Source of the DNA: Spirochaeta thermophila DSM 6192
Lineage (GTDB): Bacteria; Spirochaetota; Spirochaetia; Winmispirales; Winmispiraceae
Direction: 5' to 3'
Length of the DNA: 64,000 nucleotides
Assembly: GCF_000147075.1 (NCBI RefSeq)
Contig: NC_014484.1
Span: 310,001-374,000 of the forward strand
Shown: positions 1-64,000 of the stretch, piece by piece
Numbering within the stretch: the first letter of the stretch is position 1
Layout of the letters: the number at the start of each line of letters is the position of its first letter
The notes under the pieces: generated by a model
The model's database searches: none
Told to the model about the DNA's origin: nothing
The model's input: only the letters and a program-made list of their open reading frames with translations
Translations under genes and position numbers: made by a program

Positions 1-1837
1 TCCCCGTGCGTTGCTGGGTGAGGGCCGCCTGAATCTCCTGGATGAGGCCGGTCAGCTCGTTGATCCTCCCCAGGATGGTGCCGAAGGCGGTATCCGCCTC
101 CCCAGAGGCTGCGGCCATCTGTTCGATGGCGCCGGTGATGTCCTTGATCTGGAGCCGGATCCGTTTGGAGTGGGAGCCCGCCTCCTCTGCCAGCTTTCGG
201 ATCTCATCGGCCACCACGGCGAAGCCCTTGCCCCTCTCTCCCGCATGGGCGGCCTCTATGGCGGCGTTCATCGCGAGGAGGTTGGTCTGTGAAGCGATGG
301 TCGCGATGACGGTGTTGGCGTCCTGGAGCTTCGCAGAGGCCTCCTGAACCAGACCGGTGAGATCGATGAGCGAAGAGAGCTTTTCCTTGCCGGTGTCGGA
401 GGCCTGATGGAGGTCCTCGACCCCCTTCATGAGGCGGTTCGCGACCTCCGCGAGGGAGTCTATGTTGGCCACGAGCTCTTCGATGGAAGCCGAGGAGACC
501 TCGATGGTGGAGGTGTGATGTTCGATGGCCCTCGTGAGGGTCTCTATGTTCTTCGCCATCTGCTCCATGGCTGCCGAGGTTTCCACCACGCTGGTGGTCT
601 GGCTGTGGGCGTGCTGGGTGAGTTGTTCCATGGTCCGCTGTATTTGCTCGACCGCGGTGGATGTCTCCTCGGCGATCTCTTCCAGGGTGATGCCCGTATG
701 CTCGAGCGCCCCCATCCTGCGCCGTACGTCGAGAAGCAGGTTCCGGAGGGTGGCGAGGAATTCCCTCAAGAGGTGGAAGATGTAGGCGATTTCGTCGTCG
801 CCTCTCACCCGTGGCTGGACGGTGAGATCGCCCTGGGAGGCCCTGGTGAAGTAGGTCTGAAGGAGTTCTATCCTCCTTCCCACCAAGGCCCGGAGTATGA
901 GGAGAATCAATACCACTGCCCCGGCCAGGCCGAGGAGGATGATGCCTGCCGAGTAGGTGAAACTCCGACGGAGGGTCGAGAGGAGGTCAGCCTCTTCAAT
1001 AGAGAACGCCACGGCCCAGGGCATATCCTCCTGGGGGATCCAGTAGTAGGCGACCACGATGTTGCCCCTTTCCCCTTTCAAGGAGAGGGAGCCGGCGGTG
1101 CTTCCCTTGTTCGTCCGTTCGGTCGAAAGGGCCTGGAAGAGTGGAGTATCCCGAAATGAGGTGAGGAGCTGTGTGGCATCTCTGTAGCCGAGGACCGTGC
1201 CCTCGTCGTCGATGAGAATGGTGCCTCCGGTCTTTCCCTGTGAGTGATAGAGGAAGCGTACGAACAGAAAATAGAGGTCCAGTCCCCAGGCCAAATAGCC
1301 TTCAAGTTCTTCGCTCCCCGGTCGGAACACGGGTGTCACCAGATAGGCGAGGACTCCTCCCTGAGTGGGGAGGTATGTGTCGAGGAGGACGGGTGACCGG
1401 GTGCGGCTGTAGTTCGATGCGATCGAAGATGGAGAGAGACCGAGCTGTGACACCGTGCTCCTGTCCCGTGCTGCGAGGGCTTCTCCCGAGGGGGAGAGGA
1501 ATATCACGTCCTTGCACACCCCTTCGGTCTGGAGTGAGATGGTGGTTTCCACCTCATCGAGGATCGAAGGGGTGGGGTTCCGGAACGCCGAGAGGACGTT
1601 GGGGTTCTGGGAGGAGAGTTGAAGGAGGAGCCTCATTTGAGAGATGTAGATCCTCAGGAGCGTCCCTCCCTCCTCCACGATCTCCGTGAGGTTCTCTTTC
1701 TGCACGGCGAGGACATAGTCCCTTACGTTCCCATAGGTGAGGACGAGCGTGACGGCGCCTGCGATCCCCATGACGAGAAGCATGGCGAGTGTGAGACGTA
1801 TGAAGAGTTTACCCGGTCCGAGTTTTCGTTTCGGCAT
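1..1837 (-). CDS. methyl-accepting chemotaxis protein, 3' end outside window
   Basis: Transmembrane chemoreceptor that signals to CheA/CheW. The visible 612 residues show TM helix 1 at about 12-33, an extracytoplasmic Cache-like sensor at about 40-290, TM helix 2 at about 292-315, then HAMP and the signalling coiled coil. The hairpin-tip signature ([20 protein letters not shown], then [15 protein letters not shown]) lies at about residues 506-545. The ATG at 1837 follows a strong GGAGGA ribosome-binding site and begins [15 protein letters not shown]. The frame stays open to base 1, so the methylation helix C-terminus is missing only because the window ends. The ligand cannot be deduced. Family assignment is certain; the sensor class is inference. 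Confidence 0.95.
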
Positions 1838-2120
1838 GGAATCCTCCTCGTTCTCTTGTTCACTATAGGGCAAACGCGGGCGGTGTGCAACATCGAGATT
1901 CGTACCTGTGTTCATGTCTGTGAGAGAAGGGAGATCAAGAAGGGCTGCTTCATACGAAGCAGCCCAAATGGAAGGGGGTTATTATGGGGGAGGGATTCAT
2001 CGATATCATAAGCAATTCACGTGCCAATGCACCAGAGGCGGTGGCTGATAGTATCTTGTTTTCATGAAAAGAGATGTATGGCAGCACGGGTATGGGAGGG
2101 GGGTGCTTTCGGGGGATACC

Positions 2121-2233
2121 TATGCGTTTTGCAATGCAAGGTGGGGGTGTTATGCACAATGGAATTCCGGGAGTCGGGGGAATGGTATGCAAAGAGCATA
2201 GAAGAGAGGGGGACTATGCACTGTGCCATGCAG
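2121..2233. promoter_or_regulatory. cluster of TATGCA-like elements (possible enhancer sites)
   Basis: Within 113 bp the motif TATGC or its complement occurs at 2121, 2151, 2186, 2196 (as GCATA) and 2215, plus ATGCA at 2134 and 2228. The pair at 2186-2200 forms an inverted repeat TATGC-AAAGA-GCATA, and 2129-2139 is a palindrome TTGCA-A-TGCAA. The cluster sits about 90-200 bp upstream of a sigma-54-like promoter, the usual place for binding sites of an AAA+ enhancer-binding protein. The function is inferred from position only. Confidence 0.45.
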
Positions 2234-2322
2234 ATGGAACGGCGATGTGGGGAGGGAAGGGGAGGGGGATGTGTATCTCACGACAGGACAAGGCGAAAGA
2301 GTGGTGGAGGAGACGAAAAGGT

Positions 2323-2338
2323 TGGCACGATTCCTGCT
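2323..2338 (+). promoter_or_regulatory. sigma-54 type -24/-12 promoter of the repeat lipoprotein
   Basis: TGGCACGATTCCTGCT fits the RpoN consensus TGGCACG-N4-TTGCW with one mismatch (C for the first T of TTGC). The invariant GG and GC doublets are exactly 10 nt apart. The predicted start near 2349 would give a 25-nt leader containing the TGGAGG ribosome-binding site of the gene at 2374. Confidence 0.6.
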
Positions 2339-2373
2339 TATTGATCTCCGAAACACCACATGGAGGATATACC

Positions 2374-3261
2374 ATGAAGCACAGAGACAAGAGAACCTTG
2401 GTGATCGGATCGATGCTCCTGGTTCTCCTGGGACTGCTGCTCACCGTAGGATGCGCCAACCCGGTGAACAGCGATATAGAACGTATCGCGGCTTCCGTGA
2501 CGTCGGAAGACGGGTCCCAGAGCACGGACGATGTCGACCTCTCCGCCGATACTCCCCAGACCGGGAACGAGTCTTCGGAGGATCTTACGGCGGAACAGAG
2601 TGGAGAGGATCCACAGCCGACGGTTTCCCAGAGCAGTGGGGAGGCGGCCGCAGAGGTGAGTGCGGACGGCCAGGGTGCGGACGAGGGGACCGGGGTCGTG
2701 GCGGGCGGAGACGCCGCTGAGGCGGAGAGCGCCGCCGGATCCGCGTCGGGGAGCGAGGACGTGGTCGCAGAGGTGAGTGCGGACGGCCAGGGTGCGGACG
2801 AGGGGACCGGGGTCGTGGCGGGCGGAGCTGCCGCTGAGGCGGAGAGCGCCGCCGGATCCGCGTCGGGGAGCGAGGACGTGGTCGCAGAGGTGAGTGCGGA
2901 CGGCCAGGGTGCGGACGAGGAGAGCGGGGCCGTGGCGGGCGGAGACGCCGCTGAGGCGGAAGAGGATTCCCTCCTTGCGGCTCTCGAAGAAGCGGTGGCC
3001 GCCTCGAAGGATCTGACAGGGAAGGTCGTCATCGACGGAGCGGGGTATCTCGTGATCAGCACCGACCAGGGGACGTATGAGCTTGCGATCTCCGATGATC
3101 CCGAGGAGCTCAGGGACGATCTCCAGGACCTCTGGAAGGAGCACAAGAAGGACAAGGAACTGAAGAGGATCGCCCAGGAACTCCGGAAGATCCTTGCGTC
3201 AGTGACCGAGGCATCCGAGAGAGAGCAGGGCAAGAAGGAAAAAGACAAGAAGAGGAAGTAG
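2374..3261 (+). CDS. lipoprotein with three 39-residue tandem repeats
   Basis: 295-residue exported lipoprotein of unknown function. Residues 1-27 form a signal peptide ending in the lipobox LTVGC. An acidic, low-complexity Ser/Thr/Glu region follows. Residues about 93-205 hold two full and one partial copy of a 39-aa Ala/Gly/Glu-rich unit starting EVSADGQGADE. The C-terminal 90 residues are a short beta segment (KVVIDGAGYLVISTDQGTYE) and a very basic, lysine-rich helix ending in KKEKDKKRK. The ATG at 2374 is preceded by TGGAGG at 2361; the upstream extension of the frame would cross the promoter. The repeats look like a flexible stalk linking the lipid anchor to a charged C-terminal domain. 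No family recognised. Confidence 0.85.
   Translation: MKHRDKRTLVIGSMLLVLLGLLLTVGCANPVNSDIERIAASVTSEDGSQSTDDVDLSADTPQTGNESSEDLTAEQSGEDPQPTVSQSSGEAAAEVSADGQGADEGTGVVAGGDAAEAESAAGSASGSEDVVAEVSADGQGADEGTGVVAGGAAAEAESAAGSASGSEDVVAEVSADGQGADEESGAVAGGDAAEAEEDSLLAALEEAVAASKDLTGKVVIDGAGYLVISTDQGTYELAISDDPEELRDDLQDLWKEHKKDKELKRIAQELRKILASVTEASEREQGKKEKDKKRK
2650..2970 (+). repeat. 117-bp tandem repeat (2.7 copies)
   Basis: Units begin at 2650, 2767 and 2884 with GCAGAGGTGAGTGCGGACGG, an exact 117-bp period (39 codons). The copies are almost identical at DNA level and differ by a few substitutions (for example GACGCC versus GCTGCC). Near-identity including third codon positions indicates recent duplication or gene conversion and predicts length variation between strains. 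Confidence 0.9.
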
Positions 3262-3288
3262 CAGAACCTTTCTCTCATCCCTCCTTGG

Positions 3289-3319
3289 CAGGTGGGGGAA
3301 ATCCCCCACCTGTTTTTTT
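3289..3319 (+). terminator. intrinsic terminator after the lipoprotein gene
   Basis: Perfect 10-bp stem CAGGTGGGGG / CCCCCACCTG with an AAAT loop followed by seven T residues. It also covers the last base or two of the convergent beta-mannosidase gene. Confidence 0.9.
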
Positions 3320-5747
3320 ATCGATACGTCTCCCTGAGATGCATGACCGAGAGGCGGGAGGGATCGAGGGTGATCCCCTCTTCTCTCGGGATGAACCGGA
3401 TGGTCCTCTCCTCTCCTGGGAGGAGGTGGAGACAGTTGTCCGAGAACCTGCCGCCGGGGTGATCGAGCACCACGAAGAAGGCGGGAGCGTCGGCGGTGAG
3501 GGTGATCCGATCGCCTTCGACGGTCGCATGGACCGCGGCTCTTGCGAGGGGACACTGCTTGGGGAGGGAGAGGAAGTGGGTGTTGCTCGTCCGCATCCCG
3601 TTCTCGAGTTCGAGCTCGAGCCGAACGAAGGTGTTGTGAGGATCGATTCCCTGTCGATCGAGGGGGACCTGCTCGATGATGGAGGATGCTTCCCCTTCGA
3701 GACATACTTCCCATTCGATGCCTTTCCTCTCCTTTCCTTCAAAGTCGTAGAAGGTGGCAGAGAGTTTCCCAGGAAGGGGTTCTCTCGTATCGTTGTAGAC
3801 GACCACCGTGAGGATCCCAGGGGTCTTCATGAAGGCAGCGGTGTGCACCGGGGCGAAGGCCCTCCCCACCACGTAGTGGAGAGGTTTCCAGCGTCCCGTG
3901 TATTCTATGGAAGACCAGGATGCCACCGGCCAGTTGTCGTTGAGCTGCCAGTAGAGGATTCCCATGTTCCGCGGTCGTAAGGCACGCCAGTATTCCACCG
4001 CGTGTTGGATCCCGTAGGCCTGTTGTACCTGGCTGAGATAGAGGAAGGCCTCGGGTGATTCGGGGAAGCGGAAGTACCTCGCCATGCTCTCGATGATGAC
4101 CCTGTTTCCTTTCGGGCTCCGCTGATGGTGTTCCATCACGGGGCTCGTGGGGTTCATCTGGTCTTCAGGACAGAACGTCCGTATGGTCTCGGGAGATGGG
4201 AACGACTGGAACCCGAACTCGCTGCAGAACCGGGGTCTCACCAGGTAGAATGCGTCGAAGGATTTTCCCCCGTGCCACACGTCCCAGTAGTGCATGTCGC
4301 CTCGTGAGTCGTCGTGCCAGTTGTAGTCGTAGACATCCCTTCCCGCGGACGGGGAGCTCGGCCAGTAGGGTCTTCCGGGATCGAGGGTGTCACAGACCCG
4401 TCCTATGGTGGCCTCGTAGAGGCGATCGAAGTCCACGAGATACCGCGCGGGATTGGCTCGAGTCTCCTCGAACCAGCCAATGGCGCCGAGGTTCTCGTTG
4501 TTTCCACACCAGAGGACCAGGGAAGGATGGTCTTTGAGCCGTTTCACCTGGTAGCGGGCCTCCTCCTCGACCGTCCGGAGGAATCCATGATCTGAGGGGT
4601 ACATGGCACAGGCGAACATGAAGTCCTGCCACACCATGATCCCGAGTTGGTCGCAGAGGTCGTAGAAGTACTCAGGTTCATACTTTCCTCCTCCCCACAC
4701 CCTCACCATGTTCATGTGTGCCTCTCTCATGCTTTGGAGGAGGTAGCGCGCCCGGGCCGGGGTTTCCCTCGAAGGGAGGGCGTCCTGGGGGATCCAGTTC
4801 GCACCCTTGCAGAAGACTTCCACCCCGTTTACTTCAAAGACGAACCGGGATCCATGGGTATCCTCGTCGGTGATGAGCCGAACGGTGCGGAATCCCACCC
4901 GCTTGTGAACCTGGTGTGATCCGACCGTCACATCTAGGTCGTAGAGCCTCTGAGGGCCGTAGCCCGCCGGCCACCAACGCTCAGGCGACCGGATACGAAG
5001 GGTGCGGGTGATGGTGGAGGACCCTTCCCCGACCTCCACATGTGCTTCGTGGCGTACTCCGGCGCAGGAGATGGAGAGGGGTATCGCACCCGGCTCGGAG
5101 GAGAGGAACTCGACGTGAATGTCGAGGAGGCAGTCGTCCCCCTCCCAGCGCTGATCCGTATGCACGCACCGTATGTAGCCCTCGGAGGCGTCGATGAGTC
5201 CCACTCCGCCGTAGATCCCGGCCACCATGAGGCAGGGGCCCCAGTCCCACCCCGCATGACACTGGGCCTTGCGGACCAAGTTTCTGTGGGGGGACTGCAC
5301 AGGATGAGAGGTGTGGGGAATGGGATAGGGGAGTCGCCCGGCCCTTTCCACGGCCGTTCGCTCCGCTGAACGGATGAGCACCTCGATGGTGTTCTCGCCT
5401 TCTCTGAGATACTCCCCTATCCGGAGTTCCACGGGAAGGAACATGTTCTCTCCCCTTCCTGCGGAGTGGCCGTTTATGAGTACCTCGCAGATGGTATCGA
5501 TGCTCTCTGCCCTGAAGAATACAGGCCCCCTGGGGATCTCCGAAAGGGACACGGTGGTGGAGAGCCTCCAGTCCTCGCGGCCTACCCACTGGACTTCGAG
5601 CTCATTGGTGCCCTGGTAGGGATCGGGGATGATCCCGGCTTGGATGAGCGCGGAGTGCACGTCCCCCGGTACCTCCATGGGGACCTCGGGGAGGTCCCTG
5701 GTGATGCAGGAGAGGTTCCAGGTTCCGCTCAGGTCGATGTATTTCAT
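3318..5747 (-). CDS. beta-mannosidase, glycoside hydrolase family 2
   Basis: Hydrolyses terminal beta-mannosides from mannan or glucomannan oligosaccharides. The 809 residues have the GH2 layout: an N-terminal jelly-roll (about 1-180, starting with a DLSGTWNLS strand), an Ig-like domain, a TIM barrel from about 290, and C-terminal beta domains. The acid/base is E418 in WCGNNEN and the nucleophile E510 in SEFGFQSF. There is no signal peptide, so it acts in the cytoplasm on imported oligosaccharides. The ATG is preceded by AAGGAG. It is divergent from a ROK regulator, and a palindrome covers its -10 region, so it is probably controlled by that regulator. Length and motifs are typical; exact linkage preference is family-level inference. 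Confidence 0.93.
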   Translation of the reverse strand: MKYIDLSGTWNLSCITRDLPEVPMEVPGDVHSALIQAGIIPDPYQGTNELEVQWVGREDWRLSTTVSLSEIPRGPVFFRAESIDTICEVLINGHSAGRGENMFLPVELRIGEYLREGENTIEVLIRSAERTAVERAGRLPYPIPHTSHPVQSPHRNLVRKAQCHAGWDWGPCLMVAGIYGGVGLIDASEGYIRCVHTDQRWEGDDCLLDIHVEFLSSEPGAIPLSISCAGVRHEAHVEVGEGSSTITRTLRIRSPERWWPAGYGPQRLYDLDVTVGSHQVHKRVGFRTVRLITDEDTHGSRFVFEVNGVEVFCKGANWIPQDALPSRETPARARYLLQSMREAHMNMVRVWGGGKYEPEYFYDLCDQLGIMVWQDFMFACAMYPSDHGFLRTVEEEARYQVKRLKDHPSLVLWCGNNENLGAIGWFEETRANPARYLVDFDRLYEATIGRVCDTLDPGRPYWPSSPSAGRDVYDYNWHDDSRGDMHYWDVWHGGKSFDAFYLVRPRFCSEFGFQSFPSPETIRTFCPEDQMNPTSPVMEHHQRSPKGNRVIIESMARYFRFPESPEAFLYLSQVQQAYGIQHAVEYWRALRPRNMGILYWQLNDNWPVASWSSIEYTGRWKPLHYVVGRAFAPVHTAAFMKTPGILTVVVYNDTREPLPGKLSATFYDFEGKERKGIEWEVCLEGEASSIIEQVPLDRQGIDPHNTFVRLELELENGMRTSNTHFLSLPKQCPLARAAVHATVEGDRITLTADAPAFFVVLDHPGGRFSDNCLHLLPGEERTIRFIPREEGITLDPSRLSVMHLRETYR

Positions 5748-5766
5748 ACTATCTCCTTCTTTTCGA

Positions 5767-5784
5767 AAACTAATATATCAGTTT
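5767..5784. promoter_or_regulatory. palindromic operator over the beta-mannosidase -10 box
   Basis: AAACTAATATATCAGTTT is an inverted repeat (AAACT-N8-AGTTT). On the minus strand its centre contains an extended -10 element (TGA-TATATT, hexamer at 5772-5777) that suits transcription of the beta-mannosidase gene. A repressor bound here would block that promoter; the adjacent ROK protein is the obvious candidate. Confidence 0.55.
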
Positions 5785-5802
5785 CCTGGTCATGGCATGT
5801 CT

Positions 5803-5831
5803 TTGACCATGTGGGAAATGTATGATATATT
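5803..5831 (+). promoter_or_regulatory. sigma-70 type promoter of the ROK regulator gene
   Basis: TTGACC (5803-5808), a 17-nt spacer and TATATT (5826-5831) lie about 48 bp before the ATG. A GGTCA-N11-TGACC inverted repeat (5788-5808) overlaps the -35 box and could allow autoregulation. Confidence 0.7.
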
Positions 5832-5878
5832 GTCTGAGCCTTCGTATCAACCAGTCAAAAAGATGGGAGTGATGGATC

Positions 5879-7078
5879 ATGAATGGAAAACGTCGAACCA
5901 AGATAGAGAACATGGGACTCATCCTCCAACAGATCTGGTACGAGGAGGGAATCAGTAGGATCGAAATCGCAAAACGTGTGGGACTCAATAAGTCCACGGT
6001 GACGAACCTCGTGGCCGAGCTCATCGAACTGGGGTTGGTGGAAGAGAGGGCACAGAAGAACGTGGTCTCTACCGGGGGGAGGAAACCCATAGCACTGGGA
6101 TTGAACAAGGAGTATGGGGTCGTCATCGGTGTAGGGGTCCAGGCCGAGGCCATGAGGGCGGTGACCGTGGATCTGGCCGGGACCGTGCTCCTCAAGTGGC
6201 AAAAGGATACCGGCCCCATCACCCGGAGAAACTTCATCCCCCTCTTCCTGGAGGCCATGGAGGAACTCTCGAGGATCCTCGAGGAGAAGGGTTACGTCCA
6301 TGTGCTGGGTGTAGGGATAGGGGCCGGAGGTATCATCAACCCCGAGGACGGGAGTATCGTCTATTCCATCCCTCTCTCCATCTATGAGCCGTTTCAGGTG
6401 TGTGCAGAGCTCGCGGAGTTCCTGGATGTTCCCGTCTTCGTGGAGAACGATTCCAATTCCTGCGCATGGGGGGAGCTCGCCTTCAAGAAGGGCGAGTCCT
6501 ACAAGGATTTCATCTTCGTGCTCGTGGAGTTCAAGGAGGAGCGGTCTCACATCAAGGATTTCGGGGGTGTGGGCGTCGGGTTCGGGATCGTCCTGGACGG
6601 CCGCCTCCATTACGGGCACACGTTTTCCGCGGGGGAATTCAGATCGGTCTTCTCCGAGGGGACCATGCCCTCCCAGTTCTCCCTCTCCCCCGAGGAGCTC
6701 GCTCAACTTCCCCACAACAGGGTGCTGCTCAACAAGTTCCTCCACGAACTGTTCTCGAATCTCGCGTGTATCGTCAACACCCTCAATGTGTCCCATGTCT
6801 TCTTCGGCGGGGATATCGAGGGTCTGGGGGAGGAGATCTGCGATACGTTCATGTCGTATGTAAGAAGGAATTGGATGTATCCCCTCCCCATCCCATGTAA
6901 CGTCTCTCTCTCCTCGCTCCATGATTTCGCCGTGGCGTACGGTGCCGCGGGGATGATTCTCGACAGGATCTTCAGGAACCGTCTCCACCAGAGCTTCTGG
7001 GACAAGAGGGGGGACAAGGCGTTTCTCCCGGTCCTCGTACGGCATACGCTCCCCCTTGTGAAACGGAGTCGGGCATAG
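5879..7078 (+). CDS. ROK family transcriptional regulator (NagC/XylR type)
   Basis: Sugar-responsive repressor of 399 residues. An N-terminal winged helix-turn-helix (about 15-65, IAKRVGLNKSTVTNLVAELIE) precedes an actin-like ROK sugar-binding domain (about 80-385) with the GVGIGAGGIIN and ENDSNSCAWGE segments. The second ROK signature is altered: after LHYGHTFSAGEFR there is no CxCGxxGCxE zinc motif, so zinc is probably not bound there. GGGAG at 5865-5869 serves the ATG at 5879. It is divergent from the beta-mannosidase gene, which it probably regulates; similar AAACYAAT elements before the sugar ABC transporter suggest a wider regulon. The effector sugar is unknown. Confidence 0.9.
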   Translation: MNGKRRTKIENMGLILQQIWYEEGISRIEIAKRVGLNKSTVTNLVAELIELGLVEERAQKNVVSTGGRKPIALGLNKEYGVVIGVGVQAEAMRAVTVDLAGTVLLKWQKDTGPITRRNFIPLFLEAMEELSRILEEKGYVHVLGVGIGAGGIINPEDGSIVYSIPLSIYEPFQVCAELAEFLDVPVFVENDSNSCAWGELAFKKGESYKDFIFVLVEFKEERSHIKDFGGVGVGFGIVLDGRLHYGHTFSAGEFRSVFSEGTMPSQFSLSPEELAQLPHNRVLLNKFLHELFSNLACIVNTLNVSHVFFGGDIEGLGEEICDTFMSYVRRNWMYPLPIPCNVSLSSLHDFAVAYGAAGMILDRIFRNRLHQSFWDKRGDKAFLPVLVRHTLPLVKRSRA

Positions 7079-7087
7079 GTGCATCTC

Positions 7088-8284
7088 TCATTCGGTGAGG
7101 AGTATCCTCTCGGGCAGGCCGCCGTCCTCTCTCGTGCTGTGTACGAGGGGGGAGGGCGAGAAGAGGTTGTTCCTGGCGGGGATGGGGAGGGGGACGGACA
7201 GGGGATCGAGGAGGATGTCGGAGGTGTTGCCTTGGAAGCGGTTGCCTCCCCGGCTGCCGAGCGGCCCTCCTCCCAAGTCGAGTACCGAGCCGGGGTTTTC
7301 CCGGAGGGTGAGCGCCGTGCCGAGCTGGGTGAAGGTGTCGTCTTCGAGGAGGAGGGAGGGGCTGCCGGTGGTGAGGAGGATCCCCCGGGTGACGCCGCTG
7401 AAGGTGGTGTTCCGAATCACGATCCGCGGGTTTCCCCGCGCGATGACGGCGGTGGGAGAGAGGGGGCGGGGACGGGTCGGGCCCATGTAGAAGTAGCTGT
7501 CCTCTATGGTGAGGGTGGTCGGTCCCCCCACTACGACGCCGGCTGTCTCCTCTTCGGACGGGATGCGGAGACGTATCCCCGAGAGCCTCGCCTGGGTGGG
7601 GTCCGAGGGTGGTGAGGGAAGGGTGAGCGGAGCCCCGGTGGAGGGATGGAAGATGAATGGTCGGGATAGCGAGGTCCTCGCCCCGAAAGGGAGGCCGCTG
7701 TTGATCGTGATCCCCTGTCTGAGTATGGGGTCGTCGCACACGAGGTGCTCGGTGGTCACTCCGGATACGCCGAAGAAGGCGAGGCCCGTATCGGTGAGCC
7801 TTCCGGGGAGCGAGGGGGTGAGGAAACTCACCGCCTCGGCTTCGAATTCTCCTCCGATCTGGAGGAGTCCGTACTGGAGGATGTTCCTGAAGCTCACCTC
7901 GGAGAGCCGGATGCGGCTCTGGATGGCCAGGATCCCCACCGAGGTGGCCCCTACGCCCTGGGAGGGATCTCCACCCTGGATGATGAGATTCGAAAGGCGG
8001 ACTTCCCCTGCGTTCTGGACGAGCAGGAGGGGTATGATACGGACCGGCGAGGTGTCGTCGTAGAGAATGGGGAGGGTCCCCTTCTCTCCTTCTATCGAGA
8101 CCGAGGTGCGGATTGAAAAGGGGCCTCGATGTGTTCCCCCCGCGATAAGGATCCTGTCTCCGTCTCGGGCTCGATCCAGGGCCTCCTGAAGGGTGGGATA
8201 GTCCTCGGGCACCCGGATGTTCTCCGCGGTGATGGTGAAGCACTTGAAAAGGAGTGCCAGGAGAATGACCCTGCGATGGCTCAA
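7088..8284 (-). CDS. exported right-handed beta-helix protein
   Basis: 398-residue protein with an N-terminal signal-like segment (about 1-20, hydrophobic LLALLFKCF) followed by a parallel beta-helix of the pectate-lyase/NosD superfamily. The start of the fold, IRVPEDYPTLQEALDRARDGDRILIAGGTHRG shortened here to its core YPTLQEALDRARDGD, is the classic DUF1565-like entry, then come many short strands with Asn/Asp/Gly turns. The start codon is TTG at 8284 with AGGTG five nt upstream; no ATG exists nearby. It is probably a surface or periplasmic carbohydrate-binding or lyase-like protein, but no catalytic residues can be named. It lies just downstream of the tRNA terminator on the same strand. 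Confidence 0.75.
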   Translation of the reverse strand: MSHRRVILLALLFKCFTITAENIRVPEDYPTLQEALDRARDGDRILIAGGTHRGPFSIRTSVSIEGEKGTLPILYDDTSPVRIIPLLLVQNAGEVRLSNLIIQGGDPSQGVGATSVGILAIQSRIRLSEVSFRNILQYGLLQIGGEFEAEAVSFLTPSLPGRLTDTGLAFFGVSGVTTEHLVCDDPILRQGITINSGLPFGARTSLSRPFIFHPSTGAPLTLPSPPSDPTQARLSGIRLRIPSEEETAGVVVGGPTTLTIEDSYFYMGPTRPRPLSPTAVIARGNPRIVIRNTTFSGVTRGILLTTGSPSLLLEDDTFTQLGTALTLRENPGSVLDLGGGPLGSRGGNRFQGNTSDILLDPLSVPLPIPARNNLFSPSPLVHSTREDGGLPERILLTE

Positions 8285-8320
8285 AGGAACACCTGGATCT
8301 CAGAATAATGGAGATAGATA

Positions 8321-8351
8321 AAGAAAAACCTGCAGGAACAGCTCCTGCAGG
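8321..8351 (-). terminator. intrinsic terminator after tRNA-Pro
   Basis: Read on the minus strand: stem CCTGCAGGA / TCCTGCAGG (9 bp, 5-nt loop) followed by TTTTTCTTT. It starts right after the tRNA 3' end and ends transcription before the beta-helix gene. Confidence 0.9.
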
Positions 8352-8353
8352 AG

Positions 8354-8426
8354 TCGGGCTGGGCGGATTTGAACCGCCGACCCCAGGTCCCCCAGACCTG
8401 TACGCTAACCCCTGCGCTACAGCCCG
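8354..8426 (-). tRNA. tRNA-Pro (anticodon GGG)
   Basis: 73-nt cloverleaf: acceptor stem CGGGCTG / CAGCCCG with discriminator A, anticodon stem CAGGT / ACCTG with loop CTGGGGG giving anticodon GGG, and T-arm GGCGG-TTCAAAT-CCGCC. The 3' CCA is not encoded (CTC follows), so it is added post-transcriptionally. It reads proline codons CCC and CCU. Confidence 0.96.
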
Positions 8427-8438
8427 ATGTACGAGTAC

Positions 8439-8467
8439 AAGATAGCATGGAGCGGGGGGTGTGTCAA
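8439..8467 (-). promoter_or_regulatory. promoter of tRNA-Pro
   Basis: On the minus strand TTGACA (8467-8462), a 17-nt spacer and TATCTT (8444-8439). The -35 box begins right after the stop codon of gpgS and the predicted start lies about six nt before the mature tRNA 5' end. Confidence 0.85.
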
Positions 8468-9508
8468 TTATGTATCCTCAGGAAGGGAGGGGCTCCCGGC
8501 CTTCTTGCTCCTCCGCTTTTTCCTCGGTGAGGACGTGGGCCTCTTCTCGATGTATTCGTCTATGGTGTTCATCGGAGGACGTTCTTCTTCTTGAATACGA
8601 TACTCCACCAGCTCGAATTGGTCTTCCTTCACTTGGAACTGCCTCAGTATAGTGGAGAACTCGGTGTTGGGGGTGAGGAGTTCGTAGGCTTCCATGCGTC
8701 TCAGGAAGGTCTGGAGTATGCCGAAGGCCATCTTCCCCAGCGCCCTGGTCTCCTGGTTGCGATGGACCCGCTGGTCGAGGTCGGTTTGTCCGAAGACCTC
8801 GAGGCCGTAGATCCGATAGACGTCGATGAGGTGGGCGGTCTCAACTCCGTAGCCGATGGGGAAGGGTATCTGTTCCAACACCTCGCGGCGCACTGCATAT
8901 TCACCCGATAGGGGCTGGATGATGGCGGTGAGTTCTGGAAAGAAGAGCGAGAAAAGGGGGCGCACCAGTATCTCGGTGACCCGCCCGCCGCCGGTGGGAC
9001 GTATACCCTGGGAAAAGGCGAGGGGCCTGTCGTAGAAGGCCTTGATGTACTTGAGGGAAGGGTTGTAGATGAGTGGTCCCACCAGGCCGTAGACGAAGCG
9101 GGGATGGATGTTCTTTATGTCGGCATCGATGTATACGATGATATCACCCTTGAGCTGATAGATGGCCTTCCACAGGTTCTCTCCCTTGCCCTTCCGCTCC
9201 CCCAGGTGGGGGAGGATCTCGGAGGAAAGGTACACGTCCGCTCCGAAGGAGGCGGCGATCTCCCTCGTCTTGTCCGTGGAGCCCGAATCGATGACGGCGA
9301 TTTCATCGAGAAGGGGGTAACGATGCATGAGTTCCGACTTGAAGATCACCACCTCCTTTCCGATGGTCTTCTCCTCGTTGAGGGTGGGGATGCAGAGCGA
9401 GATGGAAAGACCTTGGCGCTCCTTCTCCTGCACGAGGGCCGCGAGATCGGCGAACTGGGAGTGGTGGAACGTATGTTCCCTGATCCATGCGTTAAGGTTG
9501 AGCTTCAT
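8468..9508 (-). CDS. gpgS: glucosyl-3-phosphoglycerate synthase
   Basis: Retaining GT-A glycosyltransferase that joins glucose from a nucleotide sugar to 3-phosphoglycerate, the first step to the compatible solute glucosylglycerate. The 346 residues show the nucleotide-binding start SLCIPTLNEEKTIG at about 35-48, the DAD metal motif (YIDADIKN) near 130, PTGGGRVTEILVRP, and GYGVETAHLID, all typical of GpgS. A lysine/serine-rich tail (about 325-346) looks disordered. The ATG at 9508 overlaps the end of the M20-like gene and has GGGGG seven nt upstream; GTG at 9511 is a less likely start. The phosphatase needed for the second step is not in the window. Mannosyl transfer cannot be fully excluded. 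Confidence 0.85.
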   Translation of the reverse strand: MKLNLNAWIREHTFHHSQFADLAALVQEKERQGLSISLCIPTLNEEKTIGKEVVIFKSELMHRYPLLDEIAVIDSGSTDKTREIAASFGADVYLSSEILPHLGERKGKGENLWKAIYQLKGDIIVYIDADIKNIHPRFVYGLVGPLIYNPSLKYIKAFYDRPLAFSQGIRPTGGGRVTEILVRPLFSLFFPELTAIIQPLSGEYAVRREVLEQIPFPIGYGVETAHLIDVYRIYGLEVFGQTDLDQRVHRNQETRALGKMAFGILQTFLRRMEAYELLTPNTEFSTILRQFQVKEDQFELVEYRIQEEERPPMNTIDEYIEKRPTSSPRKKRRSKKAGSPSLPEDT

Positions 9509-10667
9509 CACAGTACCCCCTGTCGATGGCGAGAATGAGCGCGATGAGCTGGGCGATGCCCTGTGTGATGGGTTCTATCTCGATAGTCTCGTTGACCTCG
9601 TTGAGGTTCTCCCCGTGTGTGAGGCCGATGGTGACCGCGGGTATCTTGTGGTCGATGAAGGCCGACAGCTCGGAGGTGCTCGGCGAAATGCGGGGGATGG
9701 TCCCCAGACTCTCCAGGATGGTCCGGGCGTTCTCGGCGAGCGGATGGGAGAAACGGAGGCCCCCGGGCCTCCTTCGGGCGTACTCCCTGAATTCCACCTC
9801 GGTCCCTGTCTGGGAGGAGACCTCGGCCGCGATGTTCTGGATCTCCTCCTTGAGCCGTTCCACCATTTCATCGGATTCGCTGCGGATCTCGAGTCGGAGC
9901 GTGGCCGTGGTGGGGATGACGTTGAATGATGAGCCCCCCTCTATGGATCCGAAGATGATGCTCGTGCGCGGCCTCCTCGGGATGGGGATCTCCAGGATCC
10001 GATTGATCACCTCGTTGATGTTGACGATGGCTCCCCCCGCCCCGAACCTGCTCCAGTCGTATTCTTCCGGCACCCTGTTTGCGATCTCCCCCCGCAGCAT
10101 GCCGATGGACGAGTAACTGAGTCTCCCCAGTCGTACTCCCTCGATACAGATGCCCGCGTGAATGGGATAGTTGGTGTGGTCGAGGAAAAAGCGCATCCCT
10201 GCGATGTTCCCTTTGCCCAGGCTCTTCACGGATCCCATGAGGATGAGGTTCGAGGAGAGCTGGAACCCGAGATGCTCGAGGTACACAGGAAGGGTCGCGA
10301 GGGCGGCCACCCCGAGCCCGTTGTCCCCCACACCGGGGCCGGTGACCGTTCCGGGGAGGACGTTGATGGTGTGATCCACCGACTCCGGGAAGGGGGTGTC
10401 CACGTGGGCCGTGATGAGGATGTTCCGAGTCCCTTCGGTTCCCGGAAGGATGGCGAGGGCGTTGCCTATCTCGTCGGTGGAACAGTTGATGAGGTTGTGC
10501 TCGCTCAACCTCCACAGGAGAAACTCGGTGCGCTTCTCCTCTTGAAAGGTGGGAGCCGGTATTTCGCTTATCATGATGAGGTTCGAGAGGAGGATCTCGT
10601 TCGCTACACGGGTCTTCTCCTGGATGAGCGGTAGGAGCTCCAGGATTTCTTTCATTCCGGGATGCAT
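9492..10667 (-). CDS. M20-like metallopeptidase homologue lacking the Glu dyad
   Basis: 391-residue protein with the M20/M28-like peptidase fold. Metal-ligand motifs are visible: HVD (about 88-90) in ITAHVDTPFP, the bridging Asp in GPGVGDNGLG (about 114), an acidic residue in CIEGVRLG (about 173) and His in TIGLTHGEN near 363. Where active M20 enzymes carry the catalytic Glu-Glu pair, this protein reads MGSVKSLGKGN (about 140-150). It may therefore be inactive as a peptidase or use a different base. The start is ATG 10667 with AAAGGA upstream; longer frames would cross the promoter at 10712-10740. It overlaps gpgS by 17 bp, implying translational coupling and perhaps a role in the same solute pathway. 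Substrate unknown. Confidence 0.75.
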   Translation of the reverse strand: MHPGMKEILELLPLIQEKTRVANEILLSNLIMISEIPAPTFQEEKRTEFLLWRLSEHNLINCSTDEIGNALAILPGTEGTRNILITAHVDTPFPESVDHTINVLPGTVTGPGVGDNGLGVAALATLPVYLEHLGFQLSSNLILMGSVKSLGKGNIAGMRFFLDHTNYPIHAGICIEGVRLGRLSYSSIGMLRGEIANRVPEEYDWSRFGAGGAIVNINEVINRILEIPIPRRPRTSIIFGSIEGGSSFNVIPTTATLRLEIRSESDEMVERLKEEIQNIAAEVSSQTGTEVEFREYARRRPGGLRFSHPLAENARTILESLGTIPRISPSTSELSAFIDHKIPAVTIGLTHGENLNEVNETIEIEPITQGIAQLIALILAIDRGYCDEAQP

Positions 10668-10711
10668 GTTTTTTCCTTTCAAGAAAGGGAAGTGTACGGA
10701 TGCATGACAAT

Positions 10712-10740
10712 AGTGTAGAATACTCCTCTCCCTTGTGCAA
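10712..10740 (-). promoter_or_regulatory. promoter of the M20-like/gpgS operon
   Basis: On the minus strand TTGCAC (10740-10735), 17-nt spacer, TACACT (10717-10712), giving a leader of about 38 nt. Its -35 box shares four bases with the -35 box of the divergent galM promoter. Confidence 0.75.
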
Positions 10741-10761
10741 CGGGGGATGGGGGGATATGAT
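10733..10761 (+). promoter_or_regulatory. promoter of galM
   Basis: TTGTGC (10733-10738), 17-nt spacer, TATGAT (10756-10761). The predicted start is near 10768, about 28 nt before the ATG. Confidence 0.8.
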
Positions 10762-10795
10762 CTACGGAGCCCGAAAACGATCAAGGAGGCGATCG

Positions 10796-11827
10796 ATGCA
10801 GGTGGACAAGAAGACCTTCGGAACCACGCGCGACGGAAGGGAGGTGTATGCCTATACCCTCGACACCGAAAAAGGGTTCTCGTGTACGGTGATCAGTTAC
10901 GGCGCCACCCTGCTCTCGTTCAGGATGCCCGATCGAGAGGGGCGGGTGGGGGAGATCACCTGCGGCTTCGACTCGCTCTCCGACTACGAGGAGAGGAACC
11001 CCTATTTCGGGAGCACCATAGGGCGGTTCGCGAATCGGATCGGAGGGGCGCGTTTCGTCCTGGATGGAGTGGAGTACCGGCTGGTGGCCAACGAGGGAGC
11101 CAATCAGCTTCACGGCGGGCCGGGCGGGTTTCATGCCGTGGTCTGGGAGTCCGAGGCCTTTTCGCGGGAGGATGCCGCGACCGTGGTCCTCTCGTACCGG
11201 AGCCCGGATGGCGATCAGGGGTTCCCGGGGAACCTCGAGGTTACGGCATCCTACACCCTCACCGAAGAGGGACACCTCATCCTGGAGTACGCCGCAGAGA
11301 CGGACAGACCCACGCCCGTGAACCTCACCAACCACGCGTACTGGAACCTCTCAGGGCCGGGTTCGGGTCTGGTGCTCGACCACCTGCTCACGCTCCGCGC
11401 TTCATACTACCTCGAAGTAGACGAGGGCCTCATCCCCACGGGGCGGATGATCCCCGTGGAGGGTACGCCCTTCGACTTCAGGGAGGAAAAGCCGATAGGA
11501 AGAGATTTCGATGAGGTGAAGGGGGGATACGATCACTGTTTCGTGGTGGATGGTGAGGGATTCCGTCAGGTGGCTGTGGTCCGGGAACCTTCGACGGGAA
11601 GGAGGATGGAGGTGTGGAGCACGAAGCCGGGGGTACAGTTCTACACGGGCAACCATCTCAACGACATCGAGATCGCAGGTGGGGTGACCGTGCCCTCGTA
11701 TGGGGCTTTCTGTCTGGAAACCCAGTACTTTCCCGATAGCCCAAACAAGCCCGTATTCCCCCCGTGTATCCTGAGGCCGGGTGAGACCTATCGTCACAGG
11801 ACCGAGCTCAGGTTCTCGGTGGAGTGA
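10796..11827 (+). CDS. galM: aldose 1-epimerase (mutarotase)
   Basis: Interconverts alpha and beta anomers of aldohexoses in the cytoplasm. The 343 residues carry the GalM signature throughout: STIGRFANRIGGARF, NQLHGGPGGFH (catalytic His near 103), NLTNHAYWNLSG (second His near 181), the substrate Asp region GGYDHCFV, and the catalytic Glu in LETQYFPDSPN near 308. AAGGAGG ends six nt before the ATG at 10796. It is monocistronic, with its own promoter and a strong terminator. A more divergent epimerase-like gene lies at 15063. Confidence 0.94.
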   Translation: MQVDKKTFGTTRDGREVYAYTLDTEKGFSCTVISYGATLLSFRMPDREGRVGEITCGFDSLSDYEERNPYFGSTIGRFANRIGGARFVLDGVEYRLVANEGANQLHGGPGGFHAVVWESEAFSREDAATVVLSYRSPDGDQGFPGNLEVTASYTLTEEGHLILEYAAETDRPTPVNLTNHAYWNLSGPGSGLVLDHLLTLRASYYLEVDEGLIPTGRMIPVEGTPFDFREEKPIGRDFDEVKGGYDHCFVVDGEGFRQVAVVREPSTGRRMEVWSTKPGVQFYTGNHLNDIEIAGGVTVPSYGAFCLETQYFPDSPNKPVFPPCILRPGETYRHRTELRFSVE

Positions 11828-11847
11828 TCGCACGGTGGTGCGCCCGA

Positions 11848-11874
11848 GGGGCCGGGATCCCGGCCCCTTTTCTT
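11848..11874 (+). terminator. intrinsic terminator after galM
   Basis: Perfect self-complementary GGGGCCGGGATCCCGGCCCC (11848-11867) followed by TTTTCTT. Confidence 0.9.
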
Positions 11875-11942
11875 GTGTCCGTAAAGGGGGCGGAGGCGCG
11901 GGTTCCAGAAGAGGGCGATTTGGTTCATTAAAGAAATTATTC

Positions 11943-12024
11943 GTTTAATTTATTTTTTAAACTTTTTTGCTGGATAAAAATATTTGACATAAATATTGAC
12001 TATTTATGTTATATGCGTTAGTAT
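11943..12024 (+). promoter_or_regulatory. AT-rich promoter region of the amino-sugar operon
   Basis: TTGACT (11996-12001), 17-nt spacer, TAGTAT (12019-12024) gives a start near 12031 and a leader of about 27 nt. A second -35-like TTGACA lies at 11984. Upstream is an inverted repeat GTTTAA-N8-TTAAAC (11943-11962) and a long AT tract, unlike the GC-rich surroundings; an operator or UP element is likely. Confidence 0.65.
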
Positions 12025-12057
12025 CTCCATTGAAGACCGCACGTGGGAGGATGGTTC

Positions 12058-13239
12058 ATGAAGGGAGCCGCACTCGTGGGACAGTCGGGCGGGCCGACTT
12101 CGGTGATCAATGCGAGTCTCGCCGGCATCATCGAAGGGGTACGGGAGAGATCCGGAGGCAGGATCTACGGCATGAGGTTCGGGATCGAGGGCTTCCTCGA
12201 GGGGGATCTCCTCGACCTCTCTTCCCTGCCGGATCAGGAGGTGGGACTTCTCAAGGCCACGCCCGGCTCCGCCCTGGGGTCCACGAGAAGGAAGCTCACT
12301 GACGAGGATCTGCCGCGGGTGAGGGAGCTCCTCGAAAAGTACGATATCCGTTACCTCTTTCTCATCGGTGGGAATGATACCATGGAGACCATCCACAGGG
12401 TCGAGGCCTACTGTCGGCGTACCGGATACGAGCTCTTCGGCGTAGGTGTGCCGAAGACCGTGGACAACGACCTCGTGGGCACCGATCACACGCCGGGGTA
12501 TCCCTCCGCGGCGCGGTACGTCGCTCTCTCCGTGCTCCAGGGGGGGCGCCTTGCGGCCGACATGCAGCGTGTGGACAAGTTCGCCATCTACCAAACCGTA
12601 GGGCGGGATACGGGGTGGCTCGCAGCCGCGAGTGTGGTGGCGAAGCGGCGTCCTGACGAGGCGCCTCACCTCATCTGTGTTCCCGAGCGTCCCCTCACCC
12701 TGGATCGCTTTCTCGCGGACGTGGAGCGCGCCATTGCATCGTACGGGTACTGCTACATCGTGGTGGGTGAAGGGGTGGTGTGGGAGGACGGCACCCCGGT
12801 CTCGGCCTCGCAGGAAAAGGACAGCTTCTCCAACATAGAGTTCGGCGCGATGGGAGGAGCCAGTGCAGCGTTGACCCTCCATCGCATCCTCAAGGATCGG
12901 CTCGGTCTCAGGGGCGAGTTTCAGATTCCCGAGTCGCTCGCGATGTGTGCGAGTGATCGGGTCTCGGCGATCGACAGGGAAGAGGCCTATGCCTGTGGGC
13001 GAAAGGCTGTCACGTATGCGAGCGAAGGGCGTTCGGGGATCATGGTGACCATAGAGAGGAGCTCTTCGAAGCCGTACCGGTTCACGTTGGGGAGCATTCC
13101 CCTGGGGGAGGTGGCTCGTAAGACCAAACCTATGCCCGATGAGTTCCTCACTCCGGAGGGTCATTTCGTGAGTGAGGCTTTTGAGGAGTACATCCGCCCG
13201 CTGGTGGGCGATATCGAACGCTTTGCCCGACTCTTTTAG
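12058..13239 (+). CDS. phosphofructokinase, probably PPi-dependent type
   Basis: Phosphorylates fructose 6-phosphate to the 1,6-bisphosphate. The 393 residues match the PFK family: GQSGGPTSVINASLAG at 7-22, GGND at 104-107 in place of the ATP-type GGDG, PKTVDND at 132-138 with the catalytic Asp at 136, and QTVGRDTGWLAAAS near 182. Asp at the position equivalent to E. coli Gly104 is typical of PPi-using enzymes; Asn instead of the first Asp is a variant I recall from some annotated members. The ATG at 12058 has GGGAGG seven nt upstream. It heads an operon with SIS, PIG-L and epimerase genes, so it probably carries amino-sugar-derived fructose 6-phosphate into glycolysis. Donor specificity is inferred. 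Confidence 0.85.
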   Translation: MKGAALVGQSGGPTSVINASLAGIIEGVRERSGGRIYGMRFGIEGFLEGDLLDLSSLPDQEVGLLKATPGSALGSTRRKLTDEDLPRVRELLEKYDIRYLFLIGGNDTMETIHRVEAYCRRTGYELFGVGVPKTVDNDLVGTDHTPGYPSAARYVALSVLQGGRLAADMQRVDKFAIYQTVGRDTGWLAAASVVAKRRPDEAPHLICVPERPLTLDRFLADVERAIASYGYCYIVVGEGVVWEDGTPVSASQEKDSFSNIEFGAMGGASAALTLHRILKDRLGLRGEFQIPESLAMCASDRVSAIDREEAYACGRKAVTYASEGRSGIMVTIERSSSKPYRFTLGSIPLGEVARKTKPMPDEFLTPEGHFVSEAFEEYIRPLVGDIERFARLF

Positions 13240-13257
13240 GAATGTGTGGAGGTGATG

Positions 13258-14268
13258 ATGAAGCGCACGCAGGACTATATGCGGTTTTCTCTTGTAAAAG
13301 AGATGGCAGAGACTCCGGAAGTCATCAGGAGGTTTCCGGTGGACGAGGTGCGGGAGGAGTTCTCGTTGGTGGGGGAGAGGGGCCGCCTCCTCCTCACAGG
13401 CGAGGGCTCTTCCCGGATCTTCCCCGCAGGGAATGTGAGGGCCTCGCTGCTTCGTGAGGGGAGCCCCGTGAGGGTGGAGGTGGAAGGGGCGATGCAGGCC
13501 CGGGAGTATACCCTGGATGGGTGGGGGGTCTTTGTGGCTTCCAACTCGGGGAAGACGGCAGAGGGGGTGAGGCTCCTCGCTTCGCTCCGGGAGAAGGCGC
13601 GTGATGTGGTGGTGGGTGCAGTGGTGGGGAGGAAGGACTCCCCTATAGGGAGGGGAGCGGATGCGGTGTACGAGCTCCGGTGCGGTCCTGAGGAGGCGGT
13701 GGCGGCGACCAAGTCGGTGGTGGAGCAGGCCTTTTTCTACGATGTGGTTCTGAGGGGCGAGAAGGCTGCCGCTCGAAGGGATGAGCTCGCCGCCCTCATC
13801 GAGGAGGTCTTTTGGATGGATCTTCCTGAGGAACTGGTCCGGCCTCTCGTGGGAGCCCCTGTGCTGTACTTCGCCGGTCGGAACAACGGGGTGGCGGAGG
13901 AGCTCACCCTCAAGACGAACGAGATTACCCGGAAGAAGTCGGACTACCTCGAGGGTACATACGCGGTCCATGGGATCGAAGAGGTGATGAGTCCCGAAGA
14001 GGTGGTGGTGCTCATCGACCCCTTTGAGGAGGAAGAGGATAAATTCGCCTCTGTGCTCGAGGAGGGGGTGGGTGTGAAGGTGCTCGCTATCGCGCACAGG
14101 GAGACCCGTTTCCCCACGATTCTGCTTCCCCAGGTGGAGCAAGGGTGCGCTCCCTATCTTCAGTTGGTGGCAGGGTGGAATCTTCTCGTGGAGGTGGGGG
14201 TGCGGTCGGGTATACATCTCGACAAGCCGCAGAGAGCACGTAAAGTCGGAAACGAATTCGTGGGGTGA
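13258..14268 (+). CDS. SIS-domain sugar isomerase (GlmS isomerase-like; GlcN6P deaminase?)
   Basis: 336-residue protein with two SIS sugar-phosphate domains like the isomerase half of GlmS, but no glutaminase domain. Seen: LLTGEGSSRIFPAGNV and the phosphate loop VFVASNSGKTAEGV (about 92-105) in the first SIS; TKSVVEQAFFYD linking helix; GRNNGVAEELTLKTNEITRKK and YAVHGIEEVM in the second, matching GlmS regions around its LKxGP segment. Such stand-alone proteins act as deaminating isomerases on amino-sugar phosphates (archaeal GlmD or AgaS type). Start ATG 13258 has GGAGG five nt upstream; ATG 13255 is possible. Eighteen bp separate it from the PFK gene, consistent with GlcN6P to Fru6P conversion followed by phosphorylation. 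Confidence 0.8.
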   Translation: MKRTQDYMRFSLVKEMAETPEVIRRFPVDEVREEFSLVGERGRLLLTGEGSSRIFPAGNVRASLLREGSPVRVEVEGAMQAREYTLDGWGVFVASNSGKTAEGVRLLASLREKARDVVVGAVVGRKDSPIGRGADAVYELRCGPEEAVAATKSVVEQAFFYDVVLRGEKAAARRDELAALIEEVFWMDLPEELVRPLVGAPVLYFAGRNNGVAEELTLKTNEITRKKSDYLEGTYAVHGIEEVMSPEEVVVLIDPFEEEEDKFASVLEEGVGVKVLAIAHRETRFPTILLPQVEQGCAPYLQLVAGWNLLVEVGVRSGIHLDKPQRARKVGNEFVG

Positions 14269-14272
14269 GTGT

Positions 14273-15082
14273 ATGCAGGTAAAGATACGAGATGAACGCA
14301 CGGGAAAGGTGGTCGTACATGAGCGTCTTGCCGAGGCCTTTCCTCGGTGGCAACCGCAGGAACGGTGGCTCTTCATATCTCCCCATGATGACGATGTGCT
14401 CATCGGTGGAGGTATTCTCCTTCAACGGGCACTGGAAGAGGGGGTGGATGTCCACGTCCTGGTGACCACGGATGGGGCGCAGGGGTACTGTGATCTCTCC
14501 CTCCGGGATTCTATTGTCGAAGTGCGGAGGGAGGAGACGGCCCTCGCGTATCGAGCGATAGGGGTGCACCAGGTCCATCTCCTGGATTTTCCCGATGGGA
14601 GCCTTCATCTGTTCAAGGGGAGGCGGAGGGCTCAGGATGGTGATCCTGGGATGATTGAGGGGTACACGGGACTTCAGAATGCCCTCACCTTTTTCTATCG
14701 GAAGCTCCTCCCTTCGCGGGTGTTCCTCATGTCCCTCAACGACTATCACCCGGACCACAAGGTGGTCCACGAGGAGGCCATTATCTCTTTGTTTCATGCG
14801 CACAATCCCATATGGGCGGAGCTCGGCCCACCCACCGGTGGGTTCCCTCGGGTCTATGAACTCGCCGCATACGGTGATTTTGTGGCCCTTCCTTCGATTC
14901 GCGTGGAGGGAACCAAGGAATTGAAGGAGCGAAAACTCCGGGCGCTCGATCTCTTCGTCTCCCAGAAGGAGATTATCGCCTCGCTGGTGTCCATCCTGAG
15001 GGAGCGTCCGGCGGTCGAGTATGTGAGGGAGTACGGTTTCAAGCTCTACGATCCTGCAGTGTATGAAGCGTTTTTCTCTTGA
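14273..15082 (+). CDS. PIG-L family deacetylase (LmbE-like)
   Basis: Zinc-dependent N-deacetylase acting on N-acetylglucosamine-type substrates. The 269 residues show the metal motif PHDDD at 37-41 in LFISPHDDDVLIGGG and the third ligand region DYHPDHK near 157-163. No signal peptide, so cytoplasmic. It starts four nt after the SIS gene and overlaps the following epimerase by 20 bp. In archaeal chitin catabolism a PIG-L enzyme deacetylates GlcNAc2 before an exo-glucosaminidase and a SIS deaminase act; the neighbours here (SIS, GH20, GH9) fit the same logic. The exact substrate is not proven. Confidence 0.85.
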   Translation: MQVKIRDERTGKVVVHERLAEAFPRWQPQERWLFISPHDDDVLIGGGILLQRALEEGVDVHVLVTTDGAQGYCDLSLRDSIVEVRREETALAYRAIGVHQVHLLDFPDGSLHLFKGRRRAQDGDPGMIEGYTGLQNALTFFYRKLLPSRVFLMSLNDYHPDHKVVHEEAIISLFHAHNPIWAELGPPTGGFPRVYELAAYGDFVALPSIRVEGTKELKERKLRALDLFVSQKEIIASLVSILRERPAVEYVREYGFKLYDPAVYEAFFS

Positions 15083-15992
15083 CTGCGGTGTGGAGGTGGT
15101 GAGGCTGGAGGGGGAGCGTTGCGCAGTGGAGGTGATTCCCGGGTTGGGGGGTATCGTGAGGCAGATGTGGTGGGTCTTCGGGGGGGAGCCCCACCGACTC
15201 CTCGTGGAGGATGCGCCTGAGGAGCTCCTCGCGAACCCCTGGTTTCGGGGGCGGCTTCTCTTTCCGTTCAATGATCGTATTCCGGGTGGTGTGTATTGCT
15301 TTGAGGGGAGGGAATACGCATTTCCGTGCACCGAAGGAGATGATGCGCTTCACGGTTTCCTCTGGCAGAGACCCATGAGGGTGAGGCGGGGTGGGGAGAC
15401 GAGAGAGGGGGAATGGCTGGAGTGCGAGTACGTCACCGATGGGTCGGACAGAGGATACCCGTTCGAGGTGGGGCTGCGTGTGAGGTATGAGGTGGGGGGA
15501 GACGGGTTCTCTCTGCGTGCCCACGTGTGGAACGCGGGAGGTGTCGCGGCGCCCGTGAGCATAGGGTGGCACCCCTATGTCTCTCCAGGGGCCGGGATGC
15601 AGGTGGACGATCTGGTGCTCCGGATTCCTGCAGAGGCTGTACTCGAGGTGGACGAACGGCTTCTCCCTACGGGCAGGATACTTCCGGTCGGTGGGACGCC
15701 GTGGGATTTCAGGGCCGGGCGAAGGTTGGGCTCGACCCCCTGCGACATGGGCTTCTTTCTTTTCGGGAAGGAGAGGATGATCGCGGTTTCCGCGGACAGG
15801 TATCGCCTCATCATGCGCCTCGGGGGGATCTTCTCCTATGTCCAGGTCTTCGTGCCGCCTCAGAGGGATGGGGTTGCGGTGGAGCCGGTGGCGTCGCTCA
15901 CGGACGGCTTCAATCATCCTGAGTGGGGCGCGCCCGTCCTCAAGCCGGGGGAGCACAGGTGGGGAGAGGTGTGGATAAGGGCGGAGAGGTGA
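15063..15992 (+). CDS. aldose 1-epimerase-like protein
   Basis: 309-residue member of the galactose-mutarotase fold, divergent from galM at 10796. Visible landmarks: LPFN-type strand LLFPFNDRIPGGVYCF, HGFLWQRPM (His near 98), GWHPYVSPG (His near 169) and VEPVASLTDGFN near 277. The start is ATG 15063 inside the PIG-L gene; 20-bp overlap implies coupling. It closes the first operon, since an AT-rich promoter region follows. It is likely to epimerise the sugar handled by the locus, possibly an amino sugar. Confidence 0.8.
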   Translation: MKRFSLDCGVEVVRLEGERCAVEVIPGLGGIVRQMWWVFGGEPHRLLVEDAPEELLANPWFRGRLLFPFNDRIPGGVYCFEGREYAFPCTEGDDALHGFLWQRPMRVRRGGETREGEWLECEYVTDGSDRGYPFEVGLRVRYEVGGDGFSLRAHVWNAGGVAAPVSIGWHPYVSPGAGMQVDDLVLRIPAEAVLEVDERLLPTGRILPVGGTPWDFRAGRRLGSTPCDMGFFLFGKERMIAVSADRYRLIMRLGGIFSYVQVFVPPQRDGVAVEPVASLTDGFNHPEWGAPVLKPGEHRWGEVWIRAER

Positions 15993-16000
15993 AAGTTCGA

Positions 16001-16045
16001 TTTATAAACCAATATCAAATAATTCATTTTATAAACTAATTCATC
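16001..16045. promoter_or_regulatory. repeated TTTATAAACY element upstream of the ABC operon
   Basis: TTTATAAACC (16001-16010) and TTTATAAACT (16028-16037) are direct repeats 27 bp apart, each followed by AAT (AAACCAAT, AAACTAAT). The same AAACTAAT starts the palindrome between beta-mannosidase and ROK at 5767. Likely regulator sites. Confidence 0.45.
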
Positions 16046-16105
16046 ATTTTTCTTTTACTTGCGATCAAAAGATAAAAAATAAATAAACAAGTTAAAAAGT
16101 TTTTA

Positions 16106-16134
16106 TTGACAGCGGCATGGACCCGTTGTACAAT
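16106..16134 (+). promoter_or_regulatory. promoter of the sugar ABC transporter operon
   Basis: Perfect TTGACA (16106-16111), 17-nt spacer, TACAAT (16129-16134). The start near 16141 gives a leader of about 50 nt and rules out translation starts before that. Confidence 0.9.
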
Positions 16135-16191
16135 ACTCGAGGATCCCCGTTGGGGAGGACGACCTTTCGTTTGATGAGTGAGGAGGATGTG

Positions 16192-17478
16192 ATGAAGAGA
16201 GTCTTGTGCCTCATGCTCACGCTTTTCCTGCTGGCGGGAACGATCTTCGCTGGCGGGGAAAAGGAAGGGGCGGTGGCTGGCAAAGTCACGCTCGACGTGC
16301 TCGCGTACGGTGATGCGGCCAACGTGGAGGGACAGCAGTGGATCAATATAGTGGAGGGATTCATGAGCGAGAATCCCAACATCGAGATCAAGTATGAGCT
16401 CCTCTACGACGAGGCGTATCACCAGAAGCGGACGGCTCGTATCGCAGCCGGCGATGTGCCCGATCTCGCCTATCTGGGCGCCGATGCGAGGTGGGGAAAG
16501 GACTGGATGGAGGCGGGCCTTCTCGTGGATCACAGGGAGTGGCTCGATCCTGAATACTATGACCTGAGCCTCATCCCGTCCATGGGGCCCAACGGCGAGG
16601 TATGGTACGTGCCGCTCGGCACCTCCAACATCACCACGGTCCTCTACATGAACCGTGCCCTGGTGGAGCAGCTCGGCTTCTCCGCACCCAAGACCTATGA
16701 GGATCTCGTCGCCATGGTGCCTGCCGCCCGGGCGAAGGGCCTCAATGTGGTCGAGATCGCAGGGGCCGATGGATGGGTGTGGGGCTCCTGTCTCATGTCG
16801 GGGATCGTGGGCAGGGTCACCGGCGATCCCGCCTGGGTGCAGAAGGCGGTGAAGGGGGAGAAGAAGTTCACCGATCCCGAGTTTGTCGCCTCTCTCGCGC
16901 TGCTGAAGAAGATGGTGGACGACGGGGTGCTCTCCTCCAAATCTCTGCTCGTGAACTACGGAACCGCCCTCTCCAACTTCAACAACCAGAAGGCGCTCTT
17001 CATGATCGACGGGCAGTGGAGAGCCGGTGGTATAGATCCTACCCTTGCCGAGAACGTGGAGCTCCTTCCGATTCCCACGCTTCCTGGTGAGAAATCCAAT
17101 GTGGCCGGCTCCGCTGCAGCCGCCATCTCGGTGGGATACGGTCTCACCAAGGTTGGGGCTGAGGATCCTGCGAAGCGCGAGGCGGGACTCAGGTTCCTCC
17201 AGTACTTCAACAGCCCGATGTGGGTCGAGCAGCGGCTCCGGGACGGTGCCATCGTGGCCCCCATTCTCAAGAACTTCCCGCTTCCGGATGACCTTCCCAC
17301 CATCGTGAAGAGGAAGGTGGTCTTCGCGCAGGGCGTGAAGGTGATCACCGACGTGATCGACGCTCATCTCTCGGGCGCCGCCAATGACGCCCTCAACGCA
17401 GGGATGCAGAAGATCGTGGGTGGCCAGGCCACGCCTGAAGAGGTGGCTGCTCAGGTGGAAAAGCTCGCCAGACAGTAA
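16192..17478 (+). CDS. sugar ABC transporter substrate-binding protein
   Basis: Periplasmic binding protein of the extracellular solute-binding family 1 (CUT1-type). The 428 residues begin with a signal peptide (about 1-20, VLCLMLTLFLLAGTIFA; no lipobox Cys at the cleavage site) and contain typical segments: FMSENPNIEIKYELL, GDVPDLAYLGADARW, WYVPLGTSNITTVLYMNRALVEQLG, and KALFMIDGQWR. AGGAGG at 16181 serves the ATG at 16192. Two permease genes follow; no ATPase gene is present, so a shared MsmX/MalK-like ATPase elsewhere is expected. Context suggests an N-acetylhexosamine oligosaccharide as ligand. Confidence 0.92.
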   Translation: MKRVLCLMLTLFLLAGTIFAGGEKEGAVAGKVTLDVLAYGDAANVEGQQWINIVEGFMSENPNIEIKYELLYDEAYHQKRTARIAAGDVPDLAYLGADARWGKDWMEAGLLVDHREWLDPEYYDLSLIPSMGPNGEVWYVPLGTSNITTVLYMNRALVEQLGFSAPKTYEDLVAMVPAARAKGLNVVEIAGADGWVWGSCLMSGIVGRVTGDPAWVQKAVKGEKKFTDPEFVASLALLKKMVDDGVLSSKSLLVNYGTALSNFNNQKALFMIDGQWRAGGIDPTLAENVELLPIPTLPGEKSNVAGSAAAAISVGYGLTKVGAEDPAKREAGLRFLQYFNSPMWVEQRLRDGAIVAPILKNFPLPDDLPTIVKRKVVFAQGVKVITDVIDAHLSGAANDALNAGMQKIVGGQATPEEVAAQVEKLARQ

Positions 17479-17506
17479 TAGGATTCTCGGTAGAGGGAAA
17501 GTGTGC

Positions 17507-17538
17507 GTGTGGGGGAGGAGTTCCCTCCCCCACACTTT
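17507..17538 (+). terminator. hairpin between binding protein and permease genes
   Basis: Perfect 12-bp stem GTGTGGGGGAGG / CCTCCCCCACAC with a 5-nt loop, followed only by TTT. This is the usual place for a partial terminator or mRNA-stabilising hairpin that keeps binding-protein expression above that of the permeases. Confidence 0.7.
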
Positions 17539-17560
17539 CGCAGGAAAGGAGCGTGCGTTG

Positions 17561-18475
17561 ATGACCGTTCGAGAACGAAGAGAATTGATGGGCTACTTTT
17601 CCCTGGTGGGGCCGGCCCTGCTCCTGTACACCCTCATTCTCGCCTATCCGGTGGTGTTCTCCCTGGGCTTGAGTTTCACGGACTACAATCCCAACGTCGA
17701 GGGTACGGGGAAGTTCGTGGGGGTGTCTCACTATCTGAGGATGGTCCGGGATCCCCTCTTCTGGCATGCCTTCAAGAACAATCTTATCGTAGTGGCGGTC
17801 TCGGTCTTCGGACAGATCCCCATAGGCTTCGTCCTCGCGTACATCCTCTATCGGAAGATGATACGCTCACCGAGATTCTTCCAGTCCGTGATCTTCCTCC
17901 CACAGTTTCTCTCCACGATCGTGGTGGGTATCCTCTGGAAACGCCTCTTCGAGGCGGATGGCCCGGTGGCACGGCTCATTCAGTGGTTCACCCGAGATCC
18001 TTCAGCACAGTTCGATTACATGTTACGGCCGGAGACCGTGATGTATCCCATCGCCTTCGTGCTCCTGTGGATGTACACAGGGTTCTACATGGTGGTCTTT
18101 CTCGCCAATCTGCAGAAGCTCGACGCCCAGCTCATCGAGGCGGCGAAGATAGACGGGGCCACGGAGCCGCAGATCTTCGTGAAGATCATCATGCCCCTTC
18201 TGTCGGGGACCATCCTCGTCTCCTCCATACTCGCCATTGCAGGGTCGCTCAAGAGCTTCGATCTCATCTTTGCCATCACCGACAGGGGGCTCACCCGTCA
18301 GAATGCCCTGGTACTCTCGATCTACATGTATCAGGTGGGATTCCACAACTACGATGATCCGCTCCGCTTCGCCTACGGGGCGACCATCGCCAACAGCATC
18401 ATCTTCATCAGCGTGGGACTCATCCTCCTCGCGAATTTCATATCGCGACGGTTCGCATCGAGAGGAGTGGAGTGA
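17561..18475 (+). CDS. sugar ABC transporter permease, MalF/UgpA type
   Basis: 304-residue inner-membrane subunit with about six TM helices (first at about 14-36, LVGPALLLYTLILAYPVVFSLGLS). The EAA loop that contacts the ATPase reads EAAKIDGATEPQIFVKIIMPLL near 195-216 (EAAKIDGATEPQIF core). ATG 17561 is preceded by GGAG nine nt upstream. The stop codon overlaps the next start by one base. It works with the binding protein at 16192 and the permease at 18475. Confidence 0.93.
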   Translation: MTVRERRELMGYFSLVGPALLLYTLILAYPVVFSLGLSFTDYNPNVEGTGKFVGVSHYLRMVRDPLFWHAFKNNLIVVAVSVFGQIPIGFVLAYILYRKMIRSPRFFQSVIFLPQFLSTIVVGILWKRLFEADGPVARLIQWFTRDPSAQFDYMLRPETVMYPIAFVLLWMYTGFYMVVFLANLQKLDAQLIEAAKIDGATEPQIFVKIIMPLLSGTILVSSILAIAGSLKSFDLIFAITDRGLTRQNALVLSIYMYQVGFHNYDDPLRFAYGATIANSIIFISVGLILLANFISRRFASRGVE

Positions 18476-19611
18476 TGACAGGAACCAACGGCACGCACAT
18501 CGTGGAAGGTAAAAGATCGCTTCCCGAGCGGGTGCTCATCATAGTCTCGAGGGTGTTCGCCTACGTGTTCCTCGGGTCATGGGCCCTGGTGACGCTTCTC
18601 CCCCTGTTCTGGCTCTCGTATTCCTCGTTCAAGTCGAACGAGGAGCTCAACAGGGACATCTTCGCGTTTCCGTACGAGCTCTTCGCCAACAGTGAAGACG
18701 AGTATGTGGTGATACGGCCCAGCCCGACCCTTAGGTATCCCTATGATCCTAAGAAGGATACGCGTGAGCGGCTCATCATCGAGTCCACCTCTATCGCCCC
18801 CCAGCGGCGGATCCACGTGTTCTTCCTTCCCAAGGACGAGTTGCCCCCGCACATCGCCTCCCTCGAACCGGGGGACACCCTGCGGGTGAGGGACCTTCCT
18901 CCGAAGTTCCAGCGTGAGATCCACTGGAAGACGGTGTTCTTCAACTACATCTCGGCGATCTCCTACGGAAAGCTGGCCGGTAAGTTTGTCAACAGCGTGA
19001 TCTATGCGGGCGTGTCCACGGTGCTCATCGTGCTCTTGAGCATCATGGTGGGGTTTGGTCTCAGCAAGTTCCCCTTTCGGAGGCTCTCACAGATCATCGG
19101 TGGGTACTTCGGCCTGGGGTACCTCCTGAGCATTCCCTCGATCATCATCCCCCTGTTCCTTCTCATGAGGAGCCTGCACCTGGTGGACACCAGGATCGGG
19201 GTGATCCTCGTCTACACCGCCTTTGGGCTCCCTCTCGGGGTGATGCTCTCCACCCAGTTCATCTCGGGGCTTCCGTCGAGCCTGGTGGAGTCCGCGGCGA
19301 TAGACGGGGCCTCGGTCTTCAGGACCTTCTGGAGCGTGATCCTCCCCATGTCCATGCCGGTGGCGGTCACCATCGCCATCATCAACGGGTTGGGGATATG
19401 GAACGAGTTCGTCCTCGTGCTGGTGCTCGCGAGCTCCGAGGCGACCAAGTCGCTGCCTGTGGCGGTGTATGCCTTTACCTCGCTCACGAGCACACAGCTC
19501 GGGTGGCAGCTCGCCGCCCTCGTGCTGGTGACCCTTCCGGTGGTGATCCTGTATCTCGCCTTCAACAAGCGGATCACGGAGGGGGTCGTGGCCGGGGCGA
19601 TCAAGGGGTGA
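18475..19611 (+). CDS. sugar ABC transporter permease, MalG type, with large periplasmic insert
   Basis: 378 residues, about 100 more than usual MalG proteins. TM1 lies at about 20-45, followed by an unusual hydrophilic stretch (about 50-150) rich in charged and beta-prone segments (RIHVFFLPKDELPPH, GDTLRVRDLPPKF) before TM2 near 175. The EAA loop reads ESAAIDGASVFRTFWSVILP near 270. Coupled to the upstream permease by an ATGA-type junction. The insert sits in the first extracytoplasmic loop and may dock the binding protein or substrate. Otherwise a normal CUT1 subunit. Confidence 0.92.
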   Translation: MTGTNGTHIVEGKRSLPERVLIIVSRVFAYVFLGSWALVTLLPLFWLSYSSFKSNEELNRDIFAFPYELFANSEDEYVVIRPSPTLRYPYDPKKDTRERLIIESTSIAPQRRIHVFFLPKDELPPHIASLEPGDTLRVRDLPPKFQREIHWKTVFFNYISAISYGKLAGKFVNSVIYAGVSTVLIVLLSIMVGFGLSKFPFRRLSQIIGGYFGLGYLLSIPSIIIPLFLLMRSLHLVDTRIGVILVYTAFGLPLGVMLSTQFISGLPSSLVESAAIDGASVFRTFWSVILPMSMPVAVTIAIINGLGIWNEFVLVLVLASSEATKSLPVAVYAFTSLTSTQLGWQLAALVLVTLPVVILYLAFNKRITEGVVAGAIKG

Positions 19612-19617
19612 TGTGGT

Positions 19618-21423
19618 ATGGAAGAGCAGATCCTGAGACGGCTCGTCCATCGGCCGAGGCGTCTGGTGGTGAGAGGGGGTGTGCTGGAGGTGCCGGCCGG
19701 CGAGTGGGCGGGGCTCGAGGGGGGGCGGTACGGCCCGCCCCCTGCCGGGCCTGTCTCGTTCACCCGATCCTCCGGTCTTCCCCCTGAGGGGTTCCGGATC
19801 GCGGTGGGCGCGGGGGGAATCTCGATCGAGGCGGGGGGCGATCCAGGGGCCTTCCGCGCGGTCCAGACTCTGCGGCTCCTCGCCGATCGGGAGAAGGAGT
19901 GTGGCATGGTGTGGGTGCCGTTCGTGGAGTTGGAGGACTGGCCGGATCTTCCCCGAAGAGGGCTCATGATCGATGTGAGCAGGGACAAGGTGCCCCGCCT
20001 CTCCACGCTTTTCTGGCTCATCGATGTGTGCGCCCTCCTGGGGATCAACGAGCTCCAGCTCTACACCGAGCACACCTTTGCGTATCTGGGACACGAGCGG
20101 GTCTGGAAGGATGCGGGCGCCTATACCCCTGAGGATGTCTCCCGTATCGTCTCGTACGCGGCCGAGCGGGGTATCACGGTGATCCCCAATCAGAACTCCC
20201 TGGGCCACATGGAACGGTGGTTCGCCCACCCGGAGTACCGTATCCTGGCCGAGAAGCCCGAGGGCTTCATGGATCCGTGGGGGGTGTGGCGGGAGATCCC
20301 CACCACCCTGTGCCCTGTGGACGAGCGGGTCTTCCCCTTCCTGGAGGGTCTCTTCTCCCAGCTTCTCCCCCTCTTCCCGGCAGGGCTGTGTAATGTGGGA
20401 GGAGATGAGCCTTTCGAATTCGGGACGGGAAGGAGTGCGGATGAGGTGAAGAGGAAGGGGGCGGTGAAGGTGTACCTCGCCTACATGATGCGGCTCAAGG
20501 GGATGGTGGAGCGCTTCGGGAAAAGGATGCAGATGTGGGGGGACTTCGTGCTCTCCCACCCTGAGATACTGGGGGAGCTCCCCCGTGACGTGGAGGTGGC
20601 CGACTGGGGGTACGAGGCGGACTGTCCCTTCGAGCGGAACGCTGCCCTCCTCGCAGAGGCGGGGATCCCCTTTTCCACGTGTGTGGGAACCTCATGCTGG
20701 CTCTCCCTCGGTGGGCGATGGCCGAATGCCCGGGAGAACATACGGCGTGGGGTTCAGGCTGCCGCCGCCCATGGTGGAGAGGGGGTGCTCCTCACTGAGT
20801 GGGGTGATCAGGGACATTTCCAGCAGTGGGTCGCGATGCTCCTCCCCCTCGTTGCCTATGCCCTGGCCTCATGGCACATCTCGATCTTGGATGGTGTGGA
20901 GGAGTGGGAGGATGAGACCACACGGGTCCTCTCCTCCCACATATACAGGGATGGCTCCGGGGCCCTCGCAGAGGCACACCTCCTCCTCTCCTCTCTCCCT
21001 GCCATCGAGAAGGCCCGCTTTCACAACAGTTCGCCCTTTGCAGTACTCCTCATCGACCACGTGTATCCTTACTACCGGAAGGAGTATCCACGGCTCGCCG
21101 CTATGAGTTTCGATGAGGACGGGGAGCAGATCGAGCGCGCCTCTTCCCTCATCGCAGGCGTGGGAGGCGGGGGGATCCTGAGGGAGGAGCTCGCCTTCAC
21201 CGCCAGGATGCTGGAGTTTGCGGTGGAATTCGCACGGCACTTCCTCGCCACTCCCGACTTTTCGGTGGTGGAGATACCTCGGGAGGTGCGAAGGAGCCTC
21301 GCGGAGCATCTCGACACGCTTCTCTTCGAGTACGAGGTGCGATGGAAGCTGAGGAACAGGGAGGGGGGATTCGCGGACAGTGTGGGGAGGTTACGGGCGC
21401 TCAAGGTCCTGCTTGAGCGCTAG
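19618..21423 (+). CDS. glycoside hydrolase family 20, beta-N-acetylhexosaminidase-like
   Basis: 601 residues. A small N-terminal GH20b-like domain (about 1-110) is followed by a TIM barrel starting RRGLMIDVSRDKVP. The catalytic Asp-Glu pair of the substrate-assisted mechanism is in NVGGDEPFEFG near 262-264, and the active-site tryptophans appear in MQMWGDFV and LLTEWGDQGH. There is no signal peptide, so it cleaves imported oligosaccharides in the cytoplasm. It starts seven nt after the permease gene, with a weak GGTG-type RBS. Removal of terminal GlcNAc or GalNAc is the family activity; substrate here is inferred from the locus. Confidence 0.88.
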   Translation: MEEQILRRLVHRPRRLVVRGGVLEVPAGEWAGLEGGRYGPPPAGPVSFTRSSGLPPEGFRIAVGAGGISIEAGGDPGAFRAVQTLRLLADREKECGMVWVPFVELEDWPDLPRRGLMIDVSRDKVPRLSTLFWLIDVCALLGINELQLYTEHTFAYLGHERVWKDAGAYTPEDVSRIVSYAAERGITVIPNQNSLGHMERWFAHPEYRILAEKPEGFMDPWGVWREIPTTLCPVDERVFPFLEGLFSQLLPLFPAGLCNVGGDEPFEFGTGRSADEVKRKGAVKVYLAYMMRLKGMVERFGKRMQMWGDFVLSHPEILGELPRDVEVADWGYEADCPFERNAALLAEAGIPFSTCVGTSCWLSLGGRWPNARENIRRGVQAAAAHGGEGVLLTEWGDQGHFQQWVAMLLPLVAYALASWHISILDGVEEWEDETTRVLSSHIYRDGSGALAEAHLLLSSLPAIEKARFHNSSPFAVLLIDHVYPYYRKEYPRLAAMSFDEDGEQIERASSLIAGVGGGGILREELAFTARMLEFAVEFARHFLATPDFSVVEIPREVRRSLAEHLDTLLFEYEVRWKLRNREGGFADSVGRLRALKVLLER

Positions 21424-21447
21424 GTCTTCCCTGTGGGAGGTGCTAAT

Positions 21448-23310
21448 GTGAGTATTCGACAGCGCCTCGGTCTTGTGCTCGGACTCATCGTGGTGAGTTT
21501 CGTGGTGGTGCTGGTGGTGGGCCGATTCAAGGATCGGGTGGTGGAGGAGGTGCGCGAGGTGCAGGTCCAGGCCCTCAGGGTGCTTTCGCTTGCTCATGAG
21601 GTGATGGTGGAAAACGTGGATCTCATTGCCTATGAGATAGATCTGCGGCCAAACAACTATCTGCACCTGGTGGTGAAGGAGTGGGAGGAGAAGGTGGGGG
21701 CGTTTGAACGGGCCTTCACCGACCTCATGGACATGAGAGGTATTGTCTGGCTTCCTGCGGAGCTTCGCGATAACCTCATGAAGGCATCCCGTTTCTGGGA
21801 GGAGGCGAGGAAGGGGCTTCCTGAGATCTCCGAAGGGATAGCGCGTATCGTACGCTCAGAACTCCTGCCGCTTGAGCAGACAAGGGGGCTCATGGAGGTG
21901 CATCGCTACCTCATGGCCCTGCCGGAACCTCCCTCAGATCTCGTGTGGAGTGTGCAGAACACGTGGACGAAACTGAAGGGGCTCAATGCCACCTTTCAGG
22001 ACTTTGTGGGAAGGCAGCTCGCCCCTTTGAGCGAGGAGATTACCCACTACGTGGGTACCCTCTCTCGTACCGCCTCTTTGGTGCAGATTGGGGTGAGTGT
22101 GGCGGTGCTCCTCTCGAGCGGGGTGTTTGTCTTTTTGGTGATCCATGCCCTTGGTCAGGGAATCTCCTCTATCTCTCAGGGGGTGGTCCATGTAGTGGAG
22201 GAGAAGGACCTTACCGCATCTCTTGAGGGTGCTCGCTCTGATGAGCTTGGGAGGATACGCGAGGGGTTCAACACGGTGGTAAGGGAGTTCAGGGGTTTCC
22301 TCACCGCGGTCTCGAACCTTGTGGAGAAGGTTGCGGAGCTTCACAGGGCGCTCAGCACGAGTTCGGAAGAGGTGGTGGCCTCGGTGGAGGAGATCAACCG
22401 CAACCTCGCCTCCCTTCAAGAGGTGGCACGGGGGGTGGATCGGAGCTCGCAGCAGACCCTTGATGCCATCGATAGGATACATAAGGAGATGGCAACCATC
22501 ACCGAGGAGACGGCCACGTATGCGGCGAGGGTGGATGAGAGCACGGCGGCGCTCGAGAAGGTCCATGCCCTCGTGAGGAGAGTGAGCGAGCTTTCTTCTG
22601 ACTATAGGGAACAGGTGTTGCACCTTGTGCGCCAGCTAGAGGTTTCGGGCGAGAAGGTCCGTGAGAGTGCCTCGGTGGTGGGGGATATCCACAGCGAGGT
22701 GCACAAGATTCAGGAGATCATCGAGATCATCAACACCATTGCCTCCCAGACCAACCTGCTCTCGATCAATGCGGCCATCGAGAGTGCGCACGCGGGTGAG
22801 TACGGCAAGGGATTTTCTGTGGTGGCGGAGGAGATACGAAAGCTTGCGGAATCTTCCTCTCAGTATGCTTCGCGCATAGAAGGGTCGCTCAGGAAGATCG
22901 TAGAGGAGGTCTCCCTGGCACTCAAACAGAGTGAGGGAAGCGAGCAGGCCTACCACGAGGTCTCGGATCTGATGAGGAGGGTGGAGGATGCCCTTGGTGA
23001 GATCATGGAGGCGATTCACCAGCTTGCCGACTCGACCGGCACAGTGCACGAGGTGCTGAGACTGTTTTCTGAGGGGGCGAGAAGGATCACCGAGGGTGTG
23101 AGGACGATCACCAAGGAGACCGAAGGGATCCACGTCGCTGCCCAGGATGCCCGTTCGCGTGCGGAGACCCTCTCCCGCGGTATGGACGAGATTGCGTTAG
23201 GAGGCCGGGAGATCCTCCAAGCGGTGACGCATACTCGGGAGCTCGCCCAGCAGACGGCGACTGTGGTAGCCTCCCTCCGGGACCACCTCTCCCTATTTCG
23301 GATTGAATAG
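21448..23310 (+). CDS. methyl-accepting chemotaxis protein
   Basis: 620-residue chemoreceptor. TM1 at about 7-25, a short helical sensor (about 26-205), TM2 at about 208-232, HAMP, and a signalling domain with the tip [15 protein letters not shown] then [15 protein letters not shown] at about 434-470. The start is GTG 21448, seven nt after GGGAGG; the upstream GTG 21433 lies in front of that site. It sits between GH20 and GH9 genes of the amino-sugar locus, probably guiding movement towards the same sugars, perhaps via the binding protein at 16192 (inference). Confidence 0.93.
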
Positions 23311-23363
23311 CGGAAGTCTCTTCTATGAGCTTCCGTATGCTATGATACTTACAAGGAAAGTGT

Positions 23364-25037
23364 ATGAAGAAGCAGGTATTCATCTCCCATGCAGGGTATC
23401 CCAGAGAGGGGATGAAGTACGTGGTGGTGGAGTCAGAGGTGCCTGTGGAGGGGGTGTTCCGGGTGGTGGATACGAGAGGAGAGGTGGTATACGAGGGCAG
23501 GTTCGATCCCCCGGTGAAGGTGCCAGGATGGAGGCGTGGGTGGTTCGCGAGGGGTGAGTTCTCTGAGGTGAGGGAGCCGGGTGAGTACGCGGTGTGTCTC
23601 GAGGATGGGGTGCGGTCGGAGTACTTTCCTATTGTCGAAGGGTTTCCCTCGCTCTTCCTCGAGGATATCGTCTTCTACTTCAGGGGCCAGCGGTGCTCGG
23701 GGGTGTACGACAGAAAGGACCGGGGGGTGCCTCTCTTCGGTTCGGACCGGAAGGTGGACGTGCACGGGGGCTGGTACGATGCGGCAGGGGATTTCAGCAA
23801 GTATCTCTCCCACCTGGCCTACACCAACTTCATGTGCCCTCAGCATACGGGTCTGGTCGTGTGGGCCTTTCTTCACGGGCACGATCTCCTCAAAAGCCGA
23901 GGGTTCCCGGAGTTCAGTCTCGCGCGCATACGGGAGGAGGCGCTCTACGGCGCCGACTTCCTGGTGCGGATGCAGGATCCGGAGGGGTTCTTCTACCTCA
24001 CGGTCTTCGACCGGTGGTCGCACGATCCTGAAGAGCGGGAGGTCTGCAGCTACGAGACCCAGCAGGGGATGAAGACCGCGGACTACAAGGCGGGGCTCAG
24101 GATGGGGGCAGGGGCGGCGATCGCCGCCCTCGCACGGGCCTCTCTCCTCGGGGAGGCCTCCGACTACACCCCTGAGGTGTACCTCGCCACCGCGGAGCGG
24201 GGGTTCGCGCACCTTCGCGCACACAATGCGGAGTACCTTCCCGATGGAACGGAGAACATCATCGACGAGTACTGTGGCCTGCTCGCGGCGGTGGAGCTCT
24301 ACAGGGCCACCGGGAAGGTGGCATACCGGAAGGCGGCCGAGGAGTTCTTCTCACGGCTCGAGGGGCGGCTCACTCCCGAGGGGGTGCTCATGGCGGACGA
24401 GAGGGGCCAGCGGTCGTTCTTCCATGCGGTGGAGGCGGGCTTCCCGTATGTGAGCGTGCTCCGGATGCGTGAGGTGCTGGACGAGGGGGGACTGGGGGCG
24501 AGGGCCGAGGAGTTTGTGGCTCGAGGGCTTTCCGCCGAGGTGGAACGGACACATGAGGTGCCCAACCCGTTCGGCTATCCTCGTCAGTACGTGAAGCTTC
24601 CCGGAAGGGAGGGGCGGGTCCAGTTCTTCATCCCGCACGAGAACGAGAGCGGCTACTGGTGGCAGGGGGAGAACGCGCGCCTGGCCTCCCTCGCGGCTGC
24701 GGCCTTCTGGGCTGCCGGTGAGGGGATAGGGGACGGGGAGCTCTGGGCCTACGGCGAGGCGCCGATCTACTGGATACTGGGGCTCAATCCCTTCGACGTG
24801 TGCATGATGCAGGGGAAGGGGCGTCATAGCCCTGCGTATGAGCGGGGCTTCCCCAACGCGCCGGGAGGGATCTGCAACGGGATCACCTCGGGGGTGGAGG
24901 ACGAGGAGGACATCGCCTTCCTTCCCGAGCCGTACGCCTCGGACATGGCGCACCGGTGGCGGTGGGCGGAGCAGTGGATCCCTCACGCGGCATGGTTCTT
25001 CCTCGCCCTGTCGATATACGCACACTACAGGGGGTGA
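23364..25037 (+). CDS. glycoside hydrolase family 9 (possible exo-glucosaminidase)
   Basis: 557 residues: an N-terminal Ig-like CelD_N domain (about 1-95, starting [19 protein letters not shown]) and an (alpha/alpha)6 barrel. The catalytic base region [13 protein letters not shown] is at about 134-146; the C-terminal acid Glu should lie in [10 protein letters not shown] near 511-520. No signal peptide, which is unusual for a cellulase but fits GH9 exo-beta-glucosaminidases or oligosaccharide hydrolases acting inside the cell. With a PIG-L deacetylase and a SIS deaminase in the same locus, cleavage of chitosan-type oligosaccharides is a good hypothesis; cello-oligosaccharides are the alternative. 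AAGGAAAG precedes the ATG. Confidence 0.85.
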
Positions 25038-25048
25038 GGGGCTTCGGC

Positions 25049-25077
25049 TTGCAGGAGGGGGGGCTCCCGGCTATAGT
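25049..25077 (+). promoter_or_regulatory. promoter of the second phosphofructokinase gene
   Basis: TTGCAG (25049-25054), 17-nt spacer, TATAGT (25072-25077). The expected start base is the A of ATG 25085 or its neighbour, predicting a leaderless message. Confidence 0.7.
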
Positions 25078-25084
25078 TACAGGT

Positions 25085-26404
25085 ATGGAGAAGATGTCGT
25101 TCGAGATTGCCACGCTGGGTACTCCCAAGATCCCTTCCCCCATCGGTCTTTCCACGGTGGTGGGGGATTCGATCGCCAACTATGTGAGCGACGAGGAGGG
25201 GGTCCTCCACCGAATAGAGGTGCGGAAGGGCGAGCAGGTGGCCGCGGATGAGACCGTGGTGCTCGAGAAGGCGGGGCCCCGCGAGCGGCTCTACTTCGAT
25301 CCCAAGCACGTGCACGCAGGGATCGTCACCTGCGGGGGGCTCTGTCCGGGGCTCAACGATGTGATACGGTCGATCGTCCGGTGTTTGTGGCTCCGCTACG
25401 GGGTGAGGAGGATCTCCGGTATCCAGTTCGGCTATCGGGGGCTGCTCCCCGAGTACCAGTACCCGGTGATCCCCCTCGATCCCGAGGTGGTGGACGATAT
25501 CCACAAGCTGGGAGGTACGATTCTGGGTTCTTCCCGGGGCGGGGGGGAGCGGACCGAGGAGCTGGTGGATGCCCTCGAGCAGCTCAACATCAACGTGCTC
25601 TTCACGATCGGGGGGGACGGGACCCAGCGGGGGGCGTTGCGGATGGCGAAGGAGATCGAGCGCCGGGGGCTCAAGATCGCGGTGGTGGGGGTGCCGAAGA
25701 CCATCGACAACGACATCATGTACATCGACAAGTCGTTCGGGTTCGAAACCGCGGTGGCGCTCGCGGCCCAGGCGGTCTCGGCGGCGCACACCGAGGCGCA
25801 CTCGGCCATCAATGGGATAGGGTTGGTGAAGGTGATGGGGAGGGAGTCGGGGTTCATCGCGGCGCACACGGCGCTGGCGGTGCACGAGGCGAACTTCGTG
25901 CTCATCCCCGAGGTGCCGTTCGACCTCGAGGGTGAGAACGGCCTGCTGGCCCACCTGGAGCGGCGGCTCGCGCGTCGCAACCACGCGGTGATCATCGTGG
26001 CGGAGGGGGCGGGTCAGGACCTGATGGGCCCCTCCGAGGAGCGGGACGAGTCGGGGAACGTGAAACTGCGGGACGTCGGGGCGTTCCTGAAGGATCGCAT
26101 AAAGGAGCACTTCTCCAGGCGCGGTATCCCCATCAACCTGCGCTACATCGATCCGAGCTACATGATCCGCAGCGCGCCGGCGTGTGCCTCCGATTCGGTG
26201 TACTGCTCGAGGCTGGGGACGAATGCGGTGCACGCGGCCATGGCGGGTAAGACGCGGCTCGTGATCGGGCTGGTGAACAACCACTTCGTCCACCTCCCGA
26301 TGGAGGTGGTGGTCTCCCAGCGGAAGAGGATCGATCCCGAGGGGAGTCTGTGGCGGGATGTGCTCGAGGCCACGCAGCAGCCTTTGCGGATGAAGAACGA
26401 CTAG
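25085..26404 (+). CDS. ATP-type 6-phosphofructokinase (spirochaete/plant-like clade)
   Basis: 439 residues. Motifs: [15 protein letters not shown] near 84-98, nucleotide loop GGDGT near 175-179 (Gly at the donor-discriminating position, as in ATP enzymes), PKTIDND near 204-210 with catalytic Asp, and [12 protein letters not shown] near 252. Length and the long N-terminal extension resemble the second PFK of Borrelia and Treponema. ATG 25085 lies seven nt after a -10 box with no Shine-Dalgarno; ATG 25094 with a GGAG is an alternative. Together with the PPi-type enzyme at 12058 it gives the cell two PFK systems. Donor specificity follows from the motif, not from assay. Confidence 0.88.
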
Positions 26405-26413
26405 GGAGGGGCT

Positions 26414-27287
26414 ATGGGGTGGCGGAGGATCGTGGTGGTGGGGGATCTGCATGGGCTCTACCGGGAGGCGGTGGGGCTGCTTTCGCACGCGGGGGTGGTG
26501 GATGGGGAGGGGCGGTGGTGTGCGGAGGGGGTGTGTCTCGTGTTCCTGGGGGATGTGTGTGACCGGGGATACGATTCGGCCTCGCTCTACCGAGCGATCC
26601 AGCGGTGGCAGGGGGAGGCGCCGGAGTGCGACTCCCGGGTGGTGTTCCTGGTGGGGAACCACGAGGCCCTCAACCTCGCGGGGATCTCGCCCTACATGAC
26701 CGTCGAGGAGATGGAGGGGTACGTGAACGGGGACGAAGATCCCCGGGTAGCGGTGCGGCGCGCGTTCGGGAAGGGGGGTGGGTGCGGGAGTGGCTGGAGC
26801 GGCAGCACGCGGTGGTGAGGGTGGGGCCGTACGTCTTCGGTCACGGCGACGTGCCGGTGGGGTGGGAGGAGGTGCGGGTGGAGGAGGGGGATGCGTGGGT
26901 GATGGGGCAGGTGCGGGAGGTGGGGGAGGTGCGGGGGTGGGGGAGCTCGGGGCGTGGCCGGGGCTGTTCGACGAGGCGCGGAGCGTGCTGTGGTGCAGGG
27001 ATGCGCAGATGGGGGAGGAGGCTGCGTTCGCGGACCGGCTCGCCTCGTTCCTGGAGAGGAACGAAGGTGTGCGTTACATCTGCGGCCACACCCCTCAGCA
27101 GGAGGGGCGTTTCTTCCTGGGGTACGAAGGGCGGTACCTCTGTGTGGACACCGGGATGGTCTACTCCAGGCTCTATGGCGTGGGAGGCATCTCCTACCTC
27201 CTCATCGAAGAAGGGAAGGGATGGGGGGTCTATCTCACGGATGAAGGGGAGGAGCGGGAGCTCGTCTTCGACGATACGTCGGTATGA
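26414..27287 (+). pseudogene. PPP-type (calcineurin-like) phosphatase with two frameshifts
   Basis: The reading passes through three frames. Frame A from ATG 26414 gives VVVGDLHGLYRE, FLGDVCDRG and FLVGNHEALN, the three metal-binding motifs of PPP phosphatases of the bacterial Shewanella-like/bis-nucleosyl tetraphosphatase group. After the G6 run at 26773-26778 the homology continues one frame over (WVREWLERQH, YVFGHGDVPVGW). After the G5 run at 26933-26937 it shifts again (GELGAWPGLFDEAR, ICGHTPQQEG, VDTGMVYSRLYG). Each shift is repaired by adding one G. Either the gene is broken, the G-runs vary, or the runs were miscounted in sequencing. Restored length would be about 291 aa. It follows the PFK gene by nine bp. 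Confidence 0.75.
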
Positions 27288-27348
27288 GGTGGCGATACGG
27301 AACCCGATGCGCTATGATGATAGAAGTGGAACCGAAAGGAGCAGGAAC

Positions 27349-28068
27349 ATGAAACGGATCACAGCGGGATGTCTCCTCGTGGTGTGTGTGGCGCTTCCCT
27401 TTTTCGGGCAGGAGGCCGTGTCCGTGGTGGATGAGCCCGGGGTGGCCACCGTCCTCCTGCGGGAGTACGTGGCACACAAGCAGCTCGAAGCAGCCTCTCA
27501 GGTGGACGAGTTCGCCTCCTTCATGACGGGTCTGGTGCTCATCGGGGCAGGATCGAGTCTCTTCATCTGGCTCGACGACGTGACATCCCTCATGGCTTCG
27601 GGCAATCCCTCCTGGTCGTACGGCACCACCTACACCGCGGCGTGGGTCCTCACAGGAGGGGGGATCGTGCTCACCACGGTGGGGCTCCACGGTCTCGCCG
27701 TGCCCCGGCCGGCTGTCGAGGCGGCCTACGCAGAGGTCCTCAAGGTCTCCGACCCGGCCACCAGGGAGGTGCTCGCCTCCGGTGTGCTCAGGGACGTGGC
27801 CGAGGCCGCACGCCAGCGGAGGACCAGGCAGGGAACGTGGACCATCCTCACCCCGGTGGTCGCCCTCGGGACCCTCATAGGGGTGAACCTCGTCCAGGGC
27901 AAGGATTGGGGCGAGGGGGTGGACGGCTACTGGCTCACCGGTAGTCTCGGTGCGGTGGTGAGCGGCATCAGGATGCTCTCCACCCCCTCCTACGAGGAAC
28001 GCCTCTACGAGCGCTATCTCCTCACCAGCACGTACGACATCCAGTCGGGGGCCGTTCCCGGTCCCTGA
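27349..28068 (+). CDS. exported/membrane protein of unknown function
   Basis: 239 residues: signal peptide (about 1-21, CLLVVCVALPFFGQ) then three further hydrophobic segments at about 55-75 (FMTGLVLIGAGSSLFIWL), 95-120 (WVLTGGGIVLTTVGLHGLAV) and 165-180 (WTILTPVVALGTLIGVNLV), with a last one near 200-215. It resembles small spirochaetal membrane proteins but no family is recognised. AGGAG is six nt before ATG 27349; the long upstream frame overlaps the phosphatase gene and is not coding. A terminator lies just downstream. Confidence 0.75.
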   Translation: MKRITAGCLLVVCVALPFFGQEAVSVVDEPGVATVLLREYVAHKQLEAASQVDEFASFMTGLVLIGAGSSLFIWLDDVTSLMASGNPSWSYGTTYTAAWVLTGGGIVLTTVGLHGLAVPRPAVEAAYAEVLKVSDPATREVLASGVLRDVAEAARQRRTRQGTWTILTPVVALGTLIGVNLVQGKDWGEGVDGYWLTGSLGAVVSGIRMLSTPSYEERLYERYLLTSTYDIQSGAVPGP

Positions 28069-28074
28069 AAAGAC

Positions 28075-28103
28075 GGGGCCGCCGGGCGCAGCCGGACGGC
28101 CCC
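28075..28103 (-). terminator. terminator between convergent membrane protein and peroxiredoxin genes
   Basis: GGGGCCG-CCGG / CCGG-a-CGGCCCC stem (11 bp with one bulged base, 6-nt loop). On the minus strand it is followed by GTCTTTTC, so it mainly serves the peroxiredoxin gene but could stop both. Confidence 0.7.
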
Positions 28104-28125
28104 TATGCCGCGATTGAGGAACCGA

Positions 28126-28779
28126 TCACGCATCCCTGTAGCAGAACCACCAGTCGTAGCCCTCGTACTTCTTGAGGCGTTCCTTCGCCTCCTTCTGGCT
28201 CGTGGGTGGAGGCACGATGACCTTGTCCCCGATGAGCTCATTGTTGGGCCAATTGGCGGGTATGGCGACCTTGAGCTTGTCTGAAAGCTGGAAGGCCCTG
28301 ATGACCCGCACGACCTCATCGATGTTCCTCCCCACCTCCGGGGGATAGTAGAGGACGAGGCGCACCGTACCCTCGGGATCGATGAGGAACACGGCCCTCA
28401 CGGTATTGCTGCCGGCCTCGAGGTGGAGCATGCCGAGTCGCTGTGCCACCCTCCCCTGGTCGTCGGCGATGATGGGGAAGGGGATCTGGACGCCCAATTT
28501 CTCCTCTATCCACTCCACCCACTTGATGTGGCTGAAGACCTGGTCGATGGAGAGGCCCACGAGCTCGGCGTTGAGCTCCTTGAACTGGTCGTAGCGTTTG
28601 GCGAACGCCACGAACTCGGTGGTACACACCGGCGTGAAATCCGCCGGATGGCTGAAGAGGACCACCCACTTCCCCTTGTAATCGGAGGGGAGCCGCTTCG
28701 GCCCGTGGGTGGTCTGCACCTCCATCTCCGGAAACGCCTCACCGATCAAAGGGAATCGTCCTGTTTCCTGCTGATACAT
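28126..28779 (-). CDS. peroxiredoxin, Prx6/thermophile type
   Basis: Thiol peroxidase that reduces hydrogen and alkyl peroxides in the cytoplasm. The 217 residues contain the active site [12 protein letters not shown] with peroxidatic Cys52 and the conserved C-terminal extension ending [11 protein letters not shown] with Cys213, as in hexadimeric peroxiredoxins of thermophiles. GGGAGG precedes ATG 28779. A strong promoter and a palindrome lie upstream. Its monocistronic setting and operator suggest redox or stress control. Confidence 0.93.
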
Positions 28780-28823
28780 GGTTTCCTCCCTCGCATATAG
28801 TTTTGTTTCTAAAACACACACAG

Positions 28824-28852
28824 AGCATACCTCATTCCTTAAATTGTGTCAA
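28824..28852 (-). promoter_or_regulatory. promoter of the peroxiredoxin gene
   Basis: On the minus strand TTGACA (28852-28847), 17-nt spacer, TATGCT (28829-28824). A GTTTT-N6-AAAAC inverted repeat lies in the leader, around 28799-28814. Confidence 0.85.
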
Positions 28853-28860
28853 GTGTCATC

Positions 28861-28875
28861 TTGTATTTGATACAA
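28861..28875. promoter_or_regulatory. palindrome upstream of the peroxiredoxin promoter
   Basis: TTGTATTTGATACAA: perfect 6-bp arms with a 3-bp centre, ending eight bp from the -35 box. Its position suggests an operator or activator site, though it could also be the end of the neighbouring kinase transcript. Confidence 0.5.
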
Positions 28876-28892
28876 CCTCTGAGTGCTCCCTT

Positions 28893-29575
28893 TCAGAGGG
28901 GGAACTCGATCGAGACCTTCCATCCTCCCAACTCGGGAGAGGAGGAGAACTCGATGGTGCCCTTGAGCTGACTCCGCGCGAGGGATTCCATGATGGTGAA
29001 CCCGAACCTCCGGGGCGTTCCCTCCGGCACACCGGGGCCTGAATCCTCGTAGGTGAGGTGTCCACGGTCGCTTTCTTCGAGGAGTTCCACACGGATGTGT
29101 CCCTTTTCAGTCCTACCGAAGGCATGCGTGAGGGAGTTGAGGAGGCATTCGGAGAGGATGAGGGCGAGAGGGACGGCCTTTTCCGGGGGAAGCTGGAGGG
29201 AGGTGAGGTGGAGATCCCGCCGGATGAGATGGGGCGCGGTGTGCCCGATCTGCACGATGGTTTCCACCACGTCCCTGAGGTAGGAGGAGAGATCCACCCG
29301 GGCGAGGAGTCCCTCCTGATAGAGACGATTGTAGAGGAGGGCGAGCGCACGGATCCTGGTCTCTATATCGGAGAGCAGCCTTCTGTCTGCTTCGCAGTGC
29401 GCGTCGGCCCCCTTGAGTGAGAGGAGGGAGACGATGAGCTGGAGGGTATTCTTCGTGCGGTGATGGACTTCCTTGAGGAGGGTGTTCCGTTCCTGGAGCC
29501 GTTGGGACTGCCTGCACGCGTGTCCCCCGTCGGTGGTTCGAGGATCGTTGGATTTGCTTATTTCTGTGGGTCCAT
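28893..29575 (-). pseudogene. HisKA_2-type sensor kinase fragment without a start codon
   Basis: The frame encodes a histidine kinase core: a coiled coil and H-box LLKEVHHRTKNTLQ (about 29400-29445), then HATPase motifs ILSECLLNSLTHAFG, YEDSGPGVPEG and RFGFTIMESLARSQLKG. It is open upstream to a TGA at 29643 but has no ATG, GTG or TTG before GTG 29297, which is downstream of the phosphorylated His. An ATG at 29575 is one frame off and meets TAA after five codons. A frameshift or loss of the sensor part is therefore likely. The neighbouring divergent gene encodes a sensor-regulator; the two may be remains of one signalling locus. A non-canonical start cannot be excluded. Confidence 0.65.
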
Positions 29576-29583
29576 GATATACT
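29554..29583 (+). promoter_or_regulatory. promoter of the LuxR-type sensor regulator
   Basis: TTGCTT (29554-29559), 18-nt spacer, TATACT (29578-29583). The start near 29590 leaves a leader of about 11 nt that contains GGGGGAGG directly before ATG 29601, excluding the earlier in-frame ATGs. Confidence 0.7.
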
Positions 29584-29600
29584 TCCGTAAAGGGGGAGGT

Positions 29601-31730
29601 ATGTCTCGTTTCACGGTAGGGCTCTTCCTCGACTGGCTCAGCTCACCCTATCATGTGAACGTGGTGAAAGGGGCGGCCGCGGGGTGCAGGGCGAGGGGGT
29701 GGGATCTCATGTGTGTGGTGAGCGGGCGCATAGGGTGCCGCAACCCTCTGGAGTGGAGTCGGAACATCTTTCTCCAGTTCCTGGATTCACCCCGCTTCGA
29801 CGCCTTCCTCTTCCTCACACCGTCGCTCATCTCGTGGGAGGGGGATGCCCGCCTCCAGGAACTGGTGTCGGGTCTTTCCAGGCCTGCAGTGAGCCTCGGC
29901 GCACCGCTCGGGACCATGCCCTATGTGGCCTTCGACAACCGGGAGGGATTTTCCGCCCTCCTCCGGCACCTGTTCCGCGACCACGGCTACAGGCGCGTGG
30001 CCTTTCTCCGGGGGCCACTCGAGAATCCGGAGATGGAGATCCGGTACCGCCTCTTCATGGAGGAGGCGAAGGAGGTGGGGATTGCCCAGTCCGATGTCTG
30101 GGTGTTTCCCACTTCGCTCGTGATGGAGGACGGGGTGGGGGTGGCGAGGAGCCTGCTCGAGGAGCGGGAACGCAGGAGCCGGTTCCCCGTGGAGGTGATC
30201 GTCGGGAGCAACGACCTCGTGGCCCTGGGGGCGCTCAGCGCGCTCTGGGAAGCGGGGGTGAGGGTGCCGGAGGAGCTCGCCGTCACGGGGTATGACGATC
30301 TCGCCCCTTCCCGATTCGTGGGGCTCACCTCGGTGCGCCAGCCTCCGGAGCTTCTCGGCAAGGAAGGGTGCGAGCTCCTCCACCTCCTCTGCGAGGGGGG
30401 AGAGGCCCGTCCCCGGATCATCCCCACCGGCATGGTGATGAGGGACTCGTGCGGGTGCAGGTGGAGGGAGGATGTCGCGGAGCAGGGATATCGGTCCTCT
30501 TATCTGGAGGAGGTGGTGGAGATGGGAGTGGTGAGCTATGCGTACGAGAAGGCGAAGTCACTCGAAGAGGAGATCATCTCCTCCACCAGCATCCCCCAGA
30601 TACACGAGAAGCTGAGGACTCATCTCCCCGAACTCGGCATAGACTGCTGTGCCGTCGCCACGTATGATGCCCCTTCCGATCCCTTGAAGGGGGCCTCCCT
30701 CCGTTTCTTTTCCGTGGATGAGAGAAGGCGGGAATACGGGGAGGGCGAGAAGGGGCTCGACTCCCGCCTCCTGCTCCCGGACGAGGAATGGGAGACATTA
30801 CCCCACCCCTTCGTCGGTGTGCTCCACGCCCTCTTCAAGGGGGAGGAGCACATCGGATACATCCTCTTCGACTTCTCCTGGGAAAACGTGCACGTGTACG
30901 AGGGCATACGACACGGAGTGAGCGTGGGCTATGCCGTGGCACGACTCGTACGGGAACTCTCGGAGAAGACGAGGATCCTCGAGGTGAAGAGCGAGGCACT
31001 CGCCCGGTCTAACGAAACCCTCAACCGTGAGATCGACAAGAGGAGGCAGGTTGAGGAGGAACTGAGGAAGCGTGAGCACTATTTCCGGGAGATGGCGCTT
31101 TTCCTTCCCGTCCTCATCTGGGAACTCGATGAAGAGGGGATGGTGAGTTTCGCGAATCACACGGCCCGGAGGCTCATCCAGAAGAAGGGGCTCGAGTCGC
31201 CGTTTCCTTTCCTCATGCTCGTGGAGGATCTCGATCAGGAGCACGTAGAGGAGTTCCTCGAACGGATAAAGGCGGGGCGAGAGGTCTCCTCCACCCAGTT
31301 CAGGATCGCCACTCCGGAAGGGGTCGTGCATCACGTGCTCGCTCAGGGCGGTCCGATCGTGCATGAGGGACGGTGCGGGGGAGTGAGGGTGGTGGGTCTC
31401 GAGGTGGAACCGTTCCTCTCCTCGATCATCATGCCTGAGGAGATCTTCTTCTCGCACTACCACTTCACCCCCCGGGAAAAGGAGGTGCTCCTCCTCTACA
31501 TACAGGGCTACAGCCGGAAGGAGATCGCGAAGCGTCTGGGGATCTCCGAGAATACGGTGAAGGTGCACCTCAGTTCCATCTACAACGAGGTGGGGGTGAG
31601 CAACAGGGACGATTTCTTCAAGGTGCTCAAGGAATACCAGGTGGCGCAGGTGGGGTACCACTCCTTCTTGTTCTCGGTACTCTCATCGCTCATAAAGGGG
31701 GACGACGGGGTCCGGGAGCTTTCTACCTAG
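29601..31730 (+). CDS. periplasmic-binding-like sensor / PAS / LuxR-type regulator
   Basis: 709-residue one-component regulator. Residues about 5-285 form a LacI-type sugar-binding (Peripla_BP_3) domain without the LacI helix-turn-helix: VGLFLDWLSSPYHVNVVKGA, YVAFDNREGFSALL, VTGYDDLAPSRFVGLTSVRQ. A GAF-like middle, a coiled coil (about 455-495) and a PAS domain (about 500-600) follow. The C-terminus (about 618-680) is a LuxR helix-turn-helix, FTPREKEVLLLYIQGYSRKE then LGISENTVKVHLSSIY. No signal peptide, so it senses a cytoplasmic ligand. This layout is found in free-living spirochaetes. Target genes are unknown; the adjacent kinase remnant is divergent. Confidence 0.85.
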   Translation: MSRFTVGLFLDWLSSPYHVNVVKGAAAGCRARGWDLMCVVSGRIGCRNPLEWSRNIFLQFLDSPRFDAFLFLTPSLISWEGDARLQELVSGLSRPAVSLGAPLGTMPYVAFDNREGFSALLRHLFRDHGYRRVAFLRGPLENPEMEIRYRLFMEEAKEVGIAQSDVWVFPTSLVMEDGVGVARSLLEERERRSRFPVEVIVGSNDLVALGALSALWEAGVRVPEELAVTGYDDLAPSRFVGLTSVRQPPELLGKEGCELLHLLCEGGEARPRIIPTGMVMRDSCGCRWREDVAEQGYRSSYLEEVVEMGVVSYAYEKAKSLEEEIISSTSIPQIHEKLRTHLPELGIDCCAVATYDAPSDPLKGASLRFFSVDERRREYGEGEKGLDSRLLLPDEEWETLPHPFVGVLHALFKGEEHIGYILFDFSWENVHVYEGIRHGVSVGYAVARLVRELSEKTRILEVKSEALARSNETLNREIDKRRQVEEELRKREHYFREMALFLPVLIWELDEEGMVSFANHTARRLIQKKGLESPFPFLMLVEDLDQEHVEEFLERIKAGREVSSTQFRIATPEGVVHHVLAQGGPIVHEGRCGGVRVVGLEVEPFLSSIIMPEEIFFSHYHFTPREKEVLLLYIQGYSRKEIAKRLGISENTVKVHLSSIYNEVGVSNRDDFFKVLKEYQVAQVGYHSFLFSVLSSLIKGDDGVRELST

Positions 31731-31737
31731 GAAATGC

Positions 31738-31767
31738 TTGACCTCGCGTGTGTACATCCCTCACAAT
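31738..31767 (+). promoter_or_regulatory. promoter of proS
   Basis: TTGACC (31738-31743), 18-nt spacer, CACAAT (31762-31767), six nt before ATG 31774: a leaderless arrangement. Confidence 0.55.
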
Positions 31768-31773
31768 ACACGC

Positions 31774-33471
31774 ATGCGGTATTCGCAGCTCTTCCCGCAC
31801 ACCCTCAGGACCCTCCCGAGAGAGCACGAGGGGACACCGTACGGCCTCCTCGTGAAGGGGGGGTATGTGAGAGGGCTGGGGCAAGGGCTCTACTCCTTCC
31901 TCCCCCTGGGGCTTCGGGTCTTCTACAAGCTCAAACGCCTCATCGCCGGTGAGATGAAGCGCCTCGGCGGCCAGGAGGTGCTGGCGCCTCTCGTGAACCC
32001 GATGGAGCTCTGGGAGCGTTCGGGGAGGGACCTCCTGGTGGGGGGTGACCTCGTGAAGTTCTCCGACAGGGCGGGACGTCAGATGGTGATCTCTCCCACC
32101 CACGAGGAGGCCATGGTCGAGCTTCTCCGGCAGAGCATGCGGTCGTACAGGATGCTCCCCGTGTTTCTCTACCAGTTCCAGACCAAGTATCGCGACGAGG
32201 AGCGCGTGAGGATCGGTCTCCTGAGATCCCGGGAGTTCATCATGAAGGACGGCTATTCTTTCCACAGAACCTACGCGGATCTCAACAACTTCTTCCCCAA
32301 GGTGTTTCACGCGTACGAGCGGGTGTTCCGAACCTGTAATGTCCCCTATATCGTGGCCGAGGCGGGGGTGGGGTACATGGGGGGTGAACGATCCTACGAG
32401 TTCCTCGTCCCCTCGGAGAGGGGAGACAACGTGGTGATCCGATGTCCTTCGTGCGGATATACGGCCAACCAGGATATCGCGATCGGGATCAAGCCCCTCA
32501 GGACCCAGATCCCTCTTCCCATGGAGGAGGTGGAGACACCAGGATGCGTATCAATGGATGATCTGGTGACGCACCTCTCCGTACCGAAGAGTGGTCTCGC
32601 AAAGACTATGGCCTATCACACGGGGAAGGGGCTCGTCCTCGCCGTGGTGCGGGGGGACTACGAGGTGAGTACCGAGAAGCTCTCCCAGGTGCTCGGAACC
32701 CCTGTCTTCGGCCTCGCCTCCTCCACCGAGCTGCGTGAGAGGGGGCTCGTTCCCGGTTACCTCTCGCCCCTCGACCGCAGGGACGGGATCGTGGTGGTGG
32801 TCGATACCGCGGTGGCGGACTCCTCGAACCTGGTGATAGGATCGGGGCGTGAGGACCATCACTACGTGAATGCGAACTTCGGGAGGGATTTCGAAGGGGA
32901 TCTCGTGGCGGACATCGCGAAGGTGTGGGCGGGTCACAGGTGCTACTACTGCGGTACCCCCATGCAGGAGGAACGCGCCGTGGAGATAGGGCACATCTTC
33001 AAGCTGGGGGACTTCTACTCGCAGCGCATGGGACTCTCGTTCGTCGACGAGAGGGGACGGGAGATCCACCCCTACATGGGCTCGTACGGTATAGGGATGG
33101 GACGGCTCATCTCCATGATCGTGGAGACGAACAGCGATGAGCACGGTATCGTGTGGCCTCCCCAGGTGGCCCCCTTCATGGTCTTTCTCATGTCGATCGG
33201 TAATTCGCTTTCGATGAAGCGGAAAGTCGAGGCCCTTGCGGAGGCCCTGGGGGATCGGGCCCTCCTGGACGACCGGCACCTCTCCCCCGGCCGGAAGTTC
33301 CTCGATGCAGACCTCCTGGGGATCCCGTACCGTATCCTCCTCACCCAGGAGCTCCTCGAAGAAGGGAAGGTGGAGGTGAAAGAACGGAGCACCGGCAAGG
33401 TGTGGAAGCTGGCCTACCAGCGGGTGGAGGATTTCGTGCACTACCTGGAGGAGCAGTATGGCCCGGTTTGA
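31774..33471 (+). CDS. proS: prolyl-tRNA synthetase
   Basis: Class II aminoacyl-tRNA synthetase charging tRNA-Pro. The 565 residues match bacterial ProS: motif 1 around LGGQEVLAPLVNP, motif 2 FQTKYRDEERVRIGLLRSREF, motif 3 GSYGIGMGRLISMIVE, with the YbaK-like editing insertion between (about 225-370) and an anticodon-binding C-terminus. I chose ATG 31774 (MRYSQLFPHTLR, the usual ProS start); the upstream TTG 31738 falls in the -35 box. No Shine-Dalgarno is visible, so initiation is probably leaderless. The next gene overlaps by 14 bp. Confidence 0.95.
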   Translation: MRYSQLFPHTLRTLPREHEGTPYGLLVKGGYVRGLGQGLYSFLPLGLRVFYKLKRLIAGEMKRLGGQEVLAPLVNPMELWERSGRDLLVGGDLVKFSDRAGRQMVISPTHEEAMVELLRQSMRSYRMLPVFLYQFQTKYRDEERVRIGLLRSREFIMKDGYSFHRTYADLNNFFPKVFHAYERVFRTCNVPYIVAEAGVGYMGGERSYEFLVPSERGDNVVIRCPSCGYTANQDIAIGIKPLRTQIPLPMEEVETPGCVSMDDLVTHLSVPKSGLAKTMAYHTGKGLVLAVVRGDYEVSTEKLSQVLGTPVFGLASSTELRERGLVPGYLSPLDRRDGIVVVVDTAVADSSNLVIGSGREDHHYVNANFGRDFEGDLVADIAKVWAGHRCYYCGTPMQEERAVEIGHIFKLGDFYSQRMGLSFVDERGREIHPYMGSYGIGMGRLISMIVETNSDEHGIVWPPQVAPFMVFLMSIGNSLSMKRKVEALAEALGDRALLDDRHLSPGRKFLDADLLGIPYRILLTQELLEEGKVEVKERSTGKVWKLAYQRVEDFVHYLEEQYGPV

Positions 33472-34354
33472 CCTCACCCCGGAGATCATCGACCTGATCG
33501 TCTACGGCATGGAGAACCAGGAGCGGGCGCTCTGTTTCGATACGGAGACCTGCACCCTCTGCCCCGTGGAGGGGAGGGAAGAGGGTGAGGACCGTTACGT
33601 GGACCTGCCCCCATGGGGACCGGTACAGGGTTATCGTCTCATGGAGAGTTTCGTGGCCTCGCTCAGGAACCGGGTGGTGAAGGAACGCCTGAGGCGCATC
33701 CTCTCTTCCCGGGAGAAGGTATTCCGCAGGTTCAAGGATGCCCTCAAGGAGTTCCCACTCGTGGAGAGGCGTTGGTTCGCCTTCAAGGATCGATGGATGC
33801 GCCGCGAAGTGGTCCAGTGGTACAATGCCTTGAGACAGTCCTGGGGGCTCTCCTCTCTCCCCCTGGAGATGGAGGACGACCTGGAGATCGAGGGGCTCCT
33901 GGAGGGTGAGTTCTCCTTCTTCGATCTGAAGGGCGAGAGTCTTTCCCACGCCGTGACCCCCCTCGTGGATGGCGCGTGGACGGAGCTTTTCCCGGGGGGG
34001 AGAGGGGTGATCGGGCTGAGGATGAAGGAGGTGATGTCTGCTCTCGAGGGTGAGGACCGGTACCTCGTGTGTCTCACGCCCTCCGATGAGATCGCAGGAC
34101 TCTGCTGGTACAAGGTGGCGGGGGACTCCCTGCACCACTTGCTGCTCCTCCACGTCTTCCCCGAGTTCCAGGGGCTGGGACTCGAGAAGGCCTTGTGGCG
34201 GAGGTGGTGGGAAGGGGTGGAGCGCAGAGGCGGGACTGCCCTCGTGGAGCTTCCCGGAAAGGCGAAGGAACTCGAGGACGAGGTGAAGATGGCGGGGTTT
34301 CAGGCCGCGAGCACGACCTACCTCTTCATCCCCGAGGAGGATCGCTCGCCCTGA
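33458..34354 (+). CDS. UPF0158-GNAT fusion protein
   Basis: 298 residues. The first about 130 resemble uncharacterised family UPF0158 (LTPEIIDLIVYGMENQERALCFD, YVDLPPW, SFVASLRNRVVKERL, RRFKDALKEFPLVERRWFAFKD-like order, WYNAL). The C-terminal about 120 show an acetyltransferase fold: EIAGLCWYKVAGDSLHHLLLLHVFP strand, then the acetyl-CoA loop FQGLGLEKALWRRWW. The fusion suggests an acetyltransferase with a protein- or nucleic-acid-recognising front end. It overlaps proS by 14 bp (translational coupling) and the convergent acyltransferase by 29 bp. Function unknown. Confidence 0.7.
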   Translation: MARFDLTPEIIDLIVYGMENQERALCFDTETCTLCPVEGREEGEDRYVDLPPWGPVQGYRLMESFVASLRNRVVKERLRRILSSREKVFRRFKDALKEFPLVERRWFAFKDRWMRREVVQWYNALRQSWGLSSLPLEMEDDLEIEGLLEGEFSFFDLKGESLSHAVTPLVDGAWTELFPGGRGVIGLRMKEVMSALEGEDRYLVCLTPSDEIAGLCWYKVAGDSLHHLLLLHVFPEFQGLGLEKALWRRWWEGVERRGGTALVELPGKAKELEDEVKMAGFQAASTTYLFIPEEDRSP

Positions 34355-35222
34355 GGGCCTCCGCCTCCGTGTGGAGTTCCTCGAGGCGTTCCATGATCTT
34401 GTCGGCGACCCACTGCTTCTTGTCCGCGAGGTGGGGCGCCGTCTCACGGACTGACGAGCGGAATTGCTGCGCGTCTTCCGGTGGGGATACGAGGATCACC
34501 ACCTTGTCCTCAACCACCAGGTCGTCCTCCATTCGTTCGTCGTCGGGATTGATCCTGAGGATGTTCCCTGCGATCCCCACGAAGGAGACGAGATCGAAGC
34601 TCCGCAGGTAGGAATCGATCTCCTTCACCCCCCGTTTGGTCTCGGGTTTGCCCGGTCGGTATCGGGTGCCTGCGGGGAAGACGAGGGTGATGTAGCCGGA
34701 ATGTTTTCGTCGTATGAGCTCGTGCATCGCCGCCCTGTTGATGGCCCTGCTCTTGAGGAGTTCCTGGGGCATCTTCAACGGATCGAGCCTGGAGAGGCTA
34801 CGGGAGGGGTAGATGACGATGCGTGAGTAGGCCTCGGTGAAGGCCTTCACCAGGGGGTTCGCCTCGTTGAGTTTGAGGCCGGCGATCGCGACGATGGCGT
34901 CAGCGACCTGCCTCCCTCGCTCTCCCCCTTGTCTCTCGAGAAGGTACACGAGCACAGGAAGGTCGAAGTTGCTGTAGTGCTCCACCAGGAGGAGGCACGA
35001 TTTTCCCTTTCGAGCTTCCTTGTGGAGTGTGTAGAGGTGTTCCAGGCCTTCGATCCTGCTTCCGGGGAGGAGGAGTTCTTCTATGATCCTGTGGATGTAG
35101 GGCCTGATCTCGAGATTGGCGGGCTGCCACACGGTCTCGGGGGTGATCCTCTGTGGATGACGGGTCTTGTCGAGCATCTCCTCGATGAGATGGGCGTATA
35201 CCTTGGAAATGGGGCCTTTCAT
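34326..35222 (-). CDS. 1-acyl-glycerol-3-phosphate/glycerol-3-phosphate acyltransferase-like
   Basis: 298-residue PlsC-superfamily acyltransferase of phospholipid synthesis. The catalytic HX4D motif is VEHYSNFD (about 84-91) and the glycerol-phosphate motif is FPAGTRYRPGKPE near 189 in place of FPEGTR. Downstream VGIAGNILRINPDDE fits block IV. No clear TM segment, so peripheral at the inner membrane. ATG 35222 has AGGAG 11 nt upstream; GTG 35234 is an alternative start. A minus-strand promoter lies at 35263-35291. The 3' end overlaps the convergent GNAT gene. Substrate specificity not determined. Confidence 0.8.
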   Translation of the reverse strand: MKGPISKVYAHLIEEMLDKTRHPQRITPETVWQPANLEIRPYIHRIIEELLLPGSRIEGLEHLYTLHKEARKGKSCLLLVEHYSNFDLPVLVYLLERQGGERGRQVADAIVAIAGLKLNEANPLVKAFTEAYSRIVIYPSRSLSRLDPLKMPQELLKSRAINRAAMHELIRRKHSGYITLVFPAGTRYRPGKPETKRGVKEIDSYLRSFDLVSFVGIAGNILRINPDDERMEDDLVVEDKVVILVSPPEDAQQFRSSVRETAPHLADKKQWVADKIMERLEELHTEAEALRASDPPRG

Positions 35223-35262
35223 GGCGTGGTTCACTCCTCTTCGATGTCGTTTCCAGCACTAT

Positions 35263-35291
35263 AGTATACAAATTCGGCTGTGGGCTGAGAA
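35263..35291 (-). promoter_or_regulatory. promoter of the acyltransferase gene
   Basis: Minus strand TTCTCA (35291-35286), 17-nt spacer, TATACT (35268-35263), about 40 nt before the start codon. Confidence 0.6.
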
Positions 35292-35309
35292 GGGAGGGGG
35301 CGAAAGCAT

Positions 35310-35338
35310 TTGCAAAAATACTATATTTACGATACGAT
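35310..35338 (+). promoter_or_regulatory. promoter of the oligopeptide transporter operon
   Basis: TTGCAA (35310-35315), 17-nt spacer, TACGAT (35333-35338), with a predicted leader of about 44 nt. Confidence 0.8.
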
Positions 35339-35388
35339 AATATTCGGCTTGTCATGAACAGGCCCATATCGTGAAGAGGAGGTCCAAC

Positions 35389-36969
35389 GTGAGACGAACG
35401 CTGCTCATAGGAGTGGGACTCGTCCTGCTCATCACCGTTGCGGTCTTCACCGGCTGTGCGAAGAAGGAGGCGAAGGCCGTGGAGTTCATCCTCAACAACG
35501 GTGCGGAACCCGAGTCCTTGGATCCGCATCTCATCTCTGGTGTGCCGGAGCACAGGATCTACATGGCCCTGTTCGAGGGACTTGTGGCCTATGATCCCGA
35601 GACCGCCCGTGCGGTGCCGGGTCTGGCCGAGAGCTGGGAGTTCAGTCCGGACCGGACATCCATCACCTTCAAACTCAGGAAGACCACGTGGTCCGACGGT
35701 ACGCCCATCACGGCCCAGACCGTGAAGGATTCGTGGATCCGGATGCTCGACCCCGAGACCGCCGCTCCCTATGCCTGGTTCCCCGCGATGTTCCTCAAGG
35801 GCGCAGCCGAGTACAACAGCGGCGAAGCAGGACCTGAGGCCCTGGGGGTCGAGGTGATCGACGACTACACCCTGAAGGTGGACCTGGTGGGGCCGCTCCC
35901 CTATGCCCTGGACGCCTTCGCCCACTACTCGTTCGCCGTGGTGCCCCTCCACGCCATAGAGAAGTACGGCAACGAATGGACCAGGCCCGAGAACTTCGTG
36001 GGCAACGGACCGTTCGTGCTCGAGGCCTGGAACCCGCAGGAGAAGATCACCTGTGTCCCCAACGAGAAGTACTGGGACCGGGACGCGGTGAAGCTCGACC
36101 GCGTGGCCTTCCTGCCGATCGACGACAACAACACCTCGTACAACATGTACCTCAATGGCGAGCTCGACTGGCAGACCACCGTCCCTACCGACAGGATCAA
36201 GGAAGCTCAGCTGCGTGCGGATTACCATGTGAACCCCATTCTCGCGACGTACTACTACATCTTCAATAATAAGAGAAAGCCTCTTGACGATCCCCGCGTG
36301 AGGAAGGCCCTCTCCATGGCCGTGAACCGCAAGGAACTGGTGGAGCGTGTGACCCAGGCGGGTCAGATTCCAGCCTATGGAATCGTGCCGCCCATGGAAG
36401 GGTATGCAGGCGTCAAGGGGCTCGGTGAAGACCTCGAGAGGGCGAAGGCCCTGCTCGCAGAGGCTGGCTATCCCAATGGGGAAGGGTTCCCCGAACTCAC
36501 GATCCTCTACAACACCTCCGAGGGACACAAGAAGATCGCCGAGTTCATCCAGCAGCAGTGGAAGGTCAACCTGGGTATCGAGGTGAAGCTCATGAACCAG
36601 GAGTGGAAGACCTACCTCGCCACCAGACGGGCCGGAGATTTCGAGATTGCACGCGCCGGATGGGTGGGGGACTACCAGGATCCCAACACCTTCCTCGACA
36701 TGTTCGTGACCGGTGGTGACATGAACGACGCCTTCTACAGCAATCCCGAATACGATGCCCTCATCCACAAGGCCGCCACCATGGAACCGGGTCCTGAGCG
36801 CTTCGACGTCCTCATGCAGGCCGAGGAGCTCCTCATCACCCAGGATCATGCGATCATGCCCCTCTACTTCTACGTGACGATCAACCTCATCGATACCGAC
36901 AAGTGGGGAGGATGGTACCCCAACGTGATGGACATCCATCCTGTGAAGAACATCTATCTCAAGCAGTAG
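35389..36969 (+). CDS. oppA: oligopeptide ABC transporter substrate-binding lipoprotein
   Basis: 526-residue SBP family 5 protein. A signal peptide ends in the lipobox FTGC (Cys about 22). Family features: NNGAEPESLDPHLISGVPEHRIYMALFEGL, then PGLAESWEFSPDRTSITFKLRKTTWSDGTPITAQTVKDSW in consensus order, and AGWVGDYQDPNTFLDMF. GTG 35389 has AGAGGAGG six nt before it; the earlier GTG 35371 precedes that site. It feeds peptides (or, as in some thermophiles, oligosaccharides) to the permeases encoded downstream. A terminator follows, giving higher expression than the permeases. Confidence 0.94.
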   Translation: MRRTLLIGVGLVLLITVAVFTGCAKKEAKAVEFILNNGAEPESLDPHLISGVPEHRIYMALFEGLVAYDPETARAVPGLAESWEFSPDRTSITFKLRKTTWSDGTPITAQTVKDSWIRMLDPETAAPYAWFPAMFLKGAAEYNSGEAGPEALGVEVIDDYTLKVDLVGPLPYALDAFAHYSFAVVPLHAIEKYGNEWTRPENFVGNGPFVLEAWNPQEKITCVPNEKYWDRDAVKLDRVAFLPIDDNNTSYNMYLNGELDWQTTVPTDRIKEAQLRADYHVNPILATYYYIFNNKRKPLDDPRVRKALSMAVNRKELVERVTQAGQIPAYGIVPPMEGYAGVKGLGEDLERAKALLAEAGYPNGEGFPELTILYNTSEGHKKIAEFIQQQWKVNLGIEVKLMNQEWKTYLATRRAGDFEIARAGWVGDYQDPNTFLDMFVTGGDMNDAFYSNPEYDALIHKAATMEPGPERFDVLMQAEELLITQDHAIMPLYFYVTINLIDTDKWGGWYPNVMDIHPVKNIYLKQ

Positions 36970-36981
36970 CAGTGTATCCCG

Positions 36982-37012
36982 GGGCCTGGAGGTATAGCCT
37001 CCGGGCCCTTTT
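36982..37012 (+). terminator. terminator between oppA and oppB
   Basis: GGGCCTGGAGG / CCTCCGGGCCC stem (11 bp including a T-G wobble), 5-nt loop, then TTTT. Partial read-through is needed unless oppB has its own promoter. Confidence 0.8.
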
Positions 37013-37090
37013 CCATGGTATAACGGTCGTACGACAATCCACATGTGGGAATGTGTGTCTTCTGGACTCTCGGCGTAAGGATGGTTGCGG

Positions 37091-38026
37091 ATGGGAAAGT
37101 ATATCGTTCGACGTTTTCTGGGGCTCATCCCCACCCTTTTCATCATCGTCACCTTGAGTTTCTTCATCATCAGGTTTGCTCCGGGCGGGCCGTTCGATGC
37201 AGAGAAGGCCCTTCCCAAGCAGATCCTGGAGAACATCGAGAAGAAGTATCACATGGACGAGACGATCCTCATGCAGTACCTCAGGTACATGGGGGACCTG
37301 GTGCTGAGGGGGGATCTCGGGCCGTCGTTCAAGTACCAGGATCACGACGTGAATTACTACATCTTCACCAGCCTCCCCAACTCCCTCATCCTGGGAGCCG
37401 TCTCTCTCCTTATCGCCGTGGTGCTGGGGATGGGTACAGGGGCCGTCTCCGCACTCTATCGCAACACCTGGGTGGACTACACTTCCATGTCCATCGCCAT
37501 CATAGGGATCTCCGTGCCCCTCTTCGTCACCGGCCCGGTGCTCATGTACTTCCTCGCCATCAAATGGAAGGTCCTGCCCACGTCGGGATGGATCACGGGT
37601 AGGGAAGGTCTCAAGACCCTCATCATGCCTGCCCTCACACTGGCCTTCCCCTACTATGCGAACATCGCGCGGCTCTTCCGCGCGAGCGTCCTCGAGGTGC
37701 TCCAGAGCGACTACATCCGCACCGCGAGGGCGAAGGGTCTCTCCACCCCGGTCATCCTCTTCAGGCACGTGTTCAAGGGGGCTTCCATCCCGGTGGTGAG
37801 CTACCTTGGACCTGCCTTCGCGGGGATCGTCACCGGTTCGGTGGTGGTGGAGACCATATTCCGGATACCGGGCCTCGGACGGTACTTCGTGCAGTCCGCC
37901 TTCAACAGGGACTACACCCTCATCCTGGGGACGGTGATCGTCTATTCGGTGATCCTGGTACTCATGAACTTCGTGGTGGACATCATCTACGGACTTCTCG
38001 ATCCGCGTATCTCATACAGGGAGTAG
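37091..38026 (+). CDS. oppB: oligopeptide ABC transporter permease OppB
   Basis: 311-residue inner-membrane subunit with six TM helices (first about 8-29). The EAA-type loop reads DYIRTARAKGLSTPVILFRH near 213-232, with the downstream G..P(I)V motif. ATG 37091 has AAGGA eight nt upstream; the TTG at 37085 is less likely. Four bp separate it from oppC. Confidence 0.94.
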   Translation: MGKYIVRRFLGLIPTLFIIVTLSFFIIRFAPGGPFDAEKALPKQILENIEKKYHMDETILMQYLRYMGDLVLRGDLGPSFKYQDHDVNYYIFTSLPNSLILGAVSLLIAVVLGMGTGAVSALYRNTWVDYTSMSIAIIGISVPLFVTGPVLMYFLAIKWKVLPTSGWITGREGLKTLIMPALTLAFPYYANIARLFRASVLEVLQSDYIRTARAKGLSTPVILFRHVFKGASIPVVSYLGPAFAGIVTGSVVVETIFRIPGLGRYFVQSAFNRDYTLILGTVIVYSVILVLMNFVVDIIYGLLDPRISYRE

Positions 38027-38030
38027 ACGC

Positions 38031-39134
38031 ATGGCACAGGAGCGAGTATCTACATCGGACACCGCGGCTCAGGCGGAGGAGCACGGGCTTTCGAACATAC
38101 CGTCAAAGGGTACGAGCCTCACGAAGGACGCCTGGAGGAGGCTCAAGAAACACAGGATGGCGATGGTGGGTCTCGGGATCGTGACCTTCTACGTCCTCAT
38201 ATCGCTGCTCGCCCCCATCCTCCCCATCCACAGGTATGACTTCCAGGTCCCGGTGCATCAGAACCTTCCGCCTTCGCTCAGGCCGGCGGGTGAAGTCTGG
38301 TACGACACGGAGTACGAGTACCTCCTGAAGAAGGCGGCCGCCGAGGGGCGTTCCGAACTCACCGAGGAGGAGAAGGCCCATCTCGAGGAGATCCGCTACC
38401 GGATCGAACATGACCGCATCGTGGTGGACGGCAAGGAGATCAACCCGCACACGAGGGTGTACGTACTCGGCACGGACTACCTGGGCCGCGACATGCTCGC
38501 CCGGATCATCTACGGCGGCCAGATATCGATCGCCATCGGAGTCATCGGTACGTTGACGAGCGTGCTCATCGGGATCCTGGTGGGGGCCATCGCCGGGTAT
38601 CTCGGGGGGCGGGTGGACTACATCCTCATGAGGATCGTGGACGTGATGTACGGACTCCCCTACATGCTCATCGTGATCATCCTCATGGCGATCTTCGGCA
38701 ACAACATGTTCAACCTCTTCTTCGCCCTCGCCCTGGTGAGCTGGCTCACCGTGGCCCGGGTGGTGAGGGGCCAGATCATTTCCCTCAAGAATGCGGAGTT
38801 CGTCGAAGCCGCGCGGGCCATGGGGGCACCCACGTCCCGGATCATCTTCCGACACCTCGTCCCGAACACCCTGGGCGTGATCATCGTCTTCTCCAGCCTC
38901 AGGATCCCCTCGTTCATCATGATGGAGGCCTTTCTCTCCTTCCTCGGGCTCGGCATCTCGGCCCCCTATGCCTCCTGGGGATCCCTCATCCGGGACGGTG
39001 TGGAGGGGATGACCCTCTACCCCTGGCGTCTGTTCTTCCCCGCGCTCGCCATGACCCTCTTCCTTTTCGCCATGAATTTCCTGGGGGATGGACTGAGGGA
39101 CGCCTTTGATCCGAAGAGCAAAAACGCGTTGTGA
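38031..39134 (+). CDS. oppC: oligopeptide ABC transporter permease OppC
   Basis: 367 residues. The N-terminal cytoplasmic leader (about 1-40, OppC_N) precedes TM1 (about 45-64). A roughly 85-residue charged, helical insertion follows in the first periplasmic loop (ending near the conserved LGTDYLGRDMLARIIYGG at about 146). The EAA loop reads EFVEAARAMGAPTSRIIFRH near 260. The insert makes this longer than the about 300 residues usual for OppC. Confidence 0.94.
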   Translation: MAQERVSTSDTAAQAEEHGLSNIPSKGTSLTKDAWRRLKKHRMAMVGLGIVTFYVLISLLAPILPIHRYDFQVPVHQNLPPSLRPAGEVWYDTEYEYLLKKAAAEGRSELTEEEKAHLEEIRYRIEHDRIVVDGKEINPHTRVYVLGTDYLGRDMLARIIYGGQISIAIGVIGTLTSVLIGILVGAIAGYLGGRVDYILMRIVDVMYGLPYMLIVIILMAIFGNNMFNLFFALALVSWLTVARVVRGQIISLKNAEFVEAARAMGAPTSRIIFRHLVPNTLGVIIVFSSLRIPSFIMMEAFLSFLGLGISAPYASWGSLIRDGVEGMTLYPWRLFFPALAMTLFLFAMNFLGDGLRDAFDPKSKNAL

Positions 39135-39145
39135 GGAATGTGGAT

Positions 39146-40132
39146 ATGAGCGATACGGTACTACAGGTGGAAGATCTGCGCACGTATTTCAGAACCGACG
39201 ACGGAGTGGTGAAGGCGGTGGACGGGGTCTCGTTCTCGGTGCGTGCGGGCGAGATCGTGGGGATCGTGGGTGAATCGGGATGCGGCAAGTCGGTGACGAG
39301 CCTCTCCGTGATGAGACTCGTCCCCTCTCCTCCGGGGAAGATCGTGGGGGGGAGGATCCTCTTCCAGGGGAAGGATCTCCTCGAGCTTCCGGAGAAGGAG
39401 ATGCGGGGGATCAGGGGAAAGGATATCTCCATGATTTTCCAGGACCCGATGACCTCCCTCAACCCTTTCCTGCGGATCTCCACGCAGATGATCGAGACGA
39501 TCCGGCTCCACCAGGGGCTCGAGGCGAAGGCGGCCCGTGAGAAGGCCGTGGAGATGCTCTCTCTCGTGGGTATCCCTTCGCCTCACAAGCGCATCGACGC
39601 CTATCCCCACCAGTTCTCGGGGGGGATGCGTCAGCGGGTGATGATCGCCATGGCCCTCTCGTGCAACCCGAAGATCCTCATCGCGGACGAGCCTACCACG
39701 GCTCTCGACGTGACCATACAGGCACAGATCCTCGACCTCATGAAGGATCTCGCCCACAGGTTCGGCACCTCGGTGATCCTCATCACCCACGACCTGGGGG
39801 TGGTGGCCGGTATGTGCAACAGGGTGCACGTCATGTACGCAGGACGCATCGTGGAGGAGGCGCCCGTGGACAGGCTCTTCGCCTCTGCCGCCCACCCGTA
39901 CACGTCGGCCCTCATCAACTCGGTGCCCCGTCTCGACAAACCCCGGGGGAGGCGTCTCTTCTCGATCCCCGGACAGCCGCCCAACCTCATCGATCTGCCG
40001 GAGTGTTGTCCGTTCTACCCCAGGTGCCCGAAGGCCATGGACGTCTGCAAGAGGGCATATCCTCCGGAGACGGTGTTGGAAGACGGCCACACGGTGAAGT
40101 GCTGGCTCTATGCCGAAGAAGGGAGTCGATGA
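39146..40132 (+). CDS. oppD: oligopeptide ABC transporter ATPase OppD
   Basis: 328-residue ATP-binding subunit. Walker [10 protein letters not shown] (about 39-47), Q-loop MIFQDPMTSLNP, signature FSGGMRQRVMIA, Walker B ILIADEPTTALD, H-loop LITHDLG, and the C-terminal oligopeptide-transporter region with a Cys motif (CPFYPRCPKAMDVC) that in some members binds an Fe-S cluster. ATG 39146 is eight nt after GAGGA; GTG 39131 is the alternative. Its stop overlaps the oppF start. Confidence 0.95.
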   Translation: MSDTVLQVEDLRTYFRTDDGVVKAVDGVSFSVRAGEIVGIVGESGCGKSVTSLSVMRLVPSPPGKIVGGRILFQGKDLLELPEKEMRGIRGKDISMIFQDPMTSLNPFLRISTQMIETIRLHQGLEAKAAREKAVEMLSLVGIPSPHKRIDAYPHQFSGGMRQRVMIAMALSCNPKILIADEPTTALDVTIQAQILDLMKDLAHRFGTSVILITHDLGVVAGMCNRVHVMYAGRIVEEAPVDRLFASAAHPYTSALINSVPRLDKPRGRRLFSIPGQPPNLIDLPECCPFYPRCPKAMDVCKRAYPPETVLEDGHTVKCWLYAEEGSR

Positions 40133-41193
40133 TGGATCGAAGCGAATCTCTCCTCACGGTCGAAAACCTGAAGGTCCACTTCCCCCTCCAGGAGGGGATC
40201 ATCGTGAAGAAGACCGTGGGTTACATACGCGCCGTGGACGGCGTCTCCTTCTCGCTCGGTTCCGGTGAAACGCTGGGGCTGGTGGGAGAGTCCGGCTGCG
40301 GGAAATCGACCACCATCAGGGCCATCAATCAACTCTACCGGCCCACGGCGGGGAAGGTGATCTTCGAGGGGAAGGACCTCACGTCCCTCTCCCTCAAGGA
40401 TCTCCTCGCGGTGCGCAAGGACATCCAGATGATCTTCCAGGACCCCTATGCCTCCCTCAATCCCCGGATGGTGGTGAGGGATATCATCGCCGAGCCGCTC
40501 GAGATCTATGTGCAGCGGGGCCTCCTCTCGATGTCGAAGAAGGAGATCGACGAGCGCGTGGAGGGCCTCATGGACCGGGTGGGCCTGTCCCCGCTCTACA
40601 AGAACCGCTATCCGCACGAGTTCTCGGGAGGGCAGCGCCAGCGGATCGGGATCGCCCGCGCCCTGGCCCTCAATCCCCGTCTGATCCTCGCCGACGAGCC
40701 GGTGAGCGCCCTGGACGTCTCCATCCAGTCGCAGATCCTCAACCTGCTCAAGGACCTTCAGGAGGAGTACGGGCTTTCCTATCTGTTCATCGCCCACGAC
40801 CTCGCGGTGATCGAGTATGTGAGCCACAGGGTGGCCGTCATGTACCTGGGGAAGATCATGGAGGTGGCCCGGAGCGAGGAGCTCTACAGGAACCCCCTCC
40901 ACCCCTACACCCAGGCCCTCCTCTCCGCCATACCCATCCCCGATCCGCAGGTGGAGGCGAAGCGGAAGCGCATCATCCTCTCGGGCGACGTGCCCTCGCC
41001 CGACGTGGAGCGAAAGGGGTGCTACTTCTACGACAGGTGTCCCCGGAGGATGGATGTGTGTCGCGAGCGGATCCCCCGCCTGGTAGACCGCGAGGAGGGG
41101 CACCAGGTGGCGTGTTTCCTCTACGGAGACGAGGCCGAGGAGGAGCCGGCGCCCGGAAGGCCGCAGAGCCTCGCGAGATCCTCCGCCCACTGA
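40132..41193 (+). CDS. oppF: oligopeptide ABC transporter ATPase OppF
   Basis: 353-residue second ATPase. Walker [10 protein letters not shown] (about 49-57), signature [15 protein letters not shown], Walker [14 protein letters not shown]-loop FIAHDLAV, and a C-terminal Cys-containing domain ([15 protein letters not shown]). GGGAG is six nt before ATG 40132 (ATG 40129 also possible); the start shares bases with the oppD stop. Its last 73 bp overlap the 3' end of the convergent membrane-protein gene. Confidence 0.95.
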
Positions 41194-41633
41194 AACAGGA
41201 GGCCGTGGTCGCGTGAGGAGCGGACATCGAGGATGTGACGCTCCCCCCCGGATCGGGTGAGGACCAGTCGTCCGTAGCGGCGTGGCGGGATACGGTGTCG
41301 GTCGGAGAGGGAGGAGGGGTAGGGTGAGAGTTCCACCTCTATGGATTCGATCTCCGAGAAGCGGAAGGCGAGACGCCTCCAGAGGAGCGGCCCCCATCCG
41401 TGGAGATGGTGTACGGTTCCCGTGTGGCCGTTGAACCGCCACGTCTCCCTGTAGCCGAGGGTGAAGAGGAGCAGGAGGCCGAGCGGGCCCGAGATCCATG
41501 TGGGTGGGGGGAAGAGGAGCAGCATGGCTCCCAGGACCGCGAGGGCCGCTCCGGCGCTCATCCTGAGCCAGAGGGGGACGGAGAGGGTCCGCGTGGAGGC
41601 GTCGGGGCGCCTATAGACGAGCGAGACGTCCAT
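41121..41633 (-). CDS. small membrane protein of unknown function
   Basis: 170 residues with two adjacent TM helices (about 27-46 and 49-64, SAGAALAVLGAMLLLF and ISGPLGLLLLFTLG) followed by a soluble beta-rich domain ([41 protein letters not shown]) reminiscent of bacterial PH-like or DUF domains. GGAGG seven nt upstream supports ATG 41633, inside the end of the HAD gene (23-bp overlap). Its 3' end overlaps oppF on the other strand by 73 bp. No family recognised. Confidence 0.65.
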   Translation of the reverse strand: MDVSLVYRRPDASTRTLSVPLWLRMSAGAALAVLGAMLLLFPPPTWISGPLGLLLLFTLGYRETWRFNGHTGTVHHLHGWGPLLWRRLAFRFSEIESIEVELSPYPSSLSDRHRIPPRRYGRLVLTRSGGERHILDVRSSRDHGLLFQWAEDLARLCGLPGAGSSSASSP

Positions 41634-42276
41634 CCAATTCCTCCAGGATCCGGGGGAGTTCTCTGAGCGAGCGTATCGTAGGGAAGGGATAGGGGCCTTC
41701 CTGTCCATCCCGCAGGAGGAGCACGCCGTAGCCGCCCAGGCCGGCGAGGGCCCGTACATTCTCCTCCCTGTCGTCCACGAGGAGAGATGCCGAGGCCGGG
41801 ATGCCGAGCGAAGAGAGGACGTGCTGGTAGGCGGAGGCGTGGGGCTTTCCCCGGTAGCCGCAGGCCCGGACGTCGAAGATCCGGGTGAAGAGACCGGGGG
41901 AGACATCGATGGCGGAGAGGACCCTGAGTGCGTGCTCGAGGGGGGCGTTGGTGAAGATGGAGAAGGGTGCCTCGAGGCCGGCGAGCCAGGTTTCGTCGAC
42001 CTCCGGTCTCAGGATGAAAGGCCGGATGTCCTCCGGGTGGACGTACTCCAGGAAGGCGTCGAGCAAGGGGGCCGGGAGTCCGCATCCTTCGGAGAGCCAG
42101 GTGAGGGTGGAGCCGTACCGGGAGGCGTAGTACCTACGCATCCTGAGGGCCTGATCCTCCGGTACCTCCAGGAGACGTGCGACGAACTCGGTCATCCGTG
42201 CGTCGACCACACTCGAGAGGTGTTCGGAGCCTTCATAGAGGGTGTCGTCGAGGTCGAGGAGTATGTGCCGTATCAT
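41611..42276 (-). CDS. HAD-family hydrolase, pyrimidine 5'-nucleotidase type
   Basis: 221-residue phosphatase. Motif I LLDLDDTLYE (Asp nucleophile about residue 8), an alpha-helical cap (about 15-90), motif II IFTNAPLEHA (Thr about 109), Lys in GYRGKPHASAYQ, and motif IV LLVDDREENV. The DDTLY and FTNA variants are typical of SDT1/PyrF-like pyrimidine 5'-nucleotidases. ATG 42276 follows AAGGGG directly and a TATATT seven nt upstream could be a -10 box. It forms an operon with the following membrane protein. Confidence 0.85.
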   Translation of the reverse strand: MIRHILLDLDDTLYEGSEHLSSVVDARMTEFVARLLEVPEDQALRMRRYYASRYGSTLTWLSEGCGLPAPLLDAFLEYVHPEDIRPFILRPEVDETWLAGLEAPFSIFTNAPLEHALRVLSAIDVSPGLFTRIFDVRACGYRGKPHASAYQHVLSSLGIPASASLLVDDREENVRALAGLGGYGVLLLRDGQEGPYPFPTIRSLRELPRILEELDGRLARL

Positions 42277-42324
42277 CCCCTTCAATATACTGAAAACCCC
42301 CCGCTCCTCCTAGGCCTTTCCATA

Positions 42325-42355
42325 ACCGAAAAGGGCTGTCCGTGAGGACAGCCCT
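42325..42355 (-). terminator. terminator of glnA
   Basis: On the minus strand AGGGCTGTCC / GGACAGCCCT (10 bp, loop TCAC) followed by TTTTCGG. Confidence 0.85.
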
Positions 42356-42377
42356 CGGTATGCAGGAGAGATGCCGT

Positions 42378-43802
42378 TCAGATGTCGTAGTAGAGGGCGA
42401 ACTCCCAGGGATGGGGCCTCGTCTCCACCGCGAGCACCTCGTTCTGCATCTTGTAGGAGATCCATGTCTCGATCACGTCCTCGGTGAACACGTCTCCCTT
42501 GAGCAGGAAGTCGTGGTCCTCCTCGAGGGCCTTGAGGGCCTCACGAAGCGAGCCCGGCGTCTGCGGAACCTGGGCGGCCTCTTCGGGCGGCAGGTCGTAG
42601 ATGTTCTTGTCCAGCGGCTGGCCCGGATCGATCTTGTTCTGGATGCCGTCGATGGCGGCCATGAGGATGGCCGAGAAGGCGAGGTAGGGGTTACAGGAGG
42701 GGTCGGGACAGCGGAACTCGATGCGCTTCGCCTTGGGACTGTCGGAGTACATGGGGATGCGGACCGCCGCGCTCCGGTTCCTGCTGGAGTAGGCGAGGTT
42801 CACGGGCGCCTCGAACCCCGGCACGAGCCGCTTGTAGCTGTTGGTCGTGGGGTTGGTGAAGGCGAGGATCGCGGGGGCGTGCTTGAGGATACCCCCGATC
42901 GCATAGAGGGCGGTCTCGGAGAGTCCGGCATACCCGTTACCGGCGAAGAGGTTCTTGTCGTCCTTCCAGATGGAGACGTGCACGTGCATCCCCGACCCGT
43001 TGTCGCCGAAGAGGGGCTTGGGCATGAAGGTCACGGTCTTGTTGTACTTCCGTGCCGTGTTCTTGATCGCGTACTTGTACTTGAGGAGCTTGTCGGCCAT
43101 GGTGACGAGCGAGTCGAAGCGCATGTCGATCTCGCACTGCCCTCCGGTGGCCACCTCGTGGTGCTGAGCCTCGATGGGCACCCCGATGCTCTCGAGGATG
43201 AGCGTCATCTCGCTCCTCAGATCCTGGAGCGAATCGGTGGGCGGCACGGGGAAATACCCTTCTTTGTAGCGAGGCTTGTACCCCAGATTCGGGTTCTCCT
43301 CGCGGCCCGAGTTCCATCGCCCCTCCATGGAGTCGATGTAATAGTAACCTGCGTTCACGGTCTGATCGAACCTGATGTCGTCGAACACGAAGAACTCGGC
43401 CTCGGGGCCGAAGTAGGCCGTGGTGCCGATCCCCGAGGACTTGAGGTAGGCCTCGGCCTTGCGGGCGATGTTGCGGGGGTCCTTGGTGTAGGCCTCGTGG
43501 GTCACGGGATCGTGGATGTTACAGATGAGCACCAGGGTCTTGTGCTGGGTGAACGGATCGAGGAAGGCGCTCTCGAGCACGGGGATCACGAGCATGTCCG
43601 ACTCGTTGATGGCCTGCCATCCCCGGATGCTCGACCCGTCGAACCCGAGCCCCTCCTCGAAGGTCTTTTCGGAGAGCTCGCGGGCAGGGATGGAGAAGTG
43701 CTGCCAGAGGCCGGGGAAATCCATGAAACGGAAGTCCACGATCTCGACCTTCTCCCTCTCCACGAAGGCCATGAGCTCTTTTGGTGTCTTGGCTGGAATC
43801 AT
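42378..43802 (-). CDS. glnA: glutamine synthetase, type I-beta
   Basis: Makes glutamine from glutamate, ammonia and ATP; dodecameric cytoplasmic enzyme. The 474 residues contain [10 protein letters not shown], the metal ligands in [10 protein letters not shown], the signature [13 protein letters not shown] near 265, and [29 protein letters not shown] near 396 is the adenylylation loop, with its Tyr present, so it is of the GSI-beta class controlled by covalent modification. GGAGG serves ATG 43802. A sigma-54-type promoter lies 60 bp upstream and a strong terminator follows, so it is a separate nitrogen-regulated unit. Confidence 0.97.
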
Positions 43803-43860
43803 TCGTATTCCTCCCTACAAAGTATTGTCTGTATAGAAGTGCCCCGACGTAATTATTGTC

Positions 43861-43878
43861 AAGCAATATCCGTACCAA
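43861..43878 (-). promoter_or_regulatory. sigma-54 type -24/-12 promoter of glnA
   Basis: Minus strand TTGGTACGGATATTGCTT matches YTGGCACG-N4-TTGCW with one change (T for C) and exact GG-N10-GC spacing. Predicted start near 43851, leader about 49 nt. An inverted repeat CATAC-CACA-GTATG at 43905-43918 lies about 30 bp further upstream as a possible regulator site. No comparably good sigma-70 promoter was found (TTGACA at 43858-43863 lacks a -10 at proper spacing). Confidence 0.7.
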
Positions 43879-43962
43879 CTCGTCAGGAACTTCTATATCA
43901 TGACCATACCACAGTATGATGGACGATGCGAGGGGAGAGGAGGGGGATGTGTTCTACGAAAA

Positions 43963-43988
43963 TGTAGGATCTTGATAGATTTTCCTAC
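43963..43988 (-). terminator. weak terminator at the end of the DUF2156 gene
   Basis: GTAGGA / TCCTAC inverted repeat around a 13-nt loop, overlapping the stop codon and followed on the minus strand by ATTTTCG. Confidence 0.4.
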
Positions 43989-44896
43989 TTTTTCGTGACT
44001 TTGTACTTCCTCACGAATCCGCAGGGATGGTAGCTCATCTTCGCCTGCCTGAGTCCCGGTAGGCCGAGGTCCTGTTCCCTGTTGATGTACCTGTAGTGTT
44101 TCGGGAGGGTGGCCGCAAAGGCGTGATTGATGAACTGGTAGATCCCCTTGTAGCCGGAGAGGGCCTTCTCGAAGTGTACGGCGAACATCCTCCCCCGTGC
44201 CACGGGTTCGCCCAGGGTGTAGGCCGCAGGACGGCCGTCCACATAGTAGAGGTACCCCCTGAGACGGAGGGTGCGGCAGAGGATGAGTGCCTCCCTGGCC
44301 GCCTCGTAGTCTCCTTCCTCACCCTTCTCCTCCTTCCATGCCTCGAGCACCGCAAGGGCGTCTTCGATTCTCGCCTTGGTGATGGGAACCTCCTCGTAGG
44401 TGTAGTTGTTGATGAAGGCCTTGATCATGTTCCGCTTCTTGTGATACTTGCGGCCCGAGAGGTCGGCGAGATCCTCCCTCCGGTAGAGGTAGTCGAAGTT
44501 GTCTCTGTCCTCCTCCACCACGTATCCCTTCTCCTCGAGTCGGGTCCGGAACTCCCGACAGTGGGACTCCGAGAGGTTCTTGAGGAAGTCGTGGGTCCGG
44601 AAGAGGTCCTCGAGCACGTCCCATTCCGGAAGCCCGCAGGGGAGCATGAAGAAGCGTTTCCCCTCCTTGTGCCCCGAGATGGCGAAGGTTCCTCCGGGGA
44701 GCATGGTGATGCGGTAGGAATAGGTGTGACGGAAGAGGTACAGGTCGGCGAAGGTGAACTCCGAGATCCCCTCGGGGATCATCACGAGCCGGGGATGGAG
44801 GAGGGGCCGCATGGAGAGATCGAGGGGGCCCCACTCGGGATACGAGGGGACTTCCGTCTGGATGTCGCTGGTGAGGGAACCGGTATATTCAGCCAT
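43985..44896 (-). CDS. DUF2156 protein (LPG-synthase C-terminal-like acyltransferase fold)
   Basis: 303-residue cytoplasmic protein of the GNAT-like DUF2156/phosphatidylglycerol lysyltransferase C-terminal family, without the membrane domain of MprF. Typical segments: FTFADLYLFRHTYSYRITML, DNFDYLYRREDLADLSGRKYHKKRN, YLYYVDGRPAAYTLGE, FEKALSGYKGIYQFINHAFA, YINREQDLGLPGLRQAK. The function is unknown; related proteins transfer aminoacyl or acyl groups. ATG 44896 is six nt after a -10 box with no Shine-Dalgarno; longer frames would read through the promoter. Divergent from pepT. Confidence 0.85.
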   Translation of the reverse strand: MAEYTGSLTSDIQTEVPSYPEWGPLDLSMRPLLHPRLVMIPEGISEFTFADLYLFRHTYSYRITMLPGGTFAISGHKEGKRFFMLPCGLPEWDVLEDLFRTHDFLKNLSESHCREFRTRLEEKGYVVEEDRDNFDYLYRREDLADLSGRKYHKKRNMIKAFINNYTYEEVPITKARIEDALAVLEAWKEEKGEEGDYEAAREALILCRTLRLRGYLYYVDGRPAAYTLGEPVARGRMFAVHFEKALSGYKGIYQFINHAFAATLPKHYRYINREQDLGLPGLRQAKMSYHPCGFVRKYKVTKK

Positions 44897-44902
44897 ATCT
44901 AT

Positions 44903-44931
44903 ACAATATGAAAAACCCGCCTTCCCGTAAA
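44903..44931 (-). promoter_or_regulatory. leaderless promoter of the DUF2156 gene
   Basis: Minus strand TTTACG (44931-44926), 17-nt spacer, TATTGT (44908-44903), then six nt and ATG 44896. Confidence 0.65.
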
Positions 44932-44939
44932 GGGAATAC

Positions 44940-44969
44940 TTTACTCGGTGGAGGGCCCTGCGGTATGGT
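44940..44969 (+). promoter_or_regulatory. possible leaderless promoter of pepT
   Basis: TTTACT (44940-44945), 18-nt spacer, TATGGT (44964-44969), then six nt and ATG 44976. The -35 match is modest. Confidence 0.45.
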
Positions 44970-44975
44970 GGCCTC

Positions 44976-46262
44976 ATGAACGGGAACAGGTTTCACAAGG
45001 ATATCGAGGATATCGAGATAGACTCCCAGCGGTTGCTCGAACGCTTCCTCACGTATGTGAGGGTGGGGACCTCGTCCGACAGGAAGAGTGCTTCCTCGCC
45101 GAGCACCCCCTCCCAGTGGGACCTCCTTCGGCTCCTCGAGAGGGAGTGCGAGGGGCTGGGCCTGGAGATCTCGTTGAGCGATCGGGGATGTCTCTACGCC
45201 GAGCTTCCCCCCACACCGGGGTGTGAGGACAGCACGCCCCTCTGTTTCTTCACCCATGTGGACACCTCTGAGGATGCCCCGGGAGAGGGCGTGACTCCTG
45301 TCGTGCATCGTGGGTACCGGGGGGGCGATCTCCGGCTCCCCCACGGTCGTATCACCCTCGAGGAGGCGCCCGAGCTCGCCCGTTATGCAGGCGCGCCGAT
45401 CGTCACCTCGGACGGGACGACCCTCCTCGGTGCGGACGACAAGGCGGGGATCGCCGAGGTGATGAGCGCCGTGGAGACCCTGGTGCGCCATCCTGAGGTG
45501 GCGCACGGCCCGGTCATGCTCGTCTTCACCACCGACGAGGAGGTGGGGAGGGGGACCGAGGGGCTCGACTTCGATCGGATCGTAGGGAGGGTCTGTTACA
45601 CCGTGGACGGAGGAGAGGAGGGCTCGTTGGAGACCGAGTGTTTTCACGCCTGGAAGGTGGTGGCGGAATGCACGGGTCGTCCGGTGCATCCGGGGACCGC
45701 ACGGGGGAAGCTCGTCAATGCAGTGAGCATGGCGTCCCTCCTCGTCTCCCTCCTCCCACGTAACGAGAGTCCCGAGGCGACCGACGGTGAGTACGGTTTC
45801 TACTATCCGTTGGGAATCGAGGGTGAGGTGCACCGGGCCAGGGTGGAGATCCTCCTCAGGGACTTCGAGAGCGGGGAGATGGACCGGAGGAAGGAGGCCC
45901 TACGGGCCCTCGCCCGTGCGGTGGAGGCGGCCTTTCCGGGTGGCGGGGTGTCCCTCTCCTTCGAGGAACAGTACCGGAACATGGGCGAGGTAGAAGGAGG
46001 GGATCCCCGCATCGTGGACTATGCCCGGAGGGCGGTGGAGGACGTGTGCGGTGAGGTGAAGGTGCGCAGGATCAGGGGGGGGACCGACGGGGCGAGGATC
46101 GCCGAACGGCTCGGGCAGCCGGTACCCAACCTCTTCACCGGGGCGATGCTCATGCATTCCACCCATGAGTGGGTGGCGCTTCCGGTCATGGAACGTGCGG
46201 CGGCGGTGGTCCTGAGACTCATTTCCCTTTGGACAGATTCCGAAAATAGTGGTACACTATAG
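44976..46262 (+). CDS. pepT: peptidase T (tripeptidase), M20B
   Basis: Zinc aminotripeptidase completing peptide breakdown in the cytoplasm. The 428 residues carry FTHVDTSEDAPG (His/Asp), TSDGTTLLGADDKAG (about 148-162, bridging Asp), FTTDEEVGRG (about 184-193, catalytic Glu pair), VDGGEEGSLE, and the final His in LMHSTHEWV. All catalytic residues are present, unlike the M20-like protein at 9492. No ribosome-binding site is visible before ATG 44976. It probably processes peptides imported by systems such as Opp. Confidence 0.94.
   Translation: MNGNRFHKDIEDIEIDSQRLLERFLTYVRVGTSSDRKSASSPSTPSQWDLLRLLERECEGLGLEISLSDRGCLYAELPPTPGCEDSTPLCFFTHVDTSEDAPGEGVTPVVHRGYRGGDLRLPHGRITLEEAPELARYAGAPIVTSDGTTLLGADDKAGIAEVMSAVETLVRHPEVAHGPVMLVFTTDEEVGRGTEGLDFDRIVGRVCYTVDGGEEGSLETECFHAWKVVAECTGRPVHPGTARGKLVNAVSMASLLVSLLPRNESPEATDGEYGFYYPLGIEGEVHRARVEILLRDFESGEMDRRKEALRALARAVEAAFPGGGVSLSFEEQYRNMGEVEGGDPRIVDYARRAVEDVCGEVKVRRIRGGTDGARIAERLGQPVPNLFTGAMLMHSTHEWVALPVMERAAAVVLRLISLWTDSENSGTL
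46229..46258 (+). promoter_or_regulatory. promoter of the lipoprotein at 46275
   Basis: TTGGAC (46229-46234), 18-nt spacer, TACACT (46253-46258), inside the end of pepT. An overlapping TATAGT lies at 46258. The leader would be very short (about 5-10 nt) but contains GAGGGAAC. Confidence 0.6.
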
Positions 46263-46274
46263 TATAGAGGGAAC

Positions 46275-47606
46275 ATGAAAGGGCGGGCCCGCGGATACAG
46301 TGCCTTTCTCGTGGCAGGACTCCTCCTCCTCGTCGGAGCGGGGGGAGGGTGTTCGTACGGCTTCCTCCAGGAGAGCAAGGTGGAGATCTCGGGGGTCAGC
46401 GACGGAGAGGTGGTCTCGCATCAGGGGGTATCCGTGCTGGTGCTGGTGGAATCCGCCGAGGAGGAGACCTCCCCGCCGGAGAGGGAGCTCTCCATCGAAC
46501 TCCTCCGGATCGATGGGGAGATCCTCCTCTCTTCAACGCAGGTCCTTCCCGAGAACGATGAACATCAGTGGGCATTGGATGTCGCATTTCCCGACGATAT
46601 GGAAGAAGGATGGTACCGCCTCAGGTTCGTCTACCTCGAGAACGGAGTGAGAGGGGAGGAGGTCGAACGGTGGATCTTCTATGCCTCCTCGCCCGAGGAG
46701 TACGGGATCCTGAGGATAGAGGCCCACCCTCCCATCGCGAGACCGAAGGCCGAGGTGCTCGTGGAAGGCAGAGTCCGGCTTCCCGAGGATGCCGACGCAT
46801 GGATACGGTGGAAGGCCGGGGAGAAGGTCGTCCAGGAGGGGTGGTACTCCGAGGGGGCTCAGGTCCTCAGATGGCAGGTTCCCGAGGAAGAGGGAGCCTA
46901 TACGCTCACCATGGAACTCTTCCCCCTCTGGAGCGAAGAAGCGTACCCCGAGTTCTCCTCTTCGCTCAGCTCACGCGGTTCCATCGTGGTGGGTGAGGTG
47001 GGCGAGGCCCTTCCCGGGGAACTGGGGCCCAATGCCGACTATCTCTTCCTCTATCACTTCAGGGGTGATTTCGTGAACGACGGCTCCGCGGGAGACGAGC
47101 CGGATGGGACCGCTCTCCAGGTGGAAGGGAAGCCCCTGCTCTCGTACGAGGATGGGACCCTCGGCTATCTCATAGGGGGGGACTCCCGACTGGTCTTCCC
47201 GATTTCCTCCTCTCTCCAGTCGTCCGCATGGAAGTTCGAGATGAGGGGGCTCGTGAAGGCTGCTCCCGAAGGAGAGGAGCGCGCGCCCTTCGTCCTGGTG
47301 GAGGGGAGTGGGGCGCGTCTCGAGGTATGGGGCGGAGGGGGGACGCTGGTCCTGCGACAGAGGGACCCATCCGGGACGAATGACCTCGCGACGCTCACGA
47401 TGGCGGGCTCGTCCCTCGTCCTCGACTTCGCCTATTCCACGGGGGACTATGTGGTGAGCCTGGAGGGTACGGAGGAGGTGAAGGCTCGAGTTCCGGGGTT
47501 CCGGCCGCGCCGGGTGGTACTTCAGGATGGGGGGACCCGGTTCCTCGTCGACGAGCTGGGGCTCCGCATGGAAAACAGTTCTCACAGTTCTACGGAAACT
47601 CCCTGA
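46275..47606 (+). CDS. lipoprotein of unknown function with Ig-like and LamG-like regions
   Basis: 443 residues. Signal peptide with lipobox-like GAGGGC (Cys about 27), then beta-rich Ig-like stretches (VEISGVSDGEVVSHQGVSVLV; WYRLRFVYLENGVRGEEVERW) and a C-terminal concanavalin/LamG-like part (LFLYHFRGDFVNDGSAGDEPDGTALQ order, then FRPRRVVLQDGGTRFLVDELGL). This suggests an extracytoplasmic binding protein. It precedes a run of exported proteins at 47655-52604 and may belong with them. Confidence 0.75.
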   Translation: MKGRARGYSAFLVAGLLLLVGAGGGCSYGFLQESKVEISGVSDGEVVSHQGVSVLVLVESAEEETSPPERELSIELLRIDGEILLSSTQVLPENDEHQWALDVAFPDDMEEGWYRLRFVYLENGVRGEEVERWIFYASSPEEYGILRIEAHPPIARPKAEVLVEGRVRLPEDADAWIRWKAGEKVVQEGWYSEGAQVLRWQVPEEEGAYTLTMELFPLWSEEAYPEFSSSLSSRGSIVVGEVGEALPGELGPNADYLFLYHFRGDFVNDGSAGDEPDGTALQVEGKPLLSYEDGTLGYLIGGDSRLVFPISSSLQSSAWKFEMRGLVKAAPEGEERAPFVLVEGSGARLEVWGGGGTLVLRQRDPSGTNDLATLTMAGSSLVLDFAYSTGDYVVSLEGTEEVKARVPGFRPRRVVLQDGGTRFLVDELGLRMENSSHSSTETP

Positions 47607-47654
47607 TATTGTGCCGAGAGTGTACTATACTTTCTGTCAAGGAGGGATCGCTCC

Positions 47655-49004
47655 ATGATCGACCGAAGGCCGAAGTTCTCTCTATGTGTCGTACTCCTCC
47701 TCGCGGGGATCATCTCTCTCTCCGCCCAGGAACTCTCCACCAGGCAGGAGGTGGCGGTCTTCAAGGTGTACAACGCCGCGGGCAACGTGCCCGAGGAGGT
47801 GATCGCCTCCCTCTCCGAGATGGTGCGGGCCACGGTGGTGAAGATGGGAAGGTTCGATGTGATAGGCTACTCCCAGAGCATCTCGTCCGGGGACCTCGAT
47901 TCGTTCATCGCCCGGCTCAAGGAGTACAAGGAGGCCGCGGCCGAGATACCGGAGGAGGTGCTCATGGGCCACGAGGCCTTCACCGAGGCGGATTTCAGGC
48001 GGCTCCTGGGATCCTTCATGGTGATCGTACCTCAGCTCTCGCTTTTCGAGCTTGAGAGGACGCGGGCCGGTTACAAGAGCTATCTCCGGCTCGATGTCAC
48101 GGTGTACAACGTGGCGGATGACAGCGTGGAGTCACAGTTCTCCATCGAGGCGGATGGGGCGTCGAAGACCAGGACCGAGGCCCTCACCGAGGCCCTCGAC
48201 ATGGTCCCCACGTTTCTCGAGTACGAGCTCAGGAAGGCCTTCGTGGTGCGTACTACGGTGCTCGAGGTGGAGGGAGGGGAGATCTACCTCGAATTCGGAA
48301 GGAACATGGGCCTTCAGGTGGGGGATGAGTTCGTGCTCCTCCTCGCCGACATCTCTCCCCTGGGAAGGGAGCGGGTGCGGGAGTCGGGGCTCCTCCTCGT
48401 CAAGGAGGTGCAGGAGGACTACAGCGTGGCCATCCCCCTCTATGCCGCACGACGGCCCACGGTGGGCGATCAGCTCCAGGAGGTTCCCCGGGTGGGGGTG
48501 GAGGTGCTCCCGTACCTCAACTATGTGGTATCCCCCCAGTCCGCGGAACGCGACGAGAACGTTGCCTCCTTCGGCGTCAGGGCCACGGTCTCGCGAGGGT
48601 TTTTCGATTTCAGGCCCACGGTGGGATTCGAGTTCCCCTTCAGGATGTGGGCCCTCGTGGCGATGATCTTCGATTACATCCCGATCCAGACGTACGTGGG
48701 TGCGGAGATCACCAACTGGTACCTCGGCCGTCTCCAGATCGCCCCCACCCTGGTGGTGGGAGCCGGAGGGCTCTTCCCTCTCGAGGAGGAGGAGCGTGAC
48801 GAGGGATTCCTCGTGATGACCCATTTCGGCGGGAAGGCCTTTCTCTCGCTCAGCTACCTCGTCTCGAGGGACGTGAAGCTCACGGTTGAGCCGGGTTTCT
48901 CGTTGTGGTTCGGTCTCGCCGACGAGGCGCTGGGTGATCTCATCGATGTGGCACGGACGTACTACGGGCCGTCGTTCTCGCTCGCGGTGACGTTCAAACA
49001 GTGA
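47655..49004 (+). CDS. CsgG/FlgT-like exported protein with beta-barrel-like C-terminus
   Basis: 449 residues. Signal peptide (about 1-24, ending LSAQ). The first about 190 residues look like the CsgG/TolB-type domain (VAVFKVYNAAGNVPEEVIASLSEMVRATVVKMGRFDVIGYSQ). A middle segment with GLQVGDEFVLLL and LLVKEVQEDYSVAIP resembles the FlgT C-terminal SH3-like domain. The last about 160 residues have alternating aromatic strands ending in VTFKQ, like an outer-membrane barrel. GGAGGG lies before ATG 47655. First gene of a four-gene run of related exported proteins. Function unknown; domain calls are by pattern. Confidence 0.7.
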   Translation: MIDRRPKFSLCVVLLLAGIISLSAQELSTRQEVAVFKVYNAAGNVPEEVIASLSEMVRATVVKMGRFDVIGYSQSISSGDLDSFIARLKEYKEAAAEIPEEVLMGHEAFTEADFRRLLGSFMVIVPQLSLFELERTRAGYKSYLRLDVTVYNVADDSVESQFSIEADGASKTRTEALTEALDMVPTFLEYELRKAFVVRTTVLEVEGGEIYLEFGRNMGLQVGDEFVLLLADISPLGRERVRESGLLLVKEVQEDYSVAIPLYAARRPTVGDQLQEVPRVGVEVLPYLNYVVSPQSAERDENVASFGVRATVSRGFFDFRPTVGFEFPFRMWALVAMIFDYIPIQTYVGAEITNWYLGRLQIAPTLVVGAGGLFPLEEEERDEGFLVMTHFGGKAFLSLSYLVSRDVKLTVEPGFSLWFGLADEALGDLIDVARTYYGPSFSLAVTFKQ

Positions 49005-49029
49005 GGAATCTTTGCAAGGAGGAGTGAGT

Positions 49030-50331
49030 ATGAGAAAGGTGTCGACCATAGGTGGGGTCGCCTTCCTGTTGGTCTTCGGGATCGTCCTGACCGCGGGGTG
49101 TGCCTCGCAGCGCGCCTCGGGTGGTGCTCCTGCCCAGGTCCCCCGCGACGTGGTGGAGGCCCACGGAGAGGGGGCGACCCTCGGGGAGGCGCTCTCTGCC
49201 GCGAAGGTGGATGCGATCAGACGAGGGGTGATCGTCCTTCTCGGACCGGAGGTGGAGCAGGCGCACAGGGCGAGGCTCGAAGAGGTGCTCTATCGCACGA
49301 GCAACCCGAACGCCTTCCTCCACATGGAGACGCTCGAGAACCTCAGGAAGGAGAACGTGGGGAGTATCGACGAGCCTCGATACGTGTACGATCTGAGGGT
49401 GCGGGTGAAGCTCGACGCCATCCAGAAAGTGCTCGATGCGAACGGGATACCGGGTGGGTCCGGAGCCCCGGCGGCCGAAGCCCCTCGACCTTCCACGGGA
49501 GAGGTGCAGGGGACTGCATCCGGAGGGGCCGGTTTGACGCCTGAGGAACAACGTTTCCTCGAACAGTACCTCGAGCGGCTCACCTACATGGTATACTTCT
49601 CCGAGGACTCGAAGGAGGACCCGTTCCTCATGAAGTCGGCAGTCTCCATGGCGAACAGCTACCTGGCCTCGCAGGGCTTCTCGCTCATCGACATCGATCA
49701 GATCGAGCGGCTCAAGGAGGAGCAGCGCATGGTCTACGAGGAGGAGACCGGCGAGGCGGTGTCCATCATCCAGTGGATCGCCCAGCGGCTGAATGCAGAT
49801 GTCTACCTCGAGATCGACGCGGTCACCGAGGGGGAGACGAAGGGCGAGAACCACTACGGGAGCGCCAAGGTCACCGTCAAGATCTTCGACCCGTCGACGG
49901 GTGCGCTCCTTGGTTCGGTTCCCTACAGCAGCCCCCGGACGTTCAGCCGGGTCTCGCAGTTCGACGCCGTCTCCAACGCCCTGCAGTCCACGATCTACAA
50001 GGCCATGCCCGTGGCGGTGGGGCAGGCGAAGCAGCTCCTCGCCAGGGCCTACAGCCGGGGGATCCGTTACGACCTGGTGCTCGAGGGTACGCCCGACGCG
50101 AGGGTGGTGGCGGCCTTCAGGTCGGCCTTGCGGAAAGAGGAACGGGTGAAGGACATCCAGACCGTGTATCAGACCAGAGAAGAGACGAAGTTTGCGGTAT
50201 ATTTTCTAGGGAGAACGGAGGAGCTCGAGGAGCTCGTCTACGAAGTGGCGGATACCGTTGCGGGCCTCGAGTACCTCGAGCCCGTGTTGATACGAGGAAA
50301 GTCGTTGACTTTCAACACCGGACTGGAATGA
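49030..50331 (+). CDS. FlgT/LPP20-like lipoprotein
   Basis: 433 residues with lipobox LTAGC (about residue 22). The N-terminal domain (about 40-145: EGATLGEALSAAKVDAIRRGVIVLLG, YVYDLRVRVKLDAIQKVLDANGI) has the repeated-helix pattern of the FlgT N-domain/LPP20 fold. A Pro/Ala linker is followed by a CsgG-like domain (about 180-330: MANSYLASQGFSLIDIDQIERL, INQ-type IQWIAQRLNADVYLEID) and a third alpha/beta region. AAGGAGG precedes ATG 49030. Probably anchored in the outer membrane and assembled with its neighbours. Confidence 0.7.
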   Translation: MRKVSTIGGVAFLLVFGIVLTAGCASQRASGGAPAQVPRDVVEAHGEGATLGEALSAAKVDAIRRGVIVLLGPEVEQAHRARLEEVLYRTSNPNAFLHMETLENLRKENVGSIDEPRYVYDLRVRVKLDAIQKVLDANGIPGGSGAPAAEAPRPSTGEVQGTASGGAGLTPEEQRFLEQYLERLTYMVYFSEDSKEDPFLMKSAVSMANSYLASQGFSLIDIDQIERLKEEQRMVYEEETGEAVSIIQWIAQRLNADVYLEIDAVTEGETKGENHYGSAKVTVKIFDPSTGALLGSVPYSSPRTFSRVSQFDAVSNALQSTIYKAMPVAVGQAKQLLARAYSRGIRYDLVLEGTPDARVVAAFRSALRKEERVKDIQTVYQTREETKFAVYFLGRTEELEELVYEVADTVAGLEYLEPVLIRGKSLTFNTGLE

Positions 50332-50367
50332 GTCCGGAATGATACTTCCACATGTAAGGGGGAACGT

Positions 50368-51045
50368 ATGAGACGAGGAGTAATGGTCATGCTCGCGGTC
50401 CTCGCCCTGGTCGTACTGGCAGTCGCCGGGTGTAAGGGAGCGCCGGAGGAGAAGCCGCAGGAGCCCAAGCCCCAGGTCGAGGTGAAGCCCGTGGCGAAGA
50501 AGCCCGACATCATCGATCACAAGAACTACAAGTGGGGGAAGGACGTCCCCGATTGGGTCCTCATGGATGTCGCGGAGCTGGAACAGCTTCCCGAGTACAA
50601 GGACCTCTACCTGTTCAAGTTCGAGTCCCCCAGGGCCAAGGATCTCGAGGGGGCCCGCCTCTACGTGGAGAACATGCAGGCGGCCACGGAGATCGCGCGG
50701 CAGGTGAGCCTGAGGGTGCAGCAGAAGTTCGCGGGTGCGGCGGCCGGCGATCTCGACAGGCTCGAGACCTACATGGAGACCGTGGTGAAGACCCTCGCCC
50801 AGGCCACCATCGTGGGATTCAAGAAGCTCGACGACTACTGGGTGCTCATGAGGTACTACAGGGAGGACGGGTCCGTGGAAGAGGACGCCTATACGTACGT
50901 GGCCCTCTACGGTGTGGAACGGCGCACCCTGGATGAGCTGGTGCGGAGGGCCCTCGAGAACGCGGACGAGCAGGTGAAGCCCAGAAGCGAGGAAGAGAAG
51001 ACCGCGAGGGACAGGGTGAAGGAGGCCTTCGAGGAAGGCTTCTGA
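50368..51045 (+). CDS. LPP20-like lipoprotein
   Basis: 225 residues; lipobox VAGC (about residue 22), a Pro/Glu/Lys-rich linker, then an LPP20-type domain beginning VPDWVLMDVAELEQLPEYKDLYLF with the helix ARLYVENMQAATEIARQVSLRVQQKF. AAGGGGG precedes ATG 50368. Same fold class as the proteins at 49030 and 51144. Ends at an intrinsic terminator. Confidence 0.75.
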   Translation: MRRGVMVMLAVLALVVLAVAGCKGAPEEKPQEPKPQVEVKPVAKKPDIIDHKNYKWGKDVPDWVLMDVAELEQLPEYKDLYLFKFESPRAKDLEGARLYVENMQAATEIARQVSLRVQQKFAGAAAGDLDRLETYMETVVKTLAQATIVGFKKLDDYWVLMRYYREDGSVEEDAYTYVALYGVERRTLDELVRRALENADEQVKPRSEEEKTARDRVKEAFEEGF

Positions 51046-51060
51046 TACGAAAAGATCGAC

Positions 51061-51090
51061 GCCCCACCCCGAAAGGGTGGGGCCTCTTTT
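51061..51090 (+). terminator. intrinsic terminator within the exported-protein cluster
   Basis: GCCCCACCC / GGGTGGGGC stem (9 bp, 5-nt loop CGAAA) followed by CTCTTTT. Confidence 0.85.
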
Positions 51091-51143
51091 CTGGTGTGTT
51101 GCATATGCGACGATCTGTCGAAGATGAGAAAGAGGAGCGTACC

Positions 51144-52604
51144 ATGAGACACGTGAGCGGTTGGTTCTATGCGGCACTCGCCGTACTCTTTTTCTCCGCG
51201 TGCACCTCTCCTGGATCTGCCAGGAAAGAGGCCCCTCCGGATTGGGTCCTCTCTCCGCCCCAAGGTGACGACCGCTACGAGTACTTCGTGGGGTACGCGG
51301 TCGATCCTTCGAGCAGGGTGAAGGCCGAGGATGCGGCCACGCAGGCCCTCATCTCCGAGATCATGCGTTTCATGGGGGTCCGTATCACCGCCGAGACCAC
51401 GGGCGAAGCACAGGCCTCCCTGGAAGAGTTCTCAGTGGCCCTTGGCAGGACCGTGAAGGAGGAGGGGAGCGCCCGGGTCTCGGGGTTCAAGGTGGTGGAC
51501 AGATACTGGTACGAGGACGAGAACGGTATCACGGTCTACATCCTTGCCAGGTACGAACGCGATGCCCTTCTCGAGGAGAAGGCACGGCTCGAAGCTCTCT
51601 TCAAGGAGGCGGAGGAGGCCATTTCCGGACCCGAACGGCGGGGTGAACGCCTTCTCATGGAGGGACGATACGCCGAGGCTGCGGTTGCCTTCCTCGATGC
51701 GGCGCGGGCTGCGGCCTCGAGTTCCCTCGAGAACCGCGAGGTGCGGTTCCAGCGGAACCTGGACAAGGCCGTGCGGGCCTTGCAACCGCTCGAGATAGAG
51801 GTGCTGCGGGACAATCTCACCACATATGTGGGTGAAGCGTTCCCTGCTGAGTTCCAGGGGAGGGTGGTGCGAGAGGGAGAGGGGGTCGTGGGTGCCACCC
51901 TGCTCGTCTCCTATCGCGAGACTACGTCCGCAGGGAGGATGCGGGTCCGTACCGTCCCCGTGGTCACGGGGGATGGCGGTGGATTTTCGTTCTCGCTCCC
52001 CGTGATGCAGGTGCCGGGGAGCGGGGAGATCACGGTGCGGCTCGATCTCTCGTCGGCACTCGAGCTCCTGGAAGACCTCCCCGGAACCTTCCGGGAGGCC
52101 GCGGATGCGGTGAAGAAGGTGGTGCTCTCCAAGCAGGCGGTGTTCCACTACAGGGTGGAATCGCGCAGCAAGACGGTGCCCACGGGGGTGCTCATCCTCG
52201 ACCTCGATTCCTCCGGAGGACTCCTCAAGGAGCGCGGCACCGAGAGAGGGCTCATGAGGCTCCTCTCGCAGGAGGGTTTCTCCCTCAAGGGTATCCCCGA
52301 GGGCGTGGAGACGCTCTCGAAACAGGGGGATGAGGCCTTCGTTTCGTGGGCCCGCGCGCGCAGGGACATCGCGAGGGTGATCGTGGGGAATGCGAGGATC
52401 GACGAGTTCTCCGAGGATGGCGACGGGGTGATGGTCCGGGTGAGTGGATATGTGAAGGTCGTGGATCTCGTGACCGGTCGGGTGATCGCCACCGCCGAGG
52501 CCTTCAAGCGGGCTCGGGGGAGATCGGTCGAGGCCGCCCTCGCCGCGGCCTTCGCGAGCCTGGGGGAGGTTCTGGGCGAGAAGGTCCTCGCCTCGCTCCC
52601 GTAG
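51144..52604 (+). CDS. LPP20/CsgG-like lipoprotein
   Basis: 486 residues; lipobox FFSAC (about residue 19). An LPP20 domain (about 30-150) starts PPDWVLSPPQGDDRYEYFVG and has AEDAATQALISEIMRFMGVRI; a short TPR-like helix pair (GERLLMEGRYAEAAVAFLDAAR) follows, then a beta-sandwich (about 235-300) and a C-terminal CsgG-like domain (about 350-480: LMRLLSQEGFSLKGIPEG, ARVIVGNARIDEFSEDGDGVM, ATAEAFKRARGRSVEAALAAA). AGAGGAG precedes ATG 51144, which I prefer to the earlier ATG 51096. Function unknown. Confidence 0.72.
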   Translation: MRHVSGWFYAALAVLFFSACTSPGSARKEAPPDWVLSPPQGDDRYEYFVGYAVDPSSRVKAEDAATQALISEIMRFMGVRITAETTGEAQASLEEFSVALGRTVKEEGSARVSGFKVVDRYWYEDENGITVYILARYERDALLEEKARLEALFKEAEEAISGPERRGERLLMEGRYAEAAVAFLDAARAAASSSLENREVRFQRNLDKAVRALQPLEIEVLRDNLTTYVGEAFPAEFQGRVVREGEGVVGATLLVSYRETTSAGRMRVRTVPVVTGDGGGFSFSLPVMQVPGSGEITVRLDLSSALELLEDLPGTFREAADAVKKVVLSKQAVFHYRVESRSKTVPTGVLILDLDSSGGLLKERGTERGLMRLLSQEGFSLKGIPEGVETLSKQGDEAFVSWARARRDIARVIVGNARIDEFSEDGDGVMVRVSGYVKVVDLVTGRVIATAEAFKRARGRSVEAALAAAFASLGEVLGEKVLASLP

Positions 52605-52616
52605 ATTCCCTCCGAT

Positions 52617-52666
52617 GACACACCCCCGGTTTTTTCGTATCTTTGTGGTACATCCGGGGGTGTGTC
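52617..52666 (+). promoter_or_regulatory. 13-bp inverted repeat enclosing the mnmE leader
   Basis: GACACACCCCCGG (52617-52629) pairs perfectly with CCGGGGGTGTGTC (52654-52666) across a 24-nt loop containing a T7 run; the right arm holds the GGGGGTG that would serve as RBS for ATG 52668. A promoter ATGACA-18-TATCTT (52615-52644) lies across the left arm and loop. In read-through RNA the hairpin would bury the RBS; transcripts from the internal promoter would escape it. Confidence 0.5.
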
Positions 52667-52667
52667 T

Positions 52668-54017
52668 ATGTATCGACTCGATGATCGTATCGTGGCACTC
52701 GCCACGCCGTGGGGTAGGAGCGCCATCGCGGTGATCAGGACCTCCGGTGTCGGATGCCTCGAGGCGCTCGATCCGCTCTTCAGGGGGAGGAAGAGGCCTT
52801 CTTCCATGAGAGGCTACTCCCTCGCCCATGGTGCCCTTGTGGATCCCGGGACCGGGGAGATGCTGGACGAGGTGCTCCTCGCGGTGTTCAGGGCGCCTCA
52901 CAGCTATACGGGGGAGGATGCGGCGGAGATATCCTGTCACGGCAGCCCCGCCGGAGTGGAGCGGATCATGCGGACCTTGCTCGCCCATGGGTTTCGGGCC
53001 GCCGAGCCTGGGGAGTTCACCTTGAGGGCCTTCCTCAACGGGAAGGTGGATCTCACCGAGGCGGAGGCGGTGCACGAGGTCGTTTCGGCTCGTACGGCGA
53101 ACGCGCACACCCTCGCCCTTCACCGGCTGGAGGGGAGGCTCCACGCACGCATCGATGCGATAAAGGAGAAGATCGCTTCCGTAGTGGCCGAGGTGGAGGT
53201 GCAACTCGACTACCCGGAAGAGGACGTCGAGCACCCGGTGAGCGCCCACCTCATCCAGGAGGCATTGCACGAGGTGGACGGGTTGCTCGCCACGTATCGG
53301 GTGGGAAGGCTCTACCGGGAGGGGGTCCGTGTGGTGCTCGCCGGAAGGACCAACGCGGGAAAGTCCTCGCTCTTCAACCTCTTTATGAGGGAGGACCGGG
53401 CCATCGTCTCGGAGGTGCACGGCACCACGCGTGACTACCTCGAAGGATGGATCTCGCTCAAGGGCGTGCCGGTGCTCCTCTACGACACAGCAGGGATCCG
53501 CGACGGGGGGGATCCTGTGGAAACGGAGGGGATCCGGCGGACGAGGGAGATCCTCTCCCATGCGGACGCGGTGATCTATCTGGTGGACGGCACCGAGGGC
53601 TTCTCCGAGGGGGAGGAAGCGCTCATCGCGGAGTTGGGTGCAGAGCGGCCCTTGATCCCGGTGTGGAACAAGGTGGATGCCTCGGCCGTGCTCCCCCCGC
53701 CGGAGGGGTTCATCCCGCTGAGCTGTCGTACGGGTGAGGGCTTTGCCCGGCTCGAGGAGACCCTCCATCGTGTCTTCCCCGAAGCGGAGGGGGGAGGAGC
53801 CGAGGTGGTGATCGATTCCGAGCGGCAGAGGGATGCCCTCGTGCGCTGCAGGGACTCCCTCGAGGGGGGGCTCGATGCCCTCTCCCGGGGAGCGCCGCTC
53901 GACGCCCTTGCCGTGTACCTCCACGACGCCATGGAGGCCCTCGGAGAGATCACGGGCGAGGTGACCCGCGAGGACATCCTGGAACGGATCTTCTCGTGTT
54001 TCTGTGTGGGAAAGTGA
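52668..54017 (+). CDS. mnmE: tRNA modification GTPase MnmE (TrmE)
   Basis: With MnmG installs (carboxymethyl)aminomethyl at wobble uridine 34 of certain tRNAs. 449 residues: N-terminal folate-binding domain (PWGRSAIAVIRTSG, PGEFTLRAFLNGKVDLTEAEAV), helical domain, and G domain with G1 AGRTNAGKSS (about 225-234), DTAGIRD near 274 and NKVD near 336. It ends in the essential FCVGK motif. First gene of mnmE-mnmG-rsmG, with seven bp to mnmG. Confidence 0.97.
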   Translation: MYRLDDRIVALATPWGRSAIAVIRTSGVGCLEALDPLFRGRKRPSSMRGYSLAHGALVDPGTGEMLDEVLLAVFRAPHSYTGEDAAEISCHGSPAGVERIMRTLLAHGFRAAEPGEFTLRAFLNGKVDLTEAEAVHEVVSARTANAHTLALHRLEGRLHARIDAIKEKIASVVAEVEVQLDYPEEDVEHPVSAHLIQEALHEVDGLLATYRVGRLYREGVRVVLAGRTNAGKSSLFNLFMREDRAIVSEVHGTTRDYLEGWISLKGVPVLLYDTAGIRDGGDPVETEGIRRTREILSHADAVIYLVDGTEGFSEGEEALIAELGAERPLIPVWNKVDASAVLPPPEGFIPLSCRTGEGFARLEETLHRVFPEAEGGGAEVVIDSERQRDALVRCRDSLEGGLDALSRGAPLDALAVYLHDAMEALGEITGEVTREDILERIFSCFCVGK

Positions 54018-54023
54018 GGGATC

Positions 54024-55883
54024 ATGGACGCTGATGTCATCGTCATAGGGGGCGGCCATGCGGGGATAGAGGCCGCCCTGGCGGCGAGCAGGTTGGGGTG
54101 CAGCACCGTGCTCATCACGCAGCTCCTGGACACCATCGGGAAGATGTCCTGCAATCCGGCCGTCGGGGGACTCGCCAAGGGGAACATCGTGCGCGAGGTG
54201 GATGCCCTGGGCGGCGAGATGGGGAGGCTCATCGACCGGACCATGATCCAGTTCCGTATGCTCAACAGGAGCAGGGGACCGGCGGTCCAGTGCCCCCGGG
54301 CGCAGGCGGACAAACAGGCCTATGCGCAGCGTGCCAAGTGGAGCCTCGAGCAGCAGAAGGGGCTCTTCCTCTTCCAGGACACGGTGGTGGACTTCGTGCT
54401 CGACGAGGCGGGAAGGGAGATCCGCGGGGTGGTGACCGAACGCGGGAGACGATTCCATGCGAGGAAGGTGGTCCTCACCACAGGGACCTTCATGGAGGCG
54501 AAGATCTTCATCGGTGAGTACGAGACGCCGGGGGGAAGGCTCGGCGAGCCGGCCGCGTGTGGACTGGGGGGCGTGCTCCGCCGTCTCGGGTTCACCGTGG
54601 GGAGGCTCAAGACGGGAACCCCTGCCCGGGTCCTTCGAAGCTCCCTCGACTTCTCCAAGATGCAGGAACAGCCCGGTGACGAGGAGATCATCCCCTTCTC
54701 CTTCTCCCATGACACCCTCGAGGTCCGTCAGGTCCCCTGCTACATCACCTTTACCACGCCCGAGACCCACAGGATCATCAGGGAGAATCTCCATAGGTCG
54801 CCCCTCTACGGCGGGAGGATCGTGGGGAGGGGGCCGAGGTACTGCCCTTCCCTCGAGGACAAGGTGGTGCGCTTCCCCGACCGGGACAGGCATCAGGTGT
54901 TCGTGGAGCCCGAGGGACTCTCGACCGAGGAGATGTACCTGAATGGCATTTCGTCCTCGCTCCCCGAGGAAGTGCAGGAGGCCTTCATCCACACCATCCC
55001 CGGACTGGAGCATGCGGTCATCATGCGCCCCGGGTATGCCGTGGAGTACGACTACGTGGAGCCCACCCAGCTCTATCCCACGTTGGAGACCAAGCGCATC
55101 CGGGGACTCTACATCGCAGGTCAGACCAACGGCACCTCGGGGTACGAGGAGGCGGGAGGCCAGGGGCTCGTCGCGGGGATCAACGCTGCACTCGCGTGCA
55201 GGGGAGAGCCCCCCCTCGTCCTGGGAAGGGACGAGGCCTACATAGGAGTCCTCATCGACGATCTGGTCACCAAGGGGACGAAGGAGCCCTATCGGATGTT
55301 CACCTCGCGCGCCGAGTACCGTCTCGCCCTGCGTCACGACACGGCCGACATCCGTCTCCTGGAGAAGGCCTACAGGATCGGTCTGCAATCCCGCGAGATG
55401 TTCGAGCGACTACAGGAGAAGATCCATGTCCTCGATGCGATAAAGGAACTCCTCCGTCAGCGACGGCTCGCCCAGGAAGAGGCCGAGCAGCGGAGGCTCC
55501 CCCAGCTCGCCCCCCACGTGGGCAAGCCGCTCTACCAGGTGCTCAAGGATCCCCGTGTCACGCTGGACGATCTGGCCTTCCTCGTACCCGAACTCTCGAA
55601 GTATCCCCGTCCGTGGGTGCGGACCGCCGAGATCGACGTGAAGTACGAGGGGTATCTCCTCAGGGAACAGCAGATGGTGGAGAAGTTCAGGAAGATGGAG
55701 GACATGAGGATCCCCGACCACTTCGACTACTCGGAGGTGGAGGGCCTTTCCTCCGAGGCGAGGGAGAAGCTCTCGACGATACGCCCCCTCTCCCTGGGAC
55801 AGGCCTCGCGCATCTCGGGGATCCGGAGTTCCGACATCGCGGTCCTCATGGTGTATCTCTCCCGATCGAGGAAGGCCCGGTGA
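54024..55883 (+). CDS. mnmG: tRNA modification enzyme MnmG (GidA)
   Basis: FAD-dependent partner of MnmE. 619 residues: FAD-binding loop [17 protein letters not shown] (about 8-24), [31 protein letters not shown] with the catalytic Cys region, [39 protein letters not shown], and [16 protein letters not shown]. Full length and typical. Its stop overlaps the rsmG start by one base. Confidence 0.97.
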
Positions 55884-56527
55884 TGCAGGATCCCGCCTCC
55901 CTCCTCGACCGCGGGCTCGCCCTCCTCGGCCTCTCGCCCACCCCCTCCCAGCGCGCCGCCCTCCTCTCCTACCTCCACCTCCTCGCGGAGTGGGGTGCAC
56001 GCATCGATCTGGTCGCCGACCCTTCGCCCGAGGCCCTCGCGGTCCACCTGCTGGACTCCCTCGCTCCCCTCCCCCACCTCCGCGCGCTCCTCTCCTCCCC
56101 CCTCGCCGACCTGGGGAGCGGTGCGGGCCTTCCGGGCATCCCTCTCGCCATCATGAACCCCCACCTGGAGGTTCTCCTCGTGGAGGCACGCGGGAAGCGG
56201 GCCGTGTTCCTCGAGCACGTCCTCCTCTCCGTCGACCTCGCGCGGTGTACCGTCCTCCACGCCCGCCTCGAGGACCTCCCGCTCCACGTACCCTGTGCCG
56301 TTGCGCGCGCCTTTCTCCCCCTCTCGCCCGACACCCTCCCCCTCTACCTCCACCCCCTCTCCCCCGGTGCACACCTCCTCCTCTACAAGGGAAGGCTCGA
56401 GACCGCGCAGGAGGAGGCCCGCCTGCTCCGCCCTCATTTCGAGGAGGTGGAAGTCCTTCCCGTTTCGGTCCCGTTCCTCGATGCGCCCCGCAGCCTCATC
56501 GCAGCCAGGGGCAGACTCCTCGTGTGA
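55883..56527 (+). CDS. rsmG: 16S rRNA (guanine527-N7)-methyltransferase RsmG (GidB)
   Basis: 214-residue SAM-dependent methyltransferase of the small subunit. N-terminal helices (LLSYLHLLAEWGARIDLVAD, HLLDSLAPLPHL), SAM motif ADLGSGAGLPGIPLAI near 68-83, and VEARGKRAVFLEHV. Starts at ATG 55883 in an ATGA-type junction with mnmG, the classical gene order. C+A-rich codon use (strings of CTC/CCC) is stronger than in its neighbours. Confidence 0.93.
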   Translation: MQDPASLLDRGLALLGLSPTPSQRAALLSYLHLLAEWGARIDLVADPSPEALAVHLLDSLAPLPHLRALLSSPLADLGSGAGLPGIPLAIMNPHLEVLLVEARGKRAVFLEHVLLSVDLARCTVLHARLEDLPLHVPCAVARAFLPLSPDTLPLYLHPLSPGAHLLLYKGRLETAQEEARLLRPHFEEVEVLPVSVPFLDAPRSLIAARGRLLV

Positions 56528-56537
56528 CGTCTCATGC

Positions 56538-57908
56538 TCATACGGGATTGAGTGAGTCCACTTTCCTGAGATAGCCCATGAGGTCCTCTTTCCCCACCAG
56601 GTCGATGAGCCTCGCCTCCACGAACCGCTTCGCCTCATCCGAGAACGATCCTGCGCTCACGCAGATGCCCCGGTCCGCCCGCGTCTCCTTGAGCCGGGCG
56701 TGGAAGTCCCGCACTGCGAGCTCGCCGGTGGTCCCGGTGGTGCGGACGAAGCGGAAGAGGACCGTATCCTGCCACTGGCTCGTCTCCACCTCGCAGAGCA
56801 GGTCCGCATACTCGGAACGTTCTATGCTCATGTTGAGGATCCGTACGTATGCGCCGGGAAAGAAGGCCACCACCAGCTTCCTGCAGAGGGTGAGGAAATC
56901 GGGCGGCGAGGCGAGGAGGTAGGTCTGCAGGTTCTGGTTCTGCTGGAGCTCTCCGTACTTCTTGAGGAGGGCCTCCACGTCCTTGTAGTGCGGATTCGTG
57001 CGTTGGACGGCCCTCAGGTGTTCCACCGCCTTGCGGATCTCCTTCTGGTGGATGTAGGCCTGTGCAAGCCGGTACTCCATCTCGAGCCTGAGCTGGTTGT
57101 CCATACCGCGGTGGCGGACTCCTATCTCGAGGTCCTTGATCGCCCGCTCGTACCTGTGGAGACCCAGGTTGATCAGTCCGGCCCTGAAGCACGCCTGCGG
57201 TCCCCACTGTTCATCCACCCTGAGGTGGGTGAAGATGGAGAGGGCCTGTTCCTTCTGGCCCAGGTTCGCGAGACAGTCGGCATAGGCGAAGAGGAGCTCC
57301 TTGTCGTCGGGCATCTCGTTGAGGATGGCCCTGATGGAGGGGAGGGCCTCCTTGTATTTCCCGCTCCGGTGGAGGGCGAGGGAGAGGTAACGTCTCGTCT
57401 CGGGGTGTTCGGGTTGCTGGGCCGCCGCGGCAGAGAGGAGTTTCACCGCATGCTCGTAGGCCCCCCGCAGGTACTCCAGCGCCCCCATGTGGAAGCGCAC
57501 CTCGAAGGCCTCCGGCTTGAGGCTGTAGGCCACGGCGAAGGCCTGGTAGGCCTCCTCGTGGCGGCCCAGCCTGAAGGCGCACACCCCTCTTCGCACCTGG
57601 ACCTCGTACTCGTCGACCTTGGTCCTGTCGGTGACCCCTTCGGCGAGCACCTGGTAGAGCTTCAGCGCCTTCTCCCACTCCTGGTCCTCGAAGTAGGCCT
57701 CGGCGAGTACCACGAGGGCCTCGGGATCACGAGGGTTCTGGACGAGCCTTCGCTGGGCCTTCTTGAGGATCGTCTGCCTGTCGCGCCTCTTCTTTCGCTC
57801 CGCCTTTTTCTCGGGGTCGGAGAGGACGTAGAGGTTGAAATACACGGTCAGTATCACCAGGCCGACGAGGACGATGGCCGCGGGAAGCAGGAGAGGTAGC
57901 GCACCCAT
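56538..57908 (-). CDS. membrane-anchored TPR protein with C-terminal Mrr_cat-like domain
   Basis: 456 residues: one N-terminal TM helix (about 3-25, LLLPAAIVLVGLVILTVYFN), a basic coiled stretch (KKAERKKRRDRQ), about eight TPR-like repeats (about 60-310; e.g. AEAYFEDQEWEKALKLYQVLA, LGRHEEAYQAFAVAYSLKPE), and a C-terminal restriction-endonuclease-like domain (about 335-456) with GELAVRDFHARLKETRADRG and ICVSAGSFSDEAKRFVEARL then IDLVGKEDL. The Q-x-K catalytic pair is not obvious (VLFRFVR there), so nuclease activity is doubtful. ATG 57908 is six nt after a -10 box, without RBS. Function unknown. Confidence 0.75.
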   Translation of the reverse strand: MGALPLLLPAAIVLVGLVILTVYFNLYVLSDPEKKAERKKRRDRQTILKKAQRRLVQNPRDPEALVVLAEAYFEDQEWEKALKLYQVLAEGVTDRTKVDEYEVQVRRGVCAFRLGRHEEAYQAFAVAYSLKPEAFEVRFHMGALEYLRGAYEHAVKLLSAAAAQQPEHPETRRYLSLALHRSGKYKEALPSIRAILNEMPDDKELLFAYADCLANLGQKEQALSIFTHLRVDEQWGPQACFRAGLINLGLHRYERAIKDLEIGVRHRGMDNQLRLEMEYRLAQAYIHQKEIRKAVEHLRAVQRTNPHYKDVEALLKKYGELQQNQNLQTYLLASPPDFLTLCRKLVVAFFPGAYVRILNMSIERSEYADLLCEVETSQWQDTVLFRFVRTTGTTGELAVRDFHARLKETRADRGICVSAGSFSDEAKRFVEARLIDLVGKEDLMGYLRKVDSLNPV

Positions 57909-57914
57909 GAGACC

Positions 57915-57943
57915 ATTATCATGTCTTACACCCGGTAAGTCAA
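57915..57943 (-). promoter_or_regulatory. leaderless promoter of the TPR gene
   Basis: Minus strand TTGACT (57943-57938), 17-nt spacer, GATAAT (57920-57915), then GGTCTC and ATG 57908. Confidence 0.75.
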
Positions 57944-57986
57944 GGAAATCCCTCACACCTCGGAAGGCGCAGGTGTCGCCGTTCAT

Positions 57987-58015
57987 TTGTAATCCTCCGG
58001 ATCACCTGTTATACT
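57987..58015 (+). promoter_or_regulatory. leaderless promoter of the EAL gene
   Basis: TTGTAA (57987-57992), 17-nt spacer, TATACT (58010-58015), then seven nt and ATG 58023; no Shine-Dalgarno. Confidence 0.8.
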
Positions 58016-58022
58016 GTGTGGT

Positions 58023-59459
58023 ATGACACTCTCCGAGGTGGAACAGACCCTCAGGGATCACGGGGTCCCCGATGCCGTGGTCCAGCACATCCTGAAGACC
58101 CTGGTGGCGGCGAAACGGACGAAGGACGCCCTCGAGAAACTCAAGGAGGAATATCGCCAGGTGAGGCGTCTGGTGGATCAGAGCCCTGATACAGGGCTCC
58201 CCGTGCGGAAGGGGTTGGAACAGGACTTCTCGCGACTCACGGAGGAGGCCTCCCGTGAGGGGAAGAAGCTCGCCCTCTTCCTGATTCGGCTCGACGAGAA
58301 GTACGAGCGCATAGAGAACAGCAGGGACAGGAGCAGGGTCCTCCTCTTCAAGACCGCCCGTCGCATAAGGAGGGTGCTCCCCGGACTCTACCAGGGAGAC
58401 AGGCCGGAGGAGTTCCTGGGAGCGCGGCTCGTGAGCGGGGGCGAGGAGGCGGTGAGCCTGGGCAAGGAGATCTCGGATGTGGTGATGGTGCCCCAGGATC
58501 CTCCGGCGGAGGACATCCAGTTCGGCTGCTATGTGGGGATCGTGCTCTTCCCCGATCACGGGGAGGAGTGGCCCGCCCTCTTCGAGATGCTCCACATCGC
58601 CGTCGCCGAGGCCATGCGGGAGAAGGAGCGCGCGGTCCTCTACACGGGGGAGATCGGTCGACGGCACTTCGAGGAGGAACTGGTGCTCGAACACATGCGC
58701 CGGGTCCTCAGGGATGGGTTCGAGGAGTTCCACCTCGCCTACCAGCCCATCGTGGACAGGTCTCTCTCCATCGTGGGAGCCGAGGCCCTCATACGGTGGG
58801 ACAATCCCGCATTGGGGAGTGTCTCGCCGGCCCGGTTCATACCCCTCGCGGAGTCCACGGGGGACATTATGGCGATCGGACAATGGGTGCTCTACCGGGC
58901 CTGCAAGCAGCTCTCACTCTGGCACGCCCGGGGTTTCAGGGAGCTCTTCATCTCGGTGAATCTCTCGCCGCCGCAGTTCAAGCTTCACGACCTCGCCTTC
59001 CGGGTGGCCGGGATCCTCAAGTCCCTCGCCTTCGAAGGCAAGTTTCTCAAGCTGGAGGTCACCGAGGGGGTGCTCATGGATCACCCCGAGGAGGCGGTGG
59101 AGAAGATGAACGAGCTTCGGGCCATGGGGGTGAAGTTGTGCATCGATGACTTCGGTACGGGATATTCGTCGCTCGGGTACCTGCGCCGGTTCCCTTTCGA
59201 TACCCTCAAGATAGACAGGTCGTTCGTCGTGGGGGTGGAGGACGATCCCTCGCTGCAGGGTATCGTCCGGGCCATCATCGGAGTGGCGAGGGCGCTGGGG
59301 ATCAGCACCCTCGCCGAGGGGGTGGAGAACGAACGGCAGCTCGACTTTCTCATGGCCGAGGGGTGCGAGATGTTCCAGGGGTTCTACTTCGCGAGACCGG
59401 TGCCGCCCGAGGACTTCGAGCGGCTTCTCAGGGAAGGGGTCCGCGTCGCTCGGGCTTGA
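58023..59459 (+). CDS. EAL-domain cyclic-di-GMP phosphodiesterase with degenerate GGDEF
   Basis: Hydrolyses c-di-GMP to pGpG, influencing motility or surface behaviour. 478 residues: N-terminal coiled coil (about 1-55), a GGDEF-fold region (about 60-215) that keeps the frame (DTGLPVRKGLEQDFSRL, YVGIVLFPDHGEEWPALFEMLHIA) but has no GGDEF signature, and an EAL domain (about 225-478). Catalytic motifs are intact: EALIRW near 254, NLSPPQF, LEVTEG, IDDFGTGYSSLGYLRRFP, LKIDRSFV, AEGVEN and GFYFARP. Cytoplasmic. Divergent from the TPR gene. Confidence 0.92.
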   Translation: MTLSEVEQTLRDHGVPDAVVQHILKTLVAAKRTKDALEKLKEEYRQVRRLVDQSPDTGLPVRKGLEQDFSRLTEEASREGKKLALFLIRLDEKYERIENSRDRSRVLLFKTARRIRRVLPGLYQGDRPEEFLGARLVSGGEEAVSLGKEISDVVMVPQDPPAEDIQFGCYVGIVLFPDHGEEWPALFEMLHIAVAEAMREKERAVLYTGEIGRRHFEEELVLEHMRRVLRDGFEEFHLAYQPIVDRSLSIVGAEALIRWDNPALGSVSPARFIPLAESTGDIMAIGQWVLYRACKQLSLWHARGFRELFISVNLSPPQFKLHDLAFRVAGILKSLAFEGKFLKLEVTEGVLMDHPEEAVEKMNELRAMGVKLCIDDFGTGYSSLGYLRRFPFDTLKIDRSFVVGVEDDPSLQGIVRAIIGVARALGISTLAEGVENERQLDFLMAEGCEMFQGFYFARPVPPEDFERLLREGVRVARA

Positions 59460-59492
59460 CCTCGAGGCCGGGTCCGTGGTGTGGTTAAGGTG

Positions 59493-59948
59493 ATGAGCGT
59501 GCGGAGCCCGTGGGTGATCTGTCTCCTCGTGGTGGGTGTTGCAGGGGCGTGGGCACAGGGAGGCCCCGACCCGGTGGGAATGCTTGGCTGGGATCTCGCC
59601 CGGGCCTTCGAGGAACTGGGCGTGCCGGAGCGGGTGGAGGCGGTGAGGGGCGAGGAGGCCTGGCAGGACGACGTGGCCTTCGTGTACGGTGAGGGCCTTG
59701 TCCTCTTCTTCTGGCGTGAGAGGGTGTGGCAGGTGTTCGTGGGGGAGGGGTACGGGGGTGGAGTGGCGGGGATCGAGGTGGGGATGGCGTGGGAAGAGGC
59801 GGAGGCCTCGGTGGAGGGGAGACTCCTCCAGGAGGAGGGGGAGATCGCGGTGTTCGAGCTCCCCGACAGGGGCTTCCCGGTGAGGATGCAGGTGCTGCGG
59901 AAAGCGGGGAGGATCGAGGGTGTGTACGTCTATCGGGCGGACTTCTAG
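59493..59948 (+). CDS. small exported protein of unknown function
   Basis: 151 residues with a signal peptide (about 1-20, VICLLVVGVAGAWAQGG). The rest is two similar alpha-beta units: GMLGWDLARAFEELGVPERVEAVRGEE, VFYG-like strand VAFVYGEGLVLFFWRERVW, and GIEVGMAWEEAEASVEGRLLQEEGE ending VLRKAGRIEGVYVYRADF, i.e. a SmpA/OmlA-like repeat. It follows the EAL gene by 33 bp. Start chosen at ATG 59493 (weak AAGG); GTG 59481 or 59490 are possible. Confidence 0.65.
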   Translation: MSVRSPWVICLLVVGVAGAWAQGGPDPVGMLGWDLARAFEELGVPERVEAVRGEEAWQDDVAFVYGEGLVLFFWRERVWQVFVGEGYGGGVAGIEVGMAWEEAEASVEGRLLQEEGEIAVFELPDRGFPVRMQVLRKAGRIEGVYVYRADF

Positions 59949-59956
59949 CATGGCGT

Positions 59957-59995
59957 CCGGTCATGGATGACCGGTTGCGATAACATCCGGCGCAA
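59957..59995 (+). promoter_or_regulatory. two adjacent hairpins in front of aroDE
   Basis: CCGGTCAT-GG-ATGACCGG (59957-59974) is an 8-bp palindrome; TTGCG-N11-CGCAA (59975-59995) follows without a gap and ends inside the RBS AAGGAGG (59994-60000). They could act as operator, terminator or RBS-masking structure. No U-tract follows the first. Confidence 0.4.
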
Positions 59996-60004
59996 GGAGG
60001 CCTG

Positions 60005-61480
60005 ATGAGGGGCGGCGTCTGTCTTTCTCTCACCGGGAGAACGAGGAAAGAGGCGGAGACGCAGCTCGCCCGCTGGCGGGAGGAAGTGGATCTCCTGGAA
60101 GTGCGGGCGGATTGCATGGACGAGGGCGAGTGGGAGGGGCTGGGGGAGTGGGCGTCCGGTCTCGGGCTCCCCGCCATCCTCACGCTCAGGTCCGACAGGG
60201 ACGGTGGGTTCTTCGAGGGCACGGAGGACGTGCACGACGAGGCCCTGGGGGAGCTCATCCGTCAAGGGGGATGGGCGTACGTGGACGTGGAGGCGTGGGC
60301 GGCCGACTGGCTGGTGGACGAGGCCCGACGGCGTGGGATGTACGTGATACGATCGCGGCACGTGATGGATGGGGTGCCGGAGGACCTCGAGGACTGGATG
60401 GTCGAGACGGTAGGTCAGGGGCTCGTCCCCAAGGCGGCCTGCATGCTCGGGGGCACGGAGGACCTGCTCCGCCTCGTGCGGCTCCACCGGCGCCTCACTG
60501 CGAGGGGGCTTCCCCCCGGTTCCTACATCCTCCTCGGCATGGGTCCCTACGGTGTGCCCACACGGATCCTCTCCCTCGCATGGGGGAGTCTCCTCACCTT
60601 CACCTCTGATCCGGGGAGGACCGCGGCGCCGGGGCACCTCGACCCCGGCGTCATGGCGGATCTCTACCGGGTGCGGGAACTCTCCGAATCCACGGTGCTC
60701 TTCGGCGTGATCGGGAACCCTGTGCTCCATTCCCGTTCTCCTCACCTCCACAACCCCGTGTACAGGAGAGAGGGGATGGATGCGGTGTACCTCCCCATCC
60801 AGGTGGACGAGCTCGCGTCGTTCATGGACCTCGCCGACGAGCTTCCCCTCCAGGGCCTTTCGGTGACCATCCCTCACAAGGAGGGGGTGATTCCCTTCTT
60901 GACCGTCTGCGACCCCGTGGTCCAGGCGGTGGGTTCGTGCAACACCATGGTGAGGAGGGACGGCGGGTGGTTCGGGACGAGCACGGACGTGGAGGGCTTC
61001 CTCAGGCCGCTCCGCGAGGAGATCGCTCGGGGTGGGGATCCCGTGATGAAGGCGGCGGTGGTGCTGGGGGCGGGGGGCGCCGCCCGTGCGGTGGTGTACG
61101 GACTCGTCCAGGAAGGGTTCAGGGTCCTCGTCCTCAATCGCACGGAGGAGCGGGCGCGGGTCCTCGCCGGGGAGTTCGGGGTGGACTGGGGGGCCCTTTC
61201 CCCGGAGAGTGCGGAGCGCATGAGGGAGTTCAGGGGGCTCATCGTCCAGACCACGAGTGTGGGTATGGAGGGAAAGGAACCGGCCAGCCCTGTCCCGTGG
61301 TATCGTTTCGAGGGCGACGAGATCTGCTACGACATCGTCTACACCCCTCGCATCACCCCCTTTCTCGAAGCTGCCCGGCGGGCGGGATGCCGGATCATCA
61401 CGGGCGACAGGATGCTCGAGGCACAGGCCGAGGAACAGATGAGGCTCTTCGCCGCCCGATACAGGGAGTTGCGGGGGTAG
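60005..61480 (+). CDS. aroDE: bifunctional 3-dehydroquinate dehydratase / shikimate dehydrogenase
   Basis: Catalyses steps 3 and 4 of the shikimate pathway in one 491-residue chain. Residues about 1-215 are type I dehydroquinase (EVRADCMDEGEW, catalytic His in SRHVMDG near 119, Schiff-base Lys in VPKAACM near 142). Residues about 230-491 are NADP-dependent AroE: GNPVLHSRSPHLHN, VTIPHKEGV (Lys), GSCNTMVRRDG, FGTSTDVEGF (Asp), and GAGGAARAVVYGL for NADP. The order matches the plant enzyme and a minority of bacteria. AAGGAGG serves ATG 60005. Confidence 0.95.
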   Translation: MRGGVCLSLTGRTRKEAETQLARWREEVDLLEVRADCMDEGEWEGLGEWASGLGLPAILTLRSDRDGGFFEGTEDVHDEALGELIRQGGWAYVDVEAWAADWLVDEARRRGMYVIRSRHVMDGVPEDLEDWMVETVGQGLVPKAACMLGGTEDLLRLVRLHRRLTARGLPPGSYILLGMGPYGVPTRILSLAWGSLLTFTSDPGRTAAPGHLDPGVMADLYRVRELSESTVLFGVIGNPVLHSRSPHLHNPVYRREGMDAVYLPIQVDELASFMDLADELPLQGLSVTIPHKEGVIPFLTVCDPVVQAVGSCNTMVRRDGGWFGTSTDVEGFLRPLREEIARGGDPVMKAAVVLGAGGAARAVVYGLVQEGFRVLVLNRTEERARVLAGEFGVDWGALSPESAERMREFRGLIVQTTSVGMEGKEPASPVPWYRFEGDEICYDIVYTPRITPFLEAARRAGCRIITGDRMLEAQAEEQMRLFAARYRELRG

Positions 61481-61491
61481 GAGGACGGGGG

Positions 61492-61520
61492 TTCCCCCCC
61501 GCGGCCCGATCTGCTATACT
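61492..61520 (+). promoter_or_regulatory. possible promoter of the carboxynorspermidine operon
   Basis: TATACT (61515-61520) is a good -10 box; the -35 region at 61492-61497 (TTCCCC) is weak with a 17-nt spacer. Predicted leader about 41 nt. Confidence 0.4.
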
Positions 61521-61568
61521 CTTGTTCCTGTTTGAGTCTCGCTATCCCAGGACAAGAGGAGGACGCTC

Positions 61569-62762
61569 ATGGCACGGGTGCTCATCATCGGGGCAGGCGG
61601 TGTAGGACGTGTGGCCACGCACAAGTGTGCGCAGTATCCTGAGATCTTCTCCGAGATCATGCTCGCGAGCAGGACGGTCTCGAAGTGCGAGAAGATCGCC
61701 AGCGAGATCGAGAGGCCCATTCGCACCGCCCAGGTTGATGCGGACTACCCGGAACAGGTGCAGGCGCTCATCAAGGACTTCAAGCCCGACATCGTGATCA
61801 ACGTGGCGCTTCCCTATCAGAACATGGCCATCATGGAGGCCTGCCTGCGTGAGGGCGTGCATTACGTGGATACGGCGGCTTACGAACCGAAGGATGAGAA
61901 GTCCTTCTCCTACGACTGGCAGCTCAAGGCGTACAAGGAGCCGTACCGAGGGCAGGGGCTCGTGGGCCTTCTTGGCTGCGGGTTCGACCCAGGGGTGACC
62001 AACGTGTACGTGGCCTATGCCGCAAAGCACTACTTCGACGAGATACACGAACTCGAGATCGTGGACGTGAATGCCGGTGACCACGGTCTTCCCTTCGCCA
62101 CCAACTTCAACCCCGAGGTGAACATCAGGGAGATCACCCTCCCGGCCCGCCACTGGGAGGGTGGGGAGTTCAAGGTGACCCCTCCGCTCTCGGAGAAGAG
62201 GGACTTCGAGTGTCCGGAAGGACTGGGCACCTATCCGGTCTACCTCATGTACCACGAGGAACTCGAGACCCTGGTGAGGAACTTCCCCACGATCAAGAAG
62301 GCCACCTTCTGGATGAAGTTCTCGGACGAGTACCTCCAGACCCTGCGGACCCTCCAGAGGATCGGCATGACGAGCATCGAGCCGGTGGACCTCGGGCCGG
62401 TGAAGATCTCCCCTCTCGACTTCCTGAGGAAGGTCCTCCCCGATCCTGCGGAGCTCGGGCCCCGTACCAAGGGGAAGACCTGTATCGGGAACATCATGAC
62501 CGGTATCAAGGACGGCAAGAAGCGGAGGATCTTCATCTACAATATCTGCGACCACCAGGAGGCCTACAAGGAAACGGGAGCTCAGGCGGTGAGCTATACC
62601 GCGGGCGTGCCTCCTGTGCTCGGCGCCGCCCTCGTCCTCGATGGCGCCTGGAAGAAGCCGGGGGTGTACACCCCTGAGGAGTTCGATCCCGATCCCTTCA
62701 TGGAGAGGATCGGCGAGTACGGCCTTCCCTGGAAGGTGGTGGAGCTGGATCCCGAGGCATGA
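61569..62762 (+). CDS. carboxynorspermidine/carboxyspermidine dehydrogenase
   Basis: 397-residue saccharopine-dehydrogenase-like reductase that joins aspartate semialdehyde to a diamine (putrescine or diaminopropane). Rossmann loop IIGAGGVGRVATHKCA (about 5-19), INVALPYQNMAIMEACL, GVHYVDTAAYEPKDE, GLLGCGFDPGVTNVYVAYA, and the late GNIMTGIKDGKKRRIFIYNICDHQEAY region typical of the CANSDH group. GAGGAGG lies before ATG 61569. The stop overlaps the nspC start (ATGA), fixing its partner. Confidence 0.9.
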   Translation: MARVLIIGAGGVGRVATHKCAQYPEIFSEIMLASRTVSKCEKIASEIERPIRTAQVDADYPEQVQALIKDFKPDIVINVALPYQNMAIMEACLREGVHYVDTAAYEPKDEKSFSYDWQLKAYKEPYRGQGLVGLLGCGFDPGVTNVYVAYAAKHYFDEIHELEIVDVNAGDHGLPFATNFNPEVNIREITLPARHWEGGEFKVTPPLSEKRDFECPEGLGTYPVYLMYHEELETLVRNFPTIKKATFWMKFSDEYLQTLRTLQRIGMTSIEPVDLGPVKISPLDFLRKVLPDPAELGPRTKGKTCIGNIMTGIKDGKKRRIFIYNICDHQEAYKETGAQAVSYTAGVPPVLGAALVLDGAWKKPGVYTPEEFDPDPFMERIGEYGLPWKVVELDPEA

Positions 62763-63916
62763 GAGAGGGGGCATTCCAGGGGTTCGATCCGCAGGCGGTC
62801 CCGAGCCCGTGCTTTGTGGTGGACCGCGATGCGGTGGAGGAGAATCTCAAGATCCTCGACAGGGTGCAGAGGGAGGGCGGGGCGCGGGTGCTCCTCGCCC
62901 TGAAGGGGTTTGCGATGTGGAGCCTCGCGCCTCTCGTCTCGTCGTACCTCTCCGGTACGTGCGCCTCAGGGGTGTGGGAGGCCCGTCTGGGGAGGGAGTG
63001 TTTCGGGGGCATCGTGTCCACCTACGGTCCTGCCTACAAAGAGGACGAGGTGAGGGAGCTTCTCACCCTCACCGATCATCTCATCTTCAACTCCTTCTCC
63101 CAGTGGGAGCGGTTTGGCCCCCTCGTCGGGTCGGCTCCCCGCCGGGTGGAGGCGGGGATCAGGGTGAACCCCGAGCGCTCGGGGGCCCCGGCCGCCATCT
63201 ACGATCCCTCCGGCCCCAACTCACGGCTTGGGGTGGTGCGCAGCCGGTTCAGGCCTGAGCTCCTGGATGGGATCAGCGGGCTCCACTTCCACACCCTCTG
63301 TGAACAGAACGTGGACGCCCTGGAGGCGGTGCTCCAGGCCTTTGAAGAGCGGTTTGGCGAGTTTGTGCCCCGCATGAGGTGGGTGAACTGGGGAGGGGGA
63401 CACCACATCACCCGGCCCGACTATGACGTGGACAGGCTCATCGACCTGGTGAGGGACTTCAGATCCCGCTACGGGGTCGACGTCTATCTGGAGCCCGGTG
63501 AAGCCATCGCCCTGGGGACGGGGGTGCTCGTCGCCGAGGTGGTCGATATCGTCGAAAACGGGATGCGGATCGCGGTGCTCGATACCTCGGCGACCACCCA
63601 CATGCCCGATGTGCTCGAGATGCCCTACCGACCCGAGGTGTGGGGCGCGGGACTCCCCGGCGAGAGGCCGTACACCTACCGCCTCGGTGGCATCTCGTGC
63701 CTCGCCGGCGATGTGATAGGGGACTACAGCTTCGACAGGCCCCTCGAGGTGGGCGACCGCCTCGTGTTCGACGACATGGCCCACTACACCATGGTGAAGA
63801 CCACCACGTTCAACGGTGTGAAGCTCCCCTCGATCGGGATATGGAGTTCGAAGGAGCAGTCCTTCACCCTCGTCCGTTCGTTCGAGTATGAGGAGTTCAA
63901 GCGGCGCCTCTCGTAA
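62759..63916 (+). CDS. nspC: carboxynorspermidine/carboxyspermidine decarboxylase
   Basis: PLP-dependent fold III decarboxylase releasing norspermidine or spermidine. 385 residues: PLP Lys49 in LLALKGFAMW, GLHFHTLCEQNVDALE, WVNWGGGHHITRPDYD (PLP phosphate loop), EPGEAIALGTGVLVAEVVDI, and the Cys-containing GISCLAGDVIGDYSF near 317. Overlaps the dehydrogenase gene by four bp. The pair forms the alternative (AdoMet-independent) spermidine route of many gut and thermophilic bacteria. Confidence 0.94.
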   Translation: MREGAFQGFDPQAVPSPCFVVDRDAVEENLKILDRVQREGGARVLLALKGFAMWSLAPLVSSYLSGTCASGVWEARLGRECFGGIVSTYGPAYKEDEVRELLTLTDHLIFNSFSQWERFGPLVGSAPRRVEAGIRVNPERSGAPAAIYDPSGPNSRLGVVRSRFRPELLDGISGLHFHTLCEQNVDALEAVLQAFEERFGEFVPRMRWVNWGGGHHITRPDYDVDRLIDLVRDFRSRYGVDVYLEPGEAIALGTGVLVAEVVDIVENGMRIAVLDTSATTHMPDVLEMPYRPEVWGAGLPGERPYTYRLGGISCLAGDVIGDYSFDRPLEVGDRLVFDDMAHYTMVKTTTFNGVKLPSIGIWSSKEQSFTLVRSFEYEEFKRRLS

Positions 63917-63944
63917 GACCTCGGCGACGTGTACAGGAGGCCTC

Positions 63945-64000
63945 ATGCGGTATCCCCACTTCCTCCACAGCGAGATCCCCAATGCCTCACCGGAGGAGGC
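63945..64000 (+). CDS. start of a further gene of the polyamine operon (agmatinase?)
   Basis: Only 18 complete codons are visible: MRYPHFLHSEIPNASPEE. AGGAGG at 63935-63940 and a 28-bp gap after nspC make this a real start in the same operon. The short N-terminus and polyamine context suggest an agmatinase/arginase-type ureohydrolase, but the visible part is too short to prove it. Confidence 0.45.
   Translation, partial: MRYPHFLHSEIPNASPEE

Follow-up and report, generated by a model that had tools for sequence, protein, structure and literature searches.

Genes and transcription units of the locus

The window analysed here, a stretch of 64,000 nucleotides from Spirochaeta thermophila DSM 6192, a heat-loving degrader of cellulose and hemicellulose, contains a run of genes for a phosphofructokinase (PFK), an SIS protein, a PIG-L deacetylase, an epimerase, an importer, a GH20 protein, a methyl-accepting chemotaxis protein (MCP) and a GH9 protein. 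An earlier note had described these as amino-sugar genes in one orientation and without a sugar kinase, and the results agreed on both points: these genes, like the promoter-like sites and the ROK gene described below, are on the + strand, the genes exceeded the curated Pfam cut-offs wherever they were scored, and neither a sugar kinase gene nor an ABC ATPase gene is found within the locus.

The first cassette (A) consists of a PPi-type phosphofructokinase (PFK1, 12043..13239), the SIS protein, a predicted GlcN-6-P deaminase/isomerase (13246..14268), the PIG-L protein, a predicted Dac-like deacetylase of diacetylchitobiose and/or GlcNAc (14273..15082), and an aldose 1-epimerase-like protein (15063..15992; PF01263), which closes the cassette and also comes after PFK-SIS-PIG-L in related spirochaetes. 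The second cassette (B) consists of a solute-binding protein (about 16192..17478), ABC permeases of MalF type (permease 1, 17552..18475) and MalG type (permease 2, 18472..19611), both matching PF00528, a GH20 beta-N-acetylhexosaminidase (19618..21423; PF00728, 4e-23) and a Vibrio-type GH9 exo-beta-glucosaminidase (23364..25037), both predicted to be cytoplasmic, with the MCP (21433..23310; PF00015) in between. For the solute-binding protein the listed open reading frame starts at 16117, and 16192 was preferred on the basis of the ribosome-binding site and signal peptide. Downstream of GH9 there is a second PFK, of ATP type (25088..26404).

Sigma-70-like promoter sites (11/12 matches) were found before PFK1 (TTGACT-17-TAGTAT, 11996..12024) and before the binding protein (TTGACA-17-TACAAT, 16106..16134), which may indicate two transcription units, although the total of such sites was no higher than in shuffled sequences.

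Deacetylase and deaminase candidates

PFK1 scored 411 bits against the NCBIfam model PRK14072 for diphosphate--fructose-6-phosphate phosphotransferase (cut-off 273), and its nearest solved structures are the PPi-PFKs 3k2q and 3hno. The PIG-L protein is nearest to the archaeal diacetylchitobiose deacetylase (Dac) in both sequence and fold: Pyrococcus Dac was the best profile match (3e-17, followed by TT1542 with 1.5e-11 and BshB with 6e-9) and the best fold match (E 6e-14, TM 0.67, followed by LnmX with 1.6e-13 and BC1534 with 2.7e-13), and the metal motif HDDD...HPDH is retained. Membership in the Dac family is not claimed, because the identity is only about 20%.

The SIS protein, likewise only about 20% identical to its characterised relatives, was nearest in profile and fold to GlmS, NagB-II and archaeal GlmD. 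It has a two-SIS fold, with E226, H242 and K333 invariant in the alignment, which we take to be the equivalents of the catalytic Glu, His and C-terminal Lys of GlmS (E488, H504 and K603). Its score against the NCBIfam NagB-II model is below the cut-off (28.8 bits in comparison to 430), as is that of a Bacteroidales homologue against the GlmD model (31.5 bits in comparison to 580). These affinities of the two proteins bear out the archaeal-type deacetylase and deaminase logic that had been proposed for the locus.

Hydrolases, importer, chemoreceptor and regulator

Residues 4-555 of the GH9 protein aligned nearly without gaps with 3h7l (1e-162), VC0615 (6gdt, 3e-157) and PBPRA0520 (5dgq, 9e-156), and the protein keeps the catalytic Asp/Glu (DAxGD / E) motifs as well as the long loops closing off the -2 subsite in GH9 exo-glucosaminidases (PMC6096475). 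These alignments relate the entire protein to the exo-glucosaminidases of Vibrio and Photobacterium, and it is no cellulase-like surprise. Both VC0615 and PBPRA0520 prefer (GlcN)2, and such enzymes cut (GlcN)2 but not (GlcNAc)2 (PMC6096475); a deacetylase would thus be required for the GH9 protein to use imported chitobiose. As read from the sequences, the GH20 protein has the catalytic motif GGDE, and neither hydrolase has an N-terminal signal peptide. The best solved relatives of the binding protein are NagB1/NagB2, which bind (GlcNAc)2/3 (7e-21).

Cassette B, from binding protein and permeases to GH20/GH9, forms an operon of its own in two related spirochaetes (G370 and G376), with permease 1 being 64% identical to its counterpart in that operon in both, and permease 2 and GH20 being 63% and 42% identical to their counterparts in G376. 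The earlier note had GH9/GH20 replacing the archaeal glucosaminidase; GH9 does stand in that place, but the replacement is not an odd one, since the pair together with an importer also occurs in Vibrio and as this spirochaete operon.

The chemoreceptor had been regarded as dedicated to the locus, providing the sensing part of an integrated unit. This part of the proposal is weak because the alignment with the sister species (G041) is interrupted at 21403/23376, and no MCP gene separates GH20 from GH9 there. The MCP is probably a species-specific insertion outside the conserved system, and we rejected it as an integral part.

A ROK-family repressor with an N-terminal winged HTH (5879..7078; Pfam ROK and HTH), located about 6 kb upstream and outside the interval of the earlier note, probably belongs to the locus, as it is 40% identical to the ROK protein beside the cassette B operon of G370/G376. 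It is likely to regulate the transporter/hydrolase cassette, and no common motif was apparent among the upstream palindromes of the operons compared for ROK binding sites.

Genome context and proposed route

The genome-level absences reported here are absences of profile matches. NagA had no match in the genome, in the sister species or in a further genome (G138), and the sole PF01182 match in the genome was rejected as NagB because it is 6-phosphogluconolactonase (pgl, 136 bits over the cut-off), which leaves the SIS and PIG-L proteins as the best candidates in the genome for GlcNAc catabolism. The genome encodes one exported GH18 chitinase, which carries two chitin-binding CBM5/12 modules and starts with a sequence resembling a lipoprotein signal. 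The sister species shares the locus, but GH18 found no match there, and it would therefore rely on chitin fragments from other organisms. Kinase candidates outside the locus are a PF02685 glucokinase (at 718 kb) and a fructokinase-like ROK protein (at 1.97 Mb). No BadF-type glucosamine kinase was found, the only BadF domains in the genome being tandem copies within one protein roughly 1,530 aa long, and ADP-dependent glucokinase (PF04587) had no match. PF00349 hexokinase had none either, an uninformative result because the control genomes also gave no match.

We consider, with a probability of roughly 0.7, that oligosaccharides derived from chitin are taken up and broken down through this locus, which joins two cassettes, the PFK-PIG-L-SIS core and the transporter-GH9-GH20 cassette under the ROK repressor. 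The relatives of GH9, the binding protein, PIG-L and SIS all point to the amino-sugar oligosaccharide function originally proposed. The missing NagA and NagB, the chitinase, the co-occurrence of GH9 with SIS and the recurrence of the core elsewhere also favour this reading; against it stand the low identity of PIG-L and SIS to characterised proteins, the lack of a kinase in the locus, the missing GH18 match in the sister species and the presence of NagA in several of the genomes with SIS. We infer the following route: the exported GH18 chitinase encoded elsewhere would release (GlcNAc)2, which the ABC importer would bring into the cell, where GH20 would convert it to GlcNAc; in a parallel branch, PIG-L would deacetylate (GlcNAc)2 and GH9 would then split GlcN-GlcNAc. 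PIG-L may also convert GlcNAc to GlcN, a kinase encoded elsewhere (the PF02685 glucokinase or the ROK kinase) would produce GlcN-6-P, the SIS protein would deaminate this to fructose-6-P, and the PPi-PFK would form fructose-1,6-bisphosphate.

The order of deacetylation and phosphorylation could also be reversed in the same pathway, with PIG-L deacetylating GlcNAc-6-P in place of NagA and SIS replacing NagB. Such an order would suit the lack of both NagA and NagB, the PTS genes that follow the core in G376 and would supply phosphorylated sugar, and the Bacteroidales loci in which a ROK glucokinase-family kinase adjoins the core upstream of PIG-L and SIS. We nevertheless regard it as unlikely, because Dac, the nearest relative of PIG-L, acts on unphosphorylated sugar (PMC6566704) and because a purely phosphorylation-first route would give no deacetylated disaccharide, which GH9 needs.

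A substrate based on a different N-acetylhexosamine (GalNAc, for example, or a glycan from a host or from peptidoglycan), with an AgaS-like SIS protein and a PFK serving as tagatose-6-P kinase, is improbable. The dedicated PFK adjoins SIS, GH20 specificity is variable, and the core elsewhere also lies beside Gfo/Idh and GalE-like genes and is found in several genomes that also have NagA, where it may serve another amino sugar; but SIS is nearest to the GlcN-6-P group, PFK1 has the profile of an ordinary PPi-PFK, the locus showed no gene for a tagatose-bisphosphate aldolase, and GH9 and the binding protein indicate chitin sugars.

Two unrelated operons brought together by chance would fit the separate positions of the cassettes in G370, G376 and G138 and the promoter-like site of each cassette. 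We hold this to be quite improbable, since the cassettes are adjacent in both Winmispira genomes and GH9 and SIS are found together in families f1, f18 and f19 even where they are not linked; among 393 Spirochaetota genomes, GH9 was found in 10 and SIS in 21, with 7 shared (P = 5e-8, uncorrected for kinship). A locus for cello-oligosaccharides or beta-glucosides in this cellulose degrader is the least probable reading: VC0615 does hydrolyse beta-glucosides and cello-oligosaccharides slowly (PMC6096475), but it and PBPRA0520 favour (GlcN)2, GH20, PIG-L and SIS would have no role with cellobiose, and the genome already encodes a cellobiose phosphorylase-like gene.

The core in other phyla and comparison with known systems

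The cassette A core was found in Spirochaetota, Planctomycetota, Bacteroidota and Fibrobacterota. PFK and PIG-L were both present at 32 of the 53 SIS loci with enough flank, a count that is no unbiased sample because the homologues were collected by similarity to the window protein. In two spirochaetes a GH20 gene adjoins the core. The PFK that the earlier note had called dedicated belongs to this wider core rather than to one locus, being tied to SIS/PIG-L across four phyla. The chances appear about even that PFK-PIG-L-SIS forms a module of its own for amino-sugar catabolism, widespread in bacteria of these phyla as an alternative to NagA-NagB, with PIG-L as deacetylase and PPi-PFK as fixed partner, and that in Winmispira this module became linked with a GH9/GH20 import cassette of the Vibrio type. 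No papers on PIG-L with SIS or with GlcN-6-P deaminase were found in a literature from which subscription journals were mostly out of reach, and as far as we found the archaeal-type core in several bacterial phyla has not been described before.

If this reading is true, many bacteria without NagA/NagB matches could still live on chitin sugars through a route known until now from archaea, and one that automated annotation overlooks; three linked uncharacterised protein families would gain a testable substrate, pyrophosphate-based glycolysis would be tied to amino-sugar use, and Spirochaeta thermophila would be predicted to grow on chitin or chitin dimers.

Similar to the Thermococcales chitin pathway (ChiA, Dac, GlmA, GlmD), the proposed route has a Dac-related PIG-L protein, a GlmD-related SIS deaminase, an exo-glucosaminidase step between them and GH18 upstream. 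The differences are that GH9 would take the place of the GH35 enzyme GlmA, of which none was found within the locus, that GH20, a bacterial CUT1-type importer and a linked PPi-PFK are additional, and that identity with the archaeal proteins is only about 20% for both PIG-L and SIS. In the Vibrio chitin-oligosaccharide operon (VC0615), GH9, GH20 and an ABC importer are likewise in one cluster and hydrolysis is cytoplasmic, whereas here the BadF/GspK kinase and GH94 phosphorylase are not in the locus, NagA and NagB have no counterpart in the genome, and PIG-L and SIS are added. The GH9/GH20 pair works with the importer in Vibrio chitin catabolism (PMC6096475). For Chitinispirillum alkaliphilum, deacetylation of the GlcNAc dimer before a cytoplasmic GH9 chitobiase has been proposed, as here, but its polysaccharide deacetylases are mostly exported and ordinary kinase, NagA-type and NagB-type steps are annotated (PMC4814513). 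NagB-II and AgaS-type deaminases use an SIS protein for the deaminase step, as predicted here, but the SIS protein of this locus belongs to a clade apart from theirs, one linked with PIG-L and PPi-PFK.

Organization of the locus

Gene and domain calls agreed with the gene list of the earlier note, which had proposed an amino-sugar oligosaccharide locus of mixed archaeal and bacterial type at 12058-25037, and all of the genes lie on the + strand. A GalM-like epimerase gene (+ strand, ending at 11827) lies upstream of the PPi-PFK gene and has a terminator-like hairpin at its 3' side (11846-11869), after which the order is PPi-PFK, SIS, PIG-L and aldose epimerase (cassette A, 12043-15992). Between the genes of the aldose epimerase and the binding protein (SBP) lie 200 AT-rich bases that contain a good promoter-like site. 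The SBP gene is followed by two permeases, GH20, the chemoreceptor (MCP) and GH9 (16192-25037; without the MCP, cassette B) and then an ATP-type PFK. Neither a kinase nor an ABC ATPase was found within the locus. The ATP-type PFK (25088-26404, + strand; PRK06830, 686 bits) lies directly 3' of GH9, so that PFK genes of differing type (PPi and ATP) stand at either flank. Judged by sequence, the regulator at 29460-31730 seems to join a LacI-type sensor to a LuxR-type HTH at its C-terminal end; a copy in the related spirochaete G138 is 42% identical and occupies the same place beside proS.

In two related spirochaetes (G370 and G376) GH9 and GH20 sit in a ROK-SBP-permease-permease-GH9-GH20 operon, of which the SBP is 58-59% and the permeases 63-64% identical to those of the window, and a PFK-SIS-PIG-L-epimerase operon is found apart from it. 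In G138 the LacI/LuxR regulator and proS found in the window recur directly downstream of a transporter-GH9 unit, and the PFK-SIS-PIG-L unit is located elsewhere. Since the cassettes are separate in these three genomes, the window locus looks like a joining of the two. The chemoreceptor had been regarded as an integral part, which was not borne out: the MCP gene (21433-23310) is an insertion missing from this site in the sister species G041, where GH20 and GH9 are 237 bases apart. No Pfam family matched the ligand region of the MCP, and the MCP may be a passenger.

Enzyme identities and predicted pathway

The locus GH9 matched the Vibrio-type enzymes over its whole length (V. parahaemolyticus 3h7l, V. 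cholerae VC0615 (6gdt) and Photobacterium PBPRA0520 (5dgq); E 1e-162 to 9e-156), in comparison to only about 1e-4 for ordinary GH9 cellulases. VC0615 is fast on (GlcN)2, slower on cellobiose and inactive on (GlcNAc)2 (PMC6096475). For PIG-L, a profile of 17 relatives gave Pyrococcus diacetylchitobiose deacetylases (Dac) as top match (3e-17), and these were again first for the AlphaFold model (pLDDT 93), with other PIG-L enzymes close behind. The SIS profile matched GlmS isomerase domains, Shewanella NagB-II and the Pyrococcus deaminase GlmD, the fold search with the SIS model (pLDDT 93) gave the same group, and the residues that align with the catalytic ones of GlmS (Glu, His and Lys) do not vary among 58 homologues in two alignments. 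The best match of the binding protein was Paenibacillus NagB1/NagB2, binders of (GlcNAc)2/3; a xylo-oligosaccharide type binder was a close second, and this similarity is thus only supporting evidence for chitin sugars.

We infer the pathway reactions from family membership. PIG-L would deacetylate the imported oligosaccharide in the cytoplasm and GH9 would cut the product, the deacetylase supplying GH9 with substrate because Vibrio-type GH9 does not cut (GlcNAc)2; this resembles Thermococcus, where Dac supplies the exo-glucosaminidase GlmA with its substrate by deacetylation (PMC6566704). GH20 would provide a second route, both ending in GlcN or GlcNAc, which an unlinked kinase would phosphorylate for SIS to yield fructose-6-P, and PPi-PFK would convert this to fructose-1,6-bisphosphate. 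Deacetylation before rather than after phosphorylation is favoured, based on the similarity to Dac and the presence of GH9.

The host genome is one contig of 2,472,645 bases, of which the window covers 310001-374000. Profile searches of it found no match to NagA and no GspK/NAGK-type BadF kinase; the single PF01182 hit, considered as NagB, is a 6-phosphogluconolactonase (above cut-off). There are one PF02685 glucokinase and one ROK kinase, fructokinase-like with a score below cut-off. The one GH18 chitinase (656 residues, two CBM5/12 modules; L072:6548-8518), whose N-terminus resembles a lipoprotein signal, is present in G138 and was not found in G041.

Distribution and novelty

Vibrio-type GH9 is present in 10 of the 393 sampled Spirochaetota genomes, and seven of these also carry SIS (hypergeometric P 4.7e-8, the 393 genomes being treated without correction for kinship; three families). 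In one genome without this SIS (G323), the transporter-GH9-ROK locus includes a BadF-family kinase (L172:5584-6552) and so comes nearer to the Vibrio arrangement; in a further genome, G380, a GH94 phosphorylase-like gene (L167:6846-8900) adjoins GH9.

SIS occurs in 21 of the 393 genomes, mostly with PFK and PIG-L as neighbours, and a scan of named genomes gave 80 further SIS loci in Planctomycetota, Bacteroidota, Spirochaetota, Fibrobacterota and others. Among 53 SIS loci flanked on both sides by 3.5 kb or more, the DUF4954 clade left out, PFK was found in 40 (same strand every time), PIG-L in 33, and both in 32. PIG-L falls into two subtypes, of which the second resembles BshB1 in profile comparison and is placed between PFK and SIS.

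Each half of the locus has a known model, Vibrio for GH9, GH20 and the importer and Thermococcales for Dac and SIS. Deacetylase plus GH9 had already been proposed in a bacterium, Chitinispirillum, on genome evidence (PMC4814513). For the cross-phylum PFK-PIG-L-SIS core, a literature search of incomplete coverage found no prior description.

The Bacteroidales core also includes a ROK glucokinase-family kinase (L139:4249-5205) and a CBM9-like protein (L139:5291-5944) with no evident signal peptide, and many Planctomycetota cores have a PF07090 glutamine-amidotransferase-like gene (L078:7194-7976). In a separate, fully supported SIS clade (n=18) the partner is DUF4954, replacing PFK and PIG-L, as at L122, where a DUF4954/DUF6819 protein (5752-7956) lies beside SIS (8007-9023), with 17 more such loci. 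This partner has 734 residues and a left-handed beta-helix, and the clade is hosted by Bacteroidota, Planctomycetota, Cloacimonadota, Calditrichota and Spirochaetota.
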